From: Mediterranea sp. (in: CFB group bacteria)
GTDB lineage: Bacteria; Bacteroidota; Bacteroidia; Bacteroidales; Bacteroidaceae
NCBI GenBank assembly: GCA_031258135.1
Contig: JAIRNG010000158.1
Coordinates: 1 to 32,491 of the forward strand
Reading direction: 5' to 3'
Length of the DNA: 32,491 bases
Positions 1 through 32,491 of this stretch are shown one piece after another (the first letter of the stretch is position 1; each line of letters opens with the position of its first letter). The position numbers and the translations under genes are program-made. The notes beneath the pieces were generated by a model. The model ran no database searches, was not told the DNA's origin, and saw only the letters and a program-made list of their open reading frames with translations.

Positions 1-1392
1 GGAGAGGAGGCCACCTCCTACTGGACCGTGAAGCAAGAACAGGGGCCGACGCTCTCGTTCGACCTCTACAACCCCATCCTGCACCACTTCTGCCAAGCCT
101 CCAACGCAGACCTTGACGGGCTGGGCGGCGACTACGAGTTCATCATCACGCGAACCACGCAGGATTCCATCTTCCTCACCGGGAAGAAGAATAAAAACCT
201 GCTCACGCTCTACAAAGCTCCGGACGACGACCCGCTTGGCTATGTGCGGCAAATCAGTCCGTTTGTTGAAGAGACCGGCAAGCACCTCAAGTCCTTCGAC
301 CTCACGGTGAACGGGGTGACGGAAGGCACGGCAACCGTCGTGATGACCCCGTCGGCACGAACCCTGACGCTCACCTACAAAGTCATCGTCCCTGCCGAGA
401 CCGAGGACGGGAAGGACACCGAGGAGCAAGTGACCGACAAGCTGACGTTCACCTGCACGGCCACGGGCTTCAAGCTCAGCGAACCGCTTGTCTTCAAAGG
501 CATCACGGTAGAGGAATTTGTCTGGGACGAAGGGACGCTCAAATACACCTCTCCCGGCACGAACGTCGAACTGAATAATCCCGTGGTACTCCTCGACCTG
601 AGAATTACAGGCCTGGAGGCCTTGAAAACTTCCATCAGCGCGACATTTATTTCCGACGTCTACAAAGCGATACCGATCCTCGATCAAGGAATCGTGTATT
701 CCCTGACAAAAACCAACCTGACGATAAACGGCAACGTAAACGTCAAGTCCTTCGGTACCACACCGGGCGTCTATCCGTTTACGCTTACCGAACTGGAAAT
801 AGGCTCTATGTACTACGCTCGCGCCTACGTACAGACTCCCGACACCGTGTACTACGCCACTACCACCGAGTTTTCCACGTATATCGCTTACGAAGAGTAC
901 TTGGGCGATTACACGATGCACTACTCCTCGTCAACCAGCACTACGACGCCCAACAAAACGTTGGATGTCAGTCTGGTGGAAGGAAAAGATGAAAACACCT
1001 ATTATTTAAAAGGTGTATTGACGGAGGCGCAAGAAGCATCCATAGGAAATCTTGTTGTGCAATACAGGCCCGCGAGTTGTGATCTGCTCTTCCCGATCAA
1101 TCTTATCGGTAAGACCGCCCTGGGCTATGATTTCTATGCGATAGCCTATCTGAAGAATAACTCGACGGGTGCTTTTGCGTCATCGACAACTCTAACCTCC
1201 GGTTATGGGCTGCTAAGCTATGAATATGACGAGGCGACCGGATCATTTAATACGAAATCGACCGCGGTGGGGACCACCTATACCACGATTGGTTTTAGAC
1301 TCCGGAATTACAGCGGCAGCACCAACATGGGTGATGTGAGTGGTAGGGATGGTCAATACAATTTCTTCTACCTGAAATTCGTTAAGAAGTAG
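1..1392 (+). CDS. DUF4302-like surface protein, C-terminal part (5' end outside window)
   Basis: The frame is open from the first base of the window, so the gene begins upstream; the GTG at position 28 is internal and not a start. About 463 residues are visible. The segment with LSFDLYNPILHHF followed by GDYEFII and FLTGKKN resembles the DUF4302 family of Bacteroidetes lipoproteins that lie beside SusC/SusD-type nutrient uptake genes; that family match is from memory. A signal peptide or lipobox cannot be seen because the N terminus is missing. The rest is beta-rich and Thr/Ser/Tyr-rich, as expected for an exported surface protein. The first ~600 bp are visibly richer in G+C than the last ~800 bp, so the gene may be a recombinant of two alleles. 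Exact function unknown; a role in glycan or peptide capture at the cell surface is inference. Confidence 0.6.
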   Translation, partial: GEEATSYWTVKQEQGPTLSFDLYNPILHHFCQASNADLDGLGGDYEFIITRTTQDSIFLTGKKNKNLLTLYKAPDDDPLGYVRQISPFVEETGKHLKSFDLTVNGVTEGTATVVMTPSARTLTLTYKVIVPAETEDGKDTEEQVTDKLTFTCTATGFKLSEPLVFKGITVEEFVWDEGTLKYTSPGTNVELNNPVVLLDLRITGLEALKTSISATFISDVYKAIPILDQGIVYSLTKTNLTINGNVNVKSFGTTPGVYPFTLTELEIGSMYYARAYVQTPDTVYYATTTEFSTYIAYEEYLGDYTMHYSSSTSTTTPNKTLDVSLVEGKDENTYYLKGVLTEAQEASIGNLVVQYRPASCDLLFPINLIGKTALGYDFYAIAYLKNNSTGAFASSTTLTSGYGLLSYEYDEATGSFNTKSTAVGTTYTTIGFRLRNYSGSTNMGDVSGRDGQYNFFYLKFVKK

Positions 1393-1411
1393 ACTATAAT
1401 ATAGGTATATA

Positions 1412-1454
1412 GTTCCGTCTTAAACAATCGTTGCGAGGTTGTTTAGGGCGGAAC
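1412..1454 (+). terminator. Long hairpin after the DUF4302-like gene
   Basis: A 16-bp stem (arms 1412-1427 and 1439-1454) closes completely if two G-U pairs are allowed, around an 11-nt loop. It begins 20 bp after the stop codon. There is no clear U-tract downstream, so it could be a weak terminator, an mRNA 3'-end stabiliser, or a leader structure for the next gene, which starts 30 bp later. Confidence 0.5.
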
Positions 1455-1484
1455 ATACAAAACATAATTTTAAATTAAAACTGT

Positions 1485-2111
1485 ATGACAACATCAGACA
1501 ATTCAAAGACGGGTGAAACGATCGCAGTATCGCTTTACATTCAATCTAAAGAAACTCCTCCCTTGTTCAAAGTGACGAGTAATGCAAGTTGGGCTGTAAC
1601 TACTACCGATTCTTGGATTCATGTAGGCAGCGGTAGTCACACAGCTAATGATCTCTTCAGCTACTCTGTTGATGAAAATACTACGGGAGTAGATCGTACC
1701 GGAACGATCACTTTCTATATCGACCCAGTTGAGAAAGAAGATACTGCAAGAGAAAATACCACCTCAGTTGTCTTTTCAATAACGCAAGCGCCTACGGGAA
1801 CGATGGGAATTTCTCCCACCACTGTACATCTGGAGGCAGTAACAACTAATCCTGTGGGCATACAAGTAACAAGTAATACCTATTGGTATGCAACCACTGA
1901 CAGTGAATGGATCGTGCTGCCTGAAGGACCGGTAGAGAATCCCCCAATCTACGGAGGGTCTTATTTGGGCAACCATTTGTTTACGGAGTACGAACCTGCT
2001 GAGAACACTGGACCCGCACGGACAGGTCATATTACTTTCCGTACAGTAGATGGCATCGAAAAGGTCTTGACAGTTGTACAACATGAGCCTGGTTACCAGA
2101 TTGAAGATTAG
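1485..2111 (+). CDS. Two-domain BACON protein lacking a signal peptide
   Basis: A 208-residue protein made almost entirely of two BACON-type (Bacteroidetes-associated carbohydrate-binding often N-terminal) Ig-like repeats, at about residues 10-105 and 110-200. Each shows the family pattern: a VTSN-S/T-W strand (VTSNASWAV; VTSNTYWYA), then a W residue (DSWIHV; SEWIVL), a RTG-ITF strand, and a terminal V/I-TQ/VQ strand. BACON domains usually decorate exported glycan-binding or glycan-degrading proteins. Oddly, there is no signal peptide or lipobox; the protein starts with a polar MTTSDNS segment and the first strand of domain 1 looks short. It may therefore be the tail of a larger gene that lost its N terminus. 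It follows the DUF4302-like gene by 92 bp with a hairpin between. Binding target unknown. Confidence 0.65.
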   Translation: MTTSDNSKTGETIAVSLYIQSKETPPLFKVTSNASWAVTTTDSWIHVGSGSHTANDLFSYSVDENTTGVDRTGTITFYIDPVEKEDTARENTTSVVFSITQAPTGTMGISPTTVHLEAVTTNPVGIQVTSNTYWYATTDSEWIVLPEGPVENPPIYGGSYLGNHLFTEYEPAENTGPARTGHITFRTVDGIEKVLTVVQHEPGYQIED

Positions 2112-2200
2112 GTTGGGAATGATATCTTTACAGTTTAATCATGATTAATCCTGCTGCCTTTTCGTTAGGAAACGGGAGATAGCGGAACATACTAAATTAA

Positions 2201-2232
2201 AAAGAGCCGTCATACAACGTTGACGGCTCTTT
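2201..2232 (+). terminator. Rho-independent terminator after the BACON gene
   Basis: Perfect 12-bp stem, arms 2201-2212 (AAAGAGCCGTCA) and 2221-2232 (TGACGGCTCTTT), with an 8-nt loop, followed by TTAAATTTTG. The A-rich left arm and T-rich right arm would also let it work on the minus strand. It closes the surface-protein region and precedes the tandem repeat array. Confidence 0.8.
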
Positions 2233-2238
2233 AAATTT

Positions 2239-2380
2239 TGCGAGCAACTTTTTGATTTTTGCGAGCAACTTTTGGGGTAAATGCGAGCAACTTTTTAAAT
2301 TCTGCAAGCAGCTTTTTAGATTTTGCAAGCAACTTTTGGGGTAAATGCGAGCAACTTTTTGGATTCTGCAGGCAGCTTTT
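2239..2380. repeat. Seven-unit 21-22 bp tandem array upstream of miaB
   Basis: Seven copies of a core like TGCGAGCAACTTTT start at 2239, 2260, 2282, 2303, 2324, 2346 and 2367, a spacing of 21, 22, 21, 21, 22 and 21 bp. Units 4 and 7 carry the variant TGCA(A/G)GCAGCTTTT. There is a second level of order: units 2-3-4 and 5-6-7 form two copies of a 64-bp block, including a shared GGGGTAAA segment. The array fills the 346-bp gap between the BACON gene and miaB together with the terminator and the miaB promoter. Small reading frames cross it but are low-complexity by-products. Function unknown; the spacing of about two helical turns puts all units on one face of the DNA. Confidence 0.85.
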
Positions 2381-2425
2381 TTATACATACATTTCATTTT
2401 CTAAAATACTTTTCATTTTTGCAAC

Positions 2426-2433
2426 TATCTTTG
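2426..2433 (+). promoter_or_regulatory. Promoter -7 element for miaB
   Basis: TATCTTTG matches the Bacteroidetes sigma-ABfr -7 consensus TAnnTTTG exactly, 24 bp before the chosen miaB start. A good -33 TTTG is not evident at the usual distance; the upstream DNA is T-rich. Confidence 0.6.
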
Positions 2434-2457
2434 CACTCGAAATTAAAACGTAAAGAC

Positions 2458-3822
2458 ATGGAGGAATTAACGGGAGCAGACTTTAAATCTGTAACTGTGG
2501 ATGATAACAAGAAGTTGTTCATAGAAACATACGGTTGTCAGATGAATGTGGCCGATAGTGAAGTCATTGCATCGGTCATGCAAATGGCGGGATATTCGCC
2601 TGCCGAAACGCTGGAGGAGGCTGATGCTGTGTTTTTAAACACCTGCTCCATTCGTGACAATGCGGAACAGAAGATTCTTAACCGGTTGGAGTTTTTTCAT
2701 GCGATGCGCAAAAAGCGCAAAGGGTTGATTGTCGGAGTATTAGGCTGTATGGCCGGGCGGGTAAAGGATGATCTGATTGAACATCATCATGTAGACCTTG
2801 TGGTAGGCCCCGATGCCTATCTTACCCTGCCCGAATTGATTGCCGCTGTCGAGGCCGGTGAAAAAGCGATCAATGTGGAGTTGTCCACAACAGAAACCTA
2901 TCGGGATGTGATCCCTTCCCGTATCTGTGGAAATCACATATCAGGTTTTGTGTCCATCATGAGAGGGTGCAACAATTTTTGCACGTATTGCATTGTGCCT
3001 TATACCCGCGGGCGTGAAAGAAGCCGTGATGTGGAAAGCATCCTGAATGAGGTGAAAGATTTAGTGTCCAAAGGTTACAAGGAAGTTACTCTGCTGGGAC
3101 AGAATGTAAATTCTTATCGTTTCGGGAAAGATGATGAAGTCATCACTTTTCCGGTACTTTTACGCACGGTAGCCGAAGCAGCGCCTGGAATTCGTATCCG
3201 TTTCAGCACTTCCCATCCGAAAGATATGAGTGATGAGACGATCGAAGTTATTGCCCGGACGCCTAATGTATGCAAGCACATCCATCTACCTGTACAGAGC
3301 GGCAGCTCAGACATTTTAAAGAAAATGAACCGTAAATATACCCGTGAATGGTATCTGGATCGTGTGGAAGCTATCCGTCGTATTGTTCCTGACTGCGGGT
3401 TGAGTACAGATATTTTTTCCGGCTTTCATTCCGAAACCGAGGAAGATCACAAACAGTCCCTTTCCCTGATGGAGATTTGCGGATTCGACTCTGCTTTCAT
3501 GTTCAAATACTCTGAGCGTCCGGGTACTTATGCGTCTAAACACTTAAAGGATGACATTCCCGAAGAAGTGAAAGTGGCCCGTTTGAACGAGATTATCGCA
3601 CTGCAAAACCGGTTGTCCGCCGAATCAAACAAACGCTGTGTCGGAAAAATATACGAAGTGCTTGTAGAAGGAACCTCCAAACGTTCAAGGGATCAACTTG
3701 TGGGACGAACCGAGCAAAATCGCGTGGTCGTATTCAATCGTGGTAATCACAGAATCGGAGACTATGTAAATGTAAAGATCACCGAAGCCGGTTCGGCAAC
3801 GTTAAAGGGTGAGGTCCTTTAA
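2458..3822 (+). CDS. miaB: tRNA-2-methylthio-N6-dimethylallyladenosine synthase MiaB
   Basis: Radical-SAM methylthiotransferase that converts i6A37 to ms2i6A37 in tRNAs reading codons that start with U. The 454 aa length is normal. The N-terminal MTTase domain carries the cluster cysteines C27 (ETYGCQMN), C63 (NTCSIRD) and C97 (GVLGCMAGR). The radical-SAM triad is C171, C175 and C178 (RGCNNFCTYC). A C-terminal TRAM domain follows, ending in ITEAGSATLKGEVL. The start at 2458 (MEELTGAD) is chosen because it lies just downstream of the TAnnTTTG promoter element; an in-frame start at 2323 would lie inside the tandem repeats and upstream of that promoter. It converges with the PspC-domain gene, and its stop codon lies in a long hairpin. 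Confidence 0.95.
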   Translation: MEELTGADFKSVTVDDNKKLFIETYGCQMNVADSEVIASVMQMAGYSPAETLEEADAVFLNTCSIRDNAEQKILNRLEFFHAMRKKRKGLIVGVLGCMAGRVKDDLIEHHHVDLVVGPDAYLTLPELIAAVEAGEKAINVELSTTETYRDVIPSRICGNHISGFVSIMRGCNNFCTYCIVPYTRGRERSRDVESILNEVKDLVSKGYKEVTLLGQNVNSYRFGKDDEVITFPVLLRTVAEAAPGIRIRFSTSHPKDMSDETIEVIARTPNVCKHIHLPVQSGSSDILKKMNRKYTREWYLDRVEAIRRIVPDCGLSTDIFSGFHSETEEDHKQSLSLMEICGFDSAFMFKYSERPGTYASKHLKDDIPEEVKVARLNEIIALQNRLSAESNKRCVGKIYEVLVEGTSKRSRDQLVGRTEQNRVVVFNRGNHRIGDYVNVKITEAGSATLKGEVL

Positions 3823-3830
3823 CGTTGCCG
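3794..3830. terminator. Perfect 15-bp hairpin across the miaB stop codon
   Basis: Arms 3794-3808 and 3816-3830 are perfectly complementary around a 7-nt loop; the miaB stop (3820-3822) lies in the right arm. It sits between two convergent genes (miaB and the PspC-domain gene), which suits a bidirectional terminator or transcript end, although neither strand has a U-tract. Confidence 0.5.
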
Positions 3831-3843
3831 TTGCTGATTCTTC

Positions 3844-4026
3844 TCATCTGTCCGGCATGATGATCCAGAGGATGATGTAAACCACTCCTCCGGCAAAAGC
3901 CGTGAAGATCGTAAGCAGTGCATAAATCAAGCGCGTGAGGGTGTAGTCGAATCCAAAATATTCGGCAATTCCGCCACACACGCCGGCTATAACTTTATCC
4001 TTGGATTTTACCAATCGTTTTTCCAT
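3844..4026 (-). CDS. Short PspC-domain membrane protein
   Basis: A 60-residue protein: MEKRLVKSKDKVIAGVCGGI, then AEYFGFDYTLTRLIYALL and a hydrophobic C-terminal half ending IILWIIMPDR. The GVCGGIAEYF motif and the IxWxxMP end are hallmarks of the PspC domain, found in the phage-shock envelope-stress regulator PspC and in many small stand-alone proteins. One or two membrane helices cover about residues 30-56. The start at 4026 is preferred over 4080 because a consensus promoter element lies at 4052-4059, so the longer version would start at or upstream of the promoter. Monocistronic and convergent with miaB. No other psp genes are nearby, so a stress role is family knowledge only. Confidence 0.85.
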   Translation of the reverse strand: MEKRLVKSKDKVIAGVCGGIAEYFGFDYTLTRLIYALLTIFTAFAGGVVYIILWIIMPDR

Positions 4027-4051
4027 ATTTTTATTATTGTTTGGTGTTTGG

Positions 4052-4059
4052 CAAAAATA
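4052..4059 (-). promoter_or_regulatory. Promoter -7 element for the PspC-domain gene
   Basis: On the minus strand TATTTTTG matches TAnnTTTG exactly, 25 bp before the ATG at 4026. This supports the short start. Confidence 0.55.
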
Positions 4060-4205
4060 GGTATAAATCCCGCTTCCCACCTTAATATATTATTAAAAGA
4101 CCTTAACGGGTTAGGGCTACATCGTATTTTATTTGTTTCTTTGCATCAAATTCAGGTAAATTGTATTTTGTTTTCGATAACATTTCAGTACTGTAAAGAG
4201 AACGA

Positions 4206-5114
4206 ATGGATAAACTCACAATAAAAGCTTGTCCGCTATGTAGCGGTACGCATCTAAAGTACGTCATGATTTGTACGGATTTTTATGCTTCAGGCGAACC
4301 ATTTGAGTTATTCTCCTGCGAAGATTGTCACTTCACCTTTACCCAGGGTTTTCCTGCCGGAGCAGCAATGGACAGATACTACGAAAGCTCCGAATATATT
4401 CCCCACTCGGATATCGGGAAAGGAATCATGAATACTGTTTATCACCGGGTACGTAAATATATGCTCGGTAGGAAAGCGCGGTTGGTGATGAAAGAGACCC
4501 GCTATTCATCGGGTAAATTGCTGGACATAGGTGCGGGTACCGGATATTTCCCGTCTGCTATGGCGGAAAAAGGCTGGGAAGTGGAGGCTATCGAAAAGAG
4601 CGCCCGCGCCCGGGCATTCGCCAAGGAGAAGTTCGATCTGGATGTAAAGCCGGAAGAAGCGTTAAGCGCACTTGAACGGGGGACGTTCGATGTGATCACC
4701 CTTTGGCATGTGATGGAACATCTGGAAAAGCTGAACGAAACCTGGGACCGGTTGTATGAGTTACTCACCGACAAAGGGATTCTCATTATCGCTGTTCCTA
4801 ACCGCGCATCCTACGATGCTGAAAAGTATGGCGCGAACTGGGCTGCGTATGATGTGCCCAGACACCTTTGGCATTTTACTCCGGGAACCATTCAACAATT
4901 TGGTTCCAAGCATGGTTTTATCATGGCTGAGCGGTATCCCATGCCCTTTGACGCTTTTTATGTATCCATGCTGAGTGAGAAAAATATGAAAAAGCCGTTC
5001 TCTTTCCTGCGCGGTATGTACACAGGGCTGTTGGCTTGGTTCATTACATTGGCAAGGAAGGAAAGAAGCAGTTCCATGATTTATGTATTTAGAAAAAAAC
5101 GCGATGAAAGATAA
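4206..5114 (+). CDS. Zinc-ribbon class I SAM-dependent methyltransferase
   Basis: 302 residues. The N terminus has a zinc-ribbon-like pair of CxxC motifs (C9-C12, C38-C41). A Rossmann methyltransferase core follows: motif I LLDIGAGTGYF (residues 105-115), the acidic strand VEAIEKS, and motif IV/V FDVITLWHVMEHL. The C-terminal part contains PNRASYD, YGANWAAYDVPRHLWHFTP and a hydrophobic stretch ending FRKKRDER. This layout matches the Methyltransf_23-type enzymes found beside ftsX in Bacteroidetes. The RHLWHFTP motif is common among those acting on lipid or glycan intermediates, but the substrate is unknown. It is the first gene of a long cluster and its end overlaps ftsX by 11 nt. The 180 bp upstream are AT-rich, with only partial -7-like matches (for example TTTCTTTG near 4136). 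Confidence 0.85.
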   Translation: MDKLTIKACPLCSGTHLKYVMICTDFYASGEPFELFSCEDCHFTFTQGFPAGAAMDRYYESSEYIPHSDIGKGIMNTVYHRVRKYMLGRKARLVMKETRYSSGKLLDIGAGTGYFPSAMAEKGWEVEAIEKSARARAFAKEKFDLDVKPEEALSALERGTFDVITLWHVMEHLEKLNETWDRLYELLTDKGILIIAVPNRASYDAEKYGANWAAYDVPRHLWHFTPGTIQQFGSKHGFIMAERYPMPFDAFYVSMLSEKNMKKPFSFLRGMYTGLLAWFITLARKERSSSMIYVFRKKRDER

Positions 5115-5982
5115 GCGAAGTAACGCACCGTCCTGTTTCGATATGCAATTTATCACCTCAAGCATCAGCACCATGTTGGTGTTGCTGTTATTGGGACTCG
5201 TTGTGTTTTTTGTATTGACCGCGAATAATCTTTCGGTTTATGTGCGCGAGAACCTGAGTTTTGCCGTACTTATCGGTGATGACATGAAAGAAGCCGATAT
5301 TCTGAATCTGCAAAAGAAACTCAATAAGGAGGCTTTCGTGAAAGAATCGGTTTATATTTCCAAGAAGCAAGCCCTTCAGGAACAAACCGAGGCAATGGGA
5401 ACCAATCCGCAGGAATTTCTGGGCTATAACCCTTTCAAAGCATCTATTGAAATCAAACTGAACTCAGAATATACCAACGCGGATAGCATTGTCCGGATAG
5501 AGAAGTTCATTAAGCAAAATAATAACATACAGGAGGTACTGTATCAGAAAGAGCTGATCAATGCGGTAAACGATAATATCCGGAACATCAGCATCGCGCT
5601 TCTGGCGCTGGCCCTTGTGCTGACCTTTATCTCCTTTGCATTGATCAACAACATGATACGTCTGGGCATTTATTCAAAGCGTTTCCTGATTCATACCATG
5701 AAACTTGTAGGTGCAAACCGGGGATTCATTCGTAAACCATTCCTTCGGCGGAATGTGTGGAGTGGGGTGTTGGCGGCCGTATTGGCAAACACGGTACTGA
5801 TGGGTGCGGCCTATTGGCTGGTGTCTTATGAGCCGGAGCTTTTACGGATTATCACGCCGGAAGTCATGCTTTATGTAATGGCCGCCGTATTGGCCTTTGG
5901 CATTATCATTACCTTCCTGTGCGCTTATGTCTCTATTAACAGGTACCTGAGAATGAAAGCAAATACATTATATTATATATAA
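5104..5982 (+). CDS. ftsX: Cell division protein FtsX
   Basis: Membrane subunit of the FtsEX complex, which couples the divisome to peptidoglycan hydrolases. Topology fits: a cytoplasmic start, one helix near residues 20-41 (STMLVLLLLGLVVFFVL), an extracytoplasmic loop carrying ADILNLQKKLNK and SVYISKKQALQEQ, then three C-terminal helices typical of the FtsX/MacB permease domain (NISIALLALALVL, GVLAAVLANTVLMGAAYWLV, MAAVLAFGIIITFL). The start at 5104 (MKDKRSN) is preferred over an in-frame ATG at 5083, which lies deeper in the upstream gene. It overlaps the methyltransferase gene by 11 nt. As is usual in Bacteroidetes, ftsE is not adjacent. Confidence 0.92.
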   Translation: MKDKRSNAPSCFDMQFITSSISTMLVLLLLGLVVFFVLTANNLSVYVRENLSFAVLIGDDMKEADILNLQKKLNKEAFVKESVYISKKQALQEQTEAMGTNPQEFLGYNPFKASIEIKLNSEYTNADSIVRIEKFIKQNNNIQEVLYQKELINAVNDNIRNISIALLALALVLTFISFALINNMIRLGIYSKRFLIHTMKLVGANRGFIRKPFLRRNVWSGVLAAVLANTVLMGAAYWLVSYEPELLRIITPEVMLYVMAAVLAFGIIITFLCAYVSINRYLRMKANTLYYI

Positions 5983-6033
5983 GGTTCTGAGTTTTACATG
6001 CGATACGTTAGCTTAGAACCTGAAACTCAGAAC
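5983..6033 (+). repeat. Mutually exclusive hairpins between ftsX and DUF3098
   Basis: The left arm starting at 5983-5984 can pair in two ways: with AGAACC-containing sequence at 6012-6020 (about 9 bp including one G-U), or with AAACTCAGAAC at 6023-6033 (perfect 11 bp with 5984-5994). The DNA up to the next ATG is a run of related words (GAACCTGAAACT, CAGAACTTAAAAC, TTGAAACTT). It may be a processing or attenuation site, or an intergenic repeat family. Confidence 0.6.
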
Positions 6034-6052
6034 TTAAAACTTGAAACTTAAA

Positions 6053-6283
6053 ATGGATAAACAAAAATTCGCCTTTGACAAAACGAACTTTATTTTTCTG
6101 GCGATCGGAATGGCGATTGTCATTCTGGGATTTGTTCTGATGTCGGGTCCCTCATCAACCGAGACGGCTTTCGAGCCTGATATTTTTAGCGCACGCAGAA
6201 TTAAAGTCGCTCCGGCCGTTTGCTTTTCAGGCTTTGTATCCATGATATATGCCGTGTTGCGTAAGCCTAAAACGAAGAAATAG
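6053..6283 (+). CDS. DUF3098 family small membrane protein
   Basis: 76 residues starting [20 protein letters not shown]. Two membrane segments are visible, about residues 12-32 ([17 protein letters not shown]) and 56-70 ([16 protein letters not shown]), joined by a loop containing [14 protein letters not shown], with a basic tail RKPKTKK. This is the DUF3098 pattern, and the family's usual place between ftsX and uppP in Bacteroidetes agrees. The ATG at 6053 is preferred over 6041, which would add MKLK from the repeat-like leader. It ends 2 bp before uppP, so the two are co-translated. Role unknown; the neighbours suggest envelope assembly or division. Confidence 0.85.
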
Positions 6284-6285
6284 GA

Positions 6286-7086
6286 ATGGAGTGGTTTGAG
6301 GCGCTTATCCTTGGATTGATTCAGGGATTTACGGAATATCTTCCGGTAAGCAGTAGCGGACACCTGGCCATAGGCGCTACCCTGTTCGGGATTGAAGGAG
6401 AGGAGAACCTGACCTTTGCCATAGCTGTACATGCAGCTACGGTATTGAGTACGGTTGTTATTCTTTGGAAAGAAATAGAGCGGATCGTTAAAGGCGTGTT
6501 TAAGTTCCGGTGGAACGACGAAATGCGTTATGCCGTGAACATTATGGTTTCGATGATACCTGTTGGTATTGCCGGCATATTCTTCAAGGATGAAGTAGCG
6601 GGTGTTTTCAGCGAAGGGTTACTCCTTGTGGGTTGTATGTTGCTTGTGACTGCGCTCCTGCTGACTTTCTCTTACTATGCAACCCCCAGGCCCAAAGAAA
6701 AGATATCCATGCGGGACGCTTTTGTCATCGGACTCGCCCAGGCTTGTGCGGTTCTTCCGGGGTTGTCCCGTTCGGGATCGACCATTGCTACCGGATTGTT
6801 GTTGGGAAACAGGAAAGAGAGCGTCGCGCAATTCTCGTTTCTGATGGTGCTTATTCCTATTATGGGAGAGGCATTGCTGGATATGTTGAGAGGAGGCTTT
6901 AGTCTTGAGCAATCGGGGATTCCGACTCTGTCGTTGATTGTCGGATTCGTTGCGGCTTTTGTATCGGGCTGTATAGCCTGCCGTTGGATGATCAACATCG
7001 TGAAGAAAGGAAAACTGATCTGTTTTGCCGTTTATTGTGCTATTGCAGGGGCGGTCACAATCGGGATAACACTGTTACAACAATAA
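6286..7086 (+). CDS. uppP: Undecaprenyl-diphosphatase UppP (BacA)
   Basis: Integral membrane phosphatase that recycles undecaprenyl diphosphate to the monophosphate carrier for peptidoglycan and other envelope glycans; family members give bacitracin resistance. 266 aa is normal. The conserved motif [15 protein letters not shown] (residues 13-27, with E17 and H26) and PGLSRSG (158-164) are both present and supply the active-site Glu, Ser and Arg residues known for the family. Several hydrophobic helices span the rest. It follows DUF3098 by 2 bp and precedes truB by 7 bp. Confidence 0.96.
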
Positions 7087-7093
7087 CCGGCAG

Positions 7094-7804
7094 ATGAATT
7101 TTAAGAAAGGAGAGGTGCTGTACTTTGACAAGCCGCTGACATGGACCTCGTTTAAACTGGTAAGTCATGTGCGGTATAATTTGTGCAGGAAACTGAAAGT
7201 AAAGAAGCTGAAAGTCGGTCATGCCGGAACGCTGGATCCTTTGGCGACAGGGGTCATGATTGTTTGTACGGGCCAGGCGACCAAAAGGATAGAAGAATTT
7301 CAGCATCATGCCAAGGAATACATCGCCACCATACGGCTTGGGGCGACAACGCCTTCGTACGATCTGGAAAAAGAGATAGATGCTACTTATCCGATGGAAC
7401 ACATCACGGAGGAAAGGGTGGCGGAGGCGTTGAAAACGTTTACAGGCGAGATACGGCAAATCCCGCCGGTCTTTTCGGCATGTAAGATCGACGGCGTTCG
7501 CGCATACGATCTGGCAAGAAAAGGGAAAGAGGTGGAACTGAAGCCTAAACTGTTGGTCATTGATGAGATTGAGTTGCTGGAATGTAACCTGCCGGAGATA
7601 AAAATTCGCGTAGCGTGCAGCAAGGGAACTTACATTCGCGCACTGGCCCGTGATATTGGCGAAGCCCTGGACAGCGGCGCCCATCTGACCGGATTGATCC
7701 GTACGCGTATCGGTGAAATCACATTGGATCAATGCATGCATGCAGACACATTCCCGGAATGGTTGGAGCGGCAGGATATGGAAACAGAAGAAGATAATAA
7801 TTAA
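7094..7804 (+). CDS. truB: tRNA pseudouridine(55) synthase TruB
   Basis: Makes the conserved pseudouridine 55 in the T-loop of tRNAs. 236 aa. The catalytic motif [11 protein letters not shown] (residues 44-54) contains the nucleophile D48; other family motifs are [31 protein letters not shown] and [15 protein letters not shown]. The C-terminal PUA region is short, as in other Bacteroidetes homologues. It sits between uppP and queA with gaps of 7 and 14 bp. Confidence 0.96.
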
Positions 7805-7818
7805 AAGATAAAGAATAT

Positions 7819-8871
7819 ATGAAGCTTTCACAATTCAAATTTAAACTGCCGGAGGAAAAGATCGCTTTGTATCCGACAAGGTACAGGGATGAATCCCGCC
7901 TGATGGTTCTCCATAAGGAAACCGGAGAGATTGAGCACAAAATGTTTAAGGATATCCTGGACTATTTTGACGATAAGGATGTATTCATCTTTAACGACAC
8001 CAAAGTGTTTCCGGCGCGTCTTTATGGAAATAAGGAAAAGACAGGCGCGCGCATTGAAGTGTTTTTGCTGCGCGAGCTGAACGAAGATCAGCGTTTGTGG
8101 GATGTATTGGTCGATCCGGCGCGTAAGATCAGAATCGGGAACAAACTCTATTTTGGTGAAGACGATTCCATGGTGGCCGAAGTGATCGACAACACCACAT
8201 CACGCGGGCGTACGCTCCGCTTCCTCTATGACGGGCCGCACGATGAGTTCAAGAAAGCATTGTATGCATTGGGCGAGACCCCGCTGCCGCACACCATTAT
8301 CAACCGTTCGGTAGAGCCGGAAGATTCGGAACGTTTCCAGTCCGTCTTTGCCAGGAACGAAGGCGCCGTAACAGCTCCTACGGCGAGTTTGCACTTCAGC
8401 CGCGAGCTGCTGAAACGCTTGCAGATCAAGGGCGTTGACTTTGCATATATTACCCTTCATGCCGGGTTGGGTAACTTCCGTGAGATTGATGTGGAAGACC
8501 TGACCAAACATAAAATGGACTCGGAACAAATGATCGTTAACGATGAGGCCGTACGCATTGTGAACAAAGCTAAGGACTTGAGGCGCAAGGTATGTGCGGT
8601 AGGCACTACCGTAATACGCGCTATCGAAAGTACGGTAAGCACCGATGGACATCTGAAGGCATACGACGGCTGGACCAATAAGTTCATCTTCCCGCCTTAC
8701 GAGTTTACCGTAGCCAACAGTATGGTATCCAATTTCCACATGCCGTTCTCGACGTTGCTGATGATCGTTGCGGCGTTTGGCGGTTATGACCGGGTGATGG
8801 ATGCATATCATGTGGCCTTGAAAGAGAACTATCGTTTCGGTACGTATGGCGACGCTATGTTTATCATATAA
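7819..8871 (+). CDS. queA: S-adenosylmethionine:tRNA ribosyltransferase-isomerase QueA
   Basis: Transfers and isomerises the ribosyl moiety of SAM onto 7-aminomethyl-7-deazaguanine in tRNA, giving epoxyqueuosine in anticodons of Tyr, His, Asn and Asp tRNAs. 350 aa is the normal length. Family motifs include [15 protein letters not shown] at the N terminus, [24 protein letters not shown] and the SAM-site region [13 protein letters not shown]. The C-terminal half has [13 protein letters not shown] [13 protein letters not shown] and [11 protein letters not shown]. It follows truB by 14 bp, so two tRNA-modification genes are adjacent in this operon. Confidence 0.97.
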
Positions 8872-8881
8872 ATAAGAACGT

Positions 8882-9346
8882 ATGACGAAGGTGTATCTTG
8901 GGCTTGGGACCAACCTGGGCGATAAAGAGAAGAATCTTCGTGATGCCGTACGGAAAACAGGAGAGCGGGTAGGGAATGTAAGTTCCTTATCCGCTTTTTA
9001 TGCAACCTCTCCCTGGGGATTCCGGTCGGAGAATACCTTCCTGAACGCAGTTGCCTGTGTGGAAACCACATTTTCCCCGCATGAGCTGCTGGCGATCACC
9101 CAACAAATAGAACGGGAAACCGGCAGGACCGCCAAAACGGTGAATCACACCTACGCCGACCGGCTGATAGACATCGACCTGCTGATGGTTGGGGATCAGA
9201 TCATAAACGAGCCCGGCCTCGTTCTTCCTCATCCTCTCATGCACAAACGCCGCTTTGTGATGGAACCCTTCGCTGAAATCGCCCCTGACGTATGGCATCC
9301 TGTCCTGAAGAAGACGATACGCGAGCTATATATTAACGTTCGTTAG
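8882..9346 (+). CDS. folK: 6-hydroxymethyl-7,8-dihydropterin pyrophosphokinase FolK
   Basis: Transfers pyrophosphate from ATP to 6-hydroxymethyl-dihydropterin in folate biosynthesis. 154 aa, the usual size. LGLGTNLGDKEKNLRDAV opens the protein, the ALL-type loop YATSPWGF follows, and the family signature DRLIDIDLLMVGD (about residues 97-109) supplies the Mg-binding aspartates. HPLMHKRRFVMEPFAEIAP is also diagnostic. It is the last gene of the run that begins at 4206. A weak hairpin (GGTTTT/AAAACC, 9351-9366) follows the stop codon. Confidence 0.96.
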   Translation: MTKVYLGLGTNLGDKEKNLRDAVRKTGERVGNVSSLSAFYATSPWGFRSENTFLNAVACVETTFSPHELLAITQQIERETGRTAKTVNHTYADRLIDIDLLMVGDQIINEPGLVLPHPLMHKRRFVMEPFAEIAPDVWHPVLKKTIRELYINVR

Positions 9347-9400
9347 ATTCGGTTTTCTTTAAAACCCTCTGATTTATATTCCTGTTTTAGATAGAATACT

Positions 9401-9408
9401 TATCTTTG
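9401..9408 (+). promoter_or_regulatory. Promoter -7 element for the SAM-II/metK transcript
   Basis: TATCTTTG matches TAnnTTTG exactly and lies just upstream of the riboswitch, so transcription would start near 9415, about 9 nt before the first aptamer helix. Confidence 0.65.
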
Positions 9409-9420
9409 TCGCCGTAAACG

Positions 9421-9478
9421 AAATGTGGAGAGATTTGAGTAGCTTGCAACCACAGGAAAAAATGCTAAAACAACATTC
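9421..9478 (+). ncRNA. SAM-II type riboswitch upstream of metK
   Basis: The leader contains the conserved blocks of the SAM-II aptamer in order: a P1 5' strand TGTGG (9424-9428), GATTTGA (9432-9438), GCTTGCAACC (9442-9451), the P1 3' strand CCACA (9450-9454), and A-rich spacer leading into ATGCTAAAAC (9462-9471), which supplies the pseudoknot strand. SAM-II is known from alphaproteobacteria and Bacteroidetes upstream of methionine and SAM genes, and here it precedes SAM synthetase, so feedback repression by SAM is the natural role. No obvious intrinsic terminator is visible between aptamer and gene; control by access to the translation start, 69 nt further on, or by an unseen structure is possible. 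Confidence 0.8.
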
Positions 9479-9546
9479 CTTTCTGTGTTATAGCACCTTC
9501 CTGCTCATCTTGATCCCACGAGTATAAATTATTAATTCTCAAATCA

Positions 9547-10839
9547 ATGAGTTATTTATTCACATCCGAATCGGTGTCCGAAGGGCACCCCGACAAAGTG
9601 GCCGATCAAATATCGGACGCTATACTGGACGAGCTGCTGGCGTATGACCCCAGTTCCAAGGTAGCCTGCGAAACTCTGGTAACTACCGGACAGGTGGTAC
9701 TGGCTGGAGAAGTGAAATCCGAAGCGTACGTAGACCTTCAGGAGGTGGCCCGCCAGGTGATCGAACGTATTGGTTACACCAAAGGCGAGTACATGTTTGA
9801 AGGAAACTCTTGCGGCGTTTTCTCTGCTATTCATGAGCAAAGTGCAGATATTAACCGCGGCGTGGAACGCAAAGACCCGATGGAACAGGGAGCGGGAGAC
9901 CAGGGAATGATGTTTGGCTATGCGACCAACGAAACTGAAAACTACATGCCGTTGTCGCTCGACTTGTCGCACCGTATACTCCAGACACTGGCGGATATTC
10001 GCCGTGAAGGTGAGGTGATGACCTATTTACGCCCCGATGCAAAGAGCCAGGTTACGATTGAATATGATGACAACGGCAAACCGGTACGTATAGACACGAT
10101 TGTGGTATCGACTCAACATGATGATTTTGTGCAGCCGGCCGATGGCTCTGTGGAAGCGCAATTGAAAGCCGACGAAGAAATGTTGGCCGTTATCCGCAAG
10201 GAGGTCGCCGGAATCCTGATGCCTCGTGTGATTGCCTCAATCAACCACCCGGAGGTATTGGCGTTGTTTAATGACCAGATCACCTATCATGTCAATCCGA
10301 CCGGTAAGTTCGTGATTGGCGGCCCGCATGGCGATACCGGTCTGACCGGCCGCAAGATCATTGTTGACACCTATGGCGGGAAAGGCGCTCATGGCGGTGG
10401 CGCTTTCTCAGGGAAAGACCCAAGTAAGGTGGACCGTAGCGCAGCTTATGCAGCGCGCCATATTGCCAAGAATCTGGTGGCGGCCGGGGTGGCCGACGAA
10501 ATCCTGATACAGGTATCATACGCCATCGGCGTGGCCCGCCCGATCAATATCTATGTAAATACCTACGGCCGTAGCCGTATAAAGATGAGTGACGGCCAGA
10601 TTGCCGGGAAGATAGATGAACTGTTCGATCTCCGTCCGAAAGCAATCGAAGACCGCCTGAAACTGCGTAACCCAATCTATAGTGAAACCGCAGCTTACGG
10701 GCACATGGGACGTGAACCGCGTATAGTGACCAAACGTTTCAACTCTCGCTATCAGACAGATAAGGCGCTGGAAGTAGAACTCTTCACCTGGGAGAAACTG
10801 GACTATGTGGACAAAGTGAAAGCCGCTTTCGGATTGTAA
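9547..10839 (+). CDS. metK: S-adenosylmethionine synthetase MetK
   Basis: Makes SAM from methionine and ATP. 430 aa, slightly longer than the E. coli enzyme and typical of Bacteroidetes. The ATP-binding motif [15 protein letters not shown] is at the N terminus, [12 protein letters not shown] lies near residues 118-129, and the P-loop-like [20 protein letters not shown] and [19 protein letters not shown] lie in the second half. Its 5' leader carries a SAM-II riboswitch, so expression should fall when SAM is abundant. A terminator hairpin follows at 10883. Its product feeds miaB, queA and the methyltransferase in this same window. Confidence 0.98.
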
Positions 10840-10882
10840 TCAGCGTAGCTTTACGGCTATTTATACCATGGCATAAAGATGC

Positions 10883-10908
10883 AAAACGCAGATACGGCTA
10901 TGCGTTTT
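10883..10908 (+). terminator. Terminator after metK; rest of the 306-bp gap
   Basis: Stem AAAACGCA/TGCGTTTT (10883-10890 with 10901-10908) and a 10-nt loop, followed by ATTTTCC, 43 bp after the metK stop. The gap 10840-11145 otherwise holds AT-rich DNA and the LOG-family promoter element at 11116. An open frame through it reads into the LOG gene but has no protein-like features. Confidence 0.7.
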
Positions 10909-11115
10909 ATTTTCCCGAAGTGCGGTTGGAGTGGCGTCTTTAAGAATCCGTCCGGTACTTCCTGCTTTCATGGGCTTTTTGTGCGGATTGACATTTTGAT
11001 AATCCTACATTTAATTCGGGGTTATCAATTATGGTTGATTAAAAAAGGTCAATACACTGATTTTGTGCATCTTTCAATTCTTCCCGTCTTATGGCGGAAA
11101 TCCCTAAAGTTTCCG

Positions 11116-11123
11116 TATTTTTG
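11116..11123 (+). promoter_or_regulatory. Promoter -7 element for the LOG-family gene
   Basis: TATTTTTG matches TAnnTTTG exactly. Transcription would start near 11130, which rules out the in-frame ATG at 11125 and supports the start at 11146. Confidence 0.55.
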
Positions 11124-11145
11124 CATGCGTAATACTCAGGAACCG

Positions 11146-11733
11146 ATGAATGAGATAAATGCCGTTTGCGTATATTGTGCTTCGAGTACGAAAATAGATA
11201 AAGTTTATTTTGATGCCGCCGAAGACCTGGGACGTCTTTTGGGTGAGAGGAACATCCGTCTGGTCAATGGGGCGGGAAGTATTGGCCTGATGCGCGCCGT
11301 GTCCGATGCGACCCTTGCGGCGGGTGGAAAAGTGACCGGAGTCATTCCCGGATTTATGGTAGAGCAGGGTTGGCAACATAACGGTCTGACGGAATTGATC
11401 GAAGTAGAGAGCATGCACGAGCGTAAGCGGACAATGGCCGCTTTGAGCGATGCGGTCATTGCCCTGCCCGGTGGGGTCGGAACCTTGGAGGAGTTGCTGG
11501 AAATTATCACCTGGAAGCAGCTTGGGCTTTACCTGAACCCGGTCGTCATTCTGAATATAAAAGGTTATTTCGATCCTTTGCTGGAGATGCTTGGGAAAGC
11601 CATTGAAGAGAATTTCATGCGCCGTCAGCATGGCGATATATGGGTAGTGGTCAATACGCCGGAAGATGCTATGGAAGCTGTTTATCAGACGCATGTCTGG
11701 GATGAGTCCATCCGTAAATTCGCCGCTGTATGA
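11146..11733 (+). CDS. LOG-family cytokinin riboside 5'-monophosphate phosphoribohydrolase-like protein
   Basis: 195 residues with the LOG/TIGR00730 hallmarks: VCVYCASS at the N terminus, NGAGSIGLMRAVSDA (a variant of the usual GGGxxGLMG), ESMHERKRTM (about 88-97) and the nucleotide-binding PGGVGTLEE (108-116). The family hydrolyses nucleoside 5'-monophosphates with release of the base; in bacteria the physiological substrate is usually unclear, and old annotations call it lysine decarboxylase. The start at 11146 (MNEINAV) is chosen from family alignment and the promoter at 11116. The frame is open much further upstream, but that part does not look coding. It overlaps the next gene by 4 nt (ATGA). 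Confidence 0.9.
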   Translation: MNEINAVCVYCASSTKIDKVYFDAAEDLGRLLGERNIRLVNGAGSIGLMRAVSDATLAAGGKVTGVIPGFMVEQGWQHNGLTELIEVESMHERKRTMAALSDAVIALPGGVGTLEELLEIITWKQLGLYLNPVVILNIKGYFDPLLEMLGKAIEENFMRRQHGDIWVVVNTPEDAMEAVYQTHVWDESIRKFAAV

Positions 11734-12425
11734 TGAATATCCCCATACCATATACCCCTAAGGCCGATGATGGTATCGTGATTGTTTTACTGTGCTGTTT
11801 TTTCCTTTCCGCTTATGTGTTGTCTAAAGCAAAAAGGTTTCTTTGGCAGCAGGGTAATAACTTTATCCTGCATAAAAAAAGAACCAGTATTTTCTTTTCT
11901 TCAATAACGACCAATGTCCACTATCTGTTATTGCTGGTACTACAGGCCTGCATACTTGTGGGTGTTTGTTTTTTCAACTATTTTGATCATACGAACCCCC
12001 TTTTTGTGCAACGTGTCCACCCTTATTTGTTATTGGGAATTTATACAGGCGTATGTCTTGTTTATATCATCCTCAAATGGCTGATATACTCTCTTCTGGG
12101 GTGGGTGTTTCTCGAAAAATGGGTGACTGAGATGTGTCTGGAATCATATTTTACCATCATTTACTATCTGGGATTTGTACTTTTTCCCTTTGTTCTCTTC
12201 TTTATTTATTTTGATTTAAGCGCCGATATAATGGTCGTTATCGGATTTGGCCTGATAGTTTCCGCTAAGCTATTGGTTTTCTACAAGTGGATAAAGTTTT
12301 TTTTTAGTAATATATATGGGCTTTTGCTATTAATTTTGTACTTTTGTGCCCTTGAAATTGTACCTTATTTCATATATTATCAGGTGTTGACCAAGATCAA
12401 CCGTTTGTTGTTATTAAAAATATAG
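11730..12425 (+). CDS. DUF4271 family multi-pass membrane protein
   Basis: 231 residues, strongly hydrophobic, with about six or seven membrane segments (for example VIVLLCCFFLSAYVL, LLLLVLQACILVGVCFF, LLLGIYTGVCLVYIIL, YYLGFVLFPFVLFFIYF, MVVIGFGLIVSAKLLVF, LLLLILYFCALEIVPYFIYY). Gene order just before a uroporphyrinogen-III-synthase-like gene, plus the ILKWLIYSLLGWVF and EIVPYFIYYQVL motifs, match the Bacteroidetes DUF4271 family. Its ATG overlaps the stop of the LOG gene, and the next gene starts 4 bp after its stop. Function unknown. Confidence 0.8.
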   Translation: MMNIPIPYTPKADDGIVIVLLCCFFLSAYVLSKAKRFLWQQGNNFILHKKRTSIFFSSITTNVHYLLLLVLQACILVGVCFFNYFDHTNPLFVQRVHPYLLLGIYTGVCLVYIILKWLIYSLLGWVFLEKWVTEMCLESYFTIIYYLGFVLFPFVLFFIYFDLSADIMVVIGFGLIVSAKLLVFYKWIKFFFSNIYGLLLLILYFCALEIVPYFIYYQVLTKINRLLLLKI

Positions 12426-12429
12426 GAAG

Positions 12430-13179
12430 TTGAAAATTAGAAAAGTACTGGTGTCGCAACCAAAGCCTATGTCTGAGAAATCTCCTTATTACGATATAGC
12501 GGAGAAATATGGAGTAAGAATAAATTTTCGTCCTTTCATCAAGGTTGAGCCTCTTTCCGTGAGGGAGTTCAGGCGACAAAAGATCACGATCCTGGAGCAT
12601 ACCGCCGTTATCTTTACATCGCGTCATGCCATTGACCACTTTTTTAATTTGTGTACTGAGCTGCGCGTTACGATTCCCGAGACCATGAAATATTTCTGTA
12701 TAACGGAAGCAATAGCGCTATACATCCAGAAGTATATGCAATACCGTAAACGCAAGATATTTTTCGGACAGACCGGAAGGGTGGAAGACCTGATCCCAAT
12801 GATCACAAAACATAATGAAGAGACATTCCTGCTTCCGATGTCCGATGTGCACAACGATGAACTGAAGAATATACTGGATAAACTGAACGTGAGATATACC
12901 GGAGCCGTCATGTATCGTACGGTAAGCAATGACTTCGATCAGGATGAAGATCTTGATTATGACATGTTGGTCTTCTTCAGCCCTGCCGGAGTTACATCAC
13001 TGAAGAAGAATTTCCCGGACTTTGAACAAAAGGATATAAAGATCGGAACCTTCGGTTCTATTACGGCGCAAGCTGTCCGTGATGCGGGATTGCGCCTGGA
13101 CCTTGAAGCTCCGAGCGTACAGGCGGCCTCTATGACGGCTGCGCTCGAGATGTTTATCAGGGAAAATAATAAGGAATAA
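12430..13179 (+). CDS. hemD: Uroporphyrinogen-III synthase family protein (HemD-like)
   Basis: 249 residues. The pattern KVLVSQPKP at the N terminus, VIFTSRHAIDHFF, an FCITEAIALYI segment, FLLPMSDVHNDELKNIL, YRTVSND, DMLVFFSPAGVTSLKKNFP and IGTFGSITAQAVRDAGLRLDLEAP matches the HemD fold: two alpha/beta domains, with the S-x-x-A/G-V and G-x-x-T-A-x-A motifs. HemD closes hydroxymethylbilane to uroporphyrinogen III; the family diverges fast and Bacteroidetes members of this type may not all be heme enzymes. The gene appears to start with TTG at 12430, preceded by ATAGGAAG, 4 bp after DUF4271. It is followed by a long inverted repeat and rnpA. Confidence 0.8.
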   Translation: MKIRKVLVSQPKPMSEKSPYYDIAEKYGVRINFRPFIKVEPLSVREFRRQKITILEHTAVIFTSRHAIDHFFNLCTELRVTIPETMKYFCITEAIALYIQKYMQYRKRKIFFGQTGRVEDLIPMITKHNEETFLLPMSDVHNDELKNILDKLNVRYTGAVMYRTVSNDFDQDEDLDYDMLVFFSPAGVTSLKKNFPDFEQKDIKIGTFGSITAQAVRDAGLRLDLEAPSVQAASMTAALEMFIRENNKE

Positions 13180-13180
13180 A

Positions 13181-13241
13181 AGGAGTCAGGAGTTAAGGGA
13201 GTTATAGTATTTAAGCTCTGACTCCTTAACTCCTGACTCCT
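13181..13241. repeat. Long inverted repeat between hemD and rnpA
   Basis: Arms 13181-13201 and 13222-13241 are complementary over 20 bp with a single bulged G. Each arm is itself built of repeated words (AGGAGTCAGGAGTTAAGG). It starts 1 bp after the hemD stop and ends 14 bp before the rnpA start. It has no U-tract, so it looks more like an intergenic palindromic repeat or an mRNA processing/stability element than a classical terminator. Confidence 0.75.
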
Positions 13242-13255
13242 GATTTGCAGGCAAT

Positions 13256-13642
13256 ATGGAAAGAGACACGTTGTGCAAAGCCGAACGGCTGTGCAGTAAG
13301 TTGCAGATAGAAAAGTTGTTTTCCGGTGGGTCGAGATCCTTTTCGGTTTACCCTCTGCGTGTTGTGTTCATGCCTGTGAAGAGAGAGGAAGGGGCTTTGG
13401 CTTCCATATTGATAAGCGTCTCCAAAAGGCGTTTTAAACGGGCGGTGAAGCGCAACCGCGTGAAGCGCCAGGTAAGGGAGGCTTATCGCAAGAACAAACA
13501 TGAGCTTCTGGGTTTCCTTAACGAAAGAACGGAAGGGATGGCTATCGCTTTTATCTACCTTGCAGACGGATTAGTTCCGACCGGTGAGATAGAGAGAAAA
13601 ATGAAGATCATACTGGCGCGAATCATGGAGAAGCCGGTATGA
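13256..13642 (+). CDS. rnpA: Ribonuclease P protein component RnpA
   Basis: Protein subunit that helps RNase P RNA bind and cleave precursor tRNA 5' leaders. 128 aa, basic. The signature [18 protein letters not shown] (about residues 62-79) is the conserved RNR basic helix, preceded by [24 protein letters not shown] and [15 protein letters not shown] are typical of Bacteroidetes members. It overlaps yidD by 4 nt (ATGA), the common rnpA-yidD pair. Confidence 0.95.
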
Positions 13643-13860
13643 AAAAGTTCCTGTCCTGTATGCTGCTTGCGCCTGTCTATTTCTACCGCGCCTGCATTTC
13701 TCCCCTTACATCCCCTTCCTGCCGCTTCACTCCTACCTGTTCGCAATACGCCATAGAGGCCATAAAAAAGCATGGGGCGTTCAAAGGATTCTATCTGGCG
13801 GTACGGCGTATCCTGCGTTGCCATCCCTGGGGCGGGTCGGGCTATGACCCTGTTCCCTGA
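13639..13860 (+). CDS. yidD: Membrane protein insertion efficiency factor YidD
   Basis: 73 aa. The family core [22 protein letters not shown] and the end [15 protein letters not shown] are unmistakable; the conserved cysteines and HPWGxxGxDPVP motif are intact. YidD acts at the inner membrane alongside YidC. It is translationally coupled to rnpA. The GC-rich GCCGGACGGC with TTTTT at 13862-13878 may act as a short terminator. Confidence 0.95.
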
Positions 13861-13891
13861 AGCCGGACGGCGTCTTTTTAAGCAGTAAGAG

Positions 13892-13922
13892 TTGCTTGTT
13901 CAAATAAAGAATCGTACTTTTG
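13892..13922 (+). promoter_or_regulatory. Promoter for tyrS
   Basis: TACTTTTG at 13915-13922 matches TAnnTTTG exactly, with TTG at 13892-13894 twenty bp upstream as a -33 element. It argues for the tyrS start at 13965 rather than at 13920. Confidence 0.6.
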
Positions 13923-13964
13923 CACGCACCGCATACAGCAGTGATGGATTTAATAGTTAAATCA

Positions 13965-15263
13965 ATGAATTTTGTAGAAGAACTAAGATGGAGGGGCATG
14001 GTTCATGACATGACGCCCGGAACAGAGGAACTGTTACAGAAAGGAATGACTTCCGCTTACGTAGGTATCGATCCTACAGCCGATTCCCTGCATATCGGCC
14101 ACCTGGTAAGCGTGATGATGCTGAAGCTTTTTCAGCGTGCAGGACATCGCCCCATTGCCCTGATCGGCGGAGCCACCGGTATGATCGGCGACCCTTCGAT
14201 GAAGTCGGCCGAACGTAACCTGCTGGACGAGGCGACCCTCCGTCACAACCAGGAAAGTATCAGGAAGCAGCTGGCGAAGTTCCTGGATTTCGATTCGGAT
14301 GCTCCTAACGCCGCCAGGCTGGTGAACAACTACGACTGGATGAAGGACTATTCGTTCCTGGATTTTATCCGTGACATCGGGAAGCATCTGACCGTCAATT
14401 ATATGATGGCGAAAGACTCGGTGAAGAAGCGTCTCAGTGGCGAGGCAAGTACGGGATTGTCTTTTACGGAGTTCTCTTATCAGCTTCTGCAGGGATATGA
14501 CTATCTGTATCTGTACCGGAATGAAGGGGTGCGTTTGCAGATGGGCGGTTCCGACCAATGGGGCAATATTACCACCGGTACGGAGCTGATCCGCCGTAAG
14601 CTGGGTAGCGGGGCGGAGGCATACGCCCTTGTATGTCCGTTGATCACGAAGGCCGACGGCGGCAAGTTCGGCAAGACGGAATCGGGCAATGTGTGGTTGG
14701 ACCGCCGTTATACTTCCCCTTATAAATTCTATCAGTTCTGGTTGAACGTGAGCGATGCGGATGCGGCTAAATATATCCGTATATTCACAGCCCTGGGTCA
14801 GGAAGAGGTTAAGGCGCTTGAAGAAGAACAGGCCGCCGCCGCCCACCTGCGTCCGTTGCAGAAAAGGCTGGCGAAAGAGATTACGGTCATGGTGCATGGC
14901 GTGGAGGATTATGAGGCCGCCGTGGAAGCATCCGGCATCCTTTTCGGTCATGCAACTTCCGAAGCGCTGAAGAGGCTGGATGAAGATACCCTGCTTGCCG
15001 TGTTCGAGGGCGTTCCCCGGTTTGAAGTATCAAAAGAGGCTCTGGCCGCAGGAGTGAAAGCCGCCGACCTGTTTGTGGAACATGCCGCCGTATTCCCATC
15101 CAAAGGCGAGATGCGCAAGCTCGTCCTGGGAGGGGGGGTATCGATAAACAAAGAAAAGCTGGAAACGCCCGACCGCGTGATCACGGCCGCCGGCTTGCTT
15201 AACGGTAAATACCTGCTGGTACAGCGGGGTAAGAAGAACTATTATCTGGTTATCGCCACGTAA
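13965..15263 (+). CDS. tyrS: Tyrosyl-tRNA synthetase TyrS
   Basis: Class I aminoacyl-tRNA synthetase charging tRNA-Tyr. 432 aa. The HIGH motif is HIGH at 43-46 ([11 protein letters not shown]), [12 protein letters not shown] and [11 protein letters not shown] precede or follow it, and the KMSKS-equivalent loop is KFGKT at 234-238 ([17 protein letters not shown]). The [10 protein letters not shown] motif is intact. An S4-like RNA-binding domain occupies the last ~65 residues ([13 protein letters not shown] to YYLVIAT). The start at 13965 ([12 protein letters not shown]) is chosen from family alignment and promoter position. Confidence 0.97.
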
Positions 15264-15278
15264 AAAACAGGCGGAAGA

Positions 15279-15310
15279 TTTGGACGCAAGGATGAGTATC
15301 CTTATCTTTG
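15279..15310 (+). promoter_or_regulatory. Promoter for tRNA-Gln
   Basis: TTTG at 15279-15282, a 20-bp spacer, and TATCTTTG at 15303-15310: a textbook Bacteroidetes -33/-7 promoter, about 30 bp before the tRNA. Confidence 0.75.
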
Positions 15311-15340
15311 CACCGCTTTCGGCGAAAAGCGTCACGCATT

Positions 15341-15411
15341 TGTCCTATGGTGTAATGGTAGCACATCTGATTTTGGTTCAGACAGTCTAAGTTCGAATCT
15401 TGGTAGGACAA
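15341..15411 (+). tRNA. tRNA-Gln (anticodon TTG)
   Basis: Complete cloverleaf: acceptor TGTCCTA pairs with TAGGACA (15404-15410), D-arm with AATGGTAG loop, anticodon stem TCTGA/TCAGA with loop TTTTGGT giving anticodon TTG, and a T-arm with loop TTCGAAT. No CCA is encoded. It is the last host gene before the prophage, and its 3' end is the likely phage attachment site, with the reconstituted gene left intact. Confidence 0.93.
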
Positions 15412-15444
15412 CAAATATGACTGATAATCAGTTGTTTACAAAAT

Positions 15445-15488
15445 CAAGGGACTAAAATGGGGACTTTCTGCCTTAGTCCTTGTTTTTT
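15445..15488 (+). terminator. Terminator downstream of tRNA-Gln (plus strand)
   Basis: CAAGGGACTAA (15445-15455) pairs with TTAGTCCTTG (15473-15482) with one bulge, followed by TTTTTTG. It faces the minus-strand phage terminator only about 15 bp away, so the two transcription units are insulated from each other. Confidence 0.65.
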
Positions 15489-15489
15489 G

Positions 15490-15659
15490 TCTAAACAAAA
15501 AGCAGCCTGCTCATCCGGGGAATTACAGGCTGCCAAAACACCCACACTCCTAATAAGAAACGCCCACGTGTAGTATGGGCGCTTACTTTGCTTTAAGGAG
15601 TGTTGAAAATTGGCGATTTTCTTAGCCCAAAACAATAGCAAACGCTATTTTCCAATAAA
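15490..15659 (-). ncRNA. Putative structured small RNA at the prophage edge
   Basis: A complete small transcription unit on the minus strand: a consensus promoter at 15666-15697, about 165 nt of transcript, and a strong terminator at 15495-15533. Within it an 8-bp outer stem (15544-15551 with 15596-15603) encloses a 6-bp GC-rich hairpin (15561-15566 with 15576-15581, 9-nt loop), a two-tier structure. An additional AAAATAGC/GCTATT-type hairpin lies near the 5' end (about 15630-15652). A 65-codon frame with a TTG start (15444-15641) overlaps it but runs through the terminator and looks non-coding. No RNA family is recognised. Confidence 0.5.
15495..15533 (-). terminator. Terminator ending minus-strand prophage transcription
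   Basis: GCAGCCTG/CAGGCTGC stem (15502-15509 with 15526-15533) and a 16-nt loop; on the minus strand it is followed directly by TTTTTGTTT. It would stop both the putative small RNA and read-through from the lysis genes before tRNA-Gln. Confidence 0.75.
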
Positions 15660-15665
15660 TATGAG

Positions 15666-15697
15666 CAAAGGTAATTCTTTTCCTGATTTTAAAGCAA
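15666..15697 (-). promoter_or_regulatory. Minus-strand promoter just after the lysis genes
   Basis: On the minus strand TTG (15695-15697), a 21-bp spacer and TACCTTTG (15666-15673, exact TAnnTTTG). It lies 5 bp past the stop of the last lysis gene with no protein gene downstream, so it most likely drives the putative small RNA. Confidence 0.6.
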
Positions 15698-15701
15698 CAT
15701 T

Positions 15702-16292
15702 TTATTTGTTTAATTCGATATATTCTGTGTAAACTATTTGTGTGTGGGGGTTATTCGAGATTATCTCCTGACGTATTGCTTTTGTTCCCCACCGTAAGAA
15801 CCAAAATTTTTTAGGTACACGATGAACTACTTGTATGAGAGTATCAACGCTTGCAACTTTACATGAAACTGTATCACGGTTGATCATGCCGGAAACAGAT
15901 ACCCAACTATCACGCCAATCAAACGTTTTTGCCGGTATGGGTACAGAGTGTTCGATAATCAACGTATCGCGAACCGGAATAGCAACTTCTATTCTTGTTT
16001 GCGTTACTTGCTTGCTCACTAATTCAAGCCGATTGATTTTTATACCTAAGTCTTTTATAGTCTTGATAAGTTCGCCGTTATATTTTTCCAACTCGTTCTT
16101 TGTGAGTGTCAATTTCTCAACGCTGGCCGCTGAAAGGCTGTCCTTTGTTCTGTATAAAGTAACATCTTCTAATAATGCCCGTTGGTTTGCTTCGAGCCTG
16201 TCCCTTTCCTGCTGTACGCTCCGGCAGCTTTTTACGCTTATAAAAAGAGCCGCTATACAGCCAATAATTCCGAATATTAAAGACTTATTCAT
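15702..16292 (-). CDS. Rz/i-spanin-like membrane protein of the lysis cassette
   Basis: 196 residues: one N-terminal membrane segment (residues 4-20, SLIFGIIGCIAALFISV) followed by a long polar coiled-coil-like region (CRSVQQERDRLEANQ to about residue 90) and a C-terminal beta-rich part. This is the layout of inner-membrane spanins, which help disrupt the outer membrane at lysis, and resembles the Bacteroidetes phage family DUF6549 (from memory). No separate outer-membrane spanin lipoprotein is visible. Its ATG overlaps the amidase stop by 4 nt, giving holin-amidase-spanin order. The spanin role is inferred from topology and position. Confidence 0.6.
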   Translation of the reverse strand: MNKSLIFGIIGCIAALFISVKSCRSVQQERDRLEANQRALLEDVTLYRTKDSLSAASVEKLTLTKNELEKYNGELIKTIKDLGIKINRLELVSKQVTQTRIEVAIPVRDTLIIEHSVPIPAKTFDWRDSWVSVSGMINRDTVSCKVASVDTLIQVVHRVPKKFWFLRWGTKAIRQEIISNNPHTQIVYTEYIELNK

Positions 16293-16879
16293 TTTCCTAT
16301 GATTTTAAGAATTGATTGAACATGTATTGTCGTGATAACTTGTTTGCCTGTCCCGGAAAGCAAATACCGGCAATCCTCCTCGTTATCCATGAAAAGGTTT
16401 TCAGTCAGAACCGCAGGGCAAATAGTATCCCGTAAAATAGAAAAATTACTGTCCCAATCGGGGTCGCCGTCGGTGTGGTCGCCCCGCATAGGTTCACCAT
16501 TCGGAAGCAATGCTTTTGCTTCGTTCCAAAAGATTGTTGCATACTCATCGCTCTTACTCGTCCCCAGATAAGTATGTATTTCCCAACCTCGCGCTTTGCC
16601 ATTTGCCGCATTATTGTGTATCGAAACAAGCAGACAATTTTTTATGCCAATCTTTCTGGCTATATCGTTTGCCCGTTTGCACCGTACAGATAACGGAACA
16701 TCGACATTTTCTTTAACTATCCTTTCTATGTCAATACCATGCTTTCGCAATTCCGCTTCTACTCGCTGGGCAATTTCCCGCGTGTATTCCCACTCAAATA
16801 ATTGCGTACCGTCCGCCCATTTCGGCGAGCGTTTGCCGGGCGTATTTTCCCCGTGTCCATTGTCAATCAGAATTTTCAT
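16289..16879 (-). CDS. Phage endolysin, N-acetylmuramoyl-L-alanine amidase (Amidase_3)
   Basis: 196 residues forming a single amidase domain. Zinc ligands and catalytic Glu are visible: H in ILIDNGHGENTPGKRSP (residue 9), E in QLFEWEYTREIA, H in LLVSIHNNAANG, and the C-terminal Glu in VLTENLFMDN. This is the Amidase_3 arrangement; the enzyme cuts the bond between muramic acid and the stem peptide. No signal peptide or cell-wall binding domain is present, so export would depend on the adjacent holin. It overlaps the holin and spanin-like genes by 4 nt each (ATGA). Confidence 0.9.
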   Translation of the reverse strand: MKILIDNGHGENTPGKRSPKWADGTQLFEWEYTREIAQRVEAELRKHGIDIERIVKENVDVPLSVRCKRANDIARKIGIKNCLLVSIHNNAANGKARGWEIHTYLGTSKSDEYATIFWNEAKALLPNGEPMRGDHTDGDPDWDSNFSILRDTICPAVLTENLFMDNEEDCRYLLSGTGKQVITTIHVQSILKIIGK

Positions 16880-17316
16880 TTTGTTTCCTCCTCATCTTTT
16901 TTAATTTCAATTATGTCTATCTTCTTTTTGAATAGTTTAAAAATGTCTATCTTTATTTTCTTTCCGCGAGCCTCAAAATAATTAGCGAAACATGAGTTTA
17001 TCTCAAACCCATACACAACTAATAATACAAGTCCAGGTAATAATGGTATTGAGAATGATATGAATGCTTTGTCCATTGCAGCCGCCAAAAATACCCAGCA
17101 GATGTAATCAACCAATTTATTAATCGTGCGTCTGCCTGCCCTTGAAAAACGTATCTTTTCACCCCTTATCTTGGCTGCTCTCATCCCGAATCGCAAATCT
17201 GCGATAATCAATATAATCCCGAGCAAGGCGAACCACTTTAATGGCGCGAGAAAATCCATCATTCCGCTCAATAATACACTCGTTGTCGCGCTAATTACAT
17301 TTCTTTCTTGTTCCAT
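16876..17316 (-). CDS. Phage holin-family membrane protein
   Basis: 146 residues with hydrophobic segments at about 26-44 (LKWFALLGIILIIADLRFG), 68-85 (LVDYICWVFLAAAMDKAF) and 86-105 (ISFSIPLLPGLVLLVVYGF), and a strongly charged Lys-rich C terminus (FKLFKKKIDIIEIKKDEEETK). The DLRFG motif, basic RGEKIRFSRAGRRTINK loop and position directly before the amidase fit Bacteroidetes phage holins (phage holin family 4-like). It would form the inner-membrane lesion for endolysin release. It follows the large tail gene by 12 bp. Confidence 0.75.
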   Translation of the reverse strand: MEQERNVISATTSVLLSGMMDFLAPLKWFALLGIILIIADLRFGMRAAKIRGEKIRFSRAGRRTINKLVDYICWVFLAAAMDKAFISFSIPLLPGLVLLVVYGFEINSCFANYFEARGKKIKIDIFKLFKKKIDIIEIKKDEEETK

Positions 17317-17328
17317 TTCTCTTTCGTT

Positions 17329-20300
17329 TTAAGTCAAAGGATACCCCCAATCCGGCGCGAAAATGATAAAATTGCAGCTTCCGTCGTACATATCAGTGTA
17401 GCCACTTATGTATATAGTAAATGAATTCGTCGATTGCGAATAGAGAGTGCATTTGTTGGGTGTACTACCATTATATATAGCCCCGTATCCCGTAAGCATA
17501 ACGAAGAATCCGGAGGGTATTACACCGCTTGTCCACGATACTACGTACATGCCTTTTCCTGATCTGCTTACAGAAAATACCCCAGATGTTCGCCCGTCCC
17601 AAAAATTATATGAAATAGATGCGCCGGAAGATGTACCGGTCACCCGACCCGTTGCCATTATTCTTGGGAATCTTCCCTTTGCTGTACCTTTTCTGAAATC
17701 ATCCTGTCCAAATCGACCTGTGATAACCCATTTACCAGCATTCGGATATGATGAATACAAAGTTGGCGGGAGTTGAAAACAGGAAACTTCTAATACTTCT
17801 TGCGGGTGAATAACCGCATCTACATACGGTTCAATCGTTGTATCGGTAGTAGTTCCGTCGGCGGTTCTTCCAAACGTGTACAATCTTACCGTATAATCGT
17901 AGCTACCATACGCATTGCTGTTAAATAGTCTGCATACTTTTCCGATATCTTCTTCTTCATATCCCATCGTTATGGTTTTATTCGCTGTGGATTTTGGAAG
18001 ATAGAATATATTAACGTCAGAGAAATTACCGGAGTATCCGGTAGATAATTGTATAGTCCCGTTCAGCCTTACAGTGCCAGCGTTCCCGTTCATATACACG
18101 TTTCCGGACTGGGATTCCAACCGTCCATTCCTGAATACCCATCCTGCAATATTAGCATTTTCGGCTAAAAGTAGATTGGTTGCCACACTATCGAATTGTG
18201 CTCCAAACGTATTCCAATTGCTCGTATTTGTCGGTATTATACCAGTAAAGCCGTTACCGGCATCCACGCGGGCAACATAGTAGGTATCGTTATACTTGAC
18301 AACATCTACACGTTGGGGCGTTCCGTAGTAAGTTTCAGAACTGTTATACAATCCACGAAAGACAATTCCCGGCCCCGCATCACCTTTTGCACCGGTATCT
18401 CCCTTATCTCCCTTATCTCCCGTGTTGCCTTTGTCACCTTTTGCACCGGTATCTCCAATAACGCCACTTGTCCGGACGGGAGTACTCCAATTTTGGAGTA
18501 ATGTGCCTGTGGCGCTTTTTTTTGCAACCGTCATCCACAGATATTCCAATACTCCGATGCTTGGCATTGATGTTGTCCAACCGGATGGGATTGCTGATGT
18601 TACCGTAATGGCTGGAGGTGATGTAGTCGAACCGTTTTTTGCATACCGGTATTCAAAGTATGCGCCGTCCGTACCGTCTTGACCATTAGAACCATTCTGT
18701 CCGTTTGTACCATCCGTCCCCTTAGCGGCTATTACAGCCCAATACGCTGTATTTGTCGGCAATTGTCCTGATTGGGTATTATTGATATACCGGTATGTAG
18801 AACCGTTATATGTCACCTCATCACCTTTGTAATAGGCATAAGAACTGTTGTATGCTCCTCTGAAACATCCTAAAGGCTGCTCGTCCCCTGATTGCGATTG
18901 CACCAAAGTACCTTTCAACCTTAGTTTACCGTCCCCTTGTGTGTTGAATTCTAATGCAATGTTGCTGTTGCCGACACGGAAAGCATTATTCAAGAAATCG
19001 AGGAAATTTTGTCCGTCAGACGAAATCACTTTGTCGGTTGTCATACGTCCCGGTAATATTTCTGTGTATCCATACAAGGAAACATACGAGCGTTCGCTAT
19101 TGTATTCGCTGTTAAGCACACCCATAAGCAGGTGATAATAACCCGCAACACTCTCCATAGCAATAGCGGTTTCACTGATATAAAACACGCCTGTATTCGC
19201 TGTCTTGCTTACCTTTGCATACAAGTAGTATTTCTTTTCTGCCTCTGTCAATACGGGAGTGTTAAACTCGGGGAGTGTCCAAAATTTGTATTCACTGACA
19301 GCATGGCTCGATGATAGGGTGTTTATCCCAAGCGTGAGATGCTGTAATATACCGGCTGTGGATGTGAGTATTTTCGTTTCCGCATTATAGGTTACGTTGT
19401 GGGCTACTTCTATCGGGTTGGTAGCATTGTTCACGAACCGGAATTGCAAGTTCTCATCACCCACAAGCATAGCCATTGTTTGAATGGCTATCGGACTTAT
19501 AGAATTGGTGAACTTGTCAAGCAGTGCAGCTTCAAGCATACCGATTGTTTCCTGCGAATCACGGAAACGCCTTTTGGTGAATTGAATGGAATCTCTATGA
19601 AAGTCATCAACGATAACCTCGTTCGTTTCTATCTTGCGTAAATCGCTTGAAATTGAACTGCCAACAACTTCATTCGATAATTCTATCTGGGGGCTGTGTG
19701 GATTGTTGATATAATCCTTTATTCCGACAATACGGATAATAACCCCGTCCGGTTGGAATTGATTATCCGAAAACAGAACGTAGCCGCCGAGCTTGATTTT
19801 CCCGCCAATATTCAACCAGTCCTTTTTTGCCCATATCCCGTCCAACTCTCCGGTAAATGTGAATTTTTGTTCTTCGTTTTCATACAGAAACTTCACCGCC
19901 TCGCGGAACATATCCCAACTTGCCCCTGTTTTTGTCGCGTTATCACAAATGTAAGTATCAGGCAGCATCATATTGAACACAGCATATTTTCCACCGACAA
20001 CCGGTACAAATACGTTATCCGGCATTGTTCGCCCGTCTATCTCCTGCGGAACGATTTCAAAACGACGGTCGTTGTGGCTGTATTTCACCTCAAACTCCTT
20101 TCCCATCAACATACCATCCTGAAAAATGACAGTCATTTTTTCTCCAGAAATCAAGCAGTCTTCAAAGTTGAGATTTGCCGGTATGGAGCTGTCGATTATA
20201 TCATAGAAATGCTTTTCAGCATCCACAACATTTACCGCGTTGATTGTACCGACACGGGACGGATATATATGCGATAAATCGAGGCTGTCCTCGTTTTGCG

Positions 20301-21111
20301 AGTCCAACGGCTTGTCTGATCGCCGGAATGAGAAACCGTCTGCATCCGTTACATACAATCTCGCTTTGGCGGCATCATATCCCTCTTGGTCGGAAAAATA
20401 TTGTCCGTCATAGCCGATTGTTTGATTTTGAGGCAATAACAATTCCGTACTGCCATACTTGCTGGCATCAATATTCCGTTCGCCGCCCTGCACGAATAGG
20501 ATTTCAATTGGTTTTTTATTATCGTTGCTTCTCCCGATACCGGTTTTAAACCCGTTACCACGCCCGTATGAGAGTGGTAACGGATTATTCTTGTTATACT
20601 CAACTTTGCAAAGATTGATAGTCTTACCTAAGATTTCCCACTCTGTTTCAAACGCCTCTGCTATTTGGCTCAAAGCATCGCTGCAAAATGCGTGATTGTA
20701 GGATATTACTTTATCAACCATATCAATGCAAGTTCCAACCGCCCATCCCGTTTCACGCTGATTTAAGTTGTCAACCAACATCTGCAAGTGTTCGCTCGGC
20801 TTCGCCGTTAATGAAAACTTAAGGCGTCGTGAAGTTGCATCCTTGAACTTGTATTTTGACAGTTTCGCTTGCGCCGAATCCATAATGAGTGTATACTCAA
20901 AATTTCGGGTATTGTGCTTTTTGAAATTTTCGGGCTTTTCAAGCGTGTATCTTTCACCCTCAAAATCGCAATAAGCCCCAAGAGGTATCTCGATATGCTG
21001 AGTGAGTGAGTAATAAAGTGTTAAACTGTGTTCACCCTTTATCGCCCTGTACCGGTAACTGTTATCGTTTACAGGTAGTTCAAGTTCCGTATTATTGAAA
21101 TGTATAATCAT
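17329..21111 (-). CDS. 1260 aa tail hub / fibre protein with CBM-like and collagen-like segments
   Basis: The N-terminal ~500 residues (MIIHFNNTELELPVND onward; YALEK-type and FTFTGELDGIWAKKDWLNIGG segments) resemble the baseplate hub or tail-associated proteins of Bacteroidetes siphoviruses. The middle contains two modules with a carbohydrate-binding CBM5/12-like pattern (YYKGDEVTYNGSTYRYINN, about 752-796; VDVVKYNDTYYVARVDAG, about 921-970, each ending in a W). Two Gly-X-Y collagen-like tracts sit next to them, about 798-816 and 886-915. The C terminus is Gly/Ser/Tyr-rich and beta-rich. Such a protein would trimerise and contact the host surface. It overlaps the upstream 103 aa gene by 4 nt and precedes the holin. 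Fold assignments are from pattern only. Confidence 0.75.
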   Translation of the reverse strand: MIIHFNNTELELPVNDNSYRYRAIKGEHSLTLYYSLTQHIEIPLGAYCDFEGERYTLEKPENFKKHNTRNFEYTLIMDSAQAKLSKYKFKDATSRRLKFSLTAKPSEHLQMLVDNLNQRETGWAVGTCIDMVDKVISYNHAFCSDALSQIAEAFETEWEILGKTINLCKVEYNKNNPLPLSYGRGNGFKTGIGRSNDNKKPIEILFVQGGERNIDASKYGSTELLLPQNQTIGYDGQYFSDQEGYDAAKARLYVTDADGFSFRRSDKPLDSQNEDSLDLSHIYPSRVGTINAVNVVDAEKHFYDIIDSSIPANLNFEDCLISGEKMTVIFQDGMLMGKEFEVKYSHNDRRFEIVPQEIDGRTMPDNVFVPVVGGKYAVFNMMLPDTYICDNATKTGASWDMFREAVKFLYENEEQKFTFTGELDGIWAKKDWLNIGGKIKLGGYVLFSDNQFQPDGVIIRIVGIKDYINNPHSPQIELSNEVVGSSISSDLRKIETNEVIVDDFHRDSIQFTKRRFRDSQETIGMLEAALLDKFTNSISPIAIQTMAMLVGDENLQFRFVNNATNPIEVAHNVTYNAETKILTSTAGILQHLTLGINTLSSSHAVSEYKFWTLPEFNTPVLTEAEKKYYLYAKVSKTANTGVFYISETAIAMESVAGYYHLLMGVLNSEYNSERSYVSLYGYTEILPGRMTTDKVISSDGQNFLDFLNNAFRVGNSNIALEFNTQGDGKLRLKGTLVQSQSGDEQPLGCFRGAYNSSYAYYKGDEVTYNGSTYRYINNTQSGQLPTNTAYWAVIAAKGTDGTNGQNGSNGQDGTDGAYFEYRYAKNGSTTSPPAITVTSAIPSGWTTSMPSIGVLEYLWMTVAKKSATGTLLQNWSTPVRTSGVIGDTGAKGDKGNTGDKGDKGDTGAKGDAGPGIVFRGLYNSSETYYGTPQRVDVVKYNDTYYVARVDAGNGFTGIIPTNTSNWNTFGAQFDSVATNLLLAENANIAGWVFRNGRLESQSGNVYMNGNAGTVRLNGTIQLSTGYSGNFSDVNIFYLPKSTANKTITMGYEEEDIGKVCRLFNSNAYGSYDYTVRLYTFGRTADGTTTDTTIEPYVDAVIHPQEVLEVSCFQLPPTLYSSYPNAGKWVITGRFGQDDFRKGTAKGRFPRIMATGRVTGTSSGASISYNFWDGRTSGVFSVSRSGKGMYVVSWTSGVIPSGFFVMLTGYGAIYNGSTPNKCTLYSQSTNSFTIYISGYTDMYDGSCNFIIFAPDWGYPLT

Positions 21112-21419
21112 GTGAATTGGAATATCTTACCGTTTCCGCATTTTGTTGCTTTTATAATCGTTGTGAACGGGAAATCTTCTTTTGAAATCTGGTCGAGAGC
21201 GTTCTTTATATTCGTGGAATTGGAAAAGAATTTACCTTCCGCCCCCTCTTGCTTGTAATGGATAAGGTAACGCCCGTCACCGTGTTTTGTCTTTATATTC
21301 GGGACGTAATCCAGAACCTCAATTTCACAGTTCACGACATCCGTTATAGAAACCTGTTGGCAGTTGAATAATTTTCTTTCATCCTCCTGCTTCACGCCGA
21401 GTTCGCTAAACTTTTTCAT
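21108..21419 (-). CDS. Hypothetical phage protein, 103 aa
   Basis: Not recognised. MKKFSELGVKQEDERKLFNC opens a soluble, mixed-charge protein with two Cys near the N terminus and one near the end (KATKCGNGKIFQF); no membrane segment. It lies between a 119 aa tail-module protein and the 1260 aa hub, overlapping the latter by 4 nt, so it is translated with it and may be an assembly factor or a small tail-tip component. The KHGDGRYLIHYKQEGAEGKFF stretch looks like a beta-hairpin rich region. Any role is inference. Confidence 0.65.
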   Translation of the reverse strand: MKKFSELGVKQEDERKLFNCQQVSITDVVNCEIEVLDYVPNIKTKHGDGRYLIHYKQEGAEGKFFSNSTNIKNALDQISKEDFPFTTIIKATKCGNGKIFQFT

Positions 21420-21428
21420 ATTGCGTTG

Positions 21429-21788
21429 TTATATTACAAATTCAGCATAATCCTGCTCGACCTGCAATTTCACATCTTTCCGAGCAGTAAGGAAGTCCGT
21501 ATAACGTTGAATATACCGCACATCTAAAACACCCTCTTTGGCTGCATTATAATCATTAATCAGCTTCGCCTCATAGTCGCTTGACCAAAGCGAAGCCAAA
21601 ACAGCCTCCATTAGCTTCTCGCGTGTAACAGTAGCCCAAACAACTACTTCGTTGCACTCCCATTGCGTTCTTTGTTCACCGTCATCTATACCGGTAGAAG
21701 TTTGCATCTCTCTAATGTTCCAACGATAGGTAAAAGAACCGTCACCGTTTGCCTCATAAACAGAGGGCTTAGAATCGTAAATTGCCAT
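21429..21788 (-). CDS. Hypothetical tail-module protein downstream of the DGR reverse transcriptase, 119 aa
   Basis: Soluble, no membrane segment. The N-terminal half (YEANGDGSFTYRWNIREM) looks beta-rich and the C-terminal half helical (REKLMEAVLASLWSSDYEAK, VRYIQRYTDFLTARKDVKLQ). This arrangement resembles the small proteins that follow tail fibre genes in other tailed phages, possibly a chaperone or fibre-associated factor. Its start overlaps the end of the reverse transcriptase gene by 20 nt in another frame, so the two are translationally coupled. It was considered as the missing DGR accessory protein Avd, but the sequence lacks the short all-helical character of that family. Confidence 0.65.
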   Translation of the reverse strand: MAIYDSKPSVYEANGDGSFTYRWNIREMQTSTGIDDGEQRTQWECNEVVVWATVTREKLMEAVLASLWSSDYEAKLINDYNAAKEGVLDVRYIQRYTDFLTARKDVKLQVEQDYAEFVI

Positions 21789-22773
21789 AATATTCGTTTT
21801 TAATTATTGTTTTTAATAAATGTCTTGAATTACTGTATTTAGCCCAGCCGAGCCAACTGCTTATCCGTTGTTTGTATTCGTTATCTGTTACATTTTCACG
21901 TTTATTCAGTTTAGCCACAGCGCGGCAAAAATTCTTTTTTATGCCTTTCCGCATCTTGGTATGTGTGTGATAGAACACGAATCCAACAAAGTCTATCCCG
22001 CGAGCGACAACAGGGAAAACCTGATAGTTCTCTTTTAGCGATAAATTAAGCTCCATATTCAGATAGTCATTGATGAGAACTAACAAACCGTGCAGGAACG
22101 TTTTATCACGGTGTAGAAAAACCATATCATCGGCATAACGGAAATAGTATTTGATACCCACATTCTCCTTTATCCAATGGTCAAAATAGGTCAAATATAA
22201 ATTGGCAAAGTACTGAGATAGATAGTTTCCTATCGGGACGCCGGGGGTGCTGTCGATAACTTGGTTGAGTAACCAAAGCGTATCGGGGCATTTGATTTTC
22301 CGGAGGATAATCTGTTTCAATATATCATGGTCGATACTTGGATAAAACTTGCGTATGTCTATTTTTAAGCAATACCGCGTGTTTTCAATATCTTCCAACG
22401 CAAGTTTCACTTTTCTCATCGCACCGTGAATACCCCGTTTTTTAATACATGAAAAACTATCAGCCGTGAATACCGACACCCATATCGGTTCAAGTATATT
22501 CATAACGGCGTGGTGTACTATCCTATCCGGGAAATACGGCAGCCGGAAAATCTCACGTTCTTTCGGTTCGTATATCTTGAAAATGTGATATCCCGAAGTA
22601 CGGAAAGTTCTATTTTTCAACATTTCATGCAGTTTCAAAATATTCGCTTCCCTATTTTTATCGTGAGCTTTCACGCCATAAGATTTTAACTTCCCCCGTC
22701 TCGCTTTTTCGTCAGCAAGCCGGAGGTTGTCAATGTCAATTATCTTTTCGTATAAATTACCTACTCTTTTCAT
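21769..22773 (-). CDS. DGR reverse transcriptase
   Basis: RNA-dependent DNA polymerase that copies the template-repeat RNA with adenine-directed errors. With the start at 22773 it is 334 aa, the usual DGR-RT size, and begins MKRVGNLYEKI, which matches the conserved N terminus of DGR RTs; an in-frame ATG at 22821 would add 16 non-conserved residues. Motif A is KIDIRKFYPSID (137-148, catalytic D139), the catalytic YADD is at 213-216. The motif IGNYLSQ (181-187) is the DGR-type SQ form, in place of the QGxxxSP of retron and group II intron enzymes. There is no maturase, thumb-X or endonuclease domain. It lies 118 bp after the template repeat on the same strand and overlaps the next gene by 20 nt. 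Confidence 0.95.
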   Translation of the reverse strand: MKRVGNLYEKIIDIDNLRLADEKARRGKLKSYGVKAHDKNREANILKLHEMLKNRTFRTSGYHIFKIYEPKEREIFRLPYFPDRIVHHAVMNILEPIWVSVFTADSFSCIKKRGIHGAMRKVKLALEDIENTRYCLKIDIRKFYPSIDHDILKQIILRKIKCPDTLWLLNQVIDSTPGVPIGNYLSQYFANLYLTYFDHWIKENVGIKYYFRYADDMVFLHRDKTFLHGLLVLINDYLNMELNLSLKENYQVFPVVARGIDFVGFVFYHTHTKMRKGIKKNFCRAVAKLNKRENVTDNEYKQRISSWLGWAKYSNSRHLLKTIIKNEYYGNLRF

Positions 22774-22891
22774 ACTTTGCTTTTCACTATAAGAATCTTC
22801 GGTTTCCCTACCAATACCCATTTGAGGTTGTCATTTTTTGTCAAGAGACAAGGTCGTTACTCCTTTTATTTTGTTCTTTACTTTTGAAAAC

Positions 22892-23003
22892 CATAGGTGG
22901 GAGCTGATATTCGTGTTCGTAGCCGAGGGGGTGTTATTCGAATTAGCGTAACTGAAACCTGCATTCGCCCTGTTATTCGCATCGCCGCCGAACAGCACAC
23001 CAC
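22892..23003 (-). repeat. DGR template repeat (TR)
   Basis: About 112 bp that align without gaps, at an offset of exactly 171 bp, to the 3' end of the variable gene (VR, 23063-23174). In the 108-bp core (22896-23003) there are 27 adenines on the coding strand; 18 differ in the VR and no non-adenine position differs. The TR is rich in AAT/AAC codons, which cannot mutate at A to a stop codon. It lies between the variable gene and the RT and should be transcribed as the template RNA. An intact 66-codon frame runs through it in the same frame as the VR. Confidence 0.95.
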
Positions 23004-23040
23004 AAGAGTAACCAACCTTTTTATTCATCATCCTTTCGCG

Positions 23041-24474
23041 TTACGCTCCCGCTGGGATAAAGCAAAGGCGGGAGCCGATATACGCGTTCGCAGCCGAGGG
23101 GGCGTTATTCGAAGCAGCGCAACCGAAACCCGCAGACGCCCCGAGATCCGCAGCGCCGCCGAACAGCACACCACGCAAAGAACCTGATGTTATATAGGTG
23201 TAATGATAGTCGCACCAATAAGTTGTAGAACCGCCTCCTACTAATGCAGGAATAATATCGCCGAACTCACCAAATACCATTTCTTTGGTGTAACCATCTG
23301 TCCGTGCTTCCAATCCTCTCATTTCGTAGTTTCCGTATCCGTTATCCACATAGTCAGCCGGATTGTTGGCAACATAAACCTTGCTTGTACCCCCGTCGGC
23401 ATCTGTTTTCACTTCTATATTTATTCCGTCCGTCCATTTCCACACGTTTCCGAATGGGTTTTCAATGCCCCTGTAACGATTGGCATAGACTGTAACGATT
23501 GTACTTTCGTCACCGTTTATATCAACATCATAGGCAACCTCACCCGAAGCGTTACCGATAGAATCTGTATGTCCGCAAGGCACAAAAGGATAATATCCGT
23601 TCAATGTGTTCCATTGTGCGCTTGTAAGCGTTGTTACACCGTTCCCAAGTCCGCCTTGCTTGTAACCGTTTGCATCCGGCTGTGCATTGAAAGCTGTTTG
23701 TGAGTTAAGGTTTGCATATTCAATGTAATAGAGCCATGCAATATCTTTGTAAGCGTTGTAATCGTTGCAGTTCCATGATGTCCCTGCTCCGCGCAAACGG
23801 GCTGCGGTTCTGAATTGTGTACGACTTTTTACGGTTGTCGGGCGACCGAGTAACGAACGATAGGTATTGTCCCAATCCGCTTGGTTGTTTCCTCCGCGAA
23901 AATCCGTTCCTGGGTTTACAAGCGAGCATAATTTGCCTGTGCTGCGTTCAAATGTGGCTTCATATGCTGATATATACTTCTTTGCCACTGCATGGTATCC
24001 GGGTAAAGGAAGCTCGCTGATTTTAATCCGGCGTTTTGTTCCGTCCGTTTCAAACTTTCGGAAATGAGCCGGTATTTCAACCATAACCTGTCCACGTGCT
24101 CCGCTCCTGTCATGCGCAATCCAATTGGTTGGGTTCAAATATTCGACGACCGTTCCCGCATCACTTAACAGGCAACCCCTCATGCGGTTCTGAATAGGCA
24201 AACTCTTGTGAAAAGCCAAATTTCCGATACGTGTGCAAACCGGTGAAGATACAGCCGTATCAAATTCAACGCCGTATGCACATTGTTCCTCAATATAGGG
24301 GAGTAAAGCCGCTAATCTTGCTTGTTTACTTTCCCCGTCCGTGTCCAAAACCTCAACTATTAAATCAAGTGGGTTTCCCGCTCCGATGTTTGGGAGCTCA
24401 TTCAACCGCTTTCCGTTTTGAAATGCAGTGATAATTTGAAGCACTATCGCTTCCTGTTCTGTTGTTAAAGCCAT
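23041..24474 (-). CDS. DGR variable protein: phage tail adhesin with C-type-lectin/FGE-like domain
   Basis: 477 residues. The N-terminal ~80 residues are helical and look like a tail-attachment region. The C-terminal part carries the formylglycine-generating-enzyme/C-type-lectin-like pattern: ENPFGNVWKWTDGINI (338-353), a long loop region, then RGVLFGG (434-440) and an IGSRLCF end (466-472), equivalent to the family's G-F-R-C/L-V strand. The VR covers residues 434-472, where DGR target proteins present their variable ligand-binding face. Being in the tail module, between fibre genes and the hub, it is most likely the receptor-binding tip, as with Mtd of Bordetella phage BPP-1 (established precedent). 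It starts 8 bp after a small basic protein gene. Receptor unknown. Confidence 0.9.
   Translation of the reverse strand: MALTTEQEAIVLQIITAFQNGKRLNELPNIGAGNPLDLIVEVLDTDGESKQARLAALLPYIEEQCAYGVEFDTAVSSPVCTRIGNLAFHKSLPIQNRMRGCLLSDAGTVVEYLNPTNWIAHDRSGARGQVMVEIPAHFRKFETDGTKRRIKISELPLPGYHAVAKKYISAYEATFERSTGKLCSLVNPGTDFRGGNNQADWDNTYRSLLGRPTTVKSRTQFRTAARLRGAGTSWNCNDYNAYKDIAWLYYIEYANLNSQTAFNAQPDANGYKQGGLGNGVTTLTSAQWNTLNGYYPFVPCGHTDSIGNASGEVAYDVDINGDESTIVTVYANRYRGIENPFGNVWKWTDGINIEVKTDADGGTSKVYVANNPADYVDNGYGNYEMRGLEARTDGYTKEMVFGEFGDIIPALVGGGSTTYWCDYHYTYITSGSLRGVLFGGAADLGASAGFGCAASNNAPSAANAYIGSRLCFIPAGA
23045..23075 (-). other. GC-rich hairpin at the VR 3' end (possible IMH-associated structure)
   Basis: GCTCCCGC (23045-23052) and GCGGGAGC (23068-23075) form a perfect 8-bp stem with a 15-nt loop. 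On the coding strand the first arm lies in the VR and the second just before the stop codon. In phage BPP-1 a short GC-rich hairpin next to the VR is needed for efficient retrohoming; this could be its counterpart, though one base pair (23069) sits on a variable position. Confidence 0.45.
23063..23174 (-). repeat. DGR variable repeat (VR)
   Basis: The diversified 3' end of the 477 aa gene, codons about 434-472. Against the TR, template A became G at 11, C at 4 and T at 3 core sites, changing 14 amino acids (residues 441, 443, 444, 445, 447, 451, 452, 454, 458, 462, 464, 465, 467, 469). One further A-to-T change occurs at 23065 (silent), and the first non-adenine mismatch at 23062 marks the 3' boundary. 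Confidence 0.95.
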
Positions 24475-24482
24475 AATGATAA

Positions 24483-24638
24483 TTATTTCTTGTTTGTAAA
24501 TCTTATTGCTATTGCACCGTTTATCCGCAGTATTCTCATTGATGTCTGCGTTGTTAAACGAATAGTTTTTTGCTTCCGTAATCTTTCAGCAAAACGTTTT
24601 ATTCGTTTTTGAATACCTGTGACTATTGATATAATCAT
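24483..24638 (-). CDS. Small basic protein upstream of the DGR variable gene, 51 aa
   Basis: Starts MIISIVTGIQKRIKRF and contains about 13 Lys/Arg residues in 51; it is probably one or two amphipathic helices followed by a short beta segment (MRILRINGAIAIRF). Its ATG overlaps the stop of the 105 aa gene (ATGA), the usual coupling in this operon, and it ends 8 bp before the variable gene. It was considered as a DGR accessory factor because it is basic and adjacent, but it is much shorter than Avd and no family is recognised. An earlier in-frame start at 24668 is less likely because it lies within the preceding gene. Confidence 0.55.
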   Translation of the reverse strand: MIISIVTGIQKRIKRFAERLRKQKTIRLTTQTSMRILRINGAIAIRFTNKK

Positions 24639-24952
24639 ACGCTTTCTACATAAGAGCCACTGCCCCAATAAATATCGTTCTGTTCCAATATATCGCCGTT
24701 TGGAGCGATATCAACAATAGCCATAGGCGACCAATCGTTTAATACAATAGGGGCTTCACCGCTTTCATCGTCCTGATAGCATTTCACATTCAACACCACA
24801 TCAATATCAGAACTCGCAAACTTCGGTCTGATGTATATCGAAAAGGGAGCTCTTCCGGGCAACGAAAACCCATTCGATAAGTCTGTTATCTTCCCATGTG
24901 AAACGATACGACCACCCGCCATAAATTCGCTGATATAACCTTTCTGTGCCAT
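24635..24952 (-). CDS. Hypothetical tail-module protein, 105 aa
   Basis: Starts MAQKGYISEFMAGGRIVSHG; beta-rich, with FSIYIRPKFASSDIDVVLNV and DWSPMAIVDIAPNGDILEQN segments and no membrane helix. The size and the GRAPFSIYIRP/NDIYWGSGSYVESV patterns suggest a small beta-sandwich structural protein of the tail tip or a fibre collar. It lies between the coiled-coil fibre-like protein and the DGR variable gene. No family name can be assigned. Confidence 0.65.
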   Translation of the reverse strand: MAQKGYISEFMAGGRIVSHGKITDLSNGFSLPGRAPFSIYIRPKFASSDIDVVLNVKCYQDDESGEAPIVLNDWSPMAIVDIAPNGDILEQNDIYWGSGSYVESV

Positions 24953-24963
24953 AAATTATATTA

Positions 24964-25647
24964 TTAAGTTAGACGTAAATTCCCATTTCCTACAAAGCGC
25001 AGAGAGTTTGATGTAATCTTGCGCAATGCCGGTTCTATAACCATTATTTCTATTGTTTTATAGATATTCGTATTCTCGGTTGGTATCACGAAAATCCGGC
25101 TTATACCCGGCTTTTTCACAACGAAACTTCCGTCCGGCGTGACTGTCACAGCGTTGTCATCACCGAGAAACAGCACATTCCGCCCTGTATTTGCCGGTAA
25201 CAGGGTATAAGTTATCCGCATTGTTTCTGTGTTCCGAAACGTAATTATTTGCGGATATTCCAACTCTATTCCGGTTGGAATTAGCTTATATTGCCCGACA
25301 AGAGATTCCGCCAATTCTTGCATTATAATGATTGTGTCGTTTGCTTCCGTTACCTTTTGGTTGGCAAGTGCCGCCGCCTCATTCGCCTCTGTTGCCTTAT
25401 CGTTTGCCAACCCCGCTTTTGTATTGGCGTTTGTAGCTGCATTATTCGCCGATACTGTGGCTTGGTTTGCGCTGTTTGCCGCCTGTGATGCTGCCGTTGT
25501 TGCTGTGTTTGCATTATCGGCAGCCGTTTTCAGGAATTGCAGCCCAACCTTGACACTCCTGTTCAGACTGTCAACCCCGATAGTGAATAACCCGACGAGT
25601 GATTCAGCTAAAGGAAGTGCGCTTATCTTCTTTTTCTTAATCCCCAT
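24964..25647 (-). CDS. Tail fibre-like protein with Ala/Asn-rich coiled coil, 227 aa
   Basis: Residues about 40-110 are a regular Ala/Asn/Thr-rich heptad region (NTATTAASQAANSANQAT, NAATNANTKAGLANDKATEA), typical of the trimeric coiled coils of phage tail fibres. The C-terminal half (GRNVLFLGDDNAVTVTPDGS, VVKKPGISRIFVIPTENTNI) looks like a small Ig-like beta domain. The short N-terminal MGIKKKKISALPLAESLVGL is a common fibre/baseplate start in Bacteroidetes phages. It overlaps the upstream distal-tail gene by 11 nt. It may carry or anchor the variable adhesin; this is inference from order. Confidence 0.7.
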   Translation of the reverse strand: MGIKKKKISALPLAESLVGLFTIGVDSLNRSVKVGLQFLKTAADNANTATTAASQAANSANQATVSANNAATNANTKAGLANDKATEANEAAALANQKVTEANDTIIIMQELAESLVGQYKLIPTGIELEYPQIITFRNTETMRITYTLLPANTGRNVLFLGDDNAVTVTPDGSFVVKKPGISRIFVIPTENTNIYKTIEIMVIEPALRKITSNSLRFVGNGNLRLT

Positions 25648-26563
25648 ATACTGATAGATTTATTGAGTAATCATCCTGTTCGGTTGTAATTAATTCGTCA
25701 TCTTCCGTAGCCAAAAGAAATTCCTCACCTTCAACCCGGAACGAGGTAAATACCAGCACGAGCGTGAACCGAAACCATATTTTTCCGATTGGCGAGAACT
25801 CCAACACGGAGCAACTCTTGTAATAGCAGGGGTATTCGTAGCCAATGGCGTCAACGTACAAAAGCCTTTCATCAGGGCGGGTGAGGTCGTACAGCAGGGC
25901 ATTGTAATTACGCCAAAATTCCTCCAATGTATTCGCTCTCATCAGGCAATTCAACTTAACCTCTTTTGCCTGAAATGCTACATTTTCGCCGTCGTAAATT
26001 GCTCCGCTTTGGCTCTTTATGTTTTGCAAAAGGTTCTTTTTGACAGCCGGTGATTTTTCTATCTCCGTGTCGCTCCCTTGCAGAACAGTAACCCCATATT
26101 CGGACAAGTCGCGTTCATCAAGCTCATATCCGCGCTGCGGAATAATGCTTGATTGTGGAGCAACATATTCATAATCTGGCAAAGGGAAATCATCGGCGAA
26201 ACGCAAAGATAAAGTTCCGACCGTTGATACTTGTGCCATTCCCGACTGTGTAACGAGGCGTAGGCTGTACGTCTTACCTATTTCAATGAAATTAAAATCA
26301 TGATACGCCCCATCAGAAAGCAACTCAATAAAAGCTCCGAAACGGGAATCATCGCCGTGAAATGAGAAATTTACAGACAGTTCACGGGTATCAAGCACGG
26401 GAGTGGACAAGTCAAACTCCTCGCCGTCTTCCTCCGCCCAATTGTTGCTTTCAACGGTTTTGAGCGATGGAAAAGCTACTAACTCTTTATACCCGTCTTT
26501 TGCAACAAAAACATGATATAAAGCGTATGTATCCTGTCCGTCTATGTAGAGTTTCCCTGTCAT
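25637..26563 (-). CDS. Probable distal tail protein (Dit-like), 308 aa
   Basis: The order tape measure - small protein - this gene - fibre matches the place of the distal tail protein in siphoviruses. The sequence is beta-rich with MTGKLYIDGQDTYALYHVFV at the N terminus, LSVNFSFHGDDSRFGAFIEL, a central TLEEFWRNYNALLYDLTRPD segment, and FRFTLVLVFTSFRV near the C terminus. That arrangement (two similar tail-tube-like beta domains, each with an FxxFxxxLxxG/YDLTxP-type segment) is seen in tube-capping proteins. It overlaps the upstream gene by 4 nt. The call is based on position and style, not a recognised family. Confidence 0.55.
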   Translation of the reverse strand: MTGKLYIDGQDTYALYHVFVAKDGYKELVAFPSLKTVESNNWAEEDGEEFDLSTPVLDTRELSVNFSFHGDDSRFGAFIELLSDGAYHDFNFIEIGKTYSLRLVTQSGMAQVSTVGTLSLRFADDFPLPDYEYVAPQSSIIPQRGYELDERDLSEYGVTVLQGSDTEIEKSPAVKKNLLQNIKSQSGAIYDGENVAFQAKEVKLNCLMRANTLEEFWRNYNALLYDLTRPDERLLYVDAIGYEYPCYYKSCSVLEFSPIGKIWFRFTLVLVFTSFRVEGEEFLLATEDDELITTEQDDYSINLSVYGD

Positions 26564-26985
26564 AACAATACTTTTGCGCTGTCCTTAATATCCGTCTCAA
26601 CTGTCCCGCTTACATTTGTTACAAAGACCACAGCGTAGCCGGAAGCCTTGATTTTTACCTTTGCCCCGTGCATAGCTATAACCTCATGTCTTTGCGTTGG
26701 GTCATCGTATTCCAACTCGGCAATTGTTTCTTTCCCAAACAGGGCTATTCTTCGCCGATTTTTAGCCTTTACGGGTGTGTCGATATAAAACCCTCCCCGT
26801 GTGGCTTGCATACCTTTAAACGGGCTTAATGCCCACATGGTCGGGAAATTGTATTTTGAGCAAAATTCCAACCCTTGTGGCGTGAAAAACAACTCTATGA
26901 GTTCATCGGTATTTTCCGTCCCTTTCATAAGCGGACAGGCACCTAATTTTTTAGCCTGCGAGTAAATTTGTTCTTCCTTAGTCAT
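26560..26985 (-). CDS. Hypothetical Bacteroidetes phage protein after the tape measure, 141 aa
   Basis: Contains FFTPQGLEFCSKYNFPTMWA near the N terminus and EVIAMHGAKVKIKASGYAVV near the C terminus. I have seen this pattern in many Bacteroidetes prophage and mobile-element proteins annotated only as hypothetical. The C-terminal half looks like a repeated beta-helix or pentapeptide-like turn set (RRIALFGKETIAELEYDD). No catalytic motif. It begins 4 bp after the tape measure stop and overlaps the next gene by 4 nt, so it is part of the tail operon. Confidence 0.65.
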   Translation of the reverse strand: MTKEEQIYSQAKKLGACPLMKGTENTDELIELFFTPQGLEFCSKYNFPTMWALSPFKGMQATRGGFYIDTPVKAKNRRRIALFGKETIAELEYDDPTQRHEVIAMHGAKVKIKASGYAVVFVTNVSGTVETDIKDSAKVLL

Positions 26986-26989
26986 AATG

Positions 26990-29900
26990 CTACCTCTTTA
27001 TGATTATGCCTTTCAGGGCAATATCGTTCATTGTATTCTTGATAGACTGAATGTCTTTCTCAATGCTTTCAAGCCGGGAAATGCCTTTCGTATTTTCCTC
27101 AATGCCGGAAAGGAGTATAAGTATTGTCCCGGTGTTTGTAACCAATATTTTCATATTCTCAGTCAATGAGTAGGTATGTCCCTGAATTGCTGTCAGTCGT
27201 CCATTATTCTCATCCACGCTCTCCTGGCTTGCGGTTGCAATACCTTTCTTTGAACCCTCGCGCCCATCTGCTTCTTTATCCTTGACATACTTATCAAGGC
27301 TATCATCCAACCCGTTCAACTTGTTGTCTATCGCATTCTCCAAAGCATCAAGCGTGTTTTGCTCGGCAATGGTCAAAATTCCGTCTTCCATTGCTGTGGC
27401 AAGGTAATCCATAAAAGCGGTAACCTCCGGTGAGAGGCGGGATTTTACTAACTCTGCTACGGCTGATTTTACCATTTTTCGAACCACTTCTTTTATGGAA
27501 GTCGCTTTCTCCTCTCCGGCAGCCCAAGCATCTATATAAGCCTCCGCAAACTCATCGATTGCCGAAGAAATATCCTGCCCGATAATGGCTTCTACAATCT
27601 TATCATGTGTGCGTTCAAGCTCATCATCAATCTCTTTTATAGCATCTTTGTACTGCTGAACCTTATTTTTGTCGGTTTTCTTTTTGTCCTCTTCGAGGCG
27701 TATTTGTTCCTCTAAAAGTTTCTTTTGTCGGCGGAGGTTGGCATCCTGCTGTTCGATAAGGTTGGCGGCATTTGTCGAATATGCTTTATCAATGGCTTTA
27801 CCGAGCTTGTCATAAGCCGCTCGCAAGGTATCGACCTGTTTTTGCAAACGTTGTATCTCTTTCTCCTTTTTCTTATCGCCGGAAAATATGTTCGTTATAA
27901 GGTTGGCGATAGCCATAGCTATTTGAAGAGCCGCCGAGATAATAGCAAGGATAACAGAGGCTTTTTCAACCCCTTTAATCGCCTCGGCGGCTGTGGTTGC
28001 CGTCATCGTGGTGGCGGTTGCAGAACCGACCGCAAGGGTGTTTATCCCAATAATCATATTGATAACACCGGTAGCGATATTCATGGCGGCATCGAGAACG
28101 GCTTTCGTGGCATCATCAAGCCCCTCGAAACTGTTCGCAATGTCATTGGTAAGCGATTTAACGTCCTGCATGACAGAGAGCGTATCTTTCCACTTTTTGG
28201 AGGGGTCGCTTGTCTTTACCTCTTTCGTGTCGTCCTTAACGGCGGTAAGCTCGTTAATCCGGGCAGTAAGGGTTTTAACTTGGGCTTTTAATTGATTGAC
28301 CTTAGCTTTGTCCCCTTCGCCGGAAGCTATCTCGGCATCCAAAGCATCTTTTGCTTTGTCAAGAGCTTCAAGAAGTTGTTCCAAGCCCATTCCTACCATA
28401 CCCTCAACAAAAGTGATAAAAGTTTGCTCCTTAATTTCCATTTCTTCATCAAGCCCGGCGAGTATTTCAGCCTGCATAGCTTTGACACTTTCAATTGTCT
28501 CGGTTGTCGCTCCCTGCTTTTCGAGGTTCTTTATATTGTCGTTAAATTCCTTAACTTTATCAAGGTATTTTTGTGCAAATCTGGCATATTCATTAAGGGC
28601 TTCCTCATAGGCCTTTTGGTTATTAGCGGTAAATTTCGCCTCTACTCCGGTCTCAAGAACCTTGAGCTGCTCGTTATCTTCGTCTGACGACTGCGTTGTT
28701 TTGGGCGAGAACTTCATTCCCTTTTTCTCCCAATCGGGGTTTTCACTCTCCCAAATAGTTCGTTCCCACGCTTGAATTTTAGCGAGTTTATCCAGATCTT
28801 GCCGTTTGATTTGCTCCATTTCTTTGTCGAAATTGAGCTTGTTTTGGGCGAGAATTTTACCCAAGCCCTCATCCGAAGCATCGATGCGAGCCTGCCGGAC
28901 AGCAAACTCCATATCTTTGTAGAAACGTATCTTTTCCTGCTCTTCCTGTTTTAATTGGTCGGTGTAGTCTTTTGACTTGTTTTTAGCGGAGGTACTTCTT
29001 GCAGAAACAAAACCGCCGATACTGTACTCCTTTCTGAGGTTGGCGTATTCCTCCTGCAGTTTCCTAGCTTCATCCAAATAAGCGTCCCGCTGCTCCTCGG
29101 CGGCTTTTACGGCTGCATCCTTGGCATTCCTGTTATACTCTTCGATCTCCCGGCGAGCATCTATCCGGCCGATATCCATGGCTTGAGCGGTATAAAGCCC
29201 CATTCTGGCAAACCATCCCATAGCGCCCTCCACATCATCGGGGGCCGCGGCTTCGGTCAGGTTCGCTTTTTCGTCCGCTTCTACGGCCTTGTTCACCAGG
29301 CTCTGCGCCTTCGCCTGCAGGAATAGCATCTGAATATAGGCATCGCTTTTTTGAATCAGGACATCATACCACTGGCTGGCGGTGTCATAATACCCGAAGC
29401 TCTCGCCGTACTTCCGGTTCAACTGCTCAACCATCTCCTTTTCCTGCTCCTTGCTGCCGGTAAAGTCTTTCAGGCTTTTGACGGTATGCTCTATCTCAAA
29501 ACGGGTTTTAACCATCTGGGCGCGCCCGTCGCTCTCGGTTTCCACCCGTTCCCTGGCTTTTTTTGCCGCTTCCTGCTGCGCGTCGCTGTATTTGTTCCAC
29601 AGGATGACAAGCCCGGCCACGACGGCCGAAAGCCCCAGCGTAAGGGTGGCCATCAACGCGGTAGCTGCCGCATTGGAGATACCCAGCGACACGGCCAGCC
29701 TCGTGTTCGCGGCAGTGAGCAGGTTCTTTGCCTTTGTAACTGTCGCTGTACGGAATGCGCTTGTTTGCAGCATAGTTGATGACACTGCCTGCAATCCGAT
29801 AGTGATAGCCATAACCGATTGTAGTTTTGCCTGAACTTTTGCCAAATTCTCATTTTGACCCGAAAACAAACCCATGACACCGGTTGCGGCTGAAAATGCA

Positions 29901-30580
29901 CCGGATAGTCCTGAAAGTCCACTCATGACGCCCGCAAATTGCACTTGTGGATTGACGAGTGTTTTTTGCGCTTCCCCCACATTTTTATAGGCTATTCCGA
30001 GCTTTTGAAGTTGTGCCTCTAATTCCTTATATCTTTCGTTCTCTTTGTAATTTGTTCCATTTTCCAGAGATGTTTTAACAATTTGCATCATCTCTTGCTT
30101 GATATGCCGTAACTGTGTTATGAACGTCTGTTGTTTTTGATCGCTATTACTAATTTCATTTGTCACTTTTTTGTATGCAGATTCAAGCTGATTTAGCGCT
30201 TGTTTTTCGCGGTTAAGTTCGGTGGATGTCTCCTGTAACAGAGTCATCGCTTTCATTCGCTGCTCAATAAATGCAGAATCCTGATTAACTGGAACTTTCG
30301 TGTTATAGAATGCAGCATTTAACTTTCTATATTGTTCTTCTAGCTTTGAAATAGCTGCTCTTTGTGACGCAATAGCTTCTTCAAGTTGATTTTTTGAGGT
30401 TATTCCATATTTAGATACCCCTTCAAAGGCTTTTTTATAGGCATTATCTATCCTTGCCCCCTCCGCAACGGAAGAGTCTCCGATACCCCTGATAATAGCC
30501 ATTGATTGTTTCGCATCTTCTTGGAGTTGCTTATTATCAAGCCCTAAGCCATAATATGTTTTACCATCCTGGTTATCCAT
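26990..30580 (-). CDS. Tail tape measure protein, 1196 aa
   Basis: By far the longest helical protein of the module, immediately after the chaperone frame, as expected. Long coiled-coil regions (about 60-200, 340-520, 570-800 and 902-1010) flank a hydrophobic segment at about 303-328 (AAATALMATLTLGLSAVVAGLVILW, split here: AAATALMATLTLGLSA then VVAGLVILW) and a longer Ala/Ile-rich stretch at about 832-901. Such hydrophobic parts are thought to act in DNA entry. At a typical 0.15 nm per residue the tail would be about 180 nm. Its ATG overlaps the preceding stop (TAATG). A stretch around 29050-29760 is clearly richer in G+C than the rest, which suggests mosaic exchange within the gene. Confidence 0.92.
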   Translation of the reverse strand: MDNQDGKTYYGLGLDNKQLQEDAKQSMAIIRGIGDSSVAEGARIDNAYKKAFEGVSKYGITSKNQLEEAIASQRAAISKLEEQYRKLNAAFYNTKVPVNQDSAFIEQRMKAMTLLQETSTELNREKQALNQLESAYKKVTNEISNSDQKQQTFITQLRHIKQEMMQIVKTSLENGTNYKENERYKELEAQLQKLGIAYKNVGEAQKTLVNPQVQFAGVMSGLSGLSGAFSAATGVMGLFSGQNENLAKVQAKLQSVMAITIGLQAVSSTMLQTSAFRTATVTKAKNLLTAANTRLAVSLGISNAAATALMATLTLGLSAVVAGLVILWNKYSDAQQEAAKKARERVETESDGRAQMVKTRFEIEHTVKSLKDFTGSKEQEKEMVEQLNRKYGESFGYYDTASQWYDVLIQKSDAYIQMLFLQAKAQSLVNKAVEADEKANLTEAAAPDDVEGAMGWFARMGLYTAQAMDIGRIDARREIEEYNRNAKDAAVKAAEEQRDAYLDEARKLQEEYANLRKEYSIGGFVSARSTSAKNKSKDYTDQLKQEEQEKIRFYKDMEFAVRQARIDASDEGLGKILAQNKLNFDKEMEQIKRQDLDKLAKIQAWERTIWESENPDWEKKGMKFSPKTTQSSDEDNEQLKVLETGVEAKFTANNQKAYEEALNEYARFAQKYLDKVKEFNDNIKNLEKQGATTETIESVKAMQAEILAGLDEEMEIKEQTFITFVEGMVGMGLEQLLEALDKAKDALDAEIASGEGDKAKVNQLKAQVKTLTARINELTAVKDDTKEVKTSDPSKKWKDTLSVMQDVKSLTNDIANSFEGLDDATKAVLDAAMNIATGVINMIIGINTLAVGSATATTMTATTAAEAIKGVEKASVILAIISAALQIAMAIANLITNIFSGDKKKEKEIQRLQKQVDTLRAAYDKLGKAIDKAYSTNAANLIEQQDANLRRQKKLLEEQIRLEEDKKKTDKNKVQQYKDAIKEIDDELERTHDKIVEAIIGQDISSAIDEFAEAYIDAWAAGEEKATSIKEVVRKMVKSAVAELVKSRLSPEVTAFMDYLATAMEDGILTIAEQNTLDALENAIDNKLNGLDDSLDKYVKDKEADGREGSKKGIATASQESVDENNGRLTAIQGHTYSLTENMKILVTNTGTILILLSGIEENTKGISRLESIEKDIQSIKNTMNDIALKGIIIKR

Positions 30581-30858
30581 TACTCGTCAAACATTAACTT
30601 TCTTACTAATCTCCGATTTTCCTGGTCATCGGCGTTAATCACTTTATCGCTGTTCTCCGGCTGCTTTCTTTTATCGTTGTAACTTGGGAGTACGGAACTG
30701 TACATAATCATATTGGTGTAACTCATTCCATAAAGGACATAATCAATCGACAGATTAAAGCCTTTGACCATTCCCGCGATTACTGCCCAAATGCTGTCGT
30801 TCCCGCTTCCCTCGTCTGCCTTAGCAGGTTTATTTCTATCAGGGAAGCGGTAAGCCCG
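30580..30858 (-). CDS. Tail assembly chaperone, -1 frame extension (GT-like)
   Basis: A frame that can be read as a -1 continuation of the upstream chaperone from the slippery site at 30858-30864: 92 codons beginning RAYRFPDRNKPAKADEG and ending LVRKLMFDE. Translated alone it would start at the ATG at 30771 (MVKGFNLSIDY, 63 aa). The order (chaperone, -1 extension, tape measure) is that of lambda G/GT and equivalents across long-tailed phages, where a fixed fraction of ribosomes shift to make the longer form that binds the tape measure. The fusion would be about 236 aa. It overlaps the tape measure start by 1 nt. Confidence 0.75.
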   Translation of the reverse strand, partial: RAYRFPDRNKPAKADEGSGNDSIWAVIAGMVKGFNLSIDYVLYGMSYTNMIMYSSVLPSYNDKRKQPENSDKVINADDQENRRLVRKLMFDE

Positions 30859-31289
30859 AAAAAATCGCCAATCTGCAATGTATTGAGCAGGCGAGCTAAT
30901 GTTTCGTGAAGCTCTCTCGGCTGTAAGCCCTCCAATAATTTTTTTGATAGGTTTGCTTTATGGTCAATAATGATTACATACTCTTTTTTGATAAGTCCGA
31001 AAAAGCGTTCTTTTACGACTGTGCGTGTTTCTTTAAGCCCTTTCGCTCCAAGTATAAGAATAGCAATAATATCGCCTAAAACCCGGCAATCTTTCGCCAC
31101 ATACAGGCTTTCGCTGGCTATGTTTTTGCTGTCAAGATTGACATACGGAAGCTGTGATATAGCTTCCGATGCAAGTATGAGTGTTGCTACGCTCGGCGGC
31201 GATACTTTATATATCTCATCGCCGATAATAACTTCCTCCTGTTGCTGTAACACCGTTTTTGAAACCTTGCTTTCTATCGTATCTTTCAT
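30780..31289 (-). CDS. Tail assembly chaperone (G-like), 169 aa
   Basis: Mostly helical soluble protein: IIGDEIYKVSPPSVATLILA, a central segment with GLKETRTVVKERFFGLIKKE, and LEGLQPRELHETLARLLNTL near the end. The PSVATLILASE start and the length resemble the chaperones that precede tape measure genes. Near its 3' end, codons GAT-TTT-TTC contain a T-TTT-TTC slippery heptamer (residues 143-144), after which the -1 frame stays open for 92 codons. It follows the phage tRNA and the tail-tube gene. Confidence 0.75.
   Translation of the reverse strand: MKDTIESKVSKTVLQQQEEVIIGDEIYKVSPPSVATLILASEAISQLPYVNLDSKNIASESLYVAKDCRVLGDIIAILILGAKGLKETRTVVKERFFGLIKKEYVIIIDHKANLSKKLLEGLQPRELHETLARLLNTLQIGDFFGLTASLIEINLLRQTREAGTTAFGQ
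30858..30864 (-). promoter_or_regulatory. Programmed -1 frameshift site T-TTT-TTC
   Basis: The heptamer is in the correct zero-frame register (codons TTT and TTC preceded by T) and lies 79-85 nt before the zero-frame stop. The -1 frame is open from here to 30580. GGGCTTACCGC follows; no strong pseudoknot is obvious by eye. Confidence 0.7.
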
Positions 31290-31313
31290 GCTGAAAATAA
31301 TTAATCGTTATTG

Positions 31314-31386
31314 ATGCGGATACCGGACTTGAACCGGTGACCTCTTGGAAATGAGCCAAGCGAGCTACCAACTGCTCCAATCCGCT
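31314..31386 (-). tRNA. Phage tRNA(CAT), initiator-like
   Basis: Cloverleaf on the minus strand: acceptor AGCGGAT pairs with ATCCGCA except for an A1-A72 mismatch; D-stem GAGC/GCTC with loop AGTTGGTA; anticodon stem CTTGG/CCAAG with loop CTCATTT (anticodon CAT); T-stem ACCGG/CCGGT with loop TTCAAGT. The unpaired 1-72 and the A11-U24 pair are initiator-tRNA hallmarks, but only two of the three G-C anticodon-stem pairs are present, and U37/U38 are unusual. No CCA encoded. It lies between the tail-tube and chaperone genes. Confidence 0.85.
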
Positions 31387-31402
31387 AATACCATACTGCC
31401 TA

Positions 31403-32110
31403 TTAAGCTCCTGCCTGTGTTACCGGTACAGTGGCAGACTTGCCGTCAGCCGTTAAGGTAACGTAAGCAATCCTCGATTCGGAGTTGGTGTTTGCAACAA
31501 CCTTAACTGTTGCCACCTTTCCAGAACGTGTTACAGTCAACCATTCTGCATCGTCAGATTTACCAGCATAAGTTAGGTTTCCTGTCGATGTCGCCGTGAT
31601 TGTCTGTCCCGCGTTATCGGCGGCGGATGAGAATGCCAATTGCGTTGGTGTTACCACGAGTATTTGAGCGACGTATGGTTTCAACATCGCTCCTGTTGCG
31701 GGTTTCAATGCCTCAAACGTATAGGAAGCGCGGTGTCCTTCTTCTGAAGTAAATGATTCAGTTACCGATACGGCAGCGCGTTCCATCAAGAAACCTTCCA
31801 ATGTTGAATTTTCAGGTGTTACGCGAATAGCGTACTCTCCGGCTATGATGCCGTCGACATCTGCAATAGGCTTCGTAAGCCCTTCTCCAATATGTACTTG
31901 AAACTCAAAAGAATATTTGTTTGCATCCTTACGCACATCTATTCGTTCGCCGCCTTCAATGAACGCCTCCAATTTGTTCCCTTCTTCGACCGTTAACGTA
32001 AAGCTACCCTGTACCGGAGTATATACAGGTGCGTATACACCTATTACTCCTGCTGTTACCGGGGCGATTTCAACTGTCATCTTTCCCCATTTTAATTTAC
32101 TTCCTGCCAT
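31403..32110 (-). CDS. Major tail (tube) protein with C-terminal BACON/Ig-like domain
   Basis: 235 residues. The first ~150 (MAGSKLKWGKMTVEIAPVTA onward, with FTLTVEEGNKLEAFIEGGER and HRASYTFEALKP) fit a tail-tube monomer and its position before the chaperone/tape measure set. Residues 151-235 form a separate Ig-like module: VTPTQLAFSSAADNAGQTIT, a central AEWLTVTRSGKVATVKVVAN strand with the conserved W, and an ending ADGKSATVPVTQAGA. The terminal V-P-V-T-Q strand and W position match the BACON pattern. Such decorations on tail tubes stick out along the tail and may bind glycans weakly. The tRNA follows after 16 bp. Confidence 0.8.
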   Translation of the reverse strand: MAGSKLKWGKMTVEIAPVTAGVIGVYAPVYTPVQGSFTLTVEEGNKLEAFIEGGERIDVRKDANKYSFEFQVHIGEGLTKPIADVDGIIAGEYAIRVTPENSTLEGFLMERAAVSVTESFTSEEGHRASYTFEALKPATGAMLKPYVAQILVVTPTQLAFSSAADNAGQTITATSTGNLTYAGKSDDAEWLTVTRSGKVATVKVVANTNSESRIAYVTLTADGKSATVPVTQAGA

Positions 32111-32122
32111 AAATAAATTTGT

Positions 32123-32491
32123 TTAAATTGATAATGACTTAAAATTTAATTTTATTACTACGAAATGCTGATTGATTTCCGGTTCTGCCTCTGTGTAGAT
32201 CGTTTGTTGTAGTTTGAATTTATAATCGGATTTATCGGCCGTTAACGATTTAACCCACGAGGCGGCGGCTATCTCCAACTCTTCACACCTGCGCCCATCT
32301 TCAACCAAAACCCCGTTATCGGGATTCTCGATGTCAGGAACATATATGTTTATCGTTATGATTCCTGTCTGGATTTGTTCGGCATCTCCGGTTGTAAATA
32401 TTACAAGAATATCCTCCGCTTTGCTGTCTCTTGGGCGGTAGCTATCCTGTGGGGTTGCCCTGTATATCTGCCCATTTACAGCGTTTGCGAG
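32123..32491 (-). CDS. Probable tail completion/terminator protein, 5' end outside window
   Basis: The frame is open to the last base of the window, so an internal ATG at 32308 is not the real start; at least 122 residues are visible. The region (LANAVNGQIYRATPQD at the edge, then IITINIYVPDIENPDNG) and the C-terminal LEIAAASWVKSLTADKSDYK with HFVVIKLNFKSLSI look like the tail terminator/completion proteins that precede the tail-tube gene in siphoviruses (DUF3168- or HK97 gp10-like style). The call is from position and pattern. Confidence 0.55.
   Translation of the reverse strand, partial: LANAVNGQIYRATPQDSYRPRDSKAEDILVIFTTGDAEQIQTGIITINIYVPDIENPDNGVLVEDGRRCEELEIAAASWVKSLTADKSDYKFKLQQTIYTEAEPEINQHFVVIKLNFKSLSI

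Follow-up and report, generated by a model that had tools for sequence, protein, structure and literature searches.

Predicted Template RNA Structure and a Candidate Accessory Gene in an Avd-less Diversity-Generating Retroelement of a Bacteroidales Prophage

A diversity-generating retroelement (DGR) with no linked avd gene lies in the window, the whole stretch of 32,491 nucleotides of Mediterranea sp. DNA that was analyzed. The locus raises the question of what sets the 5′ limit of the template repeat (TR) in such an element and which factor might take the place of Avd beside the reverse transcriptase (RT). The answer favored here, and held with considerable confidence, is an avd-less DGR of a Bacteroidales prophage with a template RNA containing three structural elements (P1, P2, and P3), cDNA synthesis that would stop at P1, and a phrog_19665 protein as the probable helper. 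The DGR itself is one more prophage example of a large known class. The conserved RNA stem around the TR and the small protein family linked or fused to the RT are less expected.

Repeats, Target Protein, and Prophage

The TR (22892–23003, minus strand) contains 28 adenines. It was aligned with the variable repeat (VR; 23063–23174, minus strand) at an offset of 171 over 112 nt, with 0 gaps and 19 mismatches. The VR, delimited by this alignment, forms codons 435–470 at the 3′ end of the target gene (23041–24474, minus strand), which encodes a tail protein of 477 aa. About 60 nt separate the two repeats. All 19 mismatches fall on a TR adenine (A>G 11, A>C 4, A>T 4), and the chance of this on 28 of 112 positions is 4.9e-15. 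The repeats differ essentially only at TR adenines, which is the pattern that defines a DGR. The 18 substitutions at 27 adenines (11/4/3) given in the sequence-only reading come from this alignment when it is cut to 108 nt. Its 14 changed residues, with two sites silent or near the boundary, were recovered: 16 codons differ between VR and TR, 14 of them nonsynonymously, and codons 448 and 470 are silent.

Mismatch runs restricted to one base were collected from 185 loci around relatives, some of which overlap on one contig. A run counted if it was 55 nt or longer and held five or more mismatches, all on one base of one copy. Adenine-restricted runs were obtained in 148 loci, with 5 for G, 6 for T, and 0 for C. 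The predicted variation of the VR at a constant TR is seen in relatives, among 16 chosen pairs taken mostly from the list of runs free of non-A mismatches; the counts outside the repeats and in the TR are unaffected by this selection, which partly constrains the VR counts at non-A positions. One non-A change appears in the VRs of L040/L041 and one in those of L037/L038. The pairs L058/L072, L058/L125, and L160/L164 are more diverged, and the 439/981 differences outside the repeats of L024/L110 reflect unlike contig ends. A separate count, in which 901 of 901 VR–VR differences at identical TRs fell on A, was discarded as circular because the runs had been preselected without non-A mismatches.

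The mean entropy of the 18 TR-adenine codons is 2.10 bits among 82 target proteins (silent codons 448 and 470 excluded), compared with 0.69 bits for the other VR codons and 1.24 bits for residues 55–429 in the same 82 proteins. The target protein has 0 Pfam matches even at an E of 10 and 0 sequence matches in the PDB. An AF2 model from 43 sequences (pLDDT 65.8) gave no useful fold match, and a later model from 82 sequences matched the C-type lectin fold. The VR residues are thereby predicted to be displayed on a C-type-lectin-fold tail protein, in line with the C-type lectin or Ig-like folds of DGR targets.

Judging from near-fixed sites in the VRs of relatives, the TR/VR differences are not all free diversification. 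The TR adenines that precede a G in window codons 445, 448, 451, and 467 are replaced by G in these VRs in 57 of 58 cases; codon 469 has G in 27 of 27 and codon 470 has T in 25 of 28. A candidate IMH (23054–23081, minus strand; GSRLCFIP) is placed at the VR 3′ end, where codons 467–470 are nearly monomorphic in relatives. The VR and TR 3′ ends differ at the sites fixed in relatives, and an IMH, constraint, or context-biased copying would look alike. An unstranded inverted repeat at the VR end (23045–23075) has perfect 8-bp arms (23045–23052 and 23068–23075) and a 15-nt loop. VR-end stems of at least 7 bp were detected in 4 of 35 loci and in 2.9% of shuffles, which makes the repeat a weak candidate for a conserved DGR element.

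A tRNA-Gln gene (15341–15412, plus strand) marks the prophage insertion site; just a few bases past it, the similarity to genomes of the same genus breaks off. Matches of a 551-nt query end, for example, at position 267 (G424) and position 266 (G408), corresponding to 15150–15416, and two others reach 280 and 283. The same operon as the DGR contains genes for a tape measure protein (26990–30580, minus strand; phrog_9959, E 1e-100) and a tail protein (25637–26563, minus strand; phrog_6305, E 8e-109; phrog_33 Dit, E 9e-5). A 1260-aa tail/fibre-like protein is encoded downstream of the DGR (17329–21111, minus strand; phrog_15074, E 1e-282), with Prophage_tail and Collagen matches below the cut-off. 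The earlier assignment of a DGR to a prophage tail operon is borne out by the TR/VR pattern, the RT, the predicted target fold, the tail genes, and the tRNA-Gln.

The genome of origin, a MAG that is 81.8% complete, holds a single TR and a single VR, namely these two. This single VR allele, and a contig end at 32491 that cuts the prophage, would suit a relic, that is, a true DGR with old differences in a prophage that no longer diversifies. Such a history is improbable in our estimation, given that the RT reading frame is uninterrupted and retains its catalytic stretch, that the TR, P1–P3, and target frame are intact, and that close relatives diversify. The copy in the window is treated below as a DGR that probably still acts on its target.

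Reverse Transcriptase and Template RNA

The RT (21769–22773, minus strand) has 334 aa from its likely start, and its frame is open to an ATG at 22821 (350 aa). The protein matches phrog_1423 with an E of about 4e-127 and is 34% identical to BPP-1 Brt over 328 aa. The SQ motif, which is specific to DGRs, and the YADD motif had both been claimed for this protein, and both are present (IGNYLSQ and YADD). An RT of the DGR kind thus appears, from its sequence, to adjoin the TR. PADLOC models also match (RT, E 1.5e-38; RT_UG17, E 1.6e-26), as would be expected if the enzyme were defence-associated or group II-like and the repeat pair incidental. These are general RT matches, set against 3.6e-127 for the phage RT family; the best solved structure is 8ub7_A (E 2.4e-45), followed by a group II RT at 1.3e-14, and adenine-only repeats recur in the 148 loci described above. 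That explanation is given next to no credence, and the enzyme is regarded as a DGR RT.

The RT start at 22773 is likelier than that at 22821 because the upstream ATG is retained in only 4 of 21 aligned elements and an ATG-AAR start behind the TR is common (86 of 95 dereplicated loci, 70 of the 86 without an in-frame ATG upstream), and because an RNA family match covers 22855–22773. The tblastn matches from 80 loci do not settle the start; in the 350-aa numbering they begin at residue 13–17 in 38 loci, at 2–12 in 40, and later in 2.

The 5′ arm of the P1 helix (23004–23017, minus strand) ends where the TR/VR homology starts at the next base, and it pairs, with bulges, with the 3′ arm at 22852–22864 (minus strand). 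The P2 hairpin (22838–22851, minus strand) reads GTC/GAC here and GCC/GGC in most aligned relatives. The P3 stem (22791–22819, minus strand) contains a U–U mismatch and an inner hairpin, and its outermost pair is not formed in 10 of 21 cases. The Rfam RT-17 RNA (RF03020) matches between TR and RT at 22773–22855 (minus strand) with 39.1 bits and an E of 5e-6, below the gathering score of 40.4. The gathering score is reached in 12 of 27 relatives scanned (8/18 and 4/9); scores of 48.8 and 43.9 bits were obtained for L109 and L003, respectively. The window shares with RT-17 the position between TR and RT, and its P2 and P3 correspond to the RT-17 stems. The Rfam model describes the 3′ flank only, with the TR and the pairing across it outside the model.

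The bulged P1 helix encloses the TR and covaries among relatives; for the covariation count the structure was drawn from the window and is therefore favored over slid versions. Of 35 relatives examined, 29 have P1, and in 28 of these it abuts the 5′ edge of the TR. With a second helix finder (GG start, at least 10 bp), P1 was detected in 68 of 95 loci, compared with 15.4 on average (at most 23) for swapped arms, and no P1 was found in the other 27. An anchored test with 14-nt arms dropped 18 of the 95 loci without both anchors and one short-arm locus; the window was among the sequences dropped because its P2 reads GTC. A long-window duplex test gave no difference (own −22.6, swapped −22.3). 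The single-sequence fold of the window is no more stable than shuffles (z +1.43); its minimum-energy fold is without P1, and the centroid shows P1-like pairs. Among named phages with a TR, the P1 helix has p < 0.05 in 6 of 13, two of these being close relatives, and P1-like arms in BPP-1 are not significant (p 0.27).

A 66-aa ORF (22831–23031) that crosses the TR in the VR frame was considered as a small protein gene and rejected. It matches the tail family because the TR copies the VR, and the spacing between the P1 arm and the homologous TR codons differs by two nucleotides in L003, which breaks the frame.

In the proposed mechanism, the transcript of TR and spacer would fold so that P1, formed by the TR flanks, together with P2 and P3 presents the TR to the bound RT as a large loop. 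The RT would copy the TR toward its 5′ end, misreading adenines, and would halt at the foot of P1, and this stop would set the TR limit on the 5′ side. The resulting cDNA would then replace the VR and change residues in the C-type-lectin-fold tail protein, which may bind a receptor. As the sequence-only reading proposed, the target may also sit at the tip of the tail and serve to switch host receptor. If this is true, a helix stop at the first base of the TR would fix which codons can vary. A distinctly possible alternative, somewhat less probable to us, is that P1 is kept for a different reason (processing or stability of the transcript, or translational control of the RT) and does not set the cDNA end. 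P2 and P3 extend to the likely RT start codon, and a role in RT expression is therefore possible; translation control, however, needs neither enclosure of the TR nor the abutment on its 5′ edge. The covarying P1 helix provides a testable template-RNA model for Avd-less DGRs and a rule for the TR 5′ border, and RT-17 is thereby placed as the 3′ part of a DGR RNA.

Small Gene Beside the RT

A gene of 103 aa (21108–21419, minus strand; phrog_19665, E 3e-46) follows the RT at a distance of one 119-aa gene (21429–21788, minus strand; phrog_11557, E 2e-35). The genes neighboring the RT in the window have no Pfam match. In relatives, a member of the same family is encoded between target and TR. A member lies close to this RT in 44 of 95 relatives, before the TR in 22 and after the RT in 22. 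One search, made with patterns of the before-TR variant, favors that arrangement. When loci were fetched via phrog_19665 itself, an RT was its neighbor in 78 of 80, and the other two end within 200 nt. A phrog_19665 domain is fused to the RT C-terminus in hankyphage p00, and in LoVEphage it follows the last piece of the RT in one frame.

No member was detected in 51 of the 95 loci, of which 40 extend 1.5 kb or more in both directions, or beside the RT in BPP-1 and 14 named phages. Since it is missing from many loci, the family is not a general requirement of such DGRs. It has no credible Pfam or NCBIfam match (best E about 0.09) and none among PDB sequences, and its profile aligned to BPP-1 Avd by hhalign with a probability of 0.1% and an E of 0.44. 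By these comparisons the gene would not belong to the Avd family (PF05635). A single PF05635 match in the genome of origin lies on a different contig, C113. None of 9 related virus records, possibly fragments, has one, and 4 of 6 bacterial genomes reached through the loci have matches genome-wide, wherever located.

The phrog_19665 gene could be an ordinary phage gene that shares only tail-region synteny with the DGR, given the 119-aa gene between it and the RT, the relatives that lack it, and the fetching of loci around the RT, the target, or phrog_19665 itself. This we consider unlikely, since the gene occurs at different places around the RT with its strand and proximity preserved, is fused to the RT in p00, and in LoVEphage comes in frame after the last RT piece. 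Linked to the RT by neighborhood and by natural fusion, the phrog_19665 protein offers a concrete candidate for the accessory factor that is missing, and it probably acts alongside the RT as Avd does in BPP-1. More tentatively, and at a little under even chances, the avd-less DGRs of Bacteroidota phages in general would not be minimal, having a TR-enclosing helix that stops the RT and, in about half of the loci, phrog_19665 as a replacement for Avd.

Comparison with Known Systems

No earlier description of the P1 helix or of the phrog_19665–RT link was found in the available parts of the open-licence literature, including PMC12875486, PMC3240598, PMC7290462, PMC8867640, and PMC6199706, and this result is not firm. 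Among the close elements compared are those of Candidatus Symbiothrix and a Tannerellaceae MAG (L108 and L109), with RTs 86% and 85% identical to that of the window. They share its order, P1, and a phrog_19665 gene behind the RT, and differ in TR and VR sequences.

Hankyphage p00 of Bacteroides, according to the accessible text of PMC6199706, is likewise a temperate phage of Bacteroidales with a C-type lectin target and TR–RT order, and a small ORF near its RT was named Avd-like there by size and charge. It also has a phrog_19665 domain, fused to the RT, whereas in the window the gene is separate and one gene away. The Bacuni phages of Bacteroides uniformis are Bacteroidales siphophages with a DGR and a target of C-type lectin fold and, unlike the window, have avd and two target genes, as far as the available text of PMC8143477 describes them.

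The cassette order target–TR–RT and the absence of avd are those of DGR lineage 3 in the accessible portion of PMC7290462, where the DGRs of crAss-like phages have the order target–VR–TR–RT, no avd, and a tail/collar fibre target. The DGRs of crAssphage LMMB and other crAss-like phages resemble that of the window in order, missing avd, and kind of target. Among the matches listed, RT identities are 38–58% (48% for LMMB) and target identities reach 50%. The DGR of the window, in contrast, belongs to an integrated prophage that also carries tape measure and Dit-like genes, and its phrog_19665 gene was not found near the RT in nine crAss-like loci examined. Its VR retains the SRLC residues that the VRs of genus I crAss phages have lost, by the same portion of PMC7290462.

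The sequence-only reading compared this DGR with that of Bordetella phage BPP-1, and the likeness holds in part. The order, avd, and hairpin do not correspond: BPP-1 has avd between target and TR, and the window has no linked avd and the order target–TR–RT, with a small protein near the RT from a family different from Avd. Downstream of its VR, BPP-1 has a GC-rich hairpin with a 4-nt GRNA loop in the available text of PMC3240598, compared with the 8-bp arms and 15-nt loop at the VR end of the window. The window target has no significant sequence similarity to BPP-1 Mtd (E 0.42). A structure of the BPP-1 DGR RNP has reportedly been published. What the two systems share is an RT with the 34% identity noted above, a spacer between TR and RT, and a C-terminal VR in a lectin-fold tail protein, the last by prediction for the window.

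Cassette Layout, Reverse Transcriptase, and Prophage Setting

The target gene of the diversity-generating retroelement (DGR), encoding 477 aa, is located on the minus strand at 24474–23041, together with the template repeat (TR, 23003–22892) and the reverse transcriptase (RT) frame (22821–21769) on the same strand. The alignment of the TR with the variable repeat (VR) of the window is gapless, with an offset of 171 nt and a length of 112 nt. It contains 19 differences, every one of them at one of the 28 TR adenines (A to G, 11; A to C, 4; A to T, 4); given this number of mismatches, p is ~5e-15 for all of them falling on adenines. The sequence-only reading had reported 18 changes at 27 adenines in 108 nt, which is the same alignment trimmed, and its 14 residue changes agree with the recount, where 16 codons differ and 14 of these are non-silent. 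No second TR/VR copy was detected in the own genome. The window has a single VR; one TR with at least two VRs on the same contig was observed at seven loci around relatives (L055, L062, L066, L146, L159, L174, and L179). Codon 461, hypervariable in the protein family (entropy 3.42), is GCT in the window TR, which seems to have lost this diversifiable codon.

The window RT matches the phage RT family phrog_1423 (E 3.6e-127). Its top solved-structure match is 8ub7_A (328 aa, E 2.4e-45), the structures of group II and retron-type RTs match more weakly (1.3e-14 at best), and BPP-1 Brt is 34% identical across 328 aa. The RT start is probably 22773, because the ATG at 22821 is retained in only 4 of 21 aligned elements and no in-frame ATG occurs upstream in 70 of the 86 loci having a start behind the TR. 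RTs 54–68% identical to that of the window appear on contigs labeled Clostridia, Helicobacteraceae, Lachnospiraceae, and Thauera (L117, L125, L133, and L184), which are possibly misbinned. No linked Avd, the accessory protein of the BPP-1 DGR (PF05635), was found; PF05635 matches a single place in the own genome, on a different contig. It matches none of 9 related virus records and 4 of 6 bacterial genomes, the latter counted genome-wide irrespective of position relative to the RT.

The scanned genes of 1–15.3 kb look chromosomal, with queuosine, TruB, SAM synthetase, HemD, and tyrosyl-tRNA synthetase domains among them. Same-genus similarity spans the tRNA-Gln gene (15341–15412), and the best rows stop a few bases past it (1–267 in genome G424 and 1–266 in G408, for a 551-base query); two same-genus rows extend to 280 and 283 of this query. 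From the tRNA-Gln to the contig end, 16 larger minus-strand ORFs were scanned and each matches a PHROG, the holin matching a Pfam phage family instead; a 61-aa ORF at 24483–24668 was without a match in these scans. The assignment to a prophage tail operon is therefore upheld, with one prophage end, at the insertion behind the tRNA-Gln, covered by the contig, which stops at 32491. In G419, of the same genus, a 25-nt copy of the tRNA-Gln 3′ end (cf. 15341–15418 in the window) is repeated at a distance of ~11.5 kb, which would fit use of the same site by another element. The phage part also contains a tRNA-Met gene (31313–31386), which has the tail operon on one side and a BACON-domain gene on the other.

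Variation at Template Adenines

The adenine-only VR variation at constant TR that the sequence-only reading had proposed looking for was found in related records, among 16 chosen pairs of related loci. No difference separates L113 from L114 in 1392 aligned bases beyond the VR or in the 116-nt TR, yet within the VR 15 of the 29 TR-adenine sites differ, against 0 of the 87 remaining sites. Differences at 13 of 28 TR-adenine sites (L004/L110) and 14 of 29 (L045/L119) accompany 0/1035 and 0/1043 outside the VR.

Codon bias was counted over a dereplicated set of 35 loci in which the TR/VR run is long. The TR adenines at codons 445, 448, 451, and 467, where the next base in the window is G, are represented by G in 57 of 58 VR cases (19 of 20 at the silent codon 448). 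Codon 469 carries G in 27/27 VRs and codon 470 carries T in 25/28. Across the relatives, 135 TR/VR pairs were compared: a TR adenine with G as its next base reads G in the VR in 340 of 366 cases and C in none, one with C as its next base reads C in just 17 of 864, and at silent third positions GCA before G gives G in 23 of 24. These counts indicate that part of the TR/VR differences is not free diversification. The last VR codons may be fixed differences of the IMH, a candidate element at the VR 3′ end. Context-biased copying or constraint is needed for codons 445–451, since they are flanked by hypervariable codons; codon 448 is silent, and protein constraint is therefore no explanation there. 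Passages of PMC12875486 report an error profile of BPP-1 that is dominated by the base on the 3′ side of the adenine, in agreement in kind with the bias in the relatives of the window.

RNA Structure around the Template Repeat

The bulged helix P1, which encloses the TR, is formed by a 5′ arm at 23017–23004, 5′ of the TR, and a 3′ arm at 22864–22852 in the spacer, 3′ of the TR. Its two paired segments, of 4 and 9 bp, are separated by a single unpaired base, and the base following the helix is the first of the TR/VR homology. RNAalifold recovered P1 unprompted from 21 aligned elements, with the hairpin P2 and the stem P3 behind it in the TR–RT spacer. For 23 named pairs in these elements, 96.5% of cells are paired versus 34–53% when slid. 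Two-sided changes occur in 17 pairs versus 8.2 in shuffles (0/500), and the covariation score is 0.420 (0.194 in shuffles and at most 0.143 when slid). The weakest covariation measure is that of further pair types, 31 versus 26.4 (6/500). In 76 of the 95 dereplicated loci, the arms of one locus pair at −13.2 kcal/mol versus −7.4 for swapped arms, and 10,000 permutations gave no value below −8.6. P1 reaches at least 10 bp in 68 of the 95 loci versus 15.4 with swapped arms. Among the 35 loci whose TR/VR run spans 105 nt or more, the helix is present in 29, and 28 of these 29 have a gap to the TR of −1 to 3 nt. All counts of this kind are inflated by relatedness, which the slid and swapped controls offset in part.

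The P2–P3 region of the window matches Rfam RT-17 at 39.1 bits, below the gathering threshold of 40.4, which is reached in 12 of 27 relatives scanned. P2 is enlarged by hairpin-like insertions in nine loci (L039, L040, L045, L049, L051, L052, L058, L082, and L089) and is thus tolerant of expansion. Perfect hairpins of 6–9 bp with 3–4 nt loops, resembling the BPP-1 hairpin, are found near the VR end in a minority of relatives (L015, L019, L051, L052, and L094).

P1 arms were tested on 14 further named phages, 13 with a detectable TR (p < 0.05, 200 shuffles). They are significant in crAss LMMB, crAss C0526, Bacteroides phage Versailles, Psychrobacillus phage Perkons, cr7_1, and cr60_1, and non-significant in cr52_1 (0.144), cr55_1 (0.065), cr50_1, cr6_1, cr130_1, vir525, and BalMu-1. 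The BPP-1 arms are also non-significant (p 0.27).

A Small RT-Linked Protein and Comparison with Known DGRs

A gene of ~110–130 aa with a DDGSL motif or a close variant of it occupies the VR–TR interval of 20 relatives' loci. All five of these scanned belong to phrog_19665, a small-protein family of unknown function, as does the 103-aa window gene at 21108–21419 on the minus strand (E 3e-46; family profile versus window protein, E 4.6e-14), 344 nt behind the RT. Profile search placed the family in 44 of 95 dereplicated loci, always in the orientation of the RT. The gene precedes the TR in 22 loci and follows the RT in the other 22, where it starts at or overlaps the RT end in 11, lies 246–396 nt behind it in 10, and 1172 nt behind it in one. 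A family-side search, with patterns derived from the variant before the TR, detected an RT 4–276 nt downstream on the same strand in 78 of 80 viral loci (43 of 44 adjoining after dereplication); the remaining two of the 80 stop 132 and 198 nt past the gene. Within a phage collection, 29 records carry phrog_19665. An annotated reverse transcriptase covers it in 21 of them, 2 are without annotation, and in the 6 LoVEphage-like records the product is unnamed. Hankyphage p00 has a single 435-aa protein composed of an RT part (2–323) and a phrog_19665 domain (326–423). In the LoVEphage record (L286, MW660583; 2787–4339), RT-like pieces appear in three separate ORFs, with the phrog_19665 domain in frame behind the last. 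The family is missing by profile search from 51 of 95 loci and from the vicinity of the RT in the 14 named phages and BPP-1, and is therefore not universal. It shows no resemblance to Avd (probability 0.1%); a small ORF near the hankyphage RT is termed Avd-like by size and charge in a passage of PMC6199706.

We infer that P1 would present the TR to the RT and halt the RT at the TR 5′ edge, with the phrog_19665 protein, a candidate accessory protein, as a putative partner of the RT. The remaining steps would, by analogy, be those of the standard DGR cycle, which is established for BPP-1. What deserves pursuit is the RNA frame of P1–P3 together with the RT-linked small protein. A passage of PMC12875486 describes a motif at the avd end as setting the TR 5′ limit in BPP-1, and P1 is the proposed counterpart in the window. 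The window DGR fits well among the avd-less, lectin-fold DGRs of Bacteroidota phages, and it shares by layout the target–TR–RT arrangement without avd that is described as DGR lineage 3 in a section of the crAssphage LMMB paper (PMC7290462).
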